A stretch of DNA of 64,000 bases, taken from an uncultured Oscillospiraceae bacterium. GTDB taxonomy: Bacteria; Bacillota; Clostridia; Oscillospirales; Oscillospiraceae. The notes under the pieces are model-generated. The model did not search any database. It saw only the letters and a list, made by a program, of their open reading frames with translations, and was not told where the DNA came from. Every line of letters begins with the position of its first letter. The stretch's first letter is position 1. Below are positions 1 through 64,000 of the stretch, one piece after another. The stretch is taken from contig CANQMO010000008.1 of the NCBI GenBank assembly GCA_947624985.1, forward strand, positions 35,410 to 99,409, read 5' to 3'. The translations under genes were made by a program, and so were the position numbers.

Positions 1-6725
<6,725 letters not shown>

Positions 6726-6748
6726 GGATCATCGGCACAAAAGACTGT

Positions 6749-6777
6749 CATCCGCCCCGCTTTGCGCGGGGCGGATG
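6749..6777 (+). terminator. GC-rich hairpin after rpoC (no clear U-tract)
   Basis: CATCCGCCCCGC-TTT-GCGCGGGGCGGATG inverted repeat. Confidence 0.45.
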
Positions 6778-6805
6778 GTTCGTCAGCGGAGAAAGGAGCG
6801 GGCGT

Positions 6806-7582
6806 ATGGGGACTGACTGGCAGACGCTGAGCGGCTATCGCTATGCCCACCGGGGCCTGCACGACCTGAACGCCGGCAGGCCGGAAAATTCCCTGGGCGC
6901 CTTCCGGGCGGCGGCGGAGGCCGGATTCGGGGCGGAGCTGGACGTACATCTCATGGCGGACGGGGCATTGGCGGTGGTCCATGACAGCGACCTGGAGCGG
7001 GTCTGCGGCAGACGGGGGCGTATAGAAGCCCTGCGCCGGGAGGACCTGGCGGGGTATCCGCTGCTGTGGTCCGGGGAGACCATCCCGCTGCTGGAGGATG
7101 TGCTGGCGGTCTTTGCGGGAAGGGGACCGCTCATTATCGAACTGAAACCCGCCTGGGGAAACGCCGTGGCCCTCACCGACGCGGCCATGGCGCTTCTGGC
7201 GGACTGGAAGGGCGCGTACTGCGTGGAGAGCTTTCACCCGGCGGTGCTGGTCCGCCTGAGAAGGAAGTGGCCGGACGTGATCCGGGGCCAGCTGAGCCAG
7301 CGCTATGGGCGCGGCATCCCCAGCGGTTACGGACGGCTGGCGGACTGGGCCATGACCCATCTTCTGGTGTGCGCGCTGGGAAGGCCGGATTTCGTGGCGT
7401 ACCGCTGGCAGGACCGGTCCGAGCCCGCTCTGGCGCGGGTGAAGGAGCGCTGCGGGGTCCACGAGGTCTCCTGGACGGTCCGGGACCGGGAGACCATGGA
7501 ACGGCTGGAGGACGCGGGCTCAACGGTCATATTCGAGGGCTTTTTGCCGTCCAGCCCGTTCAGCCGGCAAAAAACGCCCTGA
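6806..7582 (+). CDS. glycerophosphodiester phosphodiesterase family protein
   Basis: YAHRGLHDLNAGRPENSLGAF...GAELDVHLMADGALAVVHDSDLERVCG...LIIELKP: GDPD motifs. Confidence 0.92.
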   Translation: MGTDWQTLSGYRYAHRGLHDLNAGRPENSLGAFRAAAEAGFGAELDVHLMADGALAVVHDSDLERVCGRRGRIEALRREDLAGYPLLWSGETIPLLEDVLAVFAGRGPLIIELKPAWGNAVALTDAAMALLADWKGAYCVESFHPAVLVRLRRKWPDVIRGQLSQRYGRGIPSGYGRLADWAMTHLLVCALGRPDFVAYRWQDRSEPALARVKERCGVHEVSWTVRDRETMERLEDAGSTVIFEGFLPSSPFSRQKTP

Positions 7583-7618
7583 TCCTGGCAGGTATCCCTT
7601 ACAAATGATGATTTTTCC

Positions 7619-7647
7619 TTGACACACCAGGGTTTTTCTGTTAAAAT
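7619..7647 (+). promoter_or_regulatory. sigma-A type promoter for rpsL-rpsG-fusA
   Basis: TTGACA-N17-TAAAAT. Confidence 0.7.
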
Positions 7648-7713
7648 CCTATTTTGCGTGAAAGCGTGGATATTCCGCGCCCAAAACGTAATTTTTAAAG
7701 AAAGGAGAAAAAA

Positions 7714-8127
7714 ATGCCTACTTTTAACCAGCTGGTCCGCAAGGGCCGCCAGAAGGTCACCTACAAGTCCACGTCTCCCGCTATGCAGAAGGGCCTGAAC
7801 ACCCTGAAGAACCGTGAGACCGACCTGAGCTCTCCCCAGAAGCGCGGCGTGTGCACGGCGGTGCGTACTTCTACGCCCAAAAAGCCTAACTCCGCTCTGC
7901 GGAAGATCGCCCGTGTGCGTCTGACCAATGGCTATGAGGTGACGGCCTATATCCCCGGTATCGGCCACAACCTGCAGGAGCACTCCGTGGTCATGATCCG
8001 CGGCGGCCGTGTGAAGGACCTTCCCGGCGTGCGTTACCACATCATCCGCGGCTCTCTGGATACCCAGGGTGTGGACGGCCGCCGTCAGGCCCGCTCCAAG
8101 TACGGCGCCAAGCGCCCCAAGAAGTAA
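7714..8127 (+). CDS. rpsL: 30S ribosomal protein S12
   Basis: [14 protein letters not shown]...[57 protein letters not shown]. Confidence 0.98.
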
Positions 8128-8136
8128 AGCGAGACC

Positions 8137-8215
8137 CCAACAGCGTCCCTGTTGGTTCCTATATATTAATGTAGGGAACGTCAGGGCGCAAACGGAAGTC
8201 GAAAGACACTTTCGA
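8137..8215 (+). promoter_or_regulatory. structured rpsL-rpsG intercistronic region (candidate r-protein leader)
   Basis: Three hairpins: CCAACAG/CTGTTGG, GTTCCTA/TAGGGAAC, TCGAAAG-ACA-CTTTCGA. Confidence 0.4.
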
Positions 8216-8254
8216 GTACCGGTGAATTCATTCTTATGAAGGAGGGAAGTAAAA

Positions 8255-8725
8255 GTGCCCAGAAGAGGTAACGTTCCCAAAAGAGAGATCTTGCCGGATC
8301 CTGTGTACCACTCCGTTCTGGTGACCAAGCTGGTCAACCAGATCATGCTGGACGGCAAGAAGGGCGTGGCCCAGAAGGTCGTGTATTCCGCCTTTGACAT
8401 CATCAAGGAAAAGAGCGGCAAGGACCCCATGGAGGCCTACACCGAAGCTCTGAACAACATCATGCCCAGCCTGGAAGTGAAGGCCCGCCGTGTGGGCGGC
8501 GCCACCTACCAGGTGCCCATCGAGGTGCGTCCTGTCCGGCGGCAGACCCTTGGCCTGCGCTGGCTGGTGGGTTATGCGCGCAAGCGCGGCGAGAAGACCA
8601 TGAAAGAGCGCCTGGCCGGCGAGATCATGGACGCCTGCAACAATACCGGCGCCGCTGTGAAGAAGCGCGAGGATACCCACAAGATGGCCGAGTCCAATAA
8701 GGCCTTCGCGCACTTCCGGTATTGA
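8255..8725 (+). CDS. rpsG: 30S ribosomal protein S7
   Basis: [47 protein letters not shown]. Confidence 0.98.
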
Positions 8726-8745
8726 TACCCTAAGGAAGGAAAACC

Positions 8746-10824
8746 ATGCCGAGAGAGTATTCCCTTGAAAAAACCAGAAATATCGGCATAATGGCCCACA
8801 TCGACGCCGGCAAGACAACGACTACCGAGCGTATCTTGTTCTACACCGGCGTCAACTACAAGCTTGGCGAGGTCCATGAGGGCAACGCCACCATGGACTG
8901 GATGGAGCAGGAGCAGGAGCGGGGCATAACCATCACCAGCGCCGCCACCACCTGCCACTGGCGGGACCACCGCATAAACATCATCGACACCCCGGGTCAT
9001 GTGGACTTCACCGTGGAGGTGGAGCGCTCTCTGCGCGTGCTGGACGGCTCTGTGACCGTGCTGTGTGCCAAGGGGGGCGTGGAGCCCCAGACGGAGACCG
9101 TGTGGCGTCAGGCGGACAACTACAACGTCCCCCGGCTGATCTACGTCAACAAGATGGACATCACCGGCGCGGATTTCTTCAACGTTGTGGATATGGTTCG
9201 GGAGCGGCTGAAGTGCAACGCCGTGCCCATCCAGCTGCCCATCGGGCGTGAGGCGGACTTCCGCGGTATCATCGACCTGGTGGAGATGAAGGCCGACGTG
9301 TACTATGACGACCTGGGCAAGGACATGAAAGTGGAGGAGATCCCCGCCGATATGCTGGACCAGGCCAGGGCGTACCGTGAAAAGCTGATCGACGCCGCTT
9401 CGGATTTCTCCGACGACATCGCCATGCTCTATCTGGAGGGGGAGGAGATCCCCGCCGATATGATCCGCGCGGCCTTGCGGCAGGGCACCATCAGCGGCAA
9501 GCTGGTGTGCGTCACCTGCGGTACCAGCTACCGCAACAAGGGCGTGCAGAAGCTGCTGGACGCCATCGTGGACTTTCTGCCGTCGCCGCTGGACGTGCCC
9601 CCGGTGAAGGGGACCGACCCCAGGACGGATAAGGAAGTGGAGCGGCCCAGTTCTGACGACGCGCCCTTCTCCGCTCTGGCGTTCAAGATCATGACCGACC
9701 CCTATGTGGGCAAGCTGACCTTCGCCCGTGTCTATTCCGGCACGGCCACCGCCGGCTCCACGGTCATGAACTCCACCAAGGGCAAGCGGGAGCGGCTGGC
9801 GCGGATGCTCCTTATGCACGCCAACCACCGCCAGGACCTGGACACCATCTATTCCGGCGACATCGTGGCGCTGGTCGGTCTGAAAAACACCACCACGGGC
9901 GACACTTTAAGCGACGACAAGCACCAGATCGTGCTGGAGAGCATGGAATTCCCCGAGCCGGTGATCCGGGTGGCCATCGAGCCCAAGACCAAGGCCGGCG
10001 AGGAAAAGATGACCATCGCTCTCGCCAAGCTGGCGGAGGAGGACCCCACCTTTAAGGCATACACCGATGAGGAGACGGGCCAGACCATCATCGCCGGTAT
10101 GGGCGAGCTGCACCTGGAGATCATCGTGGATAGGCTGCTGCGCGAATTTCGCGTGGAGGCCAACGTGGGCAAGCCCCAGGTCTCCTACAAGGAGACCATC
10201 ACCCGCCCGGCGACGGTGGACGTGCGTTACGCCCGCCAGACCGGCGGCAAGGGCCAGTTCGCCCAGGTGAAGCTGATGATCGAACCCAACGAGTCCGGCA
10301 AGGGCTACGAGTTCATCAACGCCGTCACCGGCGGCGCGATCCCCAAGGAGTATATCCCCGCCGTGGATGCGGGTATCCAGGGCGCCATGCTTGGCGGTGT
10401 GGTGGCCGGCTACCCGATGGTGGACGTGAAGGCCACGGTGCTGGACGGCCAGTTCCACGAGGTGGACTCCTCGGAGATGGCCTTCAAGATCTGCGGCAGC
10501 ATGGCGTTCAAGGAGGCCTGCGAGAAGGCCGGTCCCACGCTGCTGGAGCCCATCATGAAGGTGGTCGTCACGACCCCGGAGGAGTATATGGGCGACGTGA
10601 TCGGCGACATCAACTCCCGCCGTGGCCAGGTGATCGGCCAGGAATTCCGCAATGGCGCCGTGATCATCGAGTGCAGCGTGCCGCTGTCGAGCATGTTCGG
10701 CTACGCCACGGACCTGCGCAGCAGGACCCAGGGCCGGGCCAACTACTCCATGGAGCCCAGCCACTATATCGAGCTGCCCCAGAGCCTGCGGGAGAAGCTC
10801 GTGGGCGCCAGGCACAAACTGTAA
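8746..10824 (+). CDS. fusA: elongation factor G
   Basis: 692 aa; [45 protein letters not shown]. Confidence 0.98.
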
Positions 10825-10833
10825 GGAAAACAG

Positions 10834-10862
10834 TTGCAAAATATCACCATATCATGTATAAT
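10834..10862 (+). promoter_or_regulatory. sigma-A type promoter for tuf
   Basis: TTGCAA-N17-TATAAT. Confidence 0.65.
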
Positions 10863-10915
10863 CCCATCAGTATGCAGAATATTTAATTTTTTCTACTTTT
10901 TAGGAGGACAATGCA

Positions 10916-12121
10916 ATGGCAAAGCAAATGTTCAACCGCACTAAGCCCCATGTGAACATCGGCACCATCGGTCATATCGACCACGGCAAGACCACCCTGA
11001 CGGCGGCCATCACCAAGGTCCTGAACATGGCCGACCCCACCGCTGCCGAATATACCGCTTACGATCAGATCGACAAGGCCCCCGAAGAGAAGGCTCGCGG
11101 CATCACGATCAACACCGCCCACGTCGAGTATCAGACCGCTACCCGCCACTATGCCCACGTCGACTGCCCGGGCCACGCCGACTATATCAAGAACATGATC
11201 ACCGGCGCCGCGCAGATGGACGGCGCTATCCTGGTCATCGCCGCCTCCGACGGCCCCATGGCTCAGACCCGTGAGCACCTGCTGCTGGCCCGCCAGGTGA
11301 ACGTGCCCTACGTTCTGGTGTTCCTGAACAAGTGCGACCAGGTGGACGACCCCGAGCTGCTGGAGCTGGTGGAGATGGAAGTGCGCGAGCTGCTCAACGA
11401 GTACGGCTTCCCCGGCGACGACACCCCCATCATCAAGGGCTCCGCTCTGGAGTGCCTGGTGAGCACCGAGACCGATCCTCACGCCCCCGTGTACAACTGC
11501 ATTTGGGAGCTGATGGACGCCGTCGATACTTGGGTCAAGACCCCCGAGCGTGCTTCCGACAAGCCCTTCCTTATGCCCATCGAGGACGTGTTCACCATCT
11601 CCGGCCGTGGCACCGTGGTCACCGGCCGTGTGGAGCGTGGCACCGTTAAGGTCGGCGACAAGGTGGAGATCGTCGGTATCCGTGACACCCAGGAGACCGT
11701 CGTGACCGGCACCGAGATGTTCCACAAGACCCTCGAGTACGCCGAGGCCGGCGACAACGTGGGCTGCCTGCTGCGCGGTATCGACAAGAAGGCCGTCGTC
11801 CGTGGTCAGGTGCTGGCTGCTCCCAAGAGCATCCATCCCCACACCAAGTTCAAGGGCCAGGTCTACGTCCTCAGCAAGGAAGAGGGCGGCCGTCACACCC
11901 CGTTCTTCAACAACTATCGTCCCCAGTTCTATTTCCGTACCACCGACGTGACCGGCGTCATCTCCCTGCCCGAGGGCGTTGAGATGTGCATGCCCGGCGA
12001 CAACGTGGACATGAACGTGGAACTGATCACCCCGATCGCCATCGAGGTCGGCCTGCGTTTCGCTATCCGTGAGGGTGGCCGTACCGTGGGCTCCGGCGTC
12101 GTCATCGAGGTCGAGGAGTAA
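10916..12121 (+). CDS. tuf: elongation factor Tu
   Basis: 401 aa; [46 protein letters not shown]. Confidence 0.98.
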
Positions 12122-12132
12122 TTTGAAGCGTA

Positions 12133-12164
12133 AAAACTCCCGCAGCGTCTGCTGCGGGAGTTTT
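12133..12164 (+). terminator. rho-independent terminator after tuf
   Basis: AAAACTCCCGCAGC-GTCT-GCTGCGGGAGTTTT perfect 14-bp stem. Confidence 0.9.
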
Positions 12165-12191
12165 GCGCTTTCTTTTTTCTGCGCGGCTGCC

Positions 12192-12638
12192 TCATTTCAG
12201 ACCGATCATGAACCCGTTCAGATTGGTGGAGTGTACGTCGCCGCCGATGATCTGGTTTTTGTAAACATACAGGTCCGCGATGACGTTTTGCTCCTTGTCC
12301 GGGTAATTGACCACCGTGTAGGTGTACAGCGTGCAGTTGCGCCCGGCGAATTTGGTGAGGTCGTACCCCTGCTGGCGCTGGAGCTGGTTGTACTGCTCAT
12401 AAACGGCGGTGAAGTGGTCCGGGATGAGGATCTGCTGGGCCTTCTCGGAGCCGGCGTCCGCCTGCCAGCCCAATTCAGCCAGAAAGGCGACGCGCTTTTC
12501 CGTGGTGGAGGCCGTGTCCCTGGCCAGGAGCTTCACGCCGCCTACCGAAGTGCCGGTTATGAGCAGCACGGCGATGAACGCCAGCACGCAAAGGACGATG
12601 CAGAAGGTCTTTGTCTTTGGTGTGATCCATCTTTTCAT
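12192..12638 (-). CDS. small membrane-anchored protein, DUF4830-like
   Basis: N-terminal TM segment followed by ~110 aa domain (AFLAELGWQ...YTYTVVNYPDKEQNVIADLYVYKNQIIGGDVHS). Confidence 0.55.
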   Translation of the reverse strand: MKRWITPKTKTFCIVLCVLAFIAVLLITGTSVGGVKLLARDTASTTEKRVAFLAELGWQADAGSEKAQQILIPDHFTAVYEQYNQLQRQQGYDLTKFAGRNCTLYTYTVVNYPDKEQNVIADLYVYKNQIIGGDVHSTNLNGFMIGLK

Positions 12639-12672
12639 GGTACATTGTATTCACGTTCGGGAGGGCATATGT

Positions 12673-13392
12673 ATGAAGCTGGAACGGCTTGACAAGATCC
12701 TGGCCGGTTCCGGCCGGTTCACCCGGTCACAGGCCCGGTCCGCTATCCTCTCCGGGACCGTCACGGTGGACGGCCGGCCTGTCCGCCGCCCGGAGGCGAA
12801 GGTGAGCCGGACAGCGGATATCGCCGCCGGGGGCGAGAGCGTGGACGGGGCGGAATTCGTGTACTATATGATGAACAAGCCGGCGGGGACTATCTGCGCC
12901 GTCGAGGACGGTGCTTACCCGGCGGTGACGGGCCTGCTGCCCCGGCACCTGCAAGCCCGGGGACTGTTCCCCGTGGGACGGCTGGACGCGGACGTGACGG
13001 GCCTGCTGCTGCTGACGGACGACGGCGCCTTCGCCCACCGGGTCACCGCGCCCCGGTCGGAGATACGGAAGGTATACGAGGTACAAGCGGACGGCCCCCT
13101 GGGACCGGAGGACGCCGCCCGGCTGGCCGCCGGGGTCACTATGCCGGACGGGACGGCCTACCGCCCGGCAAAGCTCGACGTCGACGGGGAGGACCCCAGC
13201 CGGTGCCTGGTGACGGTCACGGAGGGGAAATATCACGAGGTAAAAAACCTGATAGTCGCCTGCGGACGGCGCGTCACGGCCATGCGCCGGCTGTCCGTCG
13301 GAGCGCTGAAACTGGACGGGACGCTCGCCCCGGGCGCCATCCGACGGCTGACAGAGGAAGAAATTTCCAGTTGCTTTTATAATTTTATCTAA
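12673..13392 (+). CDS. rRNA pseudouridine synthase, RsuA family
   Basis: S4 domain MKLERLDKILAGSGRFTRSQARSAILSGTVTVDG; GLFPVGRLDADVTGLLLLTDDG catalytic motif. Confidence 0.93.
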   Translation: MKLERLDKILAGSGRFTRSQARSAILSGTVTVDGRPVRRPEAKVSRTADIAAGGESVDGAEFVYYMMNKPAGTICAVEDGAYPAVTGLLPRHLQARGLFPVGRLDADVTGLLLLTDDGAFAHRVTAPRSEIRKVYEVQADGPLGPEDAARLAAGVTMPDGTAYRPAKLDVDGEDPSRCLVTVTEGKYHEVKNLIVACGRRVTAMRRLSVGALKLDGTLAPGAIRRLTEEEISSCFYNFI

Positions 13393-13472
13393 TTTGCGTT
13401 CCAGTTTTTGTGCAAATTGGGAATCATTCTGAAAATCGATGAAAAAGTTCACAATTTTATGGGCTGTTTCTA

Positions 13473-13513
13473 TTGCAAAATGACAGCGAATGATTTACAA
13501 TATCCATATTGTA
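13473..13513 (+). promoter_or_regulatory. promoter and overlapping 18-bp palindrome upstream of CdaR/PucR-type regulator
   Basis: TTGCAA-N17-TACAAT; palindrome TACAATAT-CC-ATATTGTA at 13496-13513 overlaps the -10. Confidence 0.6.
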
Positions 13514-13533
13514 TATTGTGGGGGTAAGGACAT

Positions 13534-14622
13534 ATGTCGAGCCGAATTTTCCAAAGCGTTATCCTGCAGATGAAGGACGCCAGCAAGCGCTGCTTTGGCG
13601 TAGTGGACGAGCAGGGGAATGTGATCGCCAGCAGCGATCTTTCGCTGATGGGCTTTTCCATCGGTGAGATCCACCTTGCGGCCCAGGAAGCGGGAACGGA
13701 ACTGTTTATCGCGGCGGGGCGGACCTGCCGGGTGATCGGCGCCGGTGGCAGAGGGACGTATATCGCTTTCGTGGACGGCCAGGACGAGACGGCCCGGAGC
13801 ATATGCATTCTTGTGTCGGTCGCGCTGGCCGAGGCCAAGAGCAGCTATGACGACAAGCATGATACCACGACCTTCGTGAAGAACATCATCTCCGACAACA
13901 TCCTGCCGGGGGACGTGTACGTCCGGGCCAAGGAGTTGGGCTTCAACGCGGAGATGCCCCGGGGCGTGTTCGTGGTCCGGCAGAACGCCGGCGCGGAGAT
14001 GGCGGTCCTGGAGTATCTGCAGAACCTTTTCCCCGCCCGGGACAAGGACTTTGTCCTGTCCATGAGCGAGACGGACGTGGTGGTGATCCGGGAGCTCCAG
14101 CCGGGCTTTGACGCAGTGGAGCTGGAGCACACGGCCCAGCAGATCCAGCACAGCCTGGAGCAGGACATGGGCATCCACTCTGTGGTGGGTATCGGCTCTC
14201 CGGTGCTACACCTGCGGGAGCTTGCGGACCGGTACAAGGAGGCCCAGACCGCCATCGAGGTGGGCAAGGTCTTTGAGAACGACCAGACGGTCATCAGTTA
14301 TGAGAGCCTGGGTATCGGGCGTATCATTTACCAGCTGCCCACGACCCTGTGCGAGATGTTCCTGGCGGAGGTGTTCAAAAAGAGCCCCATCGAGAGCCTT
14401 GACCAGGAGACTCTGTACACCATCAACAAATTCTTCGAGAACAACCTGAACGTGTCGGAGACCAGCCGGAAGCTGTTCGTACACCGCAACACACTGGTGT
14501 ACCGGCTTGAGAAGATCAAAAAGCTCACCGGTCTGGACCTGCGGGAGTTCGACCACGCCATCGTGTTTAAAGTGGCGCTGATGGTCAAGCAGTATCTGGA
14601 CTCCCAGAATACCCGGTATTGA
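13534..14622 (+). CDS. CdaR/PucR-type transcriptional regulator
   Basis: C-terminal PucR HTH: LYTINKFFENNLNVSETSRKLFVHRNTLVYRLEKIKKLTGLDLREFDHAIVFKVALM. Confidence 0.85.
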   Translation: MSSRIFQSVILQMKDASKRCFGVVDEQGNVIASSDLSLMGFSIGEIHLAAQEAGTELFIAAGRTCRVIGAGGRGTYIAFVDGQDETARSICILVSVALAEAKSSYDDKHDTTTFVKNIISDNILPGDVYVRAKELGFNAEMPRGVFVVRQNAGAEMAVLEYLQNLFPARDKDFVLSMSETDVVVIRELQPGFDAVELEHTAQQIQHSLEQDMGIHSVVGIGSPVLHLRELADRYKEAQTAIEVGKVFENDQTVISYESLGIGRIIYQLPTTLCEMFLAEVFKKSPIESLDQETLYTINKFFENNLNVSETSRKLFVHRNTLVYRLEKIKKLTGLDLREFDHAIVFKVALMVKQYLDSQNTRY

Positions 14623-14643
14623 TCCCTACGGAGGCCCTGTTTT

Positions 14644-15342
14644 ATGGTCCTGTTTGAAAACGTATCCATGACCTATCCCGGCGGGGATTTCCCCGCCATA
14701 GACGATATGTCCTTTTCCATCGACGACGGGGAATTCGTCTTTCTCGTCGGCCCGTCCGGGAGCGGCAAGACGTCCATCATCAAGCTGATCACCGGGGAGG
14801 TGCCGGCGGACAGCGGCGTGCTGAACGTGAACGGCTTCGACCTTCGCCACATCCGGCGGCGGAAGCTGCCGCTCATGCGCCGGACCGTGGGCGTCATCTT
14901 CCAGGATTTCCGGCTCATAGAGGACAAGACCATCTACGACAACGTGGCCTTTGCCATGCATGTGGTGGGCGCGTCCAACCGGGACATCCGGGAGCGGGTG
15001 CCCTATGTGCTGGAGCTGGTGGGTCTGGAGGACTGCGGGGACCGCTATCCCCGGGAGGTCTCCGGCGGCGAGCAGCAGCGGGTGGCCGTGGCCCGGGCCA
15101 TCGTGAACAGCCCCCGGCTTCTGATCGCGGACGAGCCCACCGGCAACCTGGACCCGGCCCGGAGCCTGGAACTGATGCTGCTCATGGAGCGTATCAACGA
15201 CAACGAGATGGGAACGACCGTTCTTGTGGTGACCCACGAGAAGGAGCTTGTCAACTCCTTCTCCAAGCGCGTCATCGCCATCGACGAGGGGCAGGTCGTC
15301 TCCGACGGAATGGACGGGTATTACAGCTATGAGATCCATTAA
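14644..15342 (+). CDS. ftsE: cell division ATP-binding protein FtsE
   Basis: MVLFENVSMTYPGGDFPAIDDMSF; GPSGSGKTS, VSGGEQQRVAVARAIVNSPRLLIADEPTGNLDP; adjacent ftsX. Confidence 0.96.
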   Translation: MVLFENVSMTYPGGDFPAIDDMSFSIDDGEFVFLVGPSGSGKTSIIKLITGEVPADSGVLNVNGFDLRHIRRRKLPLMRRTVGVIFQDFRLIEDKTIYDNVAFAMHVVGASNRDIRERVPYVLELVGLEDCGDRYPREVSGGEQQRVAVARAIVNSPRLLIADEPTGNLDPARSLELMLLMERINDNEMGTTVLVVTHEKELVNSFSKRVIAIDEGQVVSDGMDGYYSYEIH

Positions 15343-16216
15343 GATAGGCTACCTCATCAAAGAGGGATTCAAGAGCATAGGCACCCACGGCTTCATGTCC
15401 TTCGCCTCGGTGACCATCGTGGTGGCGTGTCTGGTCATCATGGGCAGTTTCACCCTGATCGGCGTGAACGTGGGCGGGATCCTGGACGAGGTGGAGAGCC
15501 AGATCGAGGTAGTGGCCTATGTGGAGGAGACCTTCACAGACGAGGAGGCCCGCGCTCTCCAGTCGGAGATCGAATATCTGGACAACGTGAAGAGCTGTCA
15601 GTTCGTGCCACGTCAGCAGGCCATGGAGGAGTACGCGGCCCAGTTTCAGGACCAGAGCCTGTTCCAGGATGTGGACGCGGGCGTTCTCCGGGACCGGTAC
15701 GTCATCTATTTTGAGGACATCTCCCTGATGAACGAGACCCTGGATCAATTGGGCAAGATCATCGGCATTGCGGACATCAGCGCCCACACGGAGGTGGCGG
15801 ACGCGCTGGTGAACGTGCGCAACGTGGTCAGCGCCGTGAGCGTTATCCTGATCGTGGTGCTGGTGCTGGTGTGCGTGTTCATCATGTCCAATACCGTGAA
15901 GCTGGCCACGCTGAGCCGCCGGGACGAGATCGCCATCATGAAGATGGTGGGCGCGTCCAACGGCTTCATCCGCTTCCCCTTTGTGGTGGAGGGACTGGTG
16001 CTGGGCGCGCTGGGCGGTTTTCTGGCGTTTGTGCTCCAGTGGGGCATTTACGACGTGGTGGCCAACCGGATCATGACCGGCATGCTGGGCAGGCTCATCA
16101 ACGTGATCCCCTTCGCCTCCGTCAGCGGTCTGGTCCTGGCGATATTTTTGGGCGTGGGCCTGGTGGTGGGCGTGTTCGGAAGCTCCATCGCCATTCGGAA
16201 TTATCTGGAGGTCTGA
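15329..16216 (+). CDS. ftsX: permease-like cell division protein FtsX
   Basis: MRSIKIGYLIKEGFKSIGTHGFMSFASVTIV; four TM topology; overlaps ftsE. Confidence 0.95.
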   Translation: MRSIKIGYLIKEGFKSIGTHGFMSFASVTIVVACLVIMGSFTLIGVNVGGILDEVESQIEVVAYVEETFTDEEARALQSEIEYLDNVKSCQFVPRQQAMEEYAAQFQDQSLFQDVDAGVLRDRYVIYFEDISLMNETLDQLGKIIGIADISAHTEVADALVNVRNVVSAVSVILIVVLVLVCVFIMSNTVKLATLSRRDEIAIMKMVGASNGFIRFPFVVEGLVLGALGGFLAFVLQWGIYDVVANRIMTGMLGRLINVIPFASVSGLVLAIFLGVGLVVGVFGSSIAIRNYLEV

Positions 16217-16264
16217 GCGCCGTCATTCGCGCCCATGGGCGCATACTCTGCGAGGCAGGAATCT

Positions 16265-17641
16265 ATGAAAAAACGTAAGCTTTTCATACAGGCCGTGTGT
16301 ATCGTTCTGGCGGTACTGATACTGCTGTCCATCAGCTTGATGGTGATCGCGCCGTCGGCTTTGGCGGCGTCCAGCGACGATATCCAGAGCGAGATCGACA
16401 GCCTGAACAGCCGGAAGGACGAGATCCAGAGCCGGATGGACGACATCCAGGCGGAGATCGACAGCCTGGACTATGAAAAGGCCAATACCCTGGAGAAGAA
16501 GGCGTATCTTGACCAGCGCAACCAGCTGGCCCAGGAGGAGCTGGACGTCATCCAGGAGCAGATAACCATCATCGACAATCTGATCGCCAATATGCAGGCG
16601 GACCTGGCCGAGGCCCGCGAGGAGGAGCTGACCCAGCGCCAGCGGTTCCTGACCCGGCTCCGGGCCATGGAGGAAAAGACCGACGCCGGTTATATGGACG
16701 TGCTATTCAGCGCCGGCAGTCTGGCGGACCTTCTGACCCGGATGGACATGGTCAGCGAGGTCATGGGCTATGACGAGCGGCTGGAGCGGGAGTACGCCGC
16801 CGCCCGGGAGCGGGTGGAGACGCTGGAGTCCCGGGCGGAGACCATGTTCGCGGAGAACGAGGCCCGCCGGCAGGAGCTGGAGACAAAGCGGGCCCAGCTG
16901 CAAACGGACATCGACGCCGCCTGCGCGCTCATCGCCCAGATGGACCAGGATACCGACGACTATCAGGCCGTTCTGGAGCAGGAGGCAAAGACCCAGGCCC
17001 AGGTGGAGGCGCTGATCGTCCAGAAGGAGGAGGAATTCCAGGCGGCCCGCGCCCGGGAAGAGGCCGAGCGTCTGGCGGCGCTGGCGGCCCAGCGGGCGGC
17101 GGAACAGGCCGCGGCGCAGGCGGCCGCAGCCCAGGCCGCCGAGGACGGCGTGGAGGTGCCTCCCTCTGAGGACGGCGCCGGAACGGGCGAAGGAGAAGGC
17201 GCCGGCGGGGCGGAGGAGGACACCTCCGACGCGCAGGCCACGGGGACCTGGATGATGTGGCCCTGCGGCGCCCGGAGCATCAACTCCCAGTACGGCATGC
17301 GCACCAACCCGGTGACGGGCATCTATCAGCTGCACGCCGGGTGCGACATCGGCGCGGGATATGGGGCCAATATCTGGGCGGCGGCCAGCGGCACGGTCAT
17401 CCAGGCCGGCTGGAACGGCGGCTATGGCAACTGCGTGATGGTCAACCACGGCAATGGATATACTACCCTTTATGGGCATATGTCCTCCATCGCCGTGTCC
17501 AGCGGCCAGAGCGTGAGCCAGGGCCAGGTGCTGGGCTATGTGGGTTCCACCGGCAATTCCACGGGACCCCATCTGCACTTTGAGGTGCGTCTGAGCGCCA
17601 CCGGCGCGTCCACGAACCCGCTGGGCTACGGTTACTATTGA
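16265..17641 (+). CDS. murein hydrolase activator / M23 peptidase with N-terminal coiled coil
   Basis: Signal sequence, coiled coil, C-terminal LHAGCDIGAGYGANIWAAASGTVI...GNSTGPHLHFEVR. Confidence 0.94.
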   Translation: MKKRKLFIQAVCIVLAVLILLSISLMVIAPSALAASSDDIQSEIDSLNSRKDEIQSRMDDIQAEIDSLDYEKANTLEKKAYLDQRNQLAQEELDVIQEQITIIDNLIANMQADLAEAREEELTQRQRFLTRLRAMEEKTDAGYMDVLFSAGSLADLLTRMDMVSEVMGYDERLEREYAAARERVETLESRAETMFAENEARRQELETKRAQLQTDIDAACALIAQMDQDTDDYQAVLEQEAKTQAQVEALIVQKEEEFQAARAREEAERLAALAAQRAAEQAAAQAAAAQAAEDGVEVPPSEDGAGTGEGEGAGGAEEDTSDAQATGTWMMWPCGARSINSQYGMRTNPVTGIYQLHAGCDIGAGYGANIWAAASGTVIQAGWNGGYGNCVMVNHGNGYTTLYGHMSSIAVSSGQSVSQGQVLGYVGSTGNSTGPHLHFEVRLSATGASTNPLGYGYY

Positions 17642-17658
17642 CAGTCGATCAACCTGCA

Positions 17659-17687
17659 CCGGGCGACTATCTGTCGCCCGGTTTTTC
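17659..17687 (+). terminator. intrinsic terminator between M23 gene and ctpA-like gene
   Basis: CCGGGCGAC-TATCT-GTCGCCCGG followed by TTTTTC. Confidence 0.8.
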
Positions 17688-17704
17688 TAGGGGGAAGCAC
17701 AGAT

Positions 17705-18889
17705 ATGGCATCCAAGGGAAGGCGTCCCGGCAAGGGGGCGCTGTACGCTATGTCGGGCGCGCTGGCCGCGTTTGCGATCATCATTTTGGGCTTTGGCGGG
17801 GTAAAGGGCTTTGCCCGGGCCGCCAAGTATGCCGCCGTCATGCGTATCATCCGCAGCCAGTTCGTAGGGGACTACGATCTTGACGCGGCCACGGACGCGG
17901 CGCTGACCGCGGCGGTGGACAGCATAGACGACGACTGGAGCTACTACATGGACGCGGACAGCTACGACGCCTATCAGGACTATTCCGCCAATCTCTATCA
18001 GGGTATCGGCGTCACCATCAGTCAGGACGGGGAGACTGGCGGCTTTGCCATCGTGACCACCGACCGGGACGGCCCGGCGGACCGGGCGGGTCTGGCCGTG
18101 GGGGACGTCATTCTGGCGGTGGACGGCATTTCTGTGCGCGGCAAGGCCGCGGAGGACCTGCGGGCGCTGATACAGGCCGATTACGGGAAGGACGCCCTCA
18201 TCACGGTGCGGCGCGCCGATGGGACCGAGGAGGACGTGGCCGTATCCTGCGAGGCGGTCTATTCCAACCCTGTGTCCTACCAGCTGCTGGACGGCCGCGT
18301 GGGGTATGTGCGGATCGCCAACTTCCGCCAGGGGGCGGGGGAGGAGTCCGTGGCCGCGGTGGAGGCCCTGCTGGAGCAGGGGGCGGACGGGTTCGTGTTC
18401 GACGTGCGCAGCAATCCCGGCGGGCAGGTGTCGGAGATGGTGACGATCCTGGACCGGCTGCTGCCGGAGGGGGACCTGTTCATCCGGGCGGACAAGCGGG
18501 GCCGCGAGGTCGTGGAGAGGTCCGACGAGACGTGCGTCGAGCTTCCCATGGCCGTAGTGGTGAACGCCGACAGCTACAGCGCGGCGGAGTTTTTTGCCGC
18601 GGCGCTGCGGGACTATGACTGGGCGAAGATCGCCGGCCAGCCCACCACGGGCAAGGCCCGCAGCCAGGTGACGTACTCTCTGTGGGACGGCAGCGCGGTG
18701 CATATCTCAAAGTACAGCTATCTGACCCCCGACCGTATCGACCTGTACGACGAGGGGGGTCTGGAGCCGGACAGTACGGCGGAGCTTTCGGAGGAGGAGA
18801 CGGTCCGGTATCAGACCGGCTGGCTGGCCCCGGAGGACGACCCCCAGGTACAGGCGGCCATAGAGCTTCTGGATGACCCGGAATGTTAA
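17705..18889 (+). CDS. S41 family carboxy-terminal processing peptidase (CtpA-like)
   Basis: PDZ domain GIGVTISQDGETGGFAIVT...PADRAGLAVGDVILAVDG; VNADSYSAAEFFAAALRDY...TTGKARSQ catalytic Ser/Lys. Confidence 0.94.
   Translation: MASKGRRPGKGALYAMSGALAAFAIIILGFGGVKGFARAAKYAAVMRIIRSQFVGDYDLDAATDAALTAAVDSIDDDWSYYMDADSYDAYQDYSANLYQGIGVTISQDGETGGFAIVTTDRDGPADRAGLAVGDVILAVDGISVRGKAAEDLRALIQADYGKDALITVRRADGTEEDVAVSCEAVYSNPVSYQLLDGRVGYVRIANFRQGAGEESVAAVEALLEQGADGFVFDVRSNPGGQVSEMVTILDRLLPEGDLFIRADKRGREVVERSDETCVELPMAVVVNADSYSAAEFFAAALRDYDWAKIAGQPTTGKARSQVTYSLWDGSAVHISKYSYLTPDRIDLYDEGGLEPDSTAELSEEETVRYQTGWLAPEDDPQVQAAIELLDDPEC
18848..18872 (+). repeat. left copy of 25-bp direct repeat flanking the GntR-TRAP block
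   Basis: GTACAGGCGGCCATAGAGCTTCTGG, identical to 25659-25683. Confidence 0.95.
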
Positions 18890-18933
18890 CATTATATATT
18901 ACTGTTGACATTTTTTGCGGAATCGTTTATCCT
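18882..18933 (+). promoter_or_regulatory. gntR promoter with two TGT-NN-ACA operator-like sites
   Basis: TTGACA(18905)-N17-TATCCT; palindrome AATGTTAACATT 18882-18893 and TGTTGACA 18903-18910. Confidence 0.65.
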
Positions 18934-18965
18934 TGGGGGAAAGAAGCGACAAGGAGGCTACTCGC

Positions 18966-19664
18966 ATGTACAGCGCCATTCTCCGCAGCTCGGCAACGGT
19001 GCCGGTCCTGGACCAGTTGCGGATCGACATCCTGATGGGTCGCTATAAGCACAATGGAAAGATCACGGAACTCCGTCTGGCGGACCATTATGGCGTCAGC
19101 CGCGCGACCATTCGGGGCGTGCTGCCCGTACTGGAGGCCGAAGGGCTGATCAAGACCATGGACAACGGGACCAAGTGTGTGGTGCCGATGACGCTGAAGG
19201 ATGTGAACAACCTCTATGATATGCGCGAATACGTCGAGGTGAACGCCGTTCGGCGCATACTGGTCATGGACAGCTTTGACCAGAGCCATCTGCTCCGGGC
19301 GCTGGGTCTGCTGGTGGAGAGCCTTGGCAGCGACGACCTGCGCAGCGTGCTCCGGGCGGACATGAATTTCCACGCGGCCATGGTGGACTTGTGCGGCAAC
19401 CGGATCTATTCGCAGATCTACTCGGTATTTAAGGGTTTGGAGATCGCCTTTTTCGAGTTGAACGTGGAACTGCATCCGGAGTACAAGGCCCGCTTTCTGT
19501 CGGAATTGACCGCGCTACATACGGAGATGACCCTGTCCCTGGTGTCGAAGAAGGGGGATGCCGTGGACCTGTTCGAGCGGCATATTGAGGAGGGGCGGGA
19601 CATCTCCCTGCAGGTGATGCGCCGGGTGCAGGATGGTGAACTGATGGCGCCGCCCATCGTCTGA
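18966..19664 (+). CDS. GntR family transcriptional regulator (FCD-type)
   Basis: wHTH LRIDILMGRYKHNGKITELRLADHYGVSRATIRGVLPVLEAEGLI plus all-helical C-terminal domain. Confidence 0.9.
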   Translation: MYSAILRSSATVPVLDQLRIDILMGRYKHNGKITELRLADHYGVSRATIRGVLPVLEAEGLIKTMDNGTKCVVPMTLKDVNNLYDMREYVEVNAVRRILVMDSFDQSHLLRALGLLVESLGSDDLRSVLRADMNFHAAMVDLCGNRIYSQIYSVFKGLEIAFFELNVELHPEYKARFLSELTALHTEMTLSLVSKKGDAVDLFERHIEEGRDISLQVMRRVQDGELMAPPIV

Positions 19665-19836
19665 GTCCTGTCAGGGAAAAGATCATATTGACCGCCGCCG
19701 GGGGCGGCAGTCTGTCATGGGCTGCCACCTCCGGCGTTTTCTATCTTTTTCATCCCATACTGGTCAAAAGATGGCAGTTCAACAGAACAGAATTTAAGCA
19801 ATATGCACAATTGGTTCGATGTGATTTTGGTCACTC

Positions 19837-19892
19837 AGTATTGTAGACAATACTATAAAATTGTTGACAATTTTAAAAAATGGCGGTAAAAT
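19837..19892 (+). promoter_or_regulatory. tandem perfect palindromes and promoter upstream of HpaI aldolase
   Basis: AGTATTGT-AG-ACAATACT (19837-19854), TAAAATTGT-TG-ACAATTTTA (19856-19875); TTGACA(19864)-N17-TAAAAT(19887). Confidence 0.8.
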
Positions 19893-19950
19893 TGTCGCAG
19901 ATAATAAAACGCGTACCGGACGCGACATTAAACAGAATGGATGTGATCGT

Positions 19951-20787
19951 ATGAACCCGATACAGGACAAAGCAAATGATCTGCGCCGGCGGATGGCGGA
20001 GGGTGATTTATTGGTAGGCGCTCATGTGTTTTATAACGATGCGGCGATCACCGAGACCTTCGGTTATATCGGTTTTGACTATGTGTGGATCGACGGTGAA
20101 CACTGCGCCTTTGACAAGCAGGCGCTCCTGTCCCATGTGGTGGGGGCCTATGCGGGAGGGACTGCGTCTTTCGTCCGTGTGGAGTGGAACGACCCGGCCC
20201 TCATCAAGCCGGTTCTGGAGATGGGCGTGGACGGGCTAATCGTACCTATGGTATGCACGGCTGAGCAGGCCCGGGCAGCCGTGGCGGCCTGCACCTATCC
20301 CCCCGGCGGTATCCGCAGTTTCGGACCCCGTCGGGCCAACCAATACGGGGTGCTGTCCAACGAGGAGTATCTGAAAAATGTCCACCGCTCCTTTTTGCGC
20401 CTGCTGCAGATCGAACACCGGCAGGCGGTGGAGAATCTGGAGGAGATACTCACTGTTCCCGGTATCGACGCCCTGATCGTGGGTCCCAATGATCTTTCGG
20501 CGTCCTGCGGGCATCTTGGCGATACGGAACTGCCGGAGATGACGGCCATGTACGACTACATCGCGGCCTGCTGCCAGCGGGCGAACATGCCCTTCGGCGT
20601 CTCCCTCGGGCCGGGGGACAGGCAAGTCATCGACCGGTGGATAAGCCGGGGGGTGTCCATGATCAGCTGTGTGGACGATATCAGCGCGGTAAACCAGGCC
20701 GGCCGGGATATGCTGGGCTATCTGCGGCCCCAGACCGAGGAATCCGCCGGAACGCGTGAAAAAGCCCGTGCGATAAAAAGCGCATAA
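19951..20787 (+). CDS. HpcH/HpaI aldolase/citrate lyase family protein
   Basis: LVGAHVFYNDAAITETFGYIGFDYVWIDGEHCAFD...GPNDLSASCG. Confidence 0.92.
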   Translation: MNPIQDKANDLRRRMAEGDLLVGAHVFYNDAAITETFGYIGFDYVWIDGEHCAFDKQALLSHVVGAYAGGTASFVRVEWNDPALIKPVLEMGVDGLIVPMVCTAEQARAAVAACTYPPGGIRSFGPRRANQYGVLSNEEYLKNVHRSFLRLLQIEHRQAVENLEEILTVPGIDALIVGPNDLSASCGHLGDTELPEMTAMYDYIAACCQRANMPFGVSLGPGDRQVIDRWISRGVSMISCVDDISAVNQAGRDMLGYLRPQTEESAGTREKARAIKSA

Positions 20788-20884
20788 CCATTCGACCTGG
20801 AAAAGGAGGGCAGAATATGGAGTGAGACAGCAGACGGTGTACACAGGGTAAACGGAAGATTTCAAAAAAAGGGAGGTAAAACAG

Positions 20885-22291
20885 ATGGAAACTTATTTTG
20901 AGAAGGCTAAAGAGATACCGGTCCGCGGACATTACGATGTGATTGTCGCGGGAGGCGGCACGGCTGGCTTCGCCGCTGCCATTGCGGCGGCCAGAAGGGG
21001 GTCAAAAACACTTGTCGTTGAACGTATGGCTTGTCTTGGCGGTCAGATAACAGCGGGTATCATGGGGATAATCTGCGATATCAACGACCAGGAAAAGATC
21101 ATCATCAAGGGTATTCCTCTGGAGTTCGTCAACGATCTGTGGGACAGAGGCGGAATAAACAAGCGTGACAAGGAAAACAAACCGGTCAACGAACGGGATT
21201 TCACGAAAGCGGAATTCATCAACTACGATCCTGAGATCGCCAAAGGATTGGTCAACGACTATATCCTCAGAGAAAAAAATCTCACCGTTTTACTTGAGAC
21301 ATGGGTGGCAGACGCCATTATGGACGGCGACAAAGTCGTTGGCATCGTTGTTGAAAACAAGAGTGGACGAAGCGCATACTATGGCAAATGCATAATCGAC
21401 GCCACAGCCGACGCTGATGTGTGTGCGTTCGCGGGCGCGGAGTTTATGCCCTTTTCTCCCGAGGAAGTCCATCCTGTCTCGCTTATCGCTCAAATCGGCG
21501 GAATCGATAAAGAGGCCTTTTTCGATTTCTATAATGAGCATCCGGAGTGGCGGGATACCTTCCCCACCGACACCGCGTGGGAGCCGGGCGTTTTCCATAA
21601 GCTTGGGATCGACAATGAGGTAGAGGGCGTTGAGCTTCCGCCGGAACTTGAATATCTGCGCCATTGGTGCATCATTATTCACGACAGCCCTGTGGAAAAT
21701 GTGATGCACCTGAACATGACCGGCGAAGCGCAGGTGGACGGTACCAATGCCGAGGAGATATCGAAATCCATTATTACGTCGAGAAAAAGGATCAGCGAAT
21801 GTCTTGAGGTCATGAAGAAAGTCGTTCCCGGATGGGAAAACGGCTATGTCTACGCGACGGCCTCCATGCTGGGCGTCAGAGAATCCCGGCAGATCGTTGG
21901 CGAATACACCATCACGGAGGATGATATCTTTGGCTATCACAGATTTGCTGACGCGCTCTGCTCGATAAGCGGCGGTATAGGTGTCCATACCAGCGATGGC
22001 CAGTGGGTGGATATGAGTGCGCCTCCTTCCGGAACTTCCTATGATATACCGCTCAGATCCATGCTGCCTGTTAAGATCAACGGACTTATCGTCGCCGGCC
22101 GCTGCCTCTCCGCTAATCATGTGGCGATGGGAACTGTAAGAACGATCGGCCCGTGTCTCGCCATGGGACAGGGCGCGGCGATCGCCGCCTCCCTGGCCAT
22201 TGAACTGGGCGTCGAACCGAGAGATATCCCCTCTGATAAGCTGCAGAAAGCCCTGATAGAGCAGGGTGTCAATCTGGAAGGGATCAATTAA
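20885..22291 (+). CDS. FAD-dependent oxidoreductase (FAD_oxidored-like)
   Basis: YDVIVAGGGTAGFAAAIAAARRGSKTLVVERMACLGGQITAGIMG; C-terminal GLIVAGRCLSANHVAMGTVRTIGPCLAMGQGAAIAA. Confidence 0.92.
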   Translation: METYFEKAKEIPVRGHYDVIVAGGGTAGFAAAIAAARRGSKTLVVERMACLGGQITAGIMGIICDINDQEKIIIKGIPLEFVNDLWDRGGINKRDKENKPVNERDFTKAEFINYDPEIAKGLVNDYILREKNLTVLLETWVADAIMDGDKVVGIVVENKSGRSAYYGKCIIDATADADVCAFAGAEFMPFSPEEVHPVSLIAQIGGIDKEAFFDFYNEHPEWRDTFPTDTAWEPGVFHKLGIDNEVEGVELPPELEYLRHWCIIIHDSPVENVMHLNMTGEAQVDGTNAEEISKSIITSRKRISECLEVMKKVVPGWENGYVYATASMLGVRESRQIVGEYTITEDDIFGYHRFADALCSISGGIGVHTSDGQWVDMSAPPSGTSYDIPLRSMLPVKINGLIVAGRCLSANHVAMGTVRTIGPCLAMGQGAAIAASLAIELGVEPRDIPSDKLQKALIEQGVNLEGIN

Positions 22292-22318
22292 CGCTGTTTC
22301 TGTTACAGAAAAAGCGTT
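22290..22318 (+). other. intercistronic stem-loop upstream of dctP
   Basis: AACGCT-G-TTTCTGT-T-ACAGAAA-A-AGCGTT. Confidence 0.6.
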
Positions 22319-22409
22319 CCCAGCCCGGAATGACTTGCTTTTCAGGCGTTATTTGGACTCTGTAACCGTGGGGAAATTATTAAATCACAATATGAATAAG
22401 GAGGCAATT

Positions 22410-23459
22410 ATGAATCACTTCATGAAGCGCTTGCTCGTCCTCGCACTTGCATTGACGATGGTTTTCTCTCTGTGTGCCTTTGCCGGCGCAAGTACCTCTG
22501 CTGAAGATGAAGACGCCGGCGAGGTCTATGCCGCCCGCATCACGACCACGAACAATGAGGAGGCCTTTTTGGGGCAGGCTGTAAAATACCTGTTTGATCT
22601 GATCGAGGAAAAGACGGACGGTAGGATCCAGCCCGAATACTACTTCAGCGGCGTGCTTGGAGAAAAGCAGGCCAATATGGAGGGTATGCGCACGCATACC
22701 ATTACGGCCGGCGCGGTCAGCGAGACCGATCTGGCGATATATTCTCCCGGCTGGTCTGTTTTCTCCCTGCCCTATGTTTTCGAGGGGAGCCTGGAAACAG
22801 AACTGGCCTGCTATCAGGACGAGGAGTTTTTTGAGTTCCTTGATTCTACGCTGGAGCAATCCGGTCTGAAGCTTATGGTGTTTTTCACCGCGGGTTTCAG
22901 AAATCCTCTGAACAGCGTTCGCCCGATCCATACCCCCGAGGATGCCAAGGGTATCCGCCTCCGGGTCGTTCAAAATGAGTATCTGGCAAAAACCTATGAG
23001 GCGATGGGATTCACGCCTGTTTCCCTTGGCTGGAGCGAGGTCTATTCCGCCATGCAGCAGGGTGTGGTGGACGGAGCGGAAAACAGCGCCGCGCTTTTGC
23101 TGGATAACCAGCTGACAGACTTTGGCAAGTATTATTCCGTGATCAACGCTCTCATCGGCAGCGAGGCCATAGTGATGGATCGCAAGTTCTACGATGACCT
23201 CCCCGACGATCTTCAGGCCGCGGTGGACGAGGCGTGCAAAGAGGCCATGGCCAAGGAATGGAGCGAATTTGCCGAATATGATGCCTCTGCTCAGGAGACA
23301 ATGATTGAAAAGGGCGTGGAAGTCACCGAACTCACCGAAGACGAGATCAATGTCTTTATCGACAGCATTTCCAGTCTGAAGGAGACCATGTTCAGTGAGG
23401 TCCCGGAGACCGAAGAATTCTACAACCAGATCCAGGAGACGATCGAACGGGTAAAATGA
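22410..23459 (+). CDS. dctP: TRAP transporter substrate-binding protein, DctP family
   Basis: Signal peptide; GVLGEKQANMEGMRTHTI, KGIRLRVVQNEYLAKTYEAMGFTPVSLGWSEVYSAMQQGVVDGAEN. Confidence 0.94.
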   Translation: MNHFMKRLLVLALALTMVFSLCAFAGASTSAEDEDAGEVYAARITTTNNEEAFLGQAVKYLFDLIEEKTDGRIQPEYYFSGVLGEKQANMEGMRTHTITAGAVSETDLAIYSPGWSVFSLPYVFEGSLETELACYQDEEFFEFLDSTLEQSGLKLMVFFTAGFRNPLNSVRPIHTPEDAKGIRLRVVQNEYLAKTYEAMGFTPVSLGWSEVYSAMQQGVVDGAENSAALLLDNQLTDFGKYYSVINALIGSEAIVMDRKFYDDLPDDLQAAVDEACKEAMAKEWSEFAEYDASAQETMIEKGVEVTELTEDEINVFIDSISSLKETMFSEVPETEEFYNQIQETIERVK

Positions 23460-23474
23460 GTTGAAGGTAAGCCG

Positions 23475-23508
23475 TACTGGTCAACTCATCATAATGAGTT
23501 GACCAGTA
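23475..23508 (+). other. 15-bp perfect intercistronic stem-loop between dctP and dctQ
   Basis: TACTGGTCAACTCAT-CATA-ATGAGTTGACCAGTA. Confidence 0.9.
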
Positions 23509-23537
23509 TCGTAACTGTACATAAAGGGGATACAGCT

Positions 23538-24089
23538 ATGGAAAAACTGACGAATATTCGGCAATGCAAGGCACTCAGGCTATTTTATAAGATTGAAAAT
23601 ACTGTGGCAGTTACGTCGGCAGTGATGATCATCCTTCTTGAACTGTATATCGTGTTTGCGCGGAGTATTTTTCATAAGAGCGCGCTCTGGATGGATGAGT
23701 TTATAACCTTTTTGATCGTGCTGCTCGCCATGCTGGGAATGTCCATCGGCGTTAAGGAAAACTTACACAGCGCCCTGGAAAGCTTTGTTTGCAGATTGCC
23801 CAGATCCATACAGAAAGTCGTTTACATTTTTGACCGGGCGGTAGTCGGCGCGTTTTTGGGTATTGCTACCTGGGGCGGATTTCGTTGGCTGGCGTCTGTA
23901 AAAGGGCAGAAAATGATCATTCTGCCATGGCCGATAAGCATTATGTACAGCTTTGTCGTTTTTGGATGCCTTCTGGCGTTTATTGAAAACATTCTTAGTA
24001 CCATTGAGGCTGTCGCGCAGAAGGAATGCCGTTTTATCACCATGGAAGAACAGATGGAGCGTGAAACGGAGTTTACCCAGAGCGTTTGA
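23538..24089 (+). CDS. dctQ: TRAP transporter small permease, DctQ family
   Basis: Four hydrophobic segments, between dctP and dctM; WMDEFITFLIVLLAMLGMSIGVKENLHSALE. Confidence 0.9.
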   Translation: MEKLTNIRQCKALRLFYKIENTVAVTSAVMIILLELYIVFARSIFHKSALWMDEFITFLIVLLAMLGMSIGVKENLHSALESFVCRLPRSIQKVVYIFDRAVVGAFLGIATWGGFRWLASVKGQKMIILPWPISIMYSFVVFGCLLAFIENILSTIEAVAQKECRFITMEEQMERETEFTQSV

Positions 24090-24169
24090 CCGGCGCCTGT
24101 GCGGCACGAACCGACAAGGCGCAGTCATAAGTTGCTGAAGCCGGTCCATTTCCAGAAAAGAGGTGGAGT

Positions 24170-25459
24170 ATGTCTATTCTAATTTTGGTAGCAGTACTGT
24201 TTGCATTGATCGTTCTGGGCGTTCCGATCGCCTGGGCGCTTGGGATATCCGGTACGGTAGGACTTTTTATTCTTGGCGGAGATCCATTTACCATTGTTCC
24301 TCAATCAATATACAGCGGCGTATCATATTTCCCGTTGATGGCGATACCGTTTTTCTTTTTTGCCGGAGAGTTGATGAATAAAGGCGGTATCACCAAAAGA
24401 CTTATTGATCTGTCCTCGCTTCTTGTTGGGCGCGTTGCCGGGTCTCTTGCCTATGTCAATGTTGTTTGCAGCATGTTTTTGGGCGGTATTACAGGGTCTT
24501 CGGTGGCCGACGTTTCCTCAGAGGGCGCCTGGATCATTCCGGCCATGAAAGAACAGGGGTATTCGTCTGAAGAAGCGGTCGCCGTTACGGTCACGTCCTC
24601 CATCATGGGACCCATTATTCCCCCCAGCATCATTATGGTGATATATGGGAGCAACATGAATGTCTCTGTGGGCGCTCTTTTTATGGGAGGTATCATTCCG
24701 GGAATACTGGTCGCGGCCTCTCTGGCCCTGGTGGTTTTCCTCCGCAACAAAAAATACGGATTTCCCAGAAGGACCGAAAAGTATACGCCCGCGCAAGTGC
24801 GAAGCATACTGATCAACGCGATCATCCCCCTGGGAATGCCAATCATCATTATGGGGGGTATTCTGGGCGGGATATTTACGGCCACCGAAGCGGGCGCCAT
24901 TGCGTGCTTATACGCGGTCATAGCCTCCTGCTTCATCATGAGGACGGTTAAGTTGTCCGAACTGCCCCATATGCTGCTCAATACTGTAAAACTCACAGGT
25001 ACCGTTCTGATCATACTCGGATGTTCCAAGACACTGAGCTGGACGCTCACTCTTTTGCGGGTACAAGACGGACTGGCTGCCTTTATTACATCGCATATCA
25101 ACAGCGGCGTAGCGTTTCTGCTTATCGTCAATCTGCTGTATCTCTTTCTGGGCTGTTTTATGGACCCTGCCGCTGCGCTGCTGATGTTTGGACCTATCCT
25201 GGCTCCGATAGCCTCCAGGTATGGTATCAATCCCATCCATTTTGGCCTGATCTCGTGCATCAATCTTACGATTGGAAATGCGACGCCGCCCTTGGGCCAG
25301 AGTCTGTTTGTCGGATGCAAAATCGGTAAAGTATCTGTCGGCAGAGAGGCCAGAGCGATTTTGCCCTATTTGTTTGGACTGGTCATAGTTCTGTTTATTA
25401 CTACTTATATCCCGGAAATTTCGCTTTTCCTGCCGCGTTTGGCGGGGCTGGCCGGCTGA
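24170..25459 (+). CDS. dctM: TRAP transporter large permease, DctM family
   Basis: FFFFAGELMNKGGITKRLIDLSSLLVGRVAGSLAYVNVVCSMFLGGITGSSVADVSSEGAWIIPAM...GPIIPPSIIMVIYG. Confidence 0.96.
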   Translation: MSILILVAVLFALIVLGVPIAWALGISGTVGLFILGGDPFTIVPQSIYSGVSYFPLMAIPFFFFAGELMNKGGITKRLIDLSSLLVGRVAGSLAYVNVVCSMFLGGITGSSVADVSSEGAWIIPAMKEQGYSSEEAVAVTVTSSIMGPIIPPSIIMVIYGSNMNVSVGALFMGGIIPGILVAASLALVVFLRNKKYGFPRRTEKYTPAQVRSILINAIIPLGMPIIIMGGILGGIFTATEAGAIACLYAVIASCFIMRTVKLSELPHMLLNTVKLTGTVLIILGCSKTLSWTLTLLRVQDGLAAFITSHINSGVAFLLIVNLLYLFLGCFMDPAAALLMFGPILAPIASRYGINPIHFGLISCINLTIGNATPPLGQSLFVGCKIGKVSVGREARAILPYLFGLVIVLFITTYIPEISLFLPRLAGLAG

Positions 25460-25557
25460 TCCGCTCTCCGTTGCGCTGTAAACAAGCGGTTTATGGCGGA
25501 TAATGAGCCGGACCGATTCGTCATCGGGGCTGCCCGGAGATTCACAAACAGCAAAGT

Positions 25558-25592
25558 GCAGACTGAGATCGCTTTCGGGCGGTCTCAGTCTG
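25558..25592 (+). terminator. hairpin after TRAP operon
   Basis: GCAGACTGAGATCGC-TTTCGG-GCGGTCTCAGTCTG(T) with a single G-T wobble. Confidence 0.55.
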
Positions 25593-25658
25593 TGAGTTTT
25601 ACGCAGGCTTTTTCCCTGTTCGCTGTCTTTTTCTGCGCCTTATTGAAATTCCTGCGGA

Positions 25659-25683
25659 GTACAGGCGGCCATAGAGCTTCTGG
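25659..25683 (+). repeat. right copy of 25-bp direct repeat; residual ctpA 3' end
   Basis: Identical to 18848-18872; in-frame continuation GGC GCT TGA gives VQAAIELLGA*. Confidence 0.95.
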
Positions 25684-25687
25684 GCGC

Positions 25688-25716
25688 TTGACAGGCGGGG
25701 CCCGGATCACTATAAT
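25688..25716 (+). promoter_or_regulatory. greA promoter (consensus)
   Basis: TTGACA-N17-TATAAT; -35 overlaps the residual ctpA stop codon. Confidence 0.8.
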
Positions 25717-25752
25717 ATTCGCGGACTTACAAATCTTGAGGGAGGCAATACG

Positions 25753-26226
25753 ATGGCGGAGACAAAGTACAAGATGAGCCGTGAGCGGTACGAGGAGATC
25801 CAGAAGGAGCTGGATTATCTTCAGACCGTCCGCGAGAAGGAGGTTTCCGAACTCATCAAGGAGGCCAGGAGCTACGGCGACCTTTCGGAGAACAGCGAGT
25901 ATGACGAGGCCAAGACCGAGCAGGGCAAGCTGTATTCCAAGATCGCGGAGATGAAAAATCTGCTGGAGAACGCGGAGATCGTGGAGCACACCCACCGGGC
26001 CGGCGTCGTGGGTATCGGCAGCCGGGTCACGGTGATGGACCTGGAGATGAACGAGCAGCTGGAGTACCAGATCGTGGGCAGCCAGGAGGCCAACCCCATG
26101 ACCGGGCGTATCTCCGACGACTCTCCCTTCGGCAAGGGGCTGATCGGCCACAGGATCGGCGAGACCGTCACCGTGGAAGCGCCCGCCGGGGAACTGAGAT
26201 TCGAGATACTGAACGTCACATTCTGA
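25753..26226 (+). CDS. greA: transcription elongation factor GreA
   Basis: EIQKELDYLQTVREKEVSELIKEARSYGDLSENSEYDEAKTEQGKL. Confidence 0.96.
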   Translation: MAETKYKMSRERYEEIQKELDYLQTVREKEVSELIKEARSYGDLSENSEYDEAKTEQGKLYSKIAEMKNLLENAEIVEHTHRAGVVGIGSRVTVMDLEMNEQLEYQIVGSQEANPMTGRISDDSPFGKGLIGHRIGETVTVEAPAGELRFEILNVTF

Positions 26227-26252
26227 TCTTATACACAGGAAGGAATATAGCT

Positions 26253-27752
26253 ATGAGCCAATATGCGCCGGGGTACCGGACGGAGCCGGAGGGCCTGTCC
26301 GACGAAATGCGCGTGCGCCGGGAGAAGCTTTTCAAGCTCCAGGACGCCGGGCACAACCCGTATCATATCACCAAATTCGACCGCACCCACTTCTCATCCG
26401 ACATCGTGAAGGATTTCGACGCCCTGGAGGAGAAGGACGTGCGGGTAGCCGGGCGCGTTATGGCCAAACGGGTGCAGGGCAAGGCGGGCTTCATGGACCT
26501 ACAGGATGACCGGGGCCGTATCCAGCTTTATGTGAGCGTGAACGATCTGGGGCCGGAGGGTCTGGCGGCGGTCAAGACCTGGGACGTGGGCGACATCGTG
26601 GGGGCGGAGGGCTTCGTGTTCAAGACCCGCACGGAGGCCGTCTCCGTCCATGTGAAGGACATACGGCTCCTCGCCAAGAGCCTGCGGCCCCTGCCGGAGA
26701 AATTCCACGGTCTGACTGACACGGACCAGCGCTACCGCCGCCGGTATCTTGACCTGATCACCAACGGGGAGTCCCGCCGGGTGTTCGAGCTGCGGACCAG
26801 GTTTATCAGCCATATACGCCAGTATCTGGACCAGCGGGGGTATCTGGAGGTGGAGACCCCGGTGCTGGGCACCATCCAGGGCGGCGCCACGGCCCGGCCC
26901 TTCGTCACCCACCACAACACCCTGGACCTGGATATGTACATGCGTATCGCCACAGAGCTGAACCTGAAGCGGCTCATCGTGGGCGGCATGGAGCGGGTCT
27001 ATGAGATCGGGCGGATCTTCCGCAACGAGGGCATGGACACCAAGCACAACCCGGAGTTCACCACGCTGGAGATGTATGAGAGCTACGCCAACTTTGAGAC
27101 CATGATGGACTATGTGGAGGGGATGCTCTCCTCCGCCGCCATGAAGCTGCGGGGCACCTACCATCTCACCTGGGGCGGTAATGAGATCGACATGTCCCCC
27201 GGCTGGCGGCGCATGACCATGATCGACGCGGTGAAGGAATATGCGGGCGTGGACTTCGGCGCCATATCCGGCGACAACGAGGCCGCGGCCGCAGCCAGGG
27301 CCGCCGGGGTGGATATGGACGGGAAGGAGCCCACCTGGGGCAACGCCCTTTACGAGACCTTTGACCAGAAGGTGGAGGAGAGGCTGATCCAGCCCACCTT
27401 TATCACCATGTACCCGGTGGAGGTGTCGCCGCTGGCCAAGCGCAGTCCGGCTGACGGACGGCTGACGGAGCGGTTCGAGGCTTTTATCGGCGCCTGCGAG
27501 ATGGGCAACGCCTTTTCGGAGTTGAACGACCCGCTGGACCAGCGGCTGCGTTTCGAGGCCCAGATGGCCCTGAAGGCCAAGGGCGACGACGAGGCCAGCG
27601 ACATGGACGTGGATTACTGCGAGGCGCTGGAATACGGCATGCCGCCCACAGGCGGTCTGGGCGTGGGCATTGACCGGGCGGTCATGCTCCTGGCGGGCGT
27701 GGACTCCATCCGGGACGTCATCCTGTTCCCGACGATGAAGCCGCAGGACTGA
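26253..27752 (+). CDS. lysS: lysine--tRNA ligase (class II)
   Basis: VAGRVMAKRVQGKAGFMDLQD, FRNEGMDTKHNPEFTTLEMYESYA, GLGVGIDRAVMLLAGVDSIRDVILFPTMKP. Confidence 0.97.
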   Translation: MSQYAPGYRTEPEGLSDEMRVRREKLFKLQDAGHNPYHITKFDRTHFSSDIVKDFDALEEKDVRVAGRVMAKRVQGKAGFMDLQDDRGRIQLYVSVNDLGPEGLAAVKTWDVGDIVGAEGFVFKTRTEAVSVHVKDIRLLAKSLRPLPEKFHGLTDTDQRYRRRYLDLITNGESRRVFELRTRFISHIRQYLDQRGYLEVETPVLGTIQGGATARPFVTHHNTLDLDMYMRIATELNLKRLIVGGMERVYEIGRIFRNEGMDTKHNPEFTTLEMYESYANFETMMDYVEGMLSSAAMKLRGTYHLTWGGNEIDMSPGWRRMTMIDAVKEYAGVDFGAISGDNEAAAAARAAGVDMDGKEPTWGNALYETFDQKVEERLIQPTFITMYPVEVSPLAKRSPADGRLTERFEAFIGACEMGNAFSELNDPLDQRLRFEAQMALKAKGDDEASDMDVDYCEALEYGMPPTGGLGVGIDRAVMLLAGVDSIRDVILFPTMKPQD

Positions 27753-27760
27753 AAAAGGCC

Positions 27761-28897
27761 ATGTCGGAACAGAAAGGCCGGACAGAGCCGGCGGCATACT
27801 TCAGCCTGATGAAGTTCGTGGGTTCGTTTTGTATCGTCGTCTTTTTGCACTATAACGACCACTTTCTGCCGAGGCTGGGCATGGAGAACCCCTTCGCGGG
27901 AAACGCGCTTCTCTGGGATATCTCCCATAACAGCTTTGTGCTGGTGGAGATGTATTTCATCATTTCCGGCGCGCTGTTCGCGTGGGTGTATAAAGACCGG
28001 ATCATAGCCGGGGGGAGGTTCGATCCCTTCATCGGAAAGCGCATTTTGCGTATCTTCCCGCCGGCTGTAATAACGAGCGTTGTCATGTATCTGGGCAACG
28101 CCCTGCTGTATAAGTATAACGGGACGCTTTGGAGCTGCGGGACGCTGGATCTGATGGAGCTGTGTTTCGACGTCCTGTTCGGCGGGAAGCCCGTTTTTGG
28201 CGCCGCCAATACGCTGAACGGCCCCATCTGGTACATAAACGTGCTGATGGTGTGCTATGTTTTCGCCTATATCCTGACGCGCTCTTACAAAAGGCAGCGG
28301 TCCGTTTTCCTTTACGCGCTCCCTATCCTGATCGGCCTGATGATACAGTATTCCGGCGTCGGGTTCGTTATTTGGAACAACTCGGTCGCCCGGGGGCTCA
28401 TAGCGTTTTTCATCGGCGTGCTGCTGGGGATGTTCCTTGCGGTATACCGGGAGAGATTTACCCCGCGAACCTGCCGGCTGATACGGCTGGCGGCCGGTCT
28501 GGAGCTGGCCGCTGCGGTCTTTGTGAGGCTTTGCCCCTGGCACGGACTGCTCATCAAGAACATAGCCAACTTTTATGCGTTTCTGGTATTTCCCAGCGTG
28601 ATCTTCCTGTGCTATGACTGCCATTGGCTGAACAGGCTCTGTTCTACGGGCCTGGTCAGGTGGATGGGGAACATATCCTTTGGCATGTATCTGTGGAACT
28701 TCCCCATCTATCTGGGGCTGCACATGCTGGTGGTCTCCGGCCATATGCCGCTGGACGTCACGTCCGCGCCGTTTTTTATCCTTGTCACGGTCCTGCATCT
28801 GGTCATCGCCAGCGCTTCTTATTATTTGCTGGACCGGAAGCTGGTCGGTAAATTGACGGAGCTGCTGGATAGAGCTCAAATGACGCGGGGGAAATAG
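27761..28897 (+). CDS. acyltransferase family protein (acyltransferase_3, OatA-like membrane domain)
   Basis: Multi-TM; YFIISGALFAWVYKDRI...NGPIWYINVLMVCYVFAYIL...WMGNISFGMYLWNFPIYLG. Confidence 0.8.
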   Translation: MSEQKGRTEPAAYFSLMKFVGSFCIVVFLHYNDHFLPRLGMENPFAGNALLWDISHNSFVLVEMYFIISGALFAWVYKDRIIAGGRFDPFIGKRILRIFPPAVITSVVMYLGNALLYKYNGTLWSCGTLDLMELCFDVLFGGKPVFGAANTLNGPIWYINVLMVCYVFAYILTRSYKRQRSVFLYALPILIGLMIQYSGVGFVIWNNSVARGLIAFFIGVLLGMFLAVYRERFTPRTCRLIRLAAGLELAAAVFVRLCPWHGLLIKNIANFYAFLVFPSVIFLCYDCHWLNRLCSTGLVRWMGNISFGMYLWNFPIYLGLHMLVVSGHMPLDVTSAPFFILVTVLHLVIASASYYLLDRKLVGKLTELLDRAQMTRGK

Positions 28898-28981
28898 AAT
28901 GCGAGGGCTCCCTTTGCGGGAGTCCGGGAGGCGTTACGCGCTTTCCGGGATATCATTGGTGATCGTATAGGAGAGTAGGAT

Positions 28982-30598
28982 ATGAGGAAAAAGCAGGCAG
29001 AGCGCAATTCCAGCCTGGAGCTGCTGCGCATACTTTGCATACTGGCGATCATTGGCGATCATTTTGTAGGGCAATCCGGTATCGCGGAGAGCGGCTCGCT
29101 CCCCGGCGCTTTTTTCTATACGGCGGTCATCAGCCTGTCGCGCGTCGCGTGCAGTGTGTATATCATCATAAGCGCGTGGTTTTTGGTGGACCGGGACGTT
29201 CAGATAAAGAGAGTGTTCCATGTCTGGCTGACCGTCGTGATGTATACGGTCCCGATCATGGCCTATATGTATTATATCGGCCTTGCGGGGAAAGAGGATC
29301 TGCTGCGGGCGCTGCTGCCCGTTGAAGAGAGCCCCCTGTGGTTCGCGGGGTATTATATTCTGCTGATCCTCACATCGCCGGTCCTCAATCTGTTGCTGCG
29401 CAAAGAGAACAGGCGTATCGCCGAATATGTGATATTCGTTTTGCTTGTTCTCAATGTGCTCTATCCGACCATAACGGCGCGGCTGGGATTTTTCTCCAAT
29501 GATCTGTTTGCTCTCATCTTCCTGTATCTTTTGACCGGATACATAAAAAAATACAGGGACGATCTTCCGAACGCAAAAAAATGCATGGCCGTTTTTTTTG
29601 CCGTATGGGGGTCGTTGACGGTACTCCGGGCGCTGGCGCGGATCAACGGCTCTTCCCGGCTCTATATCTGGACGCTGATCGGCGAATATGGGGAGGTCTA
29701 TCGCGCCAGATTACAGACGCTTCCCAATCTGGCGCAGGCATACTGCCTTTTCTTTGCCTTCAAGGGGATAAAGCTGAAGAACTCGAAGCTCATCAATACT
29801 GCGGCCAGCGCCACTCTGGGCGTATATTGCTTCCATCAGGTCCCCGTATGGTATGGCTACCTGTGGAAGAACATTTTTCATACGCCGTTTTTCACCTCGA
29901 TCCTCCATGGGAAGCTGAGGATGCTCTATACACTGGGCAGTATTCTGACGGTGTGGCTGTGCGGGACTGTCATTGAGCTTATCAGAAGCCGCCTTTCCGG
30001 CGCGGTGATCGAATCCAGGGCCTGGTATGGAGCGATGTGCCGGAAGATCGACGACGGACTGCGTTTCAGTATCCCGGAAAACAGCGAGAGCACGGAGAGG
30101 CCATCTTCGCCATCTATGAGGAAGGTCGCAAAGTATGTCCTCATAGGCGCCGTTATATACTTCAGCCTGGTGAACTGCGTGGTCAGAGAGCATTATTGGA
30201 TCCGGCCTCTGAATGCCGATCTTGTACGGGTCGAGGAGCTTGATTTTCATCTGGAAGCGGATGTGGCGTATACTGACGGGCTTTTGACAGGAACGGTCAC
30301 CGTCACGAACGACGGAGAGCCTATCCTGGCGCCGTCCACCGGGGCGCGTCCGATCAATTTGGGTATAAGCGTTGTGGACGCGGACGGGAATATGATCGAA
30401 CAGGACTATTTGCACACCGCTATCAAGAGCGCGGGAATACTGAAAAGCGGTGAGTCCCAGCCGGTGGAAATAGAATTGACGGACCTGGCGGCATATGCCG
30501 CAGAAGGAAACGGCATAAGATTTGAGATCCTACAGGAGAATGTCGGGTGGCTTGACGATACGGCAGTCTACTACTGGTTTGGGGAAGGGACGGAGTGA
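28982..30598 (+). CDS. acyltransferase family protein with C-terminal extracytoplasmic domain
   Basis: RNSSLELLRILCILAIIGDHFVG...SRVACSVYIIISAWFLVDRDV; extra TM at ~380 then beta-rich domain. Confidence 0.8.
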   Translation: MRKKQAERNSSLELLRILCILAIIGDHFVGQSGIAESGSLPGAFFYTAVISLSRVACSVYIIISAWFLVDRDVQIKRVFHVWLTVVMYTVPIMAYMYYIGLAGKEDLLRALLPVEESPLWFAGYYILLILTSPVLNLLLRKENRRIAEYVIFVLLVLNVLYPTITARLGFFSNDLFALIFLYLLTGYIKKYRDDLPNAKKCMAVFFAVWGSLTVLRALARINGSSRLYIWTLIGEYGEVYRARLQTLPNLAQAYCLFFAFKGIKLKNSKLINTAASATLGVYCFHQVPVWYGYLWKNIFHTPFFTSILHGKLRMLYTLGSILTVWLCGTVIELIRSRLSGAVIESRAWYGAMCRKIDDGLRFSIPENSESTERPSSPSMRKVAKYVLIGAVIYFSLVNCVVREHYWIRPLNADLVRVEELDFHLEADVAYTDGLLTGTVTVTNDGEPILAPSTGARPINLGISVVDADGNMIEQDYLHTAIKSAGILKSGESQPVEIELTDLAAYAAEGNGIRFEILQENVGWLDDTAVYYWFGEGTE

Positions 30599-30635
30599 AT
30601 AGCGGGGCGCCCAGCGGAAGCGGAGGCGTCATTCG

Positions 30636-32078
30636 ATGTGGGATATGACAGAGATGAAGGGCGTCAAAGCCCCCTTTCCCTGGGGGCCGTTTTTGAAAAA
30701 GCTGGCGGCCATCGGCATCCCGGTAGCCCTGCAAAACCTGCTGACCACCACGGCCAGCATGGTGGACACCATGATGGTGGCGCCCCTGGGGGAGATGTCC
30801 GTGGGGGCGCTGGGTCTTTGCGCCCAGTTTTCGTCGCTGATGTTCTCCGGATACTGGGGCTTCGTGGGCGGCGGCATGCTGTTCTTTGCCCAGTACTGGG
30901 GCGCGAAGGACGACGAGGGCGTCGAGCGGTCCTATGGCATGACGCTGGTGTGCATGATGACCGTGGCCGTGGCGTTCGGGTGCCTGGCGGTGTTCGCCCC
31001 GGGGGCGGTCATGCGCCTTTATACGGACAAGACGGCCATACAGGATATCGGGGTGCAATACCTGCGTATCGTGGGCTTTGCCTACGTCATGCAGGTGTTC
31101 TCCATGGCCATGAGCAGCCTTCTCCGGGCCACGGAGCGGGTGCGTATCCCCATGACGGCCTCCATCGCGTCGGTGGGGACGAATCTGTTTTTGAACTGGG
31201 TGTTCATCTACGGCCACCTGGGCGCGCCCGCCATGGGCATTCGGGGGGCCGCTCTGGCCACCACCGTTGCCGCGGCGGTGAACCTGCTGGCGATATGCCT
31301 CATGGCCCGCGCCGTGAAGTACCCCTATCTATTCCATGTCCGGGGCCACTTCCGCTGGAGCCGGGAACATCTGAAAAACTACTTTGTCAAGTGCTTTCCC
31401 ATCCTGTGCAACGAGGTGCTCATTGGCGTGGGGAACATGCTCATCAACGTGACGCTGGGCCGCCAGCCAGAGCAGGTCATCGCGGCGCTGGCGGTGTTCC
31501 GGACGCTGGAGGGGCTCATCATCGGATTTTTCGCGGGCTTTTCCAATGCCGCGTCGGTGCTGGTGGGCACCTGTGTGGGCGCGGGGGAGCTGGACACGGC
31601 TTATGAGCGGGCCAAGCGGCTGGTGTATCTTTGCAGCGGCTTCATCCTGTCCGTGGGTCTGTGCGTGCTGGCCCTGCGGCGGCCCATTTTGACGGGCATG
31701 AGCCTTTCCGGAGAGTCCTATACCGTCGGGGTGCGGCTTTTGTCCATCTACATCGCCGTGTCGGTGATCCGCATGGGCAACTGGATACAAAACGACACCT
31801 ACCGGGCCTCCGGGGACGCGGTGACCGGCACGGTGCTGGAGATCCTGTTCATGTACGCGATGGTGCTGCCCTGTGTGCTGGTGAGCGGGTTCGTGCTGAA
31901 GCTGCCCTATTGGGCCATCTTTCTGTGCTGCTACATCGACGAGCCCATCCGCTATGTGCTCATGCAGCGGCATTTCTACTCCGGCAAGTGGGTGCGGCCC
32001 GTGACGGAGCAGGGCATGGCGGCTCTTCCGGCCTTCCGGTCCCGGCATCGTCCCGCGGAGCGGACAGAGGCCCCATGA
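30636..32078 (+). CDS. MATE family efflux transporter
   Basis: IPVALQNLLTTTASMVDTMMVAPLGEMSVGALGLCAQF...FAGFSNAASVLVGTCVGAGE. Confidence 0.92.
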   Translation: MWDMTEMKGVKAPFPWGPFLKKLAAIGIPVALQNLLTTTASMVDTMMVAPLGEMSVGALGLCAQFSSLMFSGYWGFVGGGMLFFAQYWGAKDDEGVERSYGMTLVCMMTVAVAFGCLAVFAPGAVMRLYTDKTAIQDIGVQYLRIVGFAYVMQVFSMAMSSLLRATERVRIPMTASIASVGTNLFLNWVFIYGHLGAPAMGIRGAALATTVAAAVNLLAICLMARAVKYPYLFHVRGHFRWSREHLKNYFVKCFPILCNEVLIGVGNMLINVTLGRQPEQVIAALAVFRTLEGLIIGFFAGFSNAASVLVGTCVGAGELDTAYERAKRLVYLCSGFILSVGLCVLALRRPILTGMSLSGESYTVGVRLLSIYIAVSVIRMGNWIQNDTYRASGDAVTGTVLEILFMYAMVLPCVLVSGFVLKLPYWAIFLCCYIDEPIRYVLMQRHFYSGKWVRPVTEQGMAALPAFRSRHRPAERTEAP

Positions 32079-32120
32079 GCGGCGGCTGACCCGGAACATC
32101 TCCGCTTTTTCTGACAAGCT

Positions 32121-32152
32121 CAAGACCCGGACGTGAATACGTCCGGGTCTTG
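32121..32152. terminator. hairpin between convergent MATE and lacI-type genes
   Basis: CAAGACCCGGACGT-GAAT-ACGTCCGGGTCTTG perfect 14-bp stem. Confidence 0.6.
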
Positions 32153-32181
32153 TCATATGAAAAGGAAGAGATGAACGGGCT

Positions 32182-33186
32182 TTACAGGACTTTGACCGAG
32201 TCGCGCAAAATGAGCTTCACGTCCAGGATGAGCTCCCGCTGATCCTCCGGGATATCATGACCGTTCAGAAGATCCACCAGCCGCTTCGCGGCGAGCTTGC
32301 CCATGATGATGGAGGGGGCCTGCACCACGGTGACGCCGGGGATGGAGATCTGCGCCATCAGATGGTCGTCAAAGCCCACCAGAGAGAGGTCCTCGCCAAT
32401 GCGCACGCCCAGATCCTTTGCCTCGGTCAGGCAGCCCTCGCAGATCAGGTTGTTGCCGGCCACGATAGCGGTAGGGGGGTCGGGGGAGCTCATCAGAGAA
32501 CGGAAAAAGCCTCTGCCGCTGGACTGGTACATCGAGCCGCAGCGGATGTACCGGTCCTCCGGTGCGATACCGTGATCCAGCAGCGCGGTCCGAAAGCCCC
32601 GGAGCCGCTCCGCGCCGACGCAGAGCTTCGTAGTGCCTGTGATCATGGCGATCTTCCGGTGGCCGGCGTCGATGAGCGTCTGCGTGAGCTGATAAGTACC
32701 GCCGAAGTTGTCGGCCATGACGGCGTGCATACCGCTGCCGGGGATATACCGGTCAACGACCACGCAGGGTTTGTTCCACTGCTGAAAGTCGAGAAAATCC
32801 TCCCCGGAGGGGATAATGATGGCGCCGTCGATGAGGGGGTCGAACTTCTGCCGGAACAGGGCCATATCCTCGTGGGGCTCGTCACCGGTGGAGGACACCA
32901 TGGCGTAATAGCCGTGGGATTTCAACGTGGCCTCAATGCCCTGTACGATGCTGGAATAGAAGCTGTTGATGAAGTCCGGAACGACGACCAGCACGATATG
33001 GGTCCGCTTGGTGATCATGGCGGCGGCAACGGGGTTATGGACGAAATGGAGCTCCTCGATAGCCGCCTCCACCTTCCGGCGGGTCGGCAGACTGACGCGA
33101 TCCCGGCCGTTCAGCACGCGAGAGACGGTCGATATCGCCACATTGGCCCTGTTGGCCACGTCTTTTATGGTTACCGGACTGCCCAT
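32182..33186 (-). CDS. LacI family transcriptional regulator
   Basis: MGSPVTIKDVANRANVAISTVSRVLNGRDRVSLPTRRKVEAAIEELHFVHNPVA; periplasmic-binding-like C-terminal domain. Confidence 0.95.
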   Translation of the reverse strand: MGSPVTIKDVANRANVAISTVSRVLNGRDRVSLPTRRKVEAAIEELHFVHNPVAAAMITKRTHIVLVVVPDFINSFYSSIVQGIEATLKSHGYYAMVSSTGDEPHEDMALFRQKFDPLIDGAIIIPSGEDFLDFQQWNKPCVVVDRYIPGSGMHAVMADNFGGTYQLTQTLIDAGHRKIAMITGTTKLCVGAERLRGFRTALLDHGIAPEDRYIRCGSMYQSSGRGFFRSLMSSPDPPTAIVAGNNLICEGCLTEAKDLGVRIGEDLSLVGFDDHLMAQISIPGVTVVQAPSIIMGKLAAKRLVDLLNGHDIPEDQRELILDVKLILRDSVKVL

Positions 33187-33228
33187 AGTATCTAAATCCA
33201 CCACCAAAATACGCATTATCTTTGAATA

Positions 33229-33257
33229 AAAATACCATACGCTCAACCAATTGTCAA
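33229..33257 (-). promoter_or_regulatory. promoter of lacI-type gene
   Basis: Reverse strand TTGACA-N17-TATTTT. Confidence 0.6.
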
Positions 33258-33307
33258 CGGGGGAAACCAGCTTTCCCCGCGGATCGCGGGCAATAGGATG
33301 GAATTGG

Positions 33308-33421
33308 TAAAAACGTTATGATAAATCAACAAAAAACGTTTCGATATTTTATGGACAATTCCAAATTGACAAATAAGAAAAGGGGGAGTATTGTAAAACT
33401 AGCTAGTCGAAACGATTTTAC
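33308..33421 (+). promoter_or_regulatory. promoter of sugar operon with LacI-type operator-like sites
   Basis: TTGACA(33366)-N17-TATTGT(33389); AAAAACGTTATGA, AAAAAACGTTTCGA, TCGAAACGATTTTAC; ACTAGCTAGT palindrome 33398-33407. Confidence 0.55.
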
Positions 33422-33436
33422 ATAGGGGGTCTCATT

Positions 33437-34447
33437 GTGAATATTACCCAGCCGCGTATCCTGGTGGTAGGCAGCTTTGTATTGGATCAGTTTGCGGTGA
33501 CCGGCGTTCTGCCCGAGCTGGGGCAGACGGTGCTGGGGCGCGGTTACAGGACCTCGCCCGGCGGGAAGGGCGCCAATCAGGCCGTGCAGCTGGCGCGCCT
33601 GGGCGCGCGCGTGACGATGGTCGGCAAGGTGGGCCGCGACATCAATGGCGGCGTGCTGCGCGGCGCCTGTGAGCGGGAGGGCGTCGATGTGAGCCATGTG
33701 ATGGTCGACCCGGAGGAGGCCTCCGGCTGCGGGTTCATCATCCTGAAGGAGGATGAGGATGGACAGCGGCAAAACTGTATCATCGTCCTGCCCGGCTCCA
33801 ATATGACGATCACCAGGGAGGACGTGGCCTTTCTCCGGCAGGAGATAGGCGGCTATGATATGGTGCTGCTCCAGCTGGAGATCCCGATGGAGGTCAACCG
33901 GTTCGTGGTCGAGTGTGCCCATGCGGCCGGCGTGCCGGTCATGCTCAACCCGGCGCCCAGCGACAGCATCCCCCCGGAGATCCTGCAAAAGCTGACGTAC
34001 ATATCGCCCAATGAGACGGAGGCAGCGGCTCTGACAGGGGGAGAGAAGCTGCGGGACGCGAACGGCCTGGACCCGGACAGGGTGATGTCCGCGGCGGCGG
34101 CGCTCATGCGGACGGGCGCGGAGAACGTCATCATCACGCTGGGGGAAGACGGCGCCTGTTTCGCCGGCGGGGGCAGGAGCTTTATCCAGCCCTGCGTCAG
34201 CGGCGTCACCGCGGTGGACCCCACGGCGGCCGGAGACTCCTTCGTAGGTTCGTTCTGCTACGCCAAATGTATAGGGATGCCGGACGAGGCGGCGGTGATC
34301 TTCGCCAGCCACGCGGCGGCCATCACCGTGTCGGCGGCCGGGTCCATGCCGTCGCTGCCGGATCTGGCGGCGGTGAAGGCTCTGCTGGAGAGCAGAGGCC
34401 TCTCATTTGAACAGCTTTGCGGGAGGGAAGATCATGCCGAGGACTGA
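33437..34447 (+). CDS. PfkB family sugar kinase (ribokinase-like)
   Basis: VVGSFVLDQFAVTGVLPELGQTVLGRGYRTSPGGKGANQAVQLARLGARVTMVGKVGRD...DPTAAGDSFVGSF. Confidence 0.94.
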   Translation: MNITQPRILVVGSFVLDQFAVTGVLPELGQTVLGRGYRTSPGGKGANQAVQLARLGARVTMVGKVGRDINGGVLRGACEREGVDVSHVMVDPEEASGCGFIILKEDEDGQRQNCIIVLPGSNMTITREDVAFLRQEIGGYDMVLLQLEIPMEVNRFVVECAHAAGVPVMLNPAPSDSIPPEILQKLTYISPNETEAAALTGGEKLRDANGLDPDRVMSAAAALMRTGAENVIITLGEDGACFAGGGRSFIQPCVSGVTAVDPTAAGDSFVGSFCYAKCIGMPDEAAVIFASHAAAITVSAAGSMPSLPDLAAVKALLESRGLSFEQLCGREDHAED

Positions 34448-35045
34448 AAAAAACGCGGCGCTGGAGCACTTTCTGGTTGCTGCCGGCAGCGAAATGGGCA
34501 GGATGATAGAGGATATATCCACCGAGGATATCCTGGCGGCGGCGGATCGGATCATCGCCTGCCGGGAAAGAGGAGGCCGCGTTCACGTCTCTGGTATCGG
34601 AAAGCCCGGCCATGTGGCCGGATACGCCGCCTCTCTGCTCTCGTCCACCGGCACGCCCAGCTATGTGCTGGACGGGACGGAGGCGGTGCACGGGTCGTCC
34701 GGGCAGACGCTGCCCGGGGATGTGGTCGTTGTCATCTCCAACAGCGGCGAGACGGCGGAGATGAAGGCCACGGTGACCACCCTCAAGGCAAACGGCTGCC
34801 AGATCATTGGCGTGAGCAGCCGGAATGATTCCTGGCTGGCCCGGGAGAGCGATTCGTTCCTCTTCGCGGGCGTCAAGGAGGAGGGCGGCCCGCTTGACCG
34901 GGCGCCCCGCCTGTCGGTGCTGAGCGAGACCTTTGTGATCCAGGCGCTCAGCGTGGTGTTGCAGGCGCACTATGGCATTACACCGCAGCAGTATGTGAAA
35001 TGGCACCCGGGCGGAGCGCTTGGAAAGCTCCGCGAGGGTGAGTGA
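34434..35045 (+). CDS. SIS domain sugar isomerase-like protein (KdsD/GutQ-like, no CBS domains)
   Basis: GGRVHVSGIGKPGHVAGYAASLLSSTGTPSYVL...VVVISNSGETAEM...KWHPGGALGKL. Confidence 0.9.
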   Translation: MPRTEKNAALEHFLVAAGSEMGRMIEDISTEDILAAADRIIACRERGGRVHVSGIGKPGHVAGYAASLLSSTGTPSYVLDGTEAVHGSSGQTLPGDVVVVISNSGETAEMKATVTTLKANGCQIIGVSSRNDSWLARESDSFLFAGVKEEGGPLDRAPRLSVLSETFVIQALSVVLQAHYGITPQQYVKWHPGGALGKLREGE

Positions 35046-35063
35046 GCGAAAGGAGGAGCGGTC

Positions 35064-35816
35064 ATGGAAGATCAGTGGGAACTGACGTTGATCCAGTGCG
35101 GACGTATCACGGCCAACACCAACGCGCCGCTTCTGGGACGGGAGCCCGGCGCGCCGGTAGAGCTGCCGATCTGGATGGGGGCTGTGACGGACGGGAAGGT
35201 CAGGGTACTGATCGACACCGGTATCGGAGAGGACCTGGACGAGATCGTCGCCGGTCCGGAGCCCAACTGCTTGCAGGAGCCCGGCGAGCATACGGCCGCG
35301 GCGCTGAAGCGGGCCGTGGGCTGGGGACCGGAGGATGTGGACATAGTGATCAACACACACCTGCACTACGATCACTGCGGCGGCAACCGCCTTTTCAGCA
35401 ACGCCAGGTTCTATGTGCAGCGCCGGGAGTGGGAGGCGGCGAAGGACCCCAAGGGGGACACGGCCTACCTGTACTGGCCCAAGTATTTGTCCGGACCCGA
35501 TATGCCCCCGGAGCGGTGGGTATTATTGGATGGGGAGAAGGAGCTGCTTCCGGGTCTGCGGGTGTTCCCGACGCCGGGGCACACGCCGGGACATCAGAGC
35601 GTTCTGCTCAGCACCGGGGACGGGGCCCTTTGCTATGTGGGCGACGCGGTCTCCGTGCTGGAGAATCTCACGGAGGATGTGGTGACAAGCATCCATGTCG
35701 ATCCGGAGCAGAGCCTGAAAAGCTACGCGGAGATACGCCGGCGCGCCGATCAGGTGATCCCCGGCCACGATTACCGTCTGCGGGAATACTCGCACGGAGG
35801 GTTTGTTCTGAAATAG
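35064..35816 (+). CDS. metallo-beta-lactamase fold hydrolase (N-acyl homoserine lactonase-like)
   Basis: INTHLHYDHCGGNRLFSNARFYVQRREWEAAK...TPGHTPGHQSVLL...VGDAVSVLEN. Confidence 0.9.
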   Translation: MEDQWELTLIQCGRITANTNAPLLGREPGAPVELPIWMGAVTDGKVRVLIDTGIGEDLDEIVAGPEPNCLQEPGEHTAAALKRAVGWGPEDVDIVINTHLHYDHCGGNRLFSNARFYVQRREWEAAKDPKGDTAYLYWPKYLSGPDMPPERWVLLDGEKELLPGLRVFPTPGHTPGHQSVLLSTGDGALCYVGDAVSVLENLTEDVVTSIHVDPEQSLKSYAEIRRRADQVIPGHDYRLREYSHGGFVLK

Positions 35817-35868
35817 ACAGGACAGAGCTGTCTATAAAGAAAATACATTTTAAAAGGAGAACGAAGTG

Positions 35869-36999
35869 ATGAAACGAGTCAAACTACTTAGTCTGGTGCT
35901 TGCCGTGATCGCCGTGATGTCCCTGTGCACCGGCTTCACCGCCGCACGGGACGCGGAAGACACCAGGGTCCCTGAGGGCGGATTCAAGATCGCCTGTAGT
36001 ACAGGCATGGGCGGCAACACCTGGGTGGCGCAGTACAACGAGGACTTCACCCAGCATTGCGAGGAGTACAAGGAGATGGGTCTGGTCTCCGACTATCAGA
36101 TCGTCAACACCAACGCCGACCTGACCGAGCAGATCAACCAGTGCACGGCTCTGATCAACAGCGGCATAGACTGCCTGATCCTGTGGCCCGCCTCCACCAG
36201 CGGTGTGCAGCCCATCATCGAGCTCGCCAAGGCCAACGATGTTCTGGTGATCATCAACAACGACCCGGCGGCTTTTGAGGGCACCTACTGCGTCTGCGGC
36301 AACACCACCAAGTTCAGCGAGATCCTGACCAGGTGGCTGGCCACGGAGCTTGACGGGAAGGGCAACATCGTCCGCATCGAGGGCATGGCCGGCAACAACA
36401 GCAACGAGCTGCGCGTGCCCGTGGAGGACGAGGTCCTGGCCGAGTATCCCGACATCGTGACCCTGGCCAGCGGCAACGGCAACTATTCCCAGACGGTCGC
36501 CCAGGAGGTCATGACCACCTATCTGTCCACTTACGGCGACAAGATCGACGGCGTTTTGGCGCAGGATGTGATGGGCGACGGCATCCTCAAGGCTTACAAG
36601 AACGCCGGCGTCACGCCCACCCTGATGACGGGCGACTATCTGAAGAGCTATCTGAAGGCGTGGAAGGAGACTCCCGGGCTGCGGTCCTGCTCTGTGACCT
36701 ATGACGCGTATATCGGCTGCACGGCTCTGGACGTGGCCATCAACCTGTTGCAGGGAAAGACCTTCAAGGATGAGGTCCTGCAGGCCAACCCGGCCGACCC
36801 CTCTCTCATCAATTCCATCGTCGTTGACCCGGCGTATGTGGTCACGCTGGAAGGGGATCAGGACGCTCCCTGGATGGAGGGTCTGACCAGCAAGGCTATC
36901 ACCCTGGACGAGGCGCTTGAGCTTTTGGAGGACAAGGACGACACGGCGGCTCTGGACGGCGGCCTGTCAACGGAGGAAGTCAACGCGCTGTTCGAGTAA
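35869..36999 (+). CDS. sugar ABC transporter substrate-binding protein
   Basis: Signal peptide; FKIACSTGMGGNTWVAQYNEDF...TALINSGIDCLILWPASTSGVQPIIELAKANDVLVIIND. Confidence 0.9.
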   Translation: MKRVKLLSLVLAVIAVMSLCTGFTAARDAEDTRVPEGGFKIACSTGMGGNTWVAQYNEDFTQHCEEYKEMGLVSDYQIVNTNADLTEQINQCTALINSGIDCLILWPASTSGVQPIIELAKANDVLVIINNDPAAFEGTYCVCGNTTKFSEILTRWLATELDGKGNIVRIEGMAGNNSNELRVPVEDEVLAEYPDIVTLASGNGNYSQTVAQEVMTTYLSTYGDKIDGVLAQDVMGDGILKAYKNAGVTPTLMTGDYLKSYLKAWKETPGLRSCSVTYDAYIGCTALDVAINLLQGKTFKDEVLQANPADPSLINSIVVDPAYVVTLEGDQDAPWMEGLTSKAITLDEALELLEDKDDTAALDGGLSTEEVNALFE

Positions 37000-37076
37000 C
37001 GGCGGTATCCCGGCAAGGGGGTCGCGGGTATTCCCGCGATCCCCGGGACCTACGCACCGGCGAAAGGAAATTCGAT

Positions 37077-38570
37077 ATGATCGTAGAATGCAGGAATATT
37101 TCCAAATCATTTGGCGGCATCCACGCATTGAAAAATGCGAGCCTGACACTGAACGACGGAGAGATCAGGGCGCTCCTGGGCGGGAACGGGTCCGGGAAAT
37201 CGACTCTGATCAAAGTTGCGTCCGGCCTGATCCGTGCCGACGCGGGGGAGATATTCATTGACGGCAAGCCGGCGAAGATCACGTCGCCCAAGGCGTCCAA
37301 GCGGCTGGGGATCGTGTCCACGGCCCAGGAGCTGAGCATCCTGCCCAACCTGACGGTGGGAGAGAACATCACCCTGTGCTCGATCCCAAGGCGGAGGACC
37401 GGTCTGGTGGACCGGGGAGCGATCCGGGCCAGGAGCCTGGCGGTGCTGGAGAAGCTGGGTATCGCCGACGTCATCGACACGCCGGTGGGAAGTCTGCCGG
37501 TGAACAAGCAGTACCTCATAGAGTTTGCCAAGGCAATGTATCAGAGCTTTGACATCCTGCTCATCGACGAGATCACATCGGCTCTGTACCGGGAGGATGT
37601 GGCGGTCGTCAGGAGCATTCTGAACGAATACAGGGCCCAGGGAAAGATTATCCTTCTGATCTCTCACCGGCTTCAGGAGATATATGATATGTGCGACAGC
37701 GTCACGGTCATGCGCAACGGTGAGATCATCGAAACATGCGATCTTCAGACCGCCGACGAGCAATATCTGCTGTCCCTCATGATCGGCGAGGACTACCGCG
37801 GCGTTCGTGAGAGCGACCGGTCCGAACACGCCGGAGAGCTGTCACAGGAGGCGTTCATCACCGTTTCCGGCCTGCCCATCCCCAAGTATGGCACGGCGGT
37901 GGACCTGACGGTCAGAAAAGGGGAGATCATCGGCGTGGCGGGCCTGCAGGGGCATGGACAGTCCGATATCGTCCGCGCGTTGCACGGTATGAACGGCCCG
38001 GTGCGTATCACCATGAACGGCAGCCCCGTCACGATAAAAGATCCGATCCAGGCCGTGAAGCACGGCATCGCCTTCGTGTCCGGGGACCGGGAGAACGAGG
38101 GCGCGTTCAAAAGACACGATCTGGCGGCTAATATCTCCGCGGTGTGCGATATCGTCCTGCGCCGGCGGCTGAACAGCGTGGAGGAGGCGCTCAGGAGCGT
38201 CAACACGAAATATGACTCCGAGCAGCAGAACATCACGTCCCTGTCCGGCGGCAATCAGCAGAAGGTGCTGTTCGGACGCTGGATGCAGACGCAGCCGCAG
38301 CTGCTGCTGGCGGACGACCCCTCCAAGGGTATCGATATGCAGGCGCGCGGTGAAATGCGCTCGCTGCTGTACTCCATGGCCGACCAGGGCACGGCGATGA
38401 TCATCGTCTCCAGCGATGAAGAGGAGCTGGCCCTGCTGTGCGCCGACAGGAGCAACGCGAAGGTCATCGTCATGTACGAGGGGCAGATCGTGCGGACTCT
38501 GCGGGGCGCCGAGGTCACAAGACAGAACATCACGGCGGCCACACTTGCGAACGGGGGGAAGAACGGATGA
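37077..38570 (+). CDS. sugar ABC transporter ATP-binding protein, two NBDs (RbsA/MglA type)
   Basis: CRNISKSFGGIHALKNASLTLNDGEIRALLGGNGSGKSTLIKVASG; second NBD LSGGNQQKVLFGRWMQTQPQLLLADDPSKGID. Confidence 0.95.
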   Translation: MIVECRNISKSFGGIHALKNASLTLNDGEIRALLGGNGSGKSTLIKVASGLIRADAGEIFIDGKPAKITSPKASKRLGIVSTAQELSILPNLTVGENITLCSIPRRRTGLVDRGAIRARSLAVLEKLGIADVIDTPVGSLPVNKQYLIEFAKAMYQSFDILLIDEITSALYREDVAVVRSILNEYRAQGKIILLISHRLQEIYDMCDSVTVMRNGEIIETCDLQTADEQYLLSLMIGEDYRGVRESDRSEHAGELSQEAFITVSGLPIPKYGTAVDLTVRKGEIIGVAGLQGHGQSDIVRALHGMNGPVRITMNGSPVTIKDPIQAVKHGIAFVSGDRENEGAFKRHDLAANISAVCDIVLRRRLNSVEEALRSVNTKYDSEQQNITSLSGGNQQKVLFGRWMQTQPQLLLADDPSKGIDMQARGEMRSLLYSMADQGTAMIIVSSDEEELALLCADRSNAKVIVMYEGQIVRTLRGAEVTRQNITAATLANGGKNG

Positions 38571-39559
38571 GAAGACCGCTTTCATACTATCTGCGGAAGC
38601 TGTTGAAATGGTCCGCGCTGCCGGCGTTTCTGCTGATGGCCGCGTCCTTTCTCATCGTGAAGTATCTCATCACGGGGACCAACATCAACGCCTCCTATAT
38701 CACGAGCTTTCTCAACACCAACACGGCGGTCATATGCATGAGTATCGGCGTGACGGCGGTGATCCTGACGGGGGGTATCGACATATCGCTGGGGGCGCTG
38801 GTCTCTCTGTGCAATGTGGTGGCGGTGCAGCTGATGATGCATGGGGTGCACTATCTGCCGGCGCTGATCATCGTGCTCCTGATGGCGGTGGCGGCCGGCG
38901 CGGTCAACGGCGCGGTGGTATCCTATCTGCATGTCCCGCCACTGCTGACCACCTTCGCCACCCAAACGGTCTTCGCCGGTCTGGCCCTGACGGTCATGCG
39001 GGTGCCGGGGGGCAGGATCGCCGGAGAGTGCACCAGCTTTTATTACGGAAAACTGTTCGGCTTCCTGCCGCCCACCATACTGTTCATCCTGGTGCCGGTG
39101 GTGATCTGGAAGATATACAGGCGCTCCCCGGAGGGGACGCGGCTGTACGCCGTGGGCTGTGACGAGGGGAAGGCGTTCCTGTCGGGGATCAATGTGGAGC
39201 GCTGCCGGATGTTTGCATACTGCTTCGCGGGCTTCTGCGCCGGCATGGGCGCCATAGCCTACACGTTTTATGTGAGCGCGGGCGACCCGGATCTGGGCAA
39301 CTCTCTGGATATGCGGGCCATCTCCGCCGCGGTCATCGGGGGCGTGTCCCTCTCCGGCGGCTACGGAGACGTGGCCGGGGGGATATTCGGCTGCCTGTTT
39401 TTCGGGATGTTGACCAATATGATCGTCTCTTTCAAGGTCAACGTCTTTACCCAGAACCTGCTGGAGGCGCTGATCCTTCTGGCGGGGGTGCTGATGGCCA
39501 TTGCGGTGCGCAACAGGAGCATGTCGCTCAAAGGAGGGCTGAAGCGTGAAGGACAGTAG
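38567..39559 (+). CDS. sugar ABC transporter permease (RbsC family)
   Basis: VILTGGIDISLGALVSLCNVV...ISAAVIGGVSLSGGYGDVAGGIFG; ATGA overlap with upstream gene. Confidence 0.93.
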   Translation: MRRPLSYYLRKLLKWSALPAFLLMAASFLIVKYLITGTNINASYITSFLNTNTAVICMSIGVTAVILTGGIDISLGALVSLCNVVAVQLMMHGVHYLPALIIVLLMAVAAGAVNGAVVSYLHVPPLLTTFATQTVFAGLALTVMRVPGGRIAGECTSFYYGKLFGFLPPTILFILVPVVIWKIYRRSPEGTRLYAVGCDEGKAFLSGINVERCRMFAYCFAGFCAGMGAIAYTFYVSAGDPDLGNSLDMRAISAAVIGGVSLSGGYGDVAGGIFGCLFFGMLTNMIVSFKVNVFTQNLLEALILLAGVLMAIAVRNRSMSLKGGLKREGQ

Positions 39560-40520
39560 GAAAACGCTGGGGAGAGCCGGAATGGACAGGCTCGCCATGT
39601 TCCTGCCCTCTGTGGGAGCGTCGATCGTTCTGATCGTGATCGGTCAGCTGATCGTGCCCGGGTTCATGTCCATCAACAACATCAGCAGTATCCTCATGAC
39701 TACCGGACTGCTGGGCATTATGACGATCGCCCAGAACACGGCCATCATGTCCGGCAACAACGGGATCGATCTGTCGGTGGGCTCCGTCGCCTCTCTGACG
39801 GCGGTGGTCTGCCCGCTCCTGGTGTCCGACACGGTGGGCGAGCTGCTGTTCGCCTTTCTGGTCGCGATGCTCATCGGCGTGGCGATCGGGCTGATGAACA
39901 GTGTGGGTATCCAGGCGTTCCGTATCCCGCCGCTGATCATGACGCTCATCATGGGCTCCGTGGTGGACGGGGCGAAGTTGTTCGTGACGAAGGGGTCTCC
40001 CGCCACCCGTATCAGCCCCATCCTGCAATCTGTCAGCGACCCGGTGATACAGCCGTTTCGTATCTTGACGATATTTGCGGTGATAATGGTCGTTCTGGCG
40101 GAACTGATGCTGCACCGGTCCCGGTTCGGCCGGGCGCTGCTGCTGACAGGGGACAACCCCGGCGCCGCCGCCATCTGCGGTATCAACACGAAGCTCGTCG
40201 GCGGCGCGGCCTACGCCATCTCCGGGGGCTTCGCCGGTATCATGGGACTGTTCCTGGCGGGCTACGCCGGGGCCACCACCATGAGCATGGGCAGCAGCTA
40301 CACGCTCCTGTCCGTGGCGGCCGTGGCGATAGGCGGCACCGATCTGGCGGGGGGCAAGGGCAGCTATGTGAGCTGTCTCGTGGGCGCGCTGGTGCTCACG
40401 GTCCTGACTACGATCCTCCAGGCGCTGAACGTGCAGGAGGGGGTCAGACTCATCGTCAAGGGGCTGATCCTGATCCTGATCATGGTGGTGAACATCTATT
40501 CCCACCGAAGAAAAAGCTGA
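39546..40520 (+). CDS. sugar ABC transporter permease (RbsC family)
   Basis: AIMSGNNGIDLSVGSVASLTAVV...LLTGDNPGAAAICGINTKLVGGAAYAISGGFAGIMG. Confidence 0.93.
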   Translation: MKDSRKTLGRAGMDRLAMFLPSVGASIVLIVIGQLIVPGFMSINNISSILMTTGLLGIMTIAQNTAIMSGNNGIDLSVGSVASLTAVVCPLLVSDTVGELLFAFLVAMLIGVAIGLMNSVGIQAFRIPPLIMTLIMGSVVDGAKLFVTKGSPATRISPILQSVSDPVIQPFRILTIFAVIMVVLAELMLHRSRFGRALLLTGDNPGAAAICGINTKLVGGAAYAISGGFAGIMGLFLAGYAGATTMSMGSSYTLLSVAAVAIGGTDLAGGKGSYVSCLVGALVLTVLTTILQALNVQEGVRLIVKGLILILIMVVNIYSHRRKS

Positions 40521-40531
40521 GACACAGTCCG

Positions 40532-40565
40532 AGCCTGTCTGCGCGACGCGCAGACAGGCTTCTTT
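40532..40565 (+). terminator. intrinsic terminator after sugar ABC operon
   Basis: AGCCTGTCTGCGC-GAC-GCGCAGACAGGCT-TCTTT. Confidence 0.85.
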
Positions 40566-40581
40566 ATATATGGAGGGAAAA

Positions 40582-40610
40582 TTGACAAAGGGGCGGGGAA
40601 GCTCTATACT
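40582..40610 (+). promoter_or_regulatory. promoter upstream of RNA methyltransferase
   Basis: TTGACA-N17-TATACT. Confidence 0.65.
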
Positions 40611-40634
40611 GTGTAAAAAACCGGGGAGAAGGAA

Positions 40635-41369
40635 ATGGAAGCGATACGGTCACGGCAAAATGAACTGATAAAGCGCTTCGTCGCTCTGCGCTCCGACGCC
40701 CGGGCCCGCCAGGAGGCGGGGGAGTACGTCTGCGCCGGGGGAACGCTTCTGCGGGAGGCGGTCGCGTCCGGCGCGGAGGTGACATGCGTGCTGGCGGCCG
40801 GGGACATCCCCGGGCAGCCCGTGCGGCTGGTGACGCCGGAGATACTGAAAGCCGTGTCGCCCCTTCAGGACTCTTCCGGCCCCGTATTCACGGTGCGGAT
40901 GCGCCCGATCCCGCCCGGGGAGGCGCTTTGCCGGGTCATCGTGCTGGAAAACGTGCAGGACCCGGGCAACGTGGGCACGGTGCTGCGGACGGCGGACGCC
41001 TTCGGCATGGATCTGGTGGTCCTGTGCGGGGCCTGCGCGGACCCCTATAACCCCAAGACGGTCCGGGCCTCCATGGGGGCCGTGTTCCGTCAGAGCGTGG
41101 TGAAAACGGATGTGGACGGTCTGGACGGCGCGCTCCGGGGGCTGCCTCTGTATGGGGCGGCGCTGGCTCCCGGGGGCACGGATGTGCGCGCCCTCCCCGC
41201 CGGGCCGCTGGCCGTGGCCATCGGCAACGAGGGGCAGGGGCTCACGGCGCCGCTGCTGGAGAAGTGCGCCGGCACCTGCCGCATACCCATGCAGCCCCGG
41301 GCGGAGAGCCTGAACGCGGGGGTGGCGGCGGCGCTGGTCATGTGGGAAATGGTGCGGGAGCGGATATGA
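40635..41369 (+). CDS. TrmH/SpoU family RNA methyltransferase
   Basis: IVLENVQDPGNVGTVLRTADAFGMDLVVLCGACADPYNPKTVRASMGAVFRQ; AIGNEGQGL. Confidence 0.93.
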   Translation: MEAIRSRQNELIKRFVALRSDARARQEAGEYVCAGGTLLREAVASGAEVTCVLAAGDIPGQPVRLVTPEILKAVSPLQDSSGPVFTVRMRPIPPGEALCRVIVLENVQDPGNVGTVLRTADAFGMDLVVLCGACADPYNPKTVRASMGAVFRQSVVKTDVDGLDGALRGLPLYGAALAPGGTDVRALPAGPLAVAIGNEGQGLTAPLLEKCAGTCRIPMQPRAESLNAGVAAALVMWEMVRERI

Positions 41370-41459
41370 TCGGGATATGCGAGCGGCGGTACGAGAGGGA
41401 CGGGAGCCCCGCCTTGAACGGGACCGGCGTATTTATGCAATGGTGAGGGGAGAAGTGCC

Positions 41460-42623
41460 ATGGCGAGCCTGAAATACTGGGTGTGGCTGAGTTGTATCTC
41501 CGGCGTGCGTCCGATCGCCCGGGTGCGGCTGGCGGAGGCCATGGGCGGACCGGAGGCGGTCTTTTTCGCCGGGCGGGAGGAGCTCATGGGCGCGGACGCG
41601 GGCCTGCGGCCTCACGAGGCGGACAGGCTCATGGACAAGAGCATGGAGCCCGCCGCCCGGGCCCTCTCCTGGTGTGAGGAAAACGGCGTGTCGGTCCTGA
41701 CGATCCAGGACGCGCTGTACCCGGAGCGGCTGCGGCAGATACCGGACCCGCCGGCGGTGCTGTATGTTTGGGGCCATCTGCCGGCGGTGGACGAGAGCCT
41801 GTATGTGGCGGTGGTGGGCACGCGCCACGCCACGCCCTACGGTCTGAAGATGTCCGGGGCCATTGGCCGGGACATCGCCGCAGGGGGCGGGATCGTGGTA
41901 TCCGGCCTGGCGGCGGGCTGCGACGGGGCGGCCATGGAGGCAGCCCTTCGGGCCGGCGGCGTGACCGTGGGCGTGCTGGGCACCGCCATCGACCAGGTGT
42001 ACCCCAGGGAGAACCGGCGGCTGTTCGAGGCGGTCCGGTCCCGGGGCGCGCTGGTCAGCGAGTATCCGCCGAAAACGCGGACCTTCGCGGGGGATTTCGT
42101 GGCGCGCAACCGTATCATCTCAGGGCTGTCCCTGGGGGTCGTGGTGGTGGAGGCGCCCCGGAAGAGCGGCGCTCTCATCACCGCCGATCACGCTCTGGAC
42201 CAGGGCCGGGACGTGTTCGCCGTGCCGGGCGCAGCGGACGCCCGCGCCAGCGCGGGCTGCAACGGGCTCATCGCCCAGGGCGCCGTGCCCGTTACGTCCG
42301 GCGCCGACGTTTTGCGCTCCTATGAGGGGCGTAGTGACCTTTTGCGCCGGGAATCGACGCCCATACATATTAAAAAAGAGATTGACAAGCCCAAGGACAT
42401 AGTTTATATTGACCTCACGGACAGGTGGGAAGATGTTCCCGAGAGCCTCCCGGAGGACCAGCGGAAGGTCCTGGCCGCACTGACGGGACCGGACATGCTG
42501 GCCGACGAGATCATCCGGGCGGCGGACCTGCCCGCTCCGGCGGCGCTGGCGGCGCTGACCATGCTTCAGATCGGGGGCTATGTGGCCCAGGGCGCCGGAA
42601 AGCGGTATACGCGCAAAAAATGA
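41460..42623 (+). CDS. dprA: DNA-processing protein DprA
   Basis: YVAVVGTRHATPYGLKMSGAIGRDIAAGGGIVVSGLAAGCDGAAMEAAL...LFEAVRSRGALVSEYPP. Confidence 0.95.
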   Translation: MASLKYWVWLSCISGVRPIARVRLAEAMGGPEAVFFAGREELMGADAGLRPHEADRLMDKSMEPAARALSWCEENGVSVLTIQDALYPERLRQIPDPPAVLYVWGHLPAVDESLYVAVVGTRHATPYGLKMSGAIGRDIAAGGGIVVSGLAAGCDGAAMEAALRAGGVTVGVLGTAIDQVYPRENRRLFEAVRSRGALVSEYPPKTRTFAGDFVARNRIISGLSLGVVVVEAPRKSGALITADHALDQGRDVFAVPGAADARASAGCNGLIAQGAVPVTSGADVLRSYEGRSDLLRRESTPIHIKKEIDKPKDIVYIDLTDRWEDVPESLPEDQRKVLAALTGPDMLADEIIRAADLPAPAALAALTMLQIGGYVAQGAGKRYTRKK

Positions 42624-42639
42624 GTAAGTGAGGATAACG

Positions 42640-44940
42640 ATGGCAGCAACGAAAAGCGACCTTGTCATAGTGGAGTCACCGGCTAAGGCCAAGACGATCG
42701 AGCGGTACCTGGGCGGCGGGTACAAAGTCGTGGCCTCCATGGGCCACCTGCGGGACCTGCCCAAGAGCACCATGGGCGTGGACATCGAGCACGGCTTTGA
42801 GCCGGACTACCAGCCTGTGAAGGGCCGGGAGGACGTGATCGACAAGCTGCGCAAGGCGTCCAAAAAGGCGGAAACTGTATATCTGGCGACGGACCCGGAC
42901 CGGGAGGGCGAGGCCATCTCCTGGCATTTGAAGGAGCTTTTGGCCATCCCCGACGAGAAGGCCCGCCGGGTGACGTTCAACGAGATAACGAAGAACGTGG
43001 TCCAGGAGGGTATCGCCCATCCCCGGGACATCGACCAGGACCTGGTGGACGCCCAGCAGGCCCGGCGCATTCTGGACCGGATCGTGGGCTACAAGCTGAG
43101 CCCGCTGCTTTGGCGGAAGATACGCAAGGGCCTTTCGGCGGGCCGGGTCCAGTCTGTGGCCACCCGCATGGTCCTGGACCGGGAGCGGGAGATCGAGGCG
43201 TTCCAGCCGGAGGAGTTCTGGTATCTGAACGCCTTCTTGCGGACCGAAAAGGGAGAGACGTTCCGGGCGCTGTTCCACGGCACGGAAGAGAAGAAGATGG
43301 ACCTGCGCAGCGAGGAAGATATGCGGGCGGTGGCGGACGCGGTGACCGGAAAGAGCTTCACCGTCGCCTCCGTGACCCACGGCACAAAAAAGCGCAGTCC
43401 GTCGCCTCCGTTCATCACCTCCACCCTCCAGCAGGAGGCCAGCCGGCGTCTTGGCATGACCCCCCGGCGGACCATGTCCATCGCCCAGCAGCTTTATGAG
43501 GGCGTGGACGTGGAGGGAGAGGGCACCGTGGGCCTGATCACCTACATGCGTACCGACTCCCTGCGCCTTTCCGAGGACGCGCTTTCCGCCGCGGCCCAGT
43601 TCATCCGCGGCCACTACGGAGAGGAGTATTATTACGGCAAGCCCCGCCGGTACAAGACCGGCTCCAACGCCCAGGACGCCCATGAGGCCATCCGGCCCAG
43701 TATCCCCAGCCTGACCCCCGAGCGGGTGAAAAAGAGCCTGACCGGAGAGCAGTACCGGCTCTACCGGCTCATCTGGGGCCGCTTTACGGCCAGCCAGATG
43801 TCCAACGCGGTTTATGACAACATCACCGCCGACGCGGTGTGCGAGGGCTATGTTTTCCGGGCCTATCATTCCAAGATCGCCTTCCCCGGCTATACCGCCG
43901 TATACGAGGACAACCGGGAGGAGGACGAGGCGGAGGAGGGGAGCGGGAAAAAGCCCCTGCCGGAGCTTTCCAAGGGCCAGAGCGTGACCTTGGATAAGCT
44001 GGACCCGGAGCAGCACTTCACCGCGCCGCCCTCCCGCTATTCCGAGGCCACGCTGATCCGGGCCATGGAGGAGAAGGGTATCGGCCGGCCCAGCACCTAT
44101 GCCCCCACCATCACCACCATCACCGCCCGGGAGTATGTGGTCAAGGAGGGGAAATACCTGAAGCCCACGCCTCTGGGCGAGACGGTGACGGAGCTTATGG
44201 AGGAGCGCTTCCCCGACATCGTGGACGTGAAATTCACCGCCCGTATGGAGGATACGCTGGACAAGGTGGAAGAGGGCAAGGCCGACTGGAAGGGCGTGCT
44301 GAGCGACTTCTACGGCGGCTTTGAGAAGGATCTGGAGCAGGCGGAGACGGCCTTGCAGGGGGTGCGGATCAAGGTCCCGGACGAGGTCTCGGCGGAGATA
44401 TGTCCCAACTGCGGGCGGAACCTGGTGGTCAAGTCCGGGCGCTTCGGGCGCTTTTTGGCCTGCCCCGGCTATCCCGAATGCAGCTTCACCATGCCGCTGG
44501 TGGTGGAGATGCCGGGCCGCTGCCCCAAGTGCGGCAGCCGGATCTTCAAGCGCACCAGCAAGAAGGGCTACACCTACTACGCCTGTGAGAAGGGGGCCGC
44601 CTGCGGCTTCATGAGCTGGGACGTGCCCACGAAGGATGTGTGCCCGTCCTGCGGCAAGACCATGTTCAAGCTGGCGGGCAAGGGCCAGCGTAAACCCTTC
44701 TGTATCAACGAGGAATGCGCCGACTTCCTGCCGGAGGACAAGCGGGGCTACCGCTACCGCCGGAGCAGCGCCGCCGCGTCCGCCGCCAAAGAGGGCGGCG
44801 AGACCGCCGCCGGGACGGCGGAGGGCAAGTCCACCGCCAAAAAGGCGGCTGCCGGAAAGCCCGCCGCAAAGAAAGCGGCCGCGAAGAAGCCCGCCGCGAA
44901 GAAGTCCGCCGCCTCCCGGACGAGGAAGGGGAGTGCGTGA
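42640..44940 (+). CDS. topA: type I DNA topoisomerase with Lys/Ala-rich C-terminal tail
   Basis: LVIVESPAKAKTIERYLGGGYKVVASMGHLRDLPKSTMGVD; zinc ribbons CPNCGRN, CPKCGSR, CPSCGKT. Confidence 0.97.
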   Translation: MAATKSDLVIVESPAKAKTIERYLGGGYKVVASMGHLRDLPKSTMGVDIEHGFEPDYQPVKGREDVIDKLRKASKKAETVYLATDPDREGEAISWHLKELLAIPDEKARRVTFNEITKNVVQEGIAHPRDIDQDLVDAQQARRILDRIVGYKLSPLLWRKIRKGLSAGRVQSVATRMVLDREREIEAFQPEEFWYLNAFLRTEKGETFRALFHGTEEKKMDLRSEEDMRAVADAVTGKSFTVASVTHGTKKRSPSPPFITSTLQQEASRRLGMTPRRTMSIAQQLYEGVDVEGEGTVGLITYMRTDSLRLSEDALSAAAQFIRGHYGEEYYYGKPRRYKTGSNAQDAHEAIRPSIPSLTPERVKKSLTGEQYRLYRLIWGRFTASQMSNAVYDNITADAVCEGYVFRAYHSKIAFPGYTAVYEDNREEDEAEEGSGKKPLPELSKGQSVTLDKLDPEQHFTAPPSRYSEATLIRAMEEKGIGRPSTYAPTITTITAREYVVKEGKYLKPTPLGETVTELMEERFPDIVDVKFTARMEDTLDKVEEGKADWKGVLSDFYGGFEKDLEQAETALQGVRIKVPDEVSAEICPNCGRNLVVKSGRFGRFLACPGYPECSFTMPLVVEMPGRCPKCGSRIFKRTSKKGYTYYACEKGAACGFMSWDVPTKDVCPSCGKTMFKLAGKGQRKPFCINEECADFLPEDKRGYRYRRSSAAASAAKEGGETAAGTAEGKSTAKKAAAGKPAAKKAAAKKPAAKKSAASRTRKGSA

Positions 44941-46259
44941 TGGCGGACATCTCCGTTATCGGGGCGGGCCTGGCCGGAAGCGAGGCCGCCTGGCAGCTTG
45001 CGAAACGCGGCATGAAGGTCCGGCTTTACGAGATGAAGCCTGAGAAGATGACCCCGGCCCACACGTCGCCGCTGTTTTCGGAGCTCGTCTGCTCCAACTC
45101 CCTGCGGGGGGACGACCTCTCCAACGCGGTGGGGCTTTTGAAAGAGGAGCTTCGCCGGCTGGACAGTCTTATCATGATGAGCGCGGAAAAGCACCGTGTC
45201 CCGGCGGGCGGCGCTCTGGCGGTGGACCGGGAGGCGTTTGCCCGGACCATCACCGAGGCCATCCGCAGCCAACCAAACATCGAGATCGTGGAGGGGGAGG
45301 TCACGGATTTTCCCGACGGGGAGTGTATCGTGGCGACGGGCCCGCTGACCAGCGACGGGCTGATCCCCGCCATATCCAGGGCCTGCGGCGAGGCGGATTT
45401 TCTTCACTTTTTTGACGCCGCCGCGCCCCTGATCGCCACGGAGAGCATCGACATGACGAAAGCCTGGTTCGGCTCCCGCTACGGCAAGGGCACCGCGGAC
45501 TATATCAACTGCCCCATGGACAGGGAGCAGTACGACGCCTTCGTCACCGAGCTCGCCTCCGCCAAGGAGGCGCCGGTCCACGGCTTTGAGGACAAGGGCG
45601 TGTTTGAAGGGTGCATGCCGGTGGAGGTCATGGCCCGGCGGGGACGCGACACGCTGCGCTACGGGCCGTTGAAGCCCGTGGGGCTAACGGACCCCCGGAC
45701 CGGGGAGAGCGCTTACGCCGTCGTGCAGCTTCGCCGGGACAACGACGAGGGCACGGTGTACAACCTGGTGGGCTTTCAGACCCACCTCACGTTCCCGGAG
45801 CAGCGGCGGGTGTTCGGCATGATACCGGCGCTGGCGGACGCGGAGTATCTGCGCTACGGGAAAATGCACCGCAACACGTTTTTGAACGGACCCAGGCTGC
45901 TGGACCGGTACTACCGGCTGCGGACGGAGCCCAGGATCGGCTTTGCCGGGCAGGTGACCGGCGTGGAGGGGTATGTGGAGAGCTGCGCCTCCGGCATGCT
46001 GGCGGCGCTGGAGGCGGCCCGCCGGTACCGGGGCCTGCCGCCCCTGGACTTCCCCCGTACCACGGCCATCGGCGCGCTGGCGCTGTATGTGTCCGGCGGG
46101 CCGGCCAGCGGGGACTTCCAGCCTATGAACGTGAACTTCGGTATCATCGAGCCGGCGGGGGAGCGTATCCGCGGCAAGCGGGAGCGGAACCTGCGGGTGG
46201 CGGAGCGGTCGCTGGCCGACCTGGAGAAGATCATAGAAAGAGAGAGGGCGGGCGTATGA
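44940..46259 (+). CDS. trmFO: methylenetetrahydrofolate--tRNA-(uracil-5-)-methyltransferase
   Basis: MADISVIGAGLAGSEAAWQLAKRGMKVRLYEMKPEKMTPAHTSPLFSELVCSNSLR. Confidence 0.97.
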   Translation: MADISVIGAGLAGSEAAWQLAKRGMKVRLYEMKPEKMTPAHTSPLFSELVCSNSLRGDDLSNAVGLLKEELRRLDSLIMMSAEKHRVPAGGALAVDREAFARTITEAIRSQPNIEIVEGEVTDFPDGECIVATGPLTSDGLIPAISRACGEADFLHFFDAAAPLIATESIDMTKAWFGSRYGKGTADYINCPMDREQYDAFVTELASAKEAPVHGFEDKGVFEGCMPVEVMARRGRDTLRYGPLKPVGLTDPRTGESAYAVVQLRRDNDEGTVYNLVGFQTHLTFPEQRRVFGMIPALADAEYLRYGKMHRNTFLNGPRLLDRYYRLRTEPRIGFAGQVTGVEGYVESCASGMLAALEAARRYRGLPPLDFPRTTAIGALALYVSGGPASGDFQPMNVNFGIIEPAGERIRGKRERNLRVAERSLADLEKIIERERAGV

Positions 46260-47284
46260 GGATCATTTTGGACGCCATGGGCGGCGATAACGCCCCCAAC
46301 GCGGTGGTCAAAGGGGCCGTGCGGGCCGTCCGGGAGCTGGACACGGACGTGGTGCTGGTGGGCCGGGAAGAGGAAGTGAGAGCGGCCCTCGCCGCCTGCG
46401 GCGGGGAGAGCGAGCCACGTATCCGCGTGGTCAACGCCACGGAGGTGGTGACCATGGAGGATGAGCCCGGCATGGCCTGCTACAAAAAGCGGGACTCGTC
46501 TATGACCGTGGCGCTGAAAATGCTCAGGGAAGGCGAGGGCGACGCGGTGGTGTCCGCCGGCAGCACCGGGGCGCTCCTGGCCGGGGCCACCCAATTCGTC
46601 AAGCGGGTCAAAGGCATCCGCCGGGCGGCGCTCGGTCCCGTGATCCCCAACGGGGAGAGGGGCGTGCTGCTCATCGACTGCGGCGCCAATGTGGACTCCA
46701 CGCCGGAATATCTTCTGCAATTCGCGTATATGGGCGCTTTTTACGCCAGGAAGATCATGGGCGTGCAGGAGCCCCGGGTGGCCCTGCTGAACGTGGGCAC
46801 CGAGGACACCAAGGGCGGCGAGCTGCAAAAGGCGGCCTTTGCCCTTCTGAAACAGGCGTCCGACGCCGGGCGTATCAACTTTGTGGGCAACGCCGAGGGC
46901 AGCGAGCTGTTCACAGGCCGGATGGACGTGCTGGTGACGGACGGTCTGGCGGGCAACGTGATGCTCAAGACCGTGGAGGGCGCCGCCAAATTCCTGTTCA
47001 AACAGCTGAAGGGCGTCATGTACAAAAGCACGAAAAACAAGCTGGGCGCCCTGCTCATAAAAAATGACCTTACCGGCATGAAGGCCATGCTGGACCCCTC
47101 GGAGGTGGGGGGCACGGCGCTTCTGGGTATCTCAAAGCCCGTCATCAAGGCCCACGGCAGCTCGGACGACCGGGCAATTTTCAACGCGGTGCGGCAGGCC
47201 GTCGCCTGCGCGGACGCGGACGTGGCCGGCGCCATCGCCGCCAATATAGGATTCATGAAGCTTGAAAAAACCAGGGAGGAATAA
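46256..47284 (+). CDS. plsX: phosphate acyltransferase PlsX
   Basis: MRIILDAMGGDNAPNAVVKGAVRAV...VVSAGSTGALLAGATQFVKR. Confidence 0.97.
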   Translation: MRIILDAMGGDNAPNAVVKGAVRAVRELDTDVVLVGREEEVRAALAACGGESEPRIRVVNATEVVTMEDEPGMACYKKRDSSMTVALKMLREGEGDAVVSAGSTGALLAGATQFVKRVKGIRRAALGPVIPNGERGVLLIDCGANVDSTPEYLLQFAYMGAFYARKIMGVQEPRVALLNVGTEDTKGGELQKAAFALLKQASDAGRINFVGNAEGSELFTGRMDVLVTDGLAGNVMLKTVEGAAKFLFKQLKGVMYKSTKNKLGALLIKNDLTGMKAMLDPSEVGGTALLGISKPVIKAHGSSDDRAIFNAVRQAVACADADVAGAIAANIGFMKLEKTREE

Positions 47285-47288
47285 AACT

Positions 47289-47525
47289 ATGGTATACGAC
47301 AAGATCGTCAGCATGATCTGCGAGCAGTTCGGCATGGAGCCGGACCAGCTCAACGAGAACACCTCTTTCATCGACGACATGGGCATCGACTCCGTGGACG
47401 TGGTGGAGCTGGTGGTGGAATTGGAGACCGAGTTCGGTCTGGACGAGATTCCCGAGGAGGACCTGAAGCAACTGCGGACCATCGGAGATCTGGCCGCGTA
47501 TGTGAGCGCCCACACAGAGGAGTGA
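47289..47525 (+). CDS. acpP: acyl carrier protein
   Basis: IVSMICEQFGMEPDQLNENTSFIDDMGIDSVDVVELVVELETEFGLDEIPEE; DSV phosphopantetheine site. Confidence 0.96.
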   Translation: MVYDKIVSMICEQFGMEPDQLNENTSFIDDMGIDSVDVVELVVELETEFGLDEIPEEDLKQLRTIGDLAAYVSAHTEE

Positions 47526-48199
47526 TGGAGCAGCTGGAAAAGCGGCTGGGGTACACGTTCTCCGACCGCTCCTATCTGGAAACTGCCCTGAACCACAGCT
47601 CCTACGCCAATGAACAACCACAGACGAGACAGAGCAACGAGCGCCTGGAATTTCTGGGCGACGCGGTGCTCGGCTTCTGCGCGGCGAAAACGTTGTTCCG
47701 CCTGTTCCCGGACATGCCGGAGGGGGGTCTGACCCGCCTGCGGGCGGAGCTCGTCTGCGAGGCGAGCCTGCACCAGGTGGCCCTCTCTCTGGAGCTCGGC
47801 AGCTATATCCATCTGGGCAAGAACGAGGAATGCAACGGGGGCCGGGAGCGCACGTCCATTCTGGCCGACTGCGTGGAGGCCATCATCGCCGCCATCTTTC
47901 TGGACGGCGGGCTGGGACCGGCGGAGCGGTTCATCGCCGAGCGTATCCTCAAGGACCTGCGCGCCGGCCGGCGCCCCGCCCGGACGGACTACAAGACCCA
48001 GCTACAGGAGCTTTTGCAGCGCGCCGGCGGCGCCGCGCCGGTGTACTCCATCGTCGGCGAGACCGGCCCGGATCACGACAAGACCTTCACGGCCTGTGTG
48101 CTGCTCCACGACGGAGCCACCGCCAGCGGCGAGGGCAAGAGCAAAAAGGAGGCGGAGCAGGCGGCGGCGCGGGCCGCCCTGGCTCTGCTGGATAACTGA
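47525..48199 (+). CDS. rnc: ribonuclease III
   Basis: SNERLEFLGDAVLGFCAAKTLF...dsRBD YKTQLQELLQRAGGAAPVYSIVGETGPDHDKTF. Confidence 0.97.
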   Translation: MEQLEKRLGYTFSDRSYLETALNHSSYANEQPQTRQSNERLEFLGDAVLGFCAAKTLFRLFPDMPEGGLTRLRAELVCEASLHQVALSLELGSYIHLGKNEECNGGRERTSILADCVEAIIAAIFLDGGLGPAERFIAERILKDLRAGRRPARTDYKTQLQELLQRAGGAAPVYSIVGETGPDHDKTFTACVLLHDGATASGEGKSKKEAEQAAARAALALLDN

Positions 48200-49206
48200 T
48201 GGCGCGGGCGAAGATCATACCGGTATTCGTCCCCCACCTGGGCTGCCCGAACGACTGCGTTTTCTGCGACCAGAAGCGCATCTCCGGCAGCCTTTTGCCT
48301 GCCTCCGGCAAGGACGTGACCGCCGCGCTGGAGAGCGCCCGGGACCGGGGCCTGTCCGGCGTGGAGCTCGCCTTTTACGGGGGCAGCTTCACGGCGGTGC
48401 GCCCGGCGCTGCAAAAGGAGCTGCTGGCCGCCGCCGGGCCGTATCTGGCGGACGGGACCGTCTCGTCCATACGGCTGTCCACCCGGCCCGACGCGGTGAC
48501 GGAGGAGGGGCTCGCCATGCTCAAAAGCCACGGCGCGGCCACCGTGGAGCTTGGCGCCCAGTCTATGGACGACGCCGTGCTGACCGCCTCCGGCAGAGGC
48601 CACACCGCCGCGGACACGGCCCGGGCGGCGGCGCTGGTGAAGGCAGCGGGCCTGAAGCTCATATTGCAGATGATGACGGGCTTGCCCGGCTCCGACCGGA
48701 CGAAGGACACAGACACGGCGAAAAGGATCATAGACCTTGCCCCGGACGGGGTCCGTATCTATCCCACGGTGATCGTGAAAAATACGCCGCTGGAGGACAT
48801 GTGGCGCTCCGGGACATACCGGGAACACACGGTGGCCGACGCGGTGGCGGTGTGCGCGGACATCCTGCCGCTGTTTGAAGCGGCCCATATCCCCGTGATC
48901 CGTCTGGGCCTGAACCCCACGGACGCGCTGTCCGCGGGGGACGCGGTGGCGGGGGCCTATCACCCGGCGCTGGGAGAGCTCGTCCGCTCGGAGGTGCTGC
49001 GCCGCCGGGCGGCGGCGCTTTTGCGGACCGTACCGGCGGGGGCCCGGGTGACCCTGGCCGTGGCCCCGGGGCGGGTATCCGCCATGATCGGCCAGCACCG
49101 GCGGAACATCGCCGTGCTGACGGAGGCGTTCGGCCTTTCCTCCCTCACGGTGATACCCGCGGAAACGGCGGGAGAGGACATTTCTCTTGTTGACGTGGGG
49201 CGATGA
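48199..49206 (+). CDS. radical SAM protein (Elp3-like fold)
   Basis: IIPVFVPHLGCPNDCVFCDQKRISG: CxxxCxxC motif; FYGGSFTAV; TATG overlap with rnc. Confidence 0.92.
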   Translation: MARAKIIPVFVPHLGCPNDCVFCDQKRISGSLLPASGKDVTAALESARDRGLSGVELAFYGGSFTAVRPALQKELLAAAGPYLADGTVSSIRLSTRPDAVTEEGLAMLKSHGAATVELGAQSMDDAVLTASGRGHTAADTARAAALVKAAGLKLILQMMTGLPGSDRTKDTDTAKRIIDLAPDGVRIYPTVIVKNTPLEDMWRSGTYREHTVADAVAVCADILPLFEAAHIPVIRLGLNPTDALSAGDAVAGAYHPALGELVRSEVLRRRAAALLRTVPAGARVTLAVAPGRVSAMIGQHRRNIAVLTEAFGLSSLTVIPAETAGEDISLVDVGR

Positions 49207-49266
49207 TTGGGTTATACTACATGTTGTGTTTTTTCAGGCATAGAACAGGTACTGAGGTATAAGATT

Positions 49267-52200
49267 TTGTACTTAAAGGCGCTCGAGATTCAGGGCTTCA
49301 AATCCTTTCCCGACAAGACCACGATCCTCTTTGAAAAGGACGTGACCATGATCGTGGGCCCCAACGGGTCCGGCAAGTCCAACATATCCGACGCGGTGCT
49401 GTGGGTCATGGGCGAACAGCGGACCCGGGCGCTGCGCGGCGGCAAGATGGAGGACGTGATCTTCGGCGGGACGGAGAAGCGGGGCAAGCTGGGCTTTGCC
49501 CAGGTGACGCTCGTTCTGGACAACTCCGCCCGTATTTTCCCCGTGGACAGCGACGAACTGGCCATCTCCCGGCGGTATTACCGCAGCGGCGAGAGCGAAT
49601 ACTACATAAACAAAGAATCGGTCCGGCTCCGGGACGTGAACGAACTGCTTATGGACACCGGTCTGGGCCGGGACGGCTATTCCATCATCGGCCAGGGCCG
49701 TATCGCGGAGATCGTCTCCGCCAAGAGCACGGACCGGCGTGAGATATTCGAGCAGGCCGCCGGTATCTCCCGCTTCCGCTTCCGGAAGGAGGAGGCGGAG
49801 CGCAAGCTCACCGCCACGGACGACGCGCTGGTGCGGGTGGGGGACAAGATCGACGAACTGGAGCTCCAGCTCACGCCCCTGCGCAAGCAGGCGGAGGTGG
49901 CGGAAAAATACCTGGCCCTACAGGGGGAACTGAAGGGGCTGGAGGTCTCCGCCTGGATGGAGACGCTGGACAAGCTCTCCGGTCAGACGGAGTCTATCCG
50001 CGCCAGCTATGACGCGGCCAAGACGGAGCTTGAACAGGTCCGCTCCGGCGTCACGGAGAATTACCGCCGCAGCGAGTCCATCACGGAGAAAATGCGTGAA
50101 AAGGATCTGGAGATGGAATCGGTCCGGGAGCGGCTGAGCGACAAGGAGGCCCAGATCGGGGAGAACAAGCAGGCCGCGGCGGTGCTCTCGTCGGAGAAGC
50201 GCGGCAATCTGGACGCCATGGAGCGGCTCCGCACGGACATGAGCGAGGATCAGGGCCGCATTCAGGCTCTGGACGGGCAGATAGACGGACTGCGCGCCCG
50301 CATGGCGGAGATAGACGGGCAGTATCAGGAGCTGTCCGCCAGGATCGGGCAGCTTTCCAATATCGTCAGCGGCCACCGGATGAAGATGTCCGGCCGGGAG
50401 AACCGGGTATCCGCCCTGCGGGACGAGGTGACCCGCCTGACGGTGGACGGCCGGAGCATGGACGGACGGATCAACATGCTCGCGGAGATGGAAAAAGATT
50501 ATGAGGGCTTCAACCGGGCGGTCAAGACCGTCATGCGGGAGAGCCGGGGCGGCGCCCTGCGGGGCGTTCACGGCCCTGTGGCCAATCTGGTGCACACCTC
50601 CGACCGGTACGCGCTTGCCATCGAGACGGCTCTGGGCGCGGCGGCCCAGAATATCGTGGTGGACGAGCCGGAGGACGGCAAGGCGGCCATCGAGTTTTTG
50701 AAGCGCCGGGACGCGGGCCGGGGCACGTTCCTGCCCCTGAGCTCCATCCGGGGCAATGTGCTGGACCGGGTGCCGCAGGACGAGGCGGGCTGTCTGGGTC
50801 TGGCGCTGGAGCTCGTGCAGTTCGATGAGCGTTACAAGAGCATATTTGAGAATCTGCTGGGCAGGACGGTGATTGCGGAGACCCTTGGCGACGCGGTGGC
50901 CATCGCCCGGCGGCATAAAAACCAGTTCCGCATCGTGTCCCTGGACGGACAGATGATCCACGCGGGCGGCTCCATGACCGGCGGCAGCGCCGCCAGAGGC
51001 ACGGGCGTGATCTCCCGGGCAAACGAGCTGGCCCGGCTGCGCAGCGAGCGGGTGGGGCTTTTGAAGCGCCAGCAGGAGAAGGCCCAGGCGCTGGAGAGCG
51101 CGGAGCGGGAGCTGGCCGCGGCCCGGTACGACATGGACGTGGCGGGACAGGAGCTGTCCCAGGTCCAGCAGCAGGCGGCGTCGCTCCAGGCGGAGCGTGA
51201 CGCGAAAGCCACCAGCGCCGGGCAGCTGGAGGACGTGAAGCAGGCCATGACCGCCGGCGGCGAGCAGCGCCGGACGCTGATGACGGCCTATGAGAAGAAA
51301 AACGACGGTATCGACAAAGCGCTGGAGGAGAACGAGGCCCGGGGCCGGGAGCTTTTGAAGCAGGCGGAGGCCATGCGGGAGAAGCTTCGCACCATCACCG
51401 CCCAGAAGCTGGAACTGGAGGCCACCCGTACCCAGGCAGACAAGGAGGCCCAGCGGCAGAACGACGCGCTGATCGCCCAGGAGCGGCTGGTGGCGTCCAT
51501 CGAGCGGCAGACCCTGGCCGCCGAGATGGAGGAAAAGCAGATCATCGACCGGCTCTGGGACAACTATGAGTTGACCCGCACGGCGGCCCAGGCCCAGCGG
51601 CAGAGCATTGAGAGCCTGGCGGCGGCCAACCGCCGTATCGCGGAGCTCCGCCGGCAGATACGGGATCTGGGGACGCCCAATCTGGGCGCCATCGAGGAGA
51701 GCAAGCGGGTGGGCGAGCGGTACGATTACCTGACCGAGCAGCGGGACGACATCGCCAAGGCCAAGAGCGAGCTTTTGGGGATCATCGGGGATATCACCGG
51801 CCAGATGGAGGAGATATTCACCCGGGAGTTCAACGCCATCAACGAAAGCTTCCGCTCCACGTTCCTGGAGCTTTTTGGCGGCGGACGGGCCAGTCTGCGG
51901 CTGGAGGATGAGAGCGATGTGCTGGGTTGCGGTATCGAGATCAAGGTCCAGCCGCCCGGCAAGGCGGTGAGCAACATCAGCCTTCTGTCCGGCGGCGAAA
52001 AGGCGTTCGTGGCCATCGCGCTGTACTTCTCCATTTTGAAGCTGAAGCCCACGCCGTTTTGCGTCATGGACGAGATCGAGGCGGCGCTGGACGAGGAGAA
52101 CGTGCTGCGGTTCGCGGAATACCTGCACCGGCTTGACAAGACCCAGTTCGTGGTCATCACCCACCGGCGGGGCACCATGGAGAAGGCGGACGTGCTTTTG

Positions 52201-52281
52201 GGGGTCACCATGCAGGAGAAGGGCGTGTCCCGGGTCATCGAGCTGGATCTTGCGGAGGCCCAAAAGACGGCGGAGAACTGA
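49267..52281 (+). CDS. smc: chromosome segregation protein SMC (TTG start, ~1004 aa)
   Basis: LYLKALEIQGFKSFPDKTTILFEKDVTMIVGPNGSGKSNISDAVLWVMGEQ; hinge; LSGGEKAFVAIALYFSILKLKPTPFCVMDEIEAALDEENV. Confidence 0.96.
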   Translation: MYLKALEIQGFKSFPDKTTILFEKDVTMIVGPNGSGKSNISDAVLWVMGEQRTRALRGGKMEDVIFGGTEKRGKLGFAQVTLVLDNSARIFPVDSDELAISRRYYRSGESEYYINKESVRLRDVNELLMDTGLGRDGYSIIGQGRIAEIVSAKSTDRREIFEQAAGISRFRFRKEEAERKLTATDDALVRVGDKIDELELQLTPLRKQAEVAEKYLALQGELKGLEVSAWMETLDKLSGQTESIRASYDAAKTELEQVRSGVTENYRRSESITEKMREKDLEMESVRERLSDKEAQIGENKQAAAVLSSEKRGNLDAMERLRTDMSEDQGRIQALDGQIDGLRARMAEIDGQYQELSARIGQLSNIVSGHRMKMSGRENRVSALRDEVTRLTVDGRSMDGRINMLAEMEKDYEGFNRAVKTVMRESRGGALRGVHGPVANLVHTSDRYALAIETALGAAAQNIVVDEPEDGKAAIEFLKRRDAGRGTFLPLSSIRGNVLDRVPQDEAGCLGLALELVQFDERYKSIFENLLGRTVIAETLGDAVAIARRHKNQFRIVSLDGQMIHAGGSMTGGSAARGTGVISRANELARLRSERVGLLKRQQEKAQALESAERELAAARYDMDVAGQELSQVQQQAASLQAERDAKATSAGQLEDVKQAMTAGGEQRRTLMTAYEKKNDGIDKALEENEARGRELLKQAEAMREKLRTITAQKLELEATRTQADKEAQRQNDALIAQERLVASIERQTLAAEMEEKQIIDRLWDNYELTRTAAQAQRQSIESLAAANRRIAELRRQIRDLGTPNLGAIEESKRVGERYDYLTEQRDDIAKAKSELLGIIGDITGQMEEIFTREFNAINESFRSTFLELFGGGRASLRLEDESDVLGCGIEIKVQPPGKAVSNISLLSGGEKAFVAIALYFSILKLKPTPFCVMDEIEAALDEENVLRFAEYLHRLDKTQFVVITHRRGTMEKADVLLGVTMQEKGVSRVIELDLAEAQKTAEN

Positions 52282-52308
52282 CCCTCAAGAGAGAATGAAA
52301 GGCGGAAG

Positions 52309-53208
52309 ATGAAAGAGAACGCCCTGGAGAGAAGGTTTACAGGTCTCACGGCTTTTCAACTGAAGCTCCTGGCGGTGGTCTTCATGACCATCGACCACAT
52401 CGGGGGCATTGCCTTTGAGATACCCATCGTGATGGAGTACCGGGGCTATCTGCGGCTCATCGGGCGGCTGGCCATGCCCATCTTCCTGTTTCTGCTGGTG
52501 CAGAGCATCCGGCACACCCGGGACAAAAAGCGGTTCATCCTGCGACTGTACCTGGCGGGAATGGGGACAGAGATGTTCGTCACGGTCATGAACCAGCTCT
52601 TTGGGGAACGGTTCCACTACTTCACCCCGGGGAACATTATCTTCACGTTTTTCTATACTGCCCTGTATGCGGTGCTCATCGAGGGACTGATCAGGTGCGT
52701 GCGGGAGAAGGACCGGCGGAAGGCGGGGCTGTATGCGCTGGGACTGGCGCTGTCCCTTGTGCCGACGGCGATCTATCTGCCGCTGCTGGATGGGATGTAT
52801 TCCATCAATGGGTCTGACCGTGTGAGGTTTCTGCTGGAGGGCCTTTTGAACAGCATAGTCCCGTCGTTCTATTCCGTGGATTACGGCATCGGCGTGATCA
52901 TTTTGGGCGTGGCCATGTATCTGGCCGGGACGAAAAAGCGCCAATGTCTGGTGTACGCCGCGTTTTGTGTGCTGTGCATTGCGGGGCGGTACGCGGCGCG
53001 GCTGGGATTTGATCTTGACAGCATCCCGAGCTTCGGCTTTTTCGATACGTTTTTCGACTACCTCCAGAACCGGATGGTTTGGGCGCTGCCCTTTATGCTG
53101 CTATATAACGGCCGGCGTGGCCGGCCCTGCAAGTGGTTTTTCTATTGGTATTACCCGGTGCACCGGGAGGTCATATTTTTGATCGCGGCGCTCGCCGCGC
53201 CGCGGTGA
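52309..53208 (+). CDS. TraX family membrane protein
   Basis: LTAFQLKLLAVVFMTIDHIGGIAFE...LRLIGRLAMPIFLFLLVQSIRHTRDKKRFILRLYLAG. Confidence 0.85.
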   Translation: MKENALERRFTGLTAFQLKLLAVVFMTIDHIGGIAFEIPIVMEYRGYLRLIGRLAMPIFLFLLVQSIRHTRDKKRFILRLYLAGMGTEMFVTVMNQLFGERFHYFTPGNIIFTFFYTALYAVLIEGLIRCVREKDRRKAGLYALGLALSLVPTAIYLPLLDGMYSINGSDRVRFLLEGLLNSIVPSFYSVDYGIGVIILGVAMYLAGTKKRQCLVYAAFCVLCIAGRYAARLGFDLDSIPSFGFFDTFFDYLQNRMVWALPFMLLYNGRRGRPCKWFFYWYYPVHREVIFLIAALAAPR

Positions 53209-53254
53209 CGGCTTTGGAGAGGACAATTCTGCAAAAGGATCTGGGAGAGACGAT

Positions 53255-54124
53255 ATGGCGTTATTCAAGGAGAAGAAAAAGGGCCTGTTCGGGGGCATGT
53301 TTTCCGCCTTTTCCCGAGTGGACGAGGACTTTCTGGACGAGCTGGAGGAGCGGCTGATCCTGGCGGACGCGGGGGTGGAGACGGCGGAGGCGGCCGTGGA
53401 GGCCCTGCGCCAGGAGAAGGGTCTGAAGGGCGACGCCGTTCAGGCGAAGCTGGTGGACATCCTCACGGCGCAGATGGAGCAGGCCGGGACGCCGGAGCTG
53501 CGTCTGACCACCAGGCCCTCCGTCATATTGATGGTGGGCGTGAACGGCGTGGGCAAGACCACCACCATCGGAAAGCTGGCGAAGCTCTTCACGAATCAGG
53601 GCAAAAAGGTGCTGCTGTGCGCGGCGGACACGTTCCGGGCGGCGGCGGCGGAGCAGCTTGGCGTCTGGGCGGAGCGCACCGGGGCGGACATCGTCCGCCA
53701 CGGGGAGGGGGGCGACCCCGGCGCGGTGGTGTTCGACGCCTGCAACGCGGCGAAGGCCCGGGGCAGCGACCTGATCATCGTGGACACAGCCGGCCGGCTG
53801 CACAACAAGCAGAATCTCATGAACGAGCTGACGAAGCTGACGAAGATACTGAGCCGGGAACTGCCCGGGGCGGACTGTGAGATACTGCTGGTGCTGGACG
53901 CCACCACGGGCCAGAACGGGCTCATCCAGGCGGAGCAGTTCGCCAAAGCCGCCGGGGTGACCGGTATCGTGCTGACAAAGCTGGACGGCACGGCCAAGGG
54001 CGGGGTGGTGTTCTCCATCGCCCGGCGGCTGGGCGTGCCGGTGAAATTCGCCGGTGTGGGCGAGGGCGTGGACGATCTGCGGGTGTTCGACGCCCGGGAG
54101 TTTGCGGAGGCCATGGTCCAATGA
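53255..54124 (+). CDS. ftsY: signal recognition particle receptor FtsY
   Basis: VGVNGVGKTTTIGKLAKLFTNQGKKVLLCAADTFRAAAAEQL...DTAGRLHNKQNLMNEL...LTKLDGTAKGG. Confidence 0.97.
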   Translation: MALFKEKKKGLFGGMFSAFSRVDEDFLDELEERLILADAGVETAEAAVEALRQEKGLKGDAVQAKLVDILTAQMEQAGTPELRLTTRPSVILMVGVNGVGKTTTIGKLAKLFTNQGKKVLLCAADTFRAAAAEQLGVWAERTGADIVRHGEGGDPGAVVFDACNAAKARGSDLIIVDTAGRLHNKQNLMNELTKLTKILSRELPGADCEILLVLDATTGQNGLIQAEQFAKAAGVTGIVLTKLDGTAKGGVVFSIARRLGVPVKFAGVGEGVDDLRVFDAREFAEAMVQ

Positions 54125-54714
54125 AGCTGATCCTGGCGTCCGGCAACGGGGGCAAGCTCCGGGAATTCCGGGAGATATTGGGGCCCCTTGGCGTTGAGAT
54201 CGTCTCCCAGAGGGAGGCGGGGTATGATCTGGACGTGGCCGAGACCGGCGAGAGCTTCGAGGCCAACGCCTTTTTGAAGGCCAGCGCCATATGCGCCGCG
54301 TCGGGCCTGCCCGCGGTGGCGGACGACTCGGGGCTGTGCGTGGCCGCCCTGGGCGGCGCGCCCGGGGTGCGTTCCGCCCGCTACGGAGGCGGTAAGGCGT
54401 GGACGGACCGGCAGAAATACGAATACCTGCTGGAGCAGATGGCGGGAAAGACGGACCGGGCGGCAAAATTCGTCAGCTGTATCTGCTGCGTGTTCCCAAA
54501 CGGGGACACGCTGCGCGCCCAGGGCGAGTGCCCGGGCCGCATATTGCGGGCCGCGGCGGGGGACGGTGGCTTCGGGTACGATCCTGTGTTCGCCCCGGAT
54601 GGGTACGACCGGTCCTTCGGCCAGCTGGGTCCGGCGGTGAAAAATGCCATCTCCCATCGGGCCAGAGCCCTGGCGGCCTTTCGGAAGGAGCTTGAAAGCT
54701 ATGTTGACAGGTAA
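54121..54714 (+). CDS. RdgB/HAM1 family non-canonical purine NTP pyrophosphatase
   Basis: MKLILASGNGGKLREFREILGPLGVE...ADDSGLCVAALGGAPGVRSARY. Confidence 0.95.
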   Translation: MKLILASGNGGKLREFREILGPLGVEIVSQREAGYDLDVAETGESFEANAFLKASAICAASGLPAVADDSGLCVAALGGAPGVRSARYGGGKAWTDRQKYEYLLEQMAGKTDRAAKFVSCICCVFPNGDTLRAQGECPGRILRAAAGDGGFGYDPVFAPDGYDRSFGQLGPAVKNAISHRARALAAFRKELESYVDR

Positions 54715-54997
54715 GCAGCGGGCCTGGCTGCGCTCTCTGGCGCAGAAGGAGGAGGCCATACTATATGTGGGCAAGGCGGGCCTGACGGAGCCGGTGATCG
54801 CCCAGGCGCGGGAGGCGCTGGCCGCCCGGGAACTGGTGAAGGGCCGGGTGCAGGAGAATTGTCTGTACACCGCCGCCGAGGTCCAGCGGATGCTGTGCCA
54901 GGCGCTGGACGCCGAGGGCGTGCAGGTCATCGGCAAGGTGTTCGTGCTGTATAAACAGAGGCCGGACGGGGCCAGAATAATTTTACCGAAGGCGTGA
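54701..54997 (+). CDS. yhbY: YhbY family RNA-binding protein
   Basis: LTGKQRAWLRSLAQKEEAILYVGKAGLTEPVIAQAREALAARELVKGRV. Confidence 0.93.
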   Translation: MLTGKQRAWLRSLAQKEEAILYVGKAGLTEPVIAQAREALAARELVKGRVQENCLYTAAEVQRMLCQALDAEGVQVIGKVFVLYKQRPDGARIILPKA

Positions 54998-54999
54998 CC

Positions 55000-56205
55000 A
55001 TGCGTGTTTTGATCTACGGGGGCAGCTTCAATCCGCCCCATATCGGACATATCCACGCTGTGCGGCAGGCGGTGGAGCAGCTAAGGCCGGAGCGGGCGTT
55101 TCTCATCCCGGCGGCCATGCCGCCTCACAAGCGGCTGGCGGCGGGGAGCCCGGCGCCGGAGGACCGGCTGGCCATGACGCGGCTGGCGGCGGCGGAGGCG
55201 CCGGACTGCGAGGCGCTGGACATAGAGCTCGCCCGCACGGGCCCCAGCTACACGTCCGACACGCTACGGCAGATACGCGCGCGGTATCCCCGGGCGGAGA
55301 TCGTGTTCCTGGTGGGCACGGACATGCTGCTGACGCTGGAAAGCTGGCATGAGCCGGCAGAGATCCTGTCTCTGGCGAGTCTGGCGGTATTCGCCCGGGA
55401 GCGGGACAGTGGGGCGGAGATTGAGGCCGGAGCGGCCCGGCTGCGGGAGCAGTACGGCGCCACGGTATATGTGCTGACGGGAGAGCCGGAGGAGGTATCC
55501 TCCACCCGGGTGCGGGAGCTCCTGCCGGAGCGGCAGGGACGAGAGCTGCTCCCGGAGGCGGTATATGGATACATCATCCAAAAGCGGCTCTACGGGGCGA
55601 GACCGGACTTCGACTGGCTGCGGGAGAAGGCATACGCCTACTTAAAGCCCTCCCGGGTGCCTCACGTCCGGGGCACGGAGACCGAGGCCCGGACTCTCGC
55701 GGCGCGCTGGGGCGTGGACCCGGCGGACGCGGCGGAGGCCGCCATCGTCCACGACATCACGAAAAACCGCACTTATGAAGAGCAGTTGTGCCTTTGTGAA
55801 AAATATGGTATCATACTGGATGACTGCCAACGGGAGAGCGAAAAGCTGCTCCACGCCATAACGGGGTGCTGTTTCGCGCGGGAGCACTTCGGCATCCCGG
55901 AGGATATTTTTCAGGCGGTGCGCTGGCACACCACAGGCCGGCCCGGCATGACGGATCTGGAGCGGGTGGTGTACCTGGCCGACTACATAGAGCCGGGGCG
56001 CAGCGGTTTTTCCGGTCTGGCGGAACTGCGCAAGACGGCCTATGAGGATCTGGACGCGGCCATGGAGCTTGCTCTGCGCATGAGTCTGGCGGAGGTCCGG
56101 GGCAAGGGGCGGCAGCCCCACAAAGACTCCGTCGGCGCCCAGCGGTATTATGCCCGGAGGCTGAAAGAAAAAGGCGTCCCGCCGGTGCCCTGGGCAGCGG
56201 AATAA
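55000..56205 (+). CDS. nadD: fused nicotinate-nucleotide adenylyltransferase (NadD) / YqeK-type HD hydrolase
   Basis: N-terminal MRVLIYGGSFNPPHIGHIHAVRQAVEQL...SSTRVREL; C-terminal HVRGTETEARTLAARWGVDPADAAEAAIVHDITKN...VRWHTTGRPGMTDLERVVYLADYIEPGR. Confidence 0.95.
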   Translation: MRVLIYGGSFNPPHIGHIHAVRQAVEQLRPERAFLIPAAMPPHKRLAAGSPAPEDRLAMTRLAAAEAPDCEALDIELARTGPSYTSDTLRQIRARYPRAEIVFLVGTDMLLTLESWHEPAEILSLASLAVFARERDSGAEIEAGAARLREQYGATVYVLTGEPEEVSSTRVRELLPERQGRELLPEAVYGYIIQKRLYGARPDFDWLREKAYAYLKPSRVPHVRGTETEARTLAARWGVDPADAAEAAIVHDITKNRTYEEQLCLCEKYGIILDDCQRESEKLLHAITGCCFAREHFGIPEDIFQAVRWHTTGRPGMTDLERVVYLADYIEPGRSGFSGLAELRKTAYEDLDAAMELALRMSLAEVRGKGRQPHKDSVGAQRYYARRLKEKGVPPVPWAAE

Positions 56206-56223
56206 AAATGGGGGGAGAAAAAA

Positions 56224-56580
56224 ATGGAACCTTTTGAAGCGGCGAAGCTGGCGGTGAAGGCCCTTTCCGACAAGCAGGCCACGGATATCCGCCTTTTGAA
56301 GACCACGGACCTGACCGTGCTGGCGGACTACTTTCTGATCTGCACGGCCAACTCCACGCCCCATGTGCGGACATTGTACGACGAGGTGGACCGGAAGCTC
56401 TCGGAGGCGGGAATGCCCCCGCTGCGCCGGGAGGGCAGCCGTAACAGCACCTGGCTGCTGCTGGACTTCGGCTGCCTTGTGGTACACATCTTCCAGCGGG
56501 AGGCTCGGGAATTTTACAGTCTGGAGCGGCTTTGGAACGACGCTCTGGACGTGGACATCACGGAGATAGTAGAGGCGTAA
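56224..56580 (+). CDS. rsfS: ribosome silencing factor RsfS
   Basis: [39 protein letters not shown]...[28 protein letters not shown]. Confidence 0.96.
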
Positions 56581-56585
56581 ACATC

Positions 56586-58991
56586 ATGGCATACGATTTT
56601 GACCGCATAGAGAAAAAGTGGCAGGGCATTTGGGAGAAGGAGAAGCCCTACGCCGCCAAGACCGGCGACCCCCGGCCCAAGTGGTATGGGCTCATCGAGT
56701 TTCCGTACCCCTCCGGCCAGGGCCTGCATGTGGGTCATCCCCGGCCCTATACCGCCATGGACATCGTGGCCCGCAAGCGCCGGATGCAGGGGTATAACGT
56801 GCTGTTCCCCATCGGGTACGACGCCTTTGGCCTGCCCACGGAGAATTACGCCATCAAAAACCATATGCACCCCCGCCAGGTCACGAAGCGCAACGTGGCC
56901 AACTTCACCGCGCAGCTGAAAATGCTGGGCTTTGGGTTCGACTGGGACCGGATGGTGGACACCACTGATCCTACATACTATAAATGGACCCAGTGGATCT
57001 TCCTGCAAATGTGGAAAAAGGGCCTGGCCTACAAGGCCACCATGCCGGTGAACTGGTGCACCTCCTGCAAGTGCGTGCTGGCCAACGAGGAAGTGGTGGA
57101 GGGCGTGTGCGAGCGGTGCGGCTCGCCGGTCATCCAGAAGGAAAAGAGCCAGTGGATGCTGCGTATCACGGCCTATGCCCAGCGGCTGATCGACGATCTG
57201 GACGACGTGGACTTCATCGAGCGGGTGAAGATCCAGCAGCGCAACTGGATCGGCCGCAGCGAGGGCGCGGAGGTGGACTTCGCCACCACCGCCGGGGACA
57301 GCATGCGTATCTTCACCACCCGGTGCGACACCCTTTTCGGCGTGACCTACATGGTCATGAGCCCGGAGCACGCGCTTTTGAGCAAGTGGATGCCCCTTCT
57401 CAAAAACGCGGACGCGGTGCGCGCCTACCAGGACGCGGCGGCCCACAAGTCCGAGCTGGAGCGCACGGAGCTTTCCAAGGAAAAGACCGGCGTGCGGCTG
57501 GAGGGCGTGGAGGCTGTCAACCCGGTGAACGGGGAGCGGATACCCATTTTTATATCCGACTATGTGCTGGCTACCTACGGCACCGGCGCCATCATGGCCG
57601 TGCCCGGCCACGACAGCCGGGACTGGGACTTCGCCAAAGCCTTCGGGCTGCCTATCGTCGAGGTGGTGGCCGGCGGCAACGTGGCCGAGGCCGCCTACAC
57701 CGACTGCGAGACCGGCATGCTTGTCAACTCCGGCTTTTTGAACGGCCTGCCCGTGGAGGAGGCCAAGGAGAAGATGATCGCCTGGCTGGAGGAGCACGGC
57801 GTAGGCGAGCGCAAGGTCAACTACAAGCTCCGGGACTGGGTATTCTCCCGCCAGCGGTACTGGGGCGAGCCCATCCCCATGGTGAACTGCCCGAAATGCG
57901 GCTGGGTGCCCGTGCCGGAGGAGGAGCTGCCCGTGCTGCTGCCGGAGGTGGACAGCTATGAGCCCACCGACACCGGCGAGAGCCCGCTTTCCAAAATGCG
58001 GGACTGGGTGGAGTGCAAGTGCCCCCGGTGCGGCGGCCCCGCCCAGCGGGAGACGGACACCATGCCCCAGTGGGCCGGGTCCAGCTGGTACTTCCTGCGG
58101 TATATGGACCCCCATAACGACAAGGCCCTGGCCTCCCGGGAGGCGCTGGAATACTGGTCTCCCGTGGACTGGTACAACGGCGGCATGGAGCACACCACGC
58201 TGCACCTGCTGTATTCCCGGTTCTGGCACAAATTCCTCTATGACATCGGCGTGGTGCCCACCAAGGAGCCCTACGCCAAGCGCACCAGCCACGGCATGAT
58301 CCTGGGCGAGGGCGGCGTGAAGATGTCCAAGAGCCGGGGCAACGTGGTCAACCCCAACGATGTGGTGGCCAAATACGGCGCGGACACTCTGCGGCTGTAC
58401 ACCATGTTCATCGGCGACTTCGAGAAGGCGGCCGCCTGGTCTGACGAGGCGGTGAAGGGCTGCAAGAAATTCCTGGACCGTGTCTGGGCCCTGGCGGAAG
58501 CCGGTCCCACCGGGGACGAGATCAGCCCCGCCACAGAGGCGCTGCTGCACCGGACCGTCAAGAAGGTCTCCGACGACATCGAGGAGATGAAATTCAATAC
58601 TGCCATCGCCGCCATGATGACCCTGGTGAACGAGCTTTACAAGACCAGGCCCAGCCGGGGGGACATGAAGGTGCTGCTGGAGCTTCTGAGCCCCTTCGCT
58701 CCGCATGTGGTGGAGGAGATGTGGGAAATGCTCGGCTTTGAGGGCCGGGCCATGAACCAGCCCTGGCCGGAATATGACGAGGCCAAGATGGTGGAGCGGA
58801 CCAGGGAGCTGGCGGTGCAGGTGAACGGCAAGCTGAAAAGCACCGTCACCGTCCCGGCGGACGCGGACGACGAGACCGTGGTGGCCGCCGCGAAGGCGGA
58901 CAGCAAGGTATCCCGGGCCCTGGATGGCATGCAGATCGTCAAGACCATCGTGGTGAAAAACCGCCTGGTGAATCTGATCGTGAAAAAATAA
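56586..58991 (+). CDS. leuS: leucine--tRNA ligase
   Basis: [66 protein letters not shown]. Confidence 0.98.
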
Positions 58992-58998
58992 GAATTTC

Positions 58999-59027
58999 TT
59001 GACAACACCGCGCAAAACCTTTATAAT
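58999..59027 (+). promoter_or_regulatory. consensus promoter for rpsU
   Basis: TTGACA-N17-TATAAT. Confidence 0.8.
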
Positions 59028-59094
59028 ATGCAAGGTCCGCAAGAAAGCACATAAAAAGCACCTATGAGGCGTATTCGGAGGGAGGGAAAACAGA

Positions 59095-59280
59095 ATGTCG
59101 GAAATCTACGTCAAGGAGAACGAATCTCTCGATAACGCGCTCAAGCGGTTCAAGCGCAGCTGCGCCAAGGCTGGCGTCATGAACGACCTCCGCCGTAAGG
59201 AGTATTACCAGAGTCCCAGCGTGAAGCGCCGGAAGAAGTCCGAGGCGGCTCGCAAGAACAAACATAAGCGGTACTACTAA
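59095..59280 (+). CDS. rpsU: 30S ribosomal protein S21
   Basis: [61 protein letters not shown]. Confidence 0.97.
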
Positions 59281-59285
59281 AGATC

Positions 59286-59321
59286 AAAAAGCTCCCCGGT
59301 CTATGGCCGGAGAGCTTTTTT
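59286..59321. terminator. bidirectional terminator between rpsU and MFS gene
   Basis: AAAAAGCTCCCCGG...CCGGAGAGCTTTTTT. Confidence 0.8.
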
Positions 59322-59354
59322 GCATAATGGAAATCCTCTGTCACCGATGGCAGC

Positions 59355-60461
59355 TTATGAGAACCACCAGCCGAAAAGCGGCGACAGCGGTATCATAAAT
59401 ACCGAAAAGATCATGGAGGAGACGGAGATCAGCGTGGCCCGCTGGGCGGACGGGAATCGGTCATTCAGTTTCTCGTCGCTGATAAGCTGGAGGCTGTCGT
59501 CCAGCAGCCCCGCCAGCAGGCCGGAGGCCATCAGCACCGGCAGGCATGTCCCCTGCGCCGCCAGGGCGCAGAGCAGAACGCCGCCTCCGGTGAAGGATAC
59601 CGCCTTTGGATAGGACAGGCGGTCCAGCCTGCCCGTCAGCAGCCCTGCTAGACCGCCGCCCAGCCCCAGCGTGAACAGCGCCGGTCCCAGCAGCGCTGGG
59701 ACCGTCACCGCCGCCTCTACCTTCTCCTGCAGGTAAAATCCCGTCAGCGTCGCGCATGCCCCTACCAGGGAGTTGAGCACCATGATCCGGACAGCCGCGC
59801 CATCCGATCTAAGGAGCGTCCAGGCGCCCCGGACCGTCTCCGCCAGGGCGGCGGGCAGCGTCCGCAGCGTTATCGCAGGGGCGTCCCGCTCCGGTTCAGT
59901 GACGGTCAGCGCAGCCGCCAGACCGATGAGTTCGATCCCCGCGTCCAGCAGGTACGCCCGCCGCCAGCCCAGGAGCACCGTGGCCCCTGCCAGCAGCATG
60001 GCGCCGCCGTCGCTGAACCGGTATACCCCGTTTTGTAGGGAGGAGAATTTCAGATAGTCCGCCTCCTGTCCCGCTTGCAGCATGGATTCATAGGTAACGG
60101 CCTCCCGCGTGCCGGACTCCAGGTTGTACCCCAGGGCGGAAACAGCCAGAGACAGACATACCCCGGCCATCCCTTGGGAGACTGCCATCAGCAGGGCAGA
60201 GAGCACAAACATCACATGGCTGGCCGTCAGGGTCCATTTTCGCCCCAGCACGTCCGCCAGAAGTCCGGAAGGCAGTTCACAGCACAGGCTCATGACATGG
60301 AACACCGTTTCCGCCAGGCCGATCTCCACCAGGGAGAACCCGCGCAGCGCCAGCAGCAGGACCCACACGCTTCCCGCCGGACGGAAGCCTACCGACCATT
60401 CCAGGATCAGAAGGGCCAGTTTTTGTCTGGAAATAGAAAACTGTTTTTTTGTTTTGGGCAT
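59355..60461 (-). CDS. MFS transporter (drug-efflux-like)
   Basis: 12-TM pattern; ELPSGLLADVLGRKWTL motif-A-like; start chosen at ATG 60461 (alternative ATG 60491 or GTG 60518). Confidence 0.85.
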   Translation of the reverse strand: MPKTKKQFSISRQKLALLILEWSVGFRPAGSVWVLLLALRGFSLVEIGLAETVFHVMSLCCELPSGLLADVLGRKWTLTASHVMFVLSALLMAVSQGMAGVCLSLAVSALGYNLESGTREAVTYESMLQAGQEADYLKFSSLQNGVYRFSDGGAMLLAGATVLLGWRRAYLLDAGIELIGLAAALTVTEPERDAPAITLRTLPAALAETVRGAWTLLRSDGAAVRIMVLNSLVGACATLTGFYLQEKVEAAVTVPALLGPALFTLGLGGGLAGLLTGRLDRLSYPKAVSFTGGGVLLCALAAQGTCLPVLMASGLLAGLLDDSLQLISDEKLNDRFPSAQRATLISVSSMIFSVFMIPLSPLFGWWFS

Positions 60462-60508
60462 AAAAATAGCGCCATCCTTTCTTTTTGTCATAAGAAAAGG
60501 ACCGGCGC
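60462..60508 (-). terminator. terminator-like attenuator hairpin abutting MFS start codon
   Basis: Minus strand GCGCC-GG-TCCTTTTCTT-loop-AAGAAAGGA-T-GGCGC-TATTTTT-ATG. Confidence 0.6.
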
Positions 60509-60539
60509 GACCAATCACTGTGACACGCAGTCACCGAAA

Positions 60540-60626
60540 AAAGGGCGCACTGATCCTGTGGATGGCCATATCATATCTGAGAAAATGCAGACCCACGCCG
60601 CTGTGCACCCGCCGCATCCCTGCGCC
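60540..60626 (-). CDS. 28-aa candidate regulatory leader peptide upstream of MFS
   Basis: AAAGGAGGG-N7-ATG; MRRVHSGVGLHFLRYDMAIHRISAPFFR*. Confidence 0.55.
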
Positions 60627-60648
60627 CTCCTTTCATTAGGATGAGGCA

Positions 60649-60678
60649 AGTATAACATGAGTGGATATGGGATTTCAA
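60649..60678 (-). promoter_or_regulatory. promoter of MFS leader
   Basis: Minus strand TTGAAA-N18-TATACT with extended TGn upstream of the -10. Confidence 0.6.
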
Positions 60679-60774
60679 GAGGATATTTATCCTGCGCTTT
60701 TTGGGTCAATAACACCGGCGGCGCTATTATACCCCGGTAAACTTAGGCGCAGCGCGGCGTTGTTTCCGCGCTTT

Positions 60775-61995
60775 TTACCGATCCGCAAAGGAACATTTCT
60801 CCCGGGGCAGTTCTTCCGGCAGGGCGGCGCCCATATAGCGGATGGAGCGGGTCCCGTACTTTTCCCGGATGGCGTCCACGGCGGCGTCAATGCGCCGCTG
60901 GCCGTCCAGCCGGCGGTGATCGGTGAACATATCCATCTGCTCCGGAGCGTCGGCGGAGGCGAGAGCCCCGGCCCGCAGGCCAAGGCCCCGCAGGGGCGCG
61001 GGCCAGGCGTGCAGCTGCCGGAAAAGGTCCATGGCCAGCCGGTACAGCTCCCGGGTCCCGTCCGCTGGGCGGCGGAGAAGGGTCTGGCGGCTGGCCCAGC
61101 CCAGCGAGGCCGCGTCCCGGACGGAGACCTCCAGCAGCCCCGCCCGGTACCGTCCCTGCCGGAGCCGGCCGCCCACCTCCTCCGCCAGCGCCAGCATGAC
61201 AGCGCGCACGTCCGCCTCGCAGAGCAGGTCCCGGGGCGGGGTGGTGGAGTTGCCAATGCTTTTCGGCGGAGACGGGCGGTCGAACCGGCGGACGGGACTG
61301 TCGTCCCAGCCATTGGCGTACCGGTAGAGGGTGAGACCGCTCTTGCCCATCCGGAGCCGGAGCGCCTCCGGGTCCGCCGCGGCAAGCTGGCCGATGGTGC
61401 GGATGCCCATGGCCCCCAGCGTCCGGGTGGAGGCGGGCCCGGCGAACAGCAGATCGCTCACCGGCAGCGGCCACACGGCCTGGCGGAAATTGTCCCGATC
61501 GAACACCGTCACCGCGTCGGGCTTGCGGTAGTCGGAGCCCAGCTTGGCGAAGGGCTTGTTCCAACTGACCCCTACGCTGACCGTGACGCCCAGATCCCGC
61601 CGTATCCGCCGGCGTATCTCCTGTGCGGCCAGATACCCGTCCCGGTAGGCATGGCAGCCGGTGAGGTCCAGCCAGCTCTCGTCCAGACCGAAGGGCTCCT
61701 GCCGGTCCGTGAACTCGCTGTATATGGCCCGGGCGGCGTGGGAGACCTTCTCATACTTGTCGTAGTGGGGCCGCAGGACGATGAGCTCCGGGCAAAGCTG
61801 CCGGGCCTGCCACAGGACCATGCCGGTCTTAACGCCGCAGCGCTTGGCCTGGTCGCTCTTGGCCAGGATGATGCCGTGACGGGCCGTCTCGTCCCCGCCT
61901 ACCGCCACCGGCAGTCCCCGCAGCTCCGGCCTGTCCAGAAGCTCGATGCTCACATAGCAGGCGTTGATATCCGAATGCAATATCACTCTCTCCAT
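60775..61995 (-). CDS. Y-family DNA polymerase
   Basis: VILHSDINACYVSIELL...PFGLDESWLDLTGCHAYRDG...SVGVSWNKPFAKLGSDYRKPD. Confidence 0.93.
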   Translation of the reverse strand: MERVILHSDINACYVSIELLDRPELRGLPVAVGGDETARHGIILAKSDQAKRCGVKTGMVLWQARQLCPELIVLRPHYDKYEKVSHAARAIYSEFTDRQEPFGLDESWLDLTGCHAYRDGYLAAQEIRRRIRRDLGVTVSVGVSWNKPFAKLGSDYRKPDAVTVFDRDNFRQAVWPLPVSDLLFAGPASTRTLGAMGIRTIGQLAAADPEALRLRMGKSGLTLYRYANGWDDSPVRRFDRPSPPKSIGNSTTPPRDLLCEADVRAVMLALAEEVGGRLRQGRYRAGLLEVSVRDAASLGWASRQTLLRRPADGTRELYRLAMDLFRQLHAWPAPLRGLGLRAGALASADAPEQMDMFTDHRRLDGQRRIDAAVDAIREKYGTRSIRYMGAALPEELPREKCSFADR

Positions 61996-62001
61996 GGGTC
62001 C

Positions 62002-62030
62002 ATTATAAATCTCTTAAATGGAGATGTAAA
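62002..62030 (-). promoter_or_regulatory. promoter of Y-family polymerase (predicted leaderless)
   Basis: Minus strand TTTACA-N17-TATAAT-GGACCC-ATG. Confidence 0.7.
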
Positions 62031-62037
62031 GAGTAAA

Positions 62038-62056
62038 TTTCTCCCAAAAAGAGAAA
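62038..62056. promoter_or_regulatory. operator-like inverted repeat in polymerase/repressor intergenic region
   Basis: TTTCTC-N7-GAGAAA; plus direct repeats AAAGAGTAAA/AAAGAGAAAA 20 bp apart. Confidence 0.45.
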
Positions 62057-62060
62057 ACTA

Positions 62061-62089
62061 TTGCAAAGCGTCTCTCCATGCTATATACT
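62061..62089 (+). promoter_or_regulatory. promoter of XRE-S24 repressor gene
   Basis: TTGCAA-N17-TATACT. Confidence 0.65.
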
Positions 62090-62114
62090 GTTTTTCAAAG
62101 GGGGGCGAAGTGCT

Positions 62115-62789
62115 GTGTTTGACGATATCGGGGCGAAGCTGGCGGCGCTGCGGCGGCAGGCGGGGCTGAGCCAGAAGCAGCTGGCCCAAAAGCTGACGGC
62201 GCTGGGGGAGCCTGTCACGGACAAGGCGCTCTCCAAATGGGAGAAGGGGGCCACGCTCCCGTCAGCCCGTCAGTTTTTGCTGGTGTGCCGGGCGCTGGAG
62301 GTGGAGGACCTTTCCGGGGAGTTCATGGGCGCGGGCCTTGCCCGGGGACTGGACGCGGCGGGGCGGCGGAAGCTGAACGAGTACGCGGAGCTTCTGCGGC
62401 GCAGCGGCCTGTATGAGCCCAGGCCGGAGGGTGGTCGGGCCATCCGGCTGTACACCCTGGCGGCCAGCGCGGGTCCCGGCCAGTTTCTGGACGACGGGGA
62501 TTTCCGCTGGATAGACGCCGCCAGCGCGCCCAGACAGGCGGACTTTGCCGTGCGGGTAGCGGGGGACAGCATGGAGCCCCGGTACCGGGACGGGCAGGTG
62601 GTGTATGTGAAGGCGTCGCCCACGGTGGCGGACGGGGAGATAGGGCTGTTTTTCTGGCAGGGAAGCGGCTATATCAAGCAGATGTATGACCGGCCCGGGG
62701 GCGTGCGGCTGCACAGCCTGAACCCGGCCTATGAGGATATCGCGATATCGGAGCCGGCCCAACTGCGGGTTTTCGGCCGGGTCCTGTGA
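62115..62789 (+). CDS. XRE-family HTH regulator with LexA/S24-like C-terminal domain (GTG start)
   Basis: HTH LAALRRQAGLSQKQLAQKLTALGEPVTDKALSKWEKGATLPS; AGDSMEPRYRDGQVVYVK; GSGYIKQMY; ASAG possible cleavage site. Confidence 0.88.
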   Translation: MFDDIGAKLAALRRQAGLSQKQLAQKLTALGEPVTDKALSKWEKGATLPSARQFLLVCRALEVEDLSGEFMGAGLARGLDAAGRRKLNEYAELLRRSGLYEPRPEGGRAIRLYTLAASAGPGQFLDDGDFRWIDAASAPRQADFAVRVAGDSMEPRYRDGQVVYVKASPTVADGEIGLFFWQGSGYIKQMYDRPGGVRLHSLNPAYEDIAISEPAQLRVFGRVL

Positions 62790-62802
62790 GGAGGGGCGGG
62801 AA

Positions 62803-63891
62803 ATGAAACTGACGAGAAAGACCTGCTGGCGGATAGGCGCGTCCGCGTTTTTACTGTATCTGGCCATCTACTACTGGCAGTCCGTGGCCCGGCTGCTGCG
62901 GGTGTTCGTGGGGGCCTGCGTGCCGCTGATCCTGGGCGGCGCCATCGCCTACGTCATTAACATTCTGATGACCTTTTACGAGAAGCACTACATCCTGCCC
63001 AAGAGCGGGAAACTGGCGGGACTGCGGCGGCCGGTGTGCATGCTTGGCGCTATGCTGACGGTGGTGTTCGTGCTGGTATTCGTGGTGCGGCTGGTGGTGC
63101 CGGAGCTGCTGTCCTGCCTGAACGCGCTGGTGAGCCAGGCGCCGGCGGCGGTGGACCGGCTGCTGCGCAATCCCGCCGTGCAGAAGATGATCCCGGCGGA
63201 TATCGAGGAGCGGATCGCGGCCATCGACTGGAACAGCGCGGTGGTGCATGCCCGCAAGGTGCTGCTGTCGGGCTTCTCCGGGGCGGCCAATGCGGTCAGC
63301 TCCATCTTCTCCGGGATCGTGACGGCGCTGTTCGCGCTGATCTTCGCCATCTATCTGCTGCTGGGCAAGGACACCCTGAGCCGTCAGTGCGGCCGGGTGC
63401 TGGACAGCTACTTAAAGCCCGCCTGGCGGGAAAAGGTCCGCTACGCCCTGGGGGTGCTGAACAGCAGCTTCCACAGCTATGTGGTGGGCCAGTGCACCGA
63501 GGCGGTGGTGCTGGGGTGCCTGTGCATAGGGGGCATGATGCTCTTCAAGTTCCCATACGCCACCATGATCGGCACGCTGGTGGGGGTGACGGCGCTGATA
63601 CCCGTGGCCGGGGCCTATATCGGCGCGGGCGTGGGCGCGTTCATGATCCTGTCCGTATCCCCGGAAAAGGCCATATGGTTTTTGGTGTTCATCGTGGTGC
63701 TCCAGCAGCTGGAGGGGAATCTGATCTATCCCCGGGTAGTGGGGTCCTCCATCGGCCTGCCGGGTATCTTCGTGCTGGCGGCGGTGACGGTGGGCGGCGC
63801 CATGTTCGGCGTGCTGGGCATGCTGGTGGGCGTGCCTTTGGTGGCGGCGCTGTACCAGATACTGAAAGACGATATAGCTAAACGTACATAA
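62803..63891 (+). CDS. AI-2E family transporter
   Basis: Multi-TM; CVPLILGGAIAYVINILMTFYE...QQLEGNLIYPRVVGSSIGLPGIFVLAAVTVGGAMFGVLGMLVGVPLVAALY. Confidence 0.92.
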   Translation: MKLTRKTCWRIGASAFLLYLAIYYWQSVARLLRVFVGACVPLILGGAIAYVINILMTFYEKHYILPKSGKLAGLRRPVCMLGAMLTVVFVLVFVVRLVVPELLSCLNALVSQAPAAVDRLLRNPAVQKMIPADIEERIAAIDWNSAVVHARKVLLSGFSGAANAVSSIFSGIVTALFALIFAIYLLLGKDTLSRQCGRVLDSYLKPAWREKVRYALGVLNSSFHSYVVGQCTEAVVLGCLCIGGMMLFKFPYATMIGTLVGVTALIPVAGAYIGAGVGAFMILSVSPEKAIWFLVFIVVLQQLEGNLIYPRVVGSSIGLPGIFVLAAVTVGGAMFGVLGMLVGVPLVAALYQILKDDIAKRT

Positions 63892-63893
63892 GG

Positions 63894-63926
63894 AAAGGGC
63901 GCGGTGCTCGGCACCGCGCCCTTTTC
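63894..63926 (+). terminator. intrinsic terminator after AI-2E transporter gene
   Basis: AAAGGGCGCGGTGC-TCG-GCACCGCGCCCTTTT. Confidence 0.9.
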
Positions 63927-64000
63927 AATCTGTCAAAGAACGAGTTGTTTTCAGGGAGCGAGAACGGCACGTTTTTGTATAAAGGCGGGAAATAACCAGA

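Follow-up and report, generated by a model that had tools for sequence, protein, structure and literature searches.

Evidence for insertion of a foreign, putatively catabolic operon, with duplication of 25 bp of its target, between an S41 protease gene and greA in an uncultured Oscillospiraceae bacterium

Between 10 and 18% of the variable segments of bacterial genomes are flanked by direct repeats, mostly shorter than 30 bp (PMC2884548), and indels bounded by repeats are known in Haloquadratum walsbyi (PMC3119063). The locus described here lies in a window of 64,000 nucleotides, the whole stretch of DNA that was analysed. Such variable segments have been defined by an exact repeat, 5 bp or longer, at each border, and by an empty allele in which the repeat is single (PMC2884548); the locus and its relatives show both. 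Likewise, direct repeats comparable to attL and attR lie at both ends, and the empty site holds a single copy. The junction is made of the following features, numbered as in the window:

17705..18889, + strand: S41 (PDZ) protease gene (Pfam PF03572 and PDZ), whose last codons, DDPEC and the stop, come from the inserted DNA
18848..18872, + strand: left copy of the 25-bp repeat, the last shared S41 codons
18873..25658, no strand: inserted segment, 6786 bp, with breakpoints from blastn against the nearest relatives G169 and G177, the crossover points being ambiguous within the 25-bp repeat
25659..25683, + strand: right copy of the 25-bp repeat, what is left of the ancestral S41 tail
25688..25716, + strand: greA promoter, TTGACA-N17-TATAAT, with the ancestral S41 stop TGA inside its -35 box
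25753..26226, + strand: greA, transcription elongation factor (PF01272 and PF03449)

The repeat, GTACAGGCGGCCATAGAGCTTCTGG, is exact at 18848-18872 and at 25659-25683, where shuffled sequences predict none, and no exact direct repeat in the window is longer. Identity between the copies stops precisely at both edges of the 25-mer. The left copy reads ...VQAAIELL-DDPEC* (TAA at 18887-18889) and the right one ...VQAAIELL-GA* (TGA at 25689-25691); a sequence-only reading of the window had given the same coordinates and the same two frames. It had also suggested a genome-wide search, which returned these two copies only, even at three mismatches (2,283,420 bases). Non-paralogous two-copy direct repeats of at least 25 bp, 1.5 to 50 kb apart, number six in the genome, this pair included. 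Two of the other five are tRNA-type repeats (contigs C14 and C15), with a tyrosine recombinase near each; the third is a palindrome, the fourth is part of a longer repeat adjoining a serine recombinase (C11), and the fifth is a 52-bp repeat. On contig C11 of G000, at about 64911-70680, near-identical direct repeats of about 100 bp surround 5.6 kb with one radical-SAM-like and one ABC-transporter-like ORF, next to the serine recombinase. Contig C21 of G000 carries, at about 18323, regularly spaced repeats with a period of 67, possibly a CRISPR array.

Relatives tell what the site looked like before. In a genus sample of 35 genomes the S41/greA locus could be read in 31 congeners, and in all 31 the block is absent and greA is the very next gene, its start codon lying 35-259 bp from the S41 stop. 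Most of these S41 tails end in VQAA-x-x-L-x-A* or a near variant, with CTTGACAG...TATAAT directly after. By blastn, homology to the nearest relatives ends at 18873 and restarts at 25659/25660: G169 matches 11556-18873 at 83.5% and 25659-27740 at 88.4%, the two matches overlapping by 26 positions in the subject, and G177 gives the same pattern with an overlap of 25. When the flanks are joined without the block, they align without a gap at the junction to both. The empty site that the sequence-only reading had predicted therefore exists, and with it the insertion geometry that it had drawn, a new C-terminus on the left and the old tail with the greA promoter on the right, finds support. Because the homology to relatives breaks cleanly, with an overlap of about 25 bp, we hold with high confidence that the block is a genuine, clean, lineage-specific insertion accompanied by a 25-bp duplication. 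The event would be recent, since the repeat copies are identical while the flanks differ by 12-17% from the nearest relatives; unless the copies were homogenised, it probably came after the split from those relatives.

What was inserted carries the following features:

18905..18933, + strand: promoter-like site for the GntR gene, TTGACA-N17-TATCCT (10 of 12 matches, by consensus only)
18975..19664, + strand: GntR-family regulator with FCD domain (Pfam PF00392 and PF07729)
19836..19909, + strand: operator-like repeats ATTGTAGACAAT and ATTGTTGACAAT, overlapping a promoter-like TTGACA-N17-TAAAAT at 19864-19892
19951..20787, + strand: HpcH/HpaI-family aldolase (PF03328), its nearest named NCBIfam models, GarL/HpaI, being far below cut-offs
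20885..22291, + strand: FAD-dependent oxidoreductase (PF12831, E=1.3e-98)
22410..23459, + strand: TRAP solute-binding protein DctP (PF03480)
23535..24089, + strand: TRAP small permease DctQ (PF04290)
24170..25459, + strand: TRAP large permease DctM (PF06808, E=7e-117)
25558..25593, + strand: strong hairpin 3' of DctM (101-nt stretch, -37.8 kcal/mol, z=-4.5)

Judged from its sequence, the piece appears to be a whole regulatory unit, running from promoter-like sites and regulator through operator-like repeats, aldolase, FAD oxidoreductase and TRAP DctPQM to the hairpin, which is probably the transcript end. The GntR gene has a possible earlier start, a TTG at 18915, and another ATG at 18967. Palindromes of operator type, ATTGTnGACAAT, lie over the second promoter-like site and are putative GntR operators. 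The cargo would serve GntR-controlled TRAP uptake of an organic or sugar acid and its breakdown by aldolase and FAD oxidoreductase, the substrate being placed at class level only; matches to the NCBIfam models of the YiaMN diketogulonate transporter are, as for GarL/HpaI, below cut-offs.

This cargo is evidently foreign to the lineage, inasmuch as the best match of its FAD protein in a phylum-level sampling of more than 1,000 genomes is at 46%. Closer in, the family has one other match, at 35% (401 genomes, E<=1e-60), the order none among 396 genomes at 1e-90, and the class sample, which partly overlaps that of the phylum, a best match of 40%. In the genome with the 46% relative (G447), FAD, DctP, DctQ and DctM genes follow in the same order; its GntR regulator is weakly similar only, and the 20 kb examined hold no aldolase match. 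Composition is mosaic: the FAD and TRAP genes have 46-54% GC, the GntR and aldolase genes 59-60%, and the adjoining flank genes 59-66%. The lower GC of the TRAP/FAD genes relative to the flanks, part of the sequence-only reading, is thus real, though the block as a whole is not extreme, its 52.5% falling at the 4th percentile of equal-sized windows of the genome. As for a donor, a search of plasmids gave a sole match of 84 bp, in a GntR gene, and one of phages gave none; the block DNA matched genus genomes in short fragments only, with no other genome carrying it, and a scan of wider genome contigs returned one weak 43% fragment and no donor sequence.

Why this position? A point absent from the earlier reading is that the greA -35 box, TTGACA at 25688-25693, contains the stop codon of the right copy, and the S41 TGA lies inside the greA TTGACA in 29 of 31 congeners. 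As a consequence of this overlap, an insertion without duplication would sever either the S41 tail or the link between greA and its promoter. Thanks to the 25-bp duplication, every S41 codon as far as the repeat is preserved and DDPEC* is added, and greA retains TTGACA-N17-TATAAT. Selection on an overlapping gene and promoter would account for the position, so that a dedicated attachment site need not be assumed; the overlap seems to us the better explanation of the two. One of the two exceptional congeners (G164, locus L091) carries an independent second insertion, of about 200 bp, at this very S41/greA junction. Its S41 ends in DSLNESAQKR*, and AGTCTGACCGCTTGA (S-L-T-A*) has persisted on the right; the likeness of this junction to a duplicated S41 tail, short and imperfect, is suggestive only. 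In G182 (L045) the greA leader has about 110 bp extra between -10 box and start codon.

Other genes stand between S41 and greA in several family genomes. A family-wide hotspot was considered and set aside: outside G113, no repeat of the S41 tail longer than 12 bp was found there. In G113 (L085+L086) an exact direct repeat of 73 bp that includes a promoter-like sequence, at joined positions 2345 and 23296, encloses 21 kb between S41 and greA; the genes in it are mostly of housekeeping type. Within the window itself, positions 27756-30590 hold two acyltransferase genes (PF01757) absent from G177, where lysS almost directly adjoins the next shared stretch. G177 also lacks positions 32038-40635, 8.6 kb in which ORFs resembling LacI, ribokinase, SIS and ribose ABC transporter genes were recognised by eye; this segment starts in the 3' end of a MATE-like gene and gives that protein a new tail. 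Neither segment has long exact repeats at its ends. Since two further accessory segments of this sort adjoin the locus, gene flux without mobility genes looks usual in this region.

The explanation that we favour, and to which we give about an even chance, is a one-off illegitimate capture of a foreign operon with a 25-bp target duplication, kept by selection. It starts from what the comparisons show: an ancestral site without the block, its breakpoints, a duplication, restriction to one lineage, cargo that is foreign, and a stop codon whose overlap with the -35 box is conserved. A foreign segment of 6786 bp with a self-contained catabolic operon would have entered the S41/greA promoter junction once, recently, by an illegitimate event such as the filling-in of staggered ends at a break, or a template switch during joining, and 25 bp of target would have been duplicated as it did. 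The duplication would then have been retained because S41 lost no codon before the end of the repeat and received a short new tail, and because the greA promoter stayed whole. Classical NHEJ was rejected as the joining route, no Ku homologue or domain being found in the genome (about 88% complete); template switching or alternative end-joining is on that ground the likelier. A search of the literature on illegitimate recombination with template switching found nothing relevant, and one on integrase-less islands with direct repeats found a single relevant paper. Against capture speaks the length of the repeat: 25 bp is high for random end joining and lies within the range of attachment-site cores, and the tyrosine-integrase elements of the same genome have repeats of 19-31 bp.

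That length leads to the alternative that fares best, site-specific integration at a core in the S41 3' end, carried out by a tyrosine or serine recombinase that acted in trans or whose gene has since disappeared. The direct-repeat geometry, the position at a gene 3' end and the in-frame replacement tail all suit it, and the genome, with nine tyrosine recombinase and eight resolvase-domain matches, has enzymes that could act in trans. We nevertheless find it unlikely. A domain scan of the six genes of the block detected no recombinase, transposase or Cas1 domain, the remaining gaps being short and intergenic; this bears out the remark of the sequence-only reading that the block has neither integrase nor transposase, and a lost integrase would have left no remnant although the repeats are perfect, that is, recent. 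Core-type palindromes round the crossover are no better than in shuffles (fractions 0.38-0.68 for the best), a search that a weak or asymmetric site could escape. Unlike the tRNA ends at the tyrosine-integrase elements of the genome, the 25-mer of the block is not conserved in the genus, being mismatched at five positions or more in each of 29 congeners compared; an element passing from one species to another would be ill served by such a target. In addition, no recombinase-bearing element was recognised at the junction in congeners or in the inspected family loci (ORFs read by eye). The proposal of the sequence-only reading that an integrative element used the S41 3' end as its attachment site is therefore left unsupported: neither an integrase nor a remnant of one was found, inverted repeats at core and termini do not exceed those of shuffles, the genome holds the site nowhere else, and every congener examined differs at five positions or more.

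Two further accounts are improbable, and to a similar degree. The first is transposition, with a target duplication of 25 bp, by a transposase or Cas1-like integrase that escaped recognition or worked in trans. A perfect, target-like duplication round foreign cargo is what it would leave, and casposons make duplications of 1-27 bp, some of them at gene 3' ends (PMC4046053). Set against this, end-to-end scores for terminal inverted repeats lie within those of shuffles at 40, 80 and 150 bp, the genes of the block encode no transposase or Cas1, and the genome has a single copy. Beyond this, one might imagine an unrecognised trans-acting enzyme that inserts complete operons at the 3' ends of genes, duplicating about 25 bp of target and needing no terminal signals in the cargo, a conjecture to which we give little probability. 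The second account has the insertion made in another strain and brought here, duplication included, by homologous recombination in flanks that are indeed conserved and syntenic across the genus; it leaves the origin of the duplication unexplained, and the block was found in no other genome.

Less probable still is an artefact of the draft assembly, which is in 44 contigs and for which 25 bp is close to short assembly k-mers: both junctions must then be false, and a false join would presumably need a separate circular 6.8-kb molecule with the same 25-mer. Finally, deletions bounded by short repeats being documented (PMC3119063), the block could in principle be ancestral and lost from relatives between the 25-bp repeats, but with 31 of 31 readable congeners devoid of it and the FAD protein nearly absent from the family this would ask for many parallel losses, while the repeats stayed perfect as flanks diverged by 12-17%, and we give it almost no credence.

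Illegitimate capture thus remains our preferred account. The shape of the insertion is of a common, already known kind, and the event is otherwise ordinary gene flux. As a recent operon gain without mobility genes it is unusually well resolved, the unoccupied site, the two breakpoints and the target duplicate all being legible. That a stop codon overlaps a promoter here suggests why an insertion of the duplication type was retained. The entry of integrase-less catabolic cassettes into genomes becomes testable at one locus.

Compared with known systems, the block has points in common with several. It resembles some casposons in its 3'-end target and in a duplication within their range of up to 27 bp (PMC4046053), but differs from casposons and from target-duplicating transposons in having no terminal inverted repeats, cas1 or polB. 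With IMEs, ICEs and prophages it shares insertion at a gene 3' end, direct repeats and a replaced gene tail; unlike them, it has no recombinase, conserved attachment site or mobility genes. Homology-facilitated illegitimate recombination likewise brings in foreign DNA without a dedicated recombinase and needs long homology at one incoming end (PMC3240628); here only 25 bp are shared, and the homology of the flanks to relatives stops sharply at the repeat on both sides. The closest likeness in form is to the segments mentioned at the outset, which are also strain-specific, placed between core genes and bordered by a repeat of less than 30 bp present as a single copy at the empty site (PMC2884548; PMC3119063). 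The authors of those studies mostly infer deletions between repeats; here, by contrast, the relatives show that DNA was gained, and what was gained is a foreign operon.

Follow-up and report, generated by a model that had tools for sequence, protein, structure and literature searches.

A probable ribosome-mediated attenuator with a conserved leader peptide ahead of an MFS exporter family in Clostridia

The window analyzed here, a stretch of 64,000 nucleotides from an uncultured Oscillospiraceae bacterium, carries on its minus strand an MFS exporter gene preceded by a promoter, a short ORF, and a terminator-like stem. This arrangement raises the question of whether translation of the short ORF decides if the exporter is made. 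The earlier note had proposed ribosome-mediated attenuation for the locus, and this interpretation was strongly supported by a selected, translated leader, by covarying alternative helices, and by an exporter Shine–Dalgarno (SD) sequence lying within the terminator. The promoter, the leader SD, the 28-codon ORF, the hairpins, and the U-run were all found on the minus strand where that note had placed them (Table 1). In a promoter scan, the window promoter matched 10 of 12 consensus positions, with a TG ahead of the −10 box, and relatives have a promoter at the equivalent place. The leader SD, AAAGGAGGG, precedes the leader ATG at 60617.

Table 1. Features of the leader and exporter locus in the window. 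A, B, C, and D are the pairing segments discussed in the text.
Feature	Positions	Strand	Basis
Promoter: −35 TTGAAA (60678-60673), N18 spacer, extended −10 TATACT (60654-60649)	60649-60678	(-)	read directly
Segment A, AAAGGAGGGCGCA: leader SD region, partner of B	60621-60633	(-)	
Leader ORF, MRRVHSGVGLHFLRYDMAIHRISAPFFR*: 28 codons and TGA	60531-60617	(-)	
Leader codon 3: Arg (CGG) in the window, Trp in 95/101 relatives	60609-60611	(-)	
Leader codon 14, 28 nt before the B anchor: Arg (AGA) in the window, Gly in 91/101 relatives	60576-60578	(-)	
Segment B, AGGATCAGTGCGCCCTTTTTT: last leader codons, partner of A or C	60537-60557	(-)	
GTGAC-N5-GTCAC hairpin spanning the leader stop codon	60520-60534	(-)	read directly
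Terminator-like stem (C:D), followed by TATTTTT and the MFS ATG	60469-60508	(-)	
Segment C, GCGCCGGTCCTTTTCTT: terminator 5' arm, partner of B	60492-60508	(-)	
Segment D, AAGAAAGGATGGCGC: terminator 3' arm, holds the MFS SD AAAGGA	60469-60483	(-)	
U-run TATTTTT between the terminator stem and the MFS start codon	60462-60468	(-)	
MFS exporter, 368 aa (P0001), ATG at 60461	59355-60461	(-)	Pfam MFS_1

The terminator-like stem described in the earlier note proved more stable than expected by chance (−19.1 kcal/mol, z −3.4), only 1 of 200 shuffled sequences being equally stable, and the layout was kept at about 100 homologous loci. Folding of the whole leader gave a z of −2.0 against shuffles. The C:D stem was not among the matches of a consensus terminator scan of the window. 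Two other elements singled out at first did not belong to the core. The GTGAC-N5-GTCAC hairpin is indeed present, but its stability did not exceed chance (z −1.0, 29/200 shuffles) and it was restricted to close relatives, and it was therefore set aside. A pairing of GCCATCC in the leader with GGATGGC in the 3' arm of the terminator was also abandoned: it was broken or weakened in five loci of the close family (L005, L031, L033, L040, and L041), and distant members lack the GGATGGC arm.

The element was found at about 100 homologous loci, in gut-type genomes of several families of Clostridia, and in a single copy in the 2.28-Mb draft genome to which the window belongs. A first profile (R1), built from 18 sequences, retrieved eight true new loci among 391 genomes of the class and nothing beyond the window's own locus among 200 genomes of the phylum. 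A second profile (R2), built from 20 sequences, matched in 67 of 115 genomes of family f67, in about 14 of 200 genomes of f52 (E near 1e-6 or better), and in 7 of 149 genomes of f26 (E 2e-8 or better). An exact-pattern search at the order level found 3 of 394 genomes, the pattern being too strict, and the same pattern had no match in viral contigs. The close relatives are labeled as uncultured Oscillospiraceae, as other Clostridia or Lachnospiraceae MAGs, and as isolates named Lapin.

The same MFS family was located downstream of every intact element with enough flanking sequence, and also in 20 of 20 weaker matches fetched as a check. No other type of gene was found under this leader among the loci retrieved. 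Five loci that had appeared to carry other genes (L061-L065) were false hits, and two others (L096 and L099) turned out to have kept the leader and the terminator while the MFS gene was deleted or broken. A transposase-like ORF lies near L096 (a locus also listed as L055), and in L099 the leader is followed by a gene for an unrelated protein of the membrane-fusion type. A search with the MFS protein added 12 further genomes in the family sample, and among species genomes it returned 34 loci. Of the 13 exporter-carrying genomes of family f1, 12 had the leader, the exception being the genome of L008. On plasmids and phages, we found only distant MFS proteins, or 50% identity in two unannotated records of a fecal phage collection.

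The promoter, leader, and MFS gene form a unit of about 1.4 kb (window 59355-60690; L002 and L015-L046) whose flanks are unrelated between relatives: the leader was shared in 378 of 378 pairs, the upstream flank in 2 of 378, and the downstream flank in 2 of 276. The unit seems to be a mobile single-gene cassette; at its ends, no transposase was detected in the window or in these relatives. One MAG (CANQCS01) carries the cassette twice, on separate contigs (L016 and L023). In the window, the cassette is next to a gene encoding a Y-family DNA polymerase (60775-61995, minus strand), from which a gene for an HTH/S24 LexA-like repressor (62061-62789, plus strand) is divergently transcribed, the two forming an SOS-type mutagenesis pair. 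Three distant loci (L007, L009, and L010) have an extra GC-rich terminator-like hairpin, CCGCGGCG..CGCCGCGG, and a T-run between the leader and the exporter gene, with a second GCGCCC copy after this hairpin in two of them.

The exporter of the window matched Pfam MFS_1 with an E-value of 2.5e-13, and its structure model (pLDDT 91.6) had NorA, SLC19A3, and MdfA among the best solved folds. Among 25 family members, similarity to NCBIfam models below their cut-offs (E up to 1e-3) was detected for HP1165 in 25, for TetA(P) in 13, and for Tet(40) in 8, but the window protein matched neither the TetA(P) nor the Tet(40) model at E 1e-3. As the NCBIfam cut-off score was not reached, we did not assign the exporter to the tetA(P)/tet(40) family. 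It is predicted to be a drug-type efflux pump, and a response of its expression to a drug is plausible.

The earlier interpretation depended on conservation of the leader ORF, which was evident: the ORF, with a strong SD ahead of it, was kept at the roughly 100 loci under frame-specific purifying selection. In-frame pN/pS ratios were 0.32 in f67, 0.52 in the close family, 0.60 in f52, and 0.70 in the distant set, as against 0.98-1.93 off-frame overall and 1.2-1.9 off-frame in the best-sampled family (f67). Judged from these sequence comparisons, selection acts on the leader peptide itself. Two positions stand out among the 101 distinct leader copies, a Trp at codon 3 (95 copies) and a Gly exactly 28 nt before segment B (91 copies, of both length classes). 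Within the 64-nt class (69 distinct leaders), Trp3 was found in all 69 and Gly13 in 68, with N7, I8, L10, and T5 frequent, but this class was partly collected by a search preferring TGG at codon 3, and the figures for all 101 copies are therefore fairer. The leader has 27 or 28 codons and the change in length is in-frame; since the distance from Gly to B is constant in both classes, the extra upstream codon leaves the position of Gly relative to B unchanged. The leader of the window has Arg at both signature positions, as does that of L028, and thus the inducibility of the window copy may be changed or lost.

The end of the leader behaves differently. In four loci (L012, L072, L092, and L103) the ORF stops as early as codons 16-19, ahead of B, so the peptide can do without its C-terminal residues. 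In another clade, SLPVC has replaced the C-terminal SAPFF, and the RNA partner has changed with it. Taken together, these observations suggest selection on about the first 13 residues as a peptide and on the remaining part as RNA.

We then considered the RNA itself, for which three mutually exclusive helices, A:B, B:C, and C:D, are supported by comparative data; covariation and folding across homologues had been proposed as a check in the earlier note. Pairing of AAAGGAGGGCGCA with TGCGCCCTTTTTT (A:B), noticed at the outset, is real and was the preferred pairing of the free RNA in folding. The antiterminator B:C, formed between AGGATC..GCGC at the leader end and GCGC..GGTCCT in the terminator 5' arm, had been overlooked. 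Its duplex energy was −19.5 kcal/mol with own partners and −16.1 kcal/mol with swapped partners, a difference reached in 0 of 10,000 permutations. Control leader segments gave −8 to −14 kcal/mol and yet permutation z values of −2 to −4.7, which arise from base composition, so that z alone overstates B:C and counts on a tree are the stronger argument. On the MFS tree (a FastTree search, with B:C pairs taken from predicted duplexes), the minimum number of changes from one Watson–Crick pair to another was 7, 4, 8, 11, 3, and 3 at B positions −7, −4, −3, −2, −1, and 0, corresponding to 7-11 independent swaps at each of three positions. For A:B, duplex energies were −16.1 (own) and −14.5 kcal/mol (swapped; 0/5000 permutations), with controls flat and near zero. 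Covariation of A:B did not exceed shuffles on the first alignment (A1), and support arose only with the wider set, in which compensated changes were found in L150 (GGGCACAG:CTGTGCCC), L135 (AGGCAGA:TCTGCCT), L149, and L124; A:B was weak in L102, L103, L072, and L092. As for C:D, the claim that the exporter SD is embedded in the terminator stem held well beyond the window, the SD being paired within C:D in 97% of 67 loci, whose exporter start sites had been chosen by a pattern calling for an SD-like motif and a T-run.

The effect of ribosome position was explored in silico by folding these 67 loci with modeled ribosome footprints blocked, and the window copy folded like the others. C:D formed in 94% of the loci when no ribosome was present. 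With a ribosome at codon 1 or 3, B:C formed in 97-98% of the loci when C had just been transcribed. A ribosome at codon 24 or at the stop codon left B:C in only 0-2% and C:D in 94-95%. A single ribosome at codon 13 with A free gave a mixed outcome, the finished RNA showing A:B in 83% and B:C in 11%, whereas a leading ribosome at codon 13 together with a second at the start gave B:C in 100%. A stall at codon 13 would thus require a second ribosome over A, which a stall at codons 1-3 would not.

We conclude that the element is probably a ribosome-mediated attenuator that turns on the MFS exporter when ribosomes stall early in the leader ORF. The sequence analysis shows a translated leader under selection, conservation of A:B, covariation of B:C, the SD in D, and the association with a single MFS family; the stalling and its site, an antibiotic as inducer, and transcription termination beyond the masking of the SD are inferred. 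On a leader without ribosomes, A:B and C:D would form, transcription would stop, and the exporter SD in D would be hidden. During normal translation, the ribosome would reach the leader end and cover B, leaving C:D to form again. A ribosome-targeting compound would instead hold a ribosome early in the leader, at its start or, with a following ribosome loading on A, close to the conserved Gly; A would be masked and B left free to pair with C before D is made. Once B:C had formed, there would be no terminator, D would be free, and the exporter would be made.

Both candidate stall sites, the first codons and the conserved Gly with a queued ribosome, fit the data. A ribosome usually covers about 17 nt downstream of the start of its P-site codon, and one with the conserved Gly codon in its P site would end just before B. 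The fixed distance between Gly and B would favor the Gly site with a queued ribosome. A more speculative and rather doubtful extension is that Trp3, N7, L10, and the Gly located 28 nt ahead of the switch make the leader's first half an arrest peptide of a new type. It would be tuned to a class of gut compounds that are common there and sensed by no known leader, and would park the stalled ribosome exactly where the antiterminator begins, leaving A to be masked by the ribosome that follows.

The closest rival is a purely translational attenuator, in which the exporter SD is masked by C:D and released by B:C, transcription itself not being terminated. Many erm leaders work in this way (PMC4335068), and the SD within D at nearly all loci agrees with it. 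However, a U-run follows the stem directly, between the SD and the AUG, as an intrinsic terminator needs, even if its frequency is partly built in by the pattern used to choose exporter start sites, which required an SD-like motif and a T-run of at least three T; the stem is also unusually stable for its composition (z −3.4). We therefore regard this alternative as unlikely. Sensing of tryptophan shortage by the single conserved Trp3 codon, with exposure of B, appears considerably less likely still. The prevalence of Trp3 and the 98% of 67 loci that form B:C with a ribosome at codon 3 are in line with it, but there is one codon rather than the tandem codons usual in such leaders, N7, I8, L10, and Gly are conserved too, an exporter is an odd target for starvation, and the window copy has no Trp. 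That the ORF encodes a small protein with a function of its own, the RNA structure being a by-product, would explain selection on the peptide, but hardly the covariation of the RNA, the four ORFs ending before B, or the C-terminal part following its RNA partner from SAPFF to SLPVC, and is highly improbable. Equally improbable is a ligand-binding riboswitch or an RNA bound by a protein, in which the ORF is a passenger. The alternative terminator and antiterminator helices speak for it, but conservation between A and B is codon-phased, and neither the window region nor 11 diverse loci gave a relevant Rfam match.

A ribosome-mediated attenuator of this layout was compared with known systems. In the mef(E)/mel (msr(D)) system of streptococci, the leader is the 8-residue MTASMRLR within a 327-nt 5' region (PMC4335068). 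There, a macrolide-induced leader peptide, a terminator, and an anti-attenuator likewise precede an MFS efflux gene, whereas here the peptide has 27-28 residues of the MxWxTxNIxLxxG type, the A/B/C/D layout is compact, and the leader SD is itself strand A; an MRLR-type arrest peptide occurred in none of the leaders of the element that were examined. The ermC, ermB, ermD, and ermK leaders are alike in that drug-dependent stalling opens an alternative RNA structure, erm(K) acting at transcription (PMC4335068), but no MRLR, IFVI, or similar arrest motif is present here, and an exporter takes the place of the rRNA methylase as the regulated gene product. The tet(M), tet(S), and tet(O) genes also have a short ORF and a terminator ahead of a resistance gene; in tet(M) and tet(O), however, this ORF reads MRQGILK, and R2 found nothing in three loci of the tet(M/S/O) type (best E 0.52, filters off). 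The MRQGILK ORF is identical in the tet(M) and tet(O) loci (L154 354-377 and L156 353-376) and lies upstream of the position at which the tet(M) record annotates the tet leader peptide. For tetA(P) and tet(40), the likeness consists of the weak exporter profile similarity below cut-off; when their upstream regions (L158-L161) were searched with R2 together with the window, only the window's element matched, and tet(40) directly follows tet(O/32/O). Finally, trp-type operons have the same 1:2, 2:3, 3:4 helix logic, with the ribosome as a switch and the off state both without translation and with full translation. They differ in that strand 1 here is the leader SD, the exporter SD also lies in the terminator, and no tandem codons for one amino acid were found in the leader sequences examined. 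Rfam T-box, riboswitch, and leader families gave no relevant match in the regions searched, and we found no report of this leader in the open-licence literature. The element works like attenuators of a known kind, but none of the families tested includes it.

Most known attenuators of this kind belong to a small number of resistance genes in Firmicutes pathogens and in Bacillus. The element described here occurs in 67 of the 115 genomes of one Clostridia family and sporadically in other families, accompanies a single, uncharacterised exporter family, and has a strongly conserved leader peptide for which no known counterpart was found here. Owing to the covariation, each helix is directly testable by mutations that break and restore it. 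If the element responds to a drug or a gut metabolite, this response would name the likely substrate class of the exporter, and the element would provide a ready-made sensor and a new arrest peptide.
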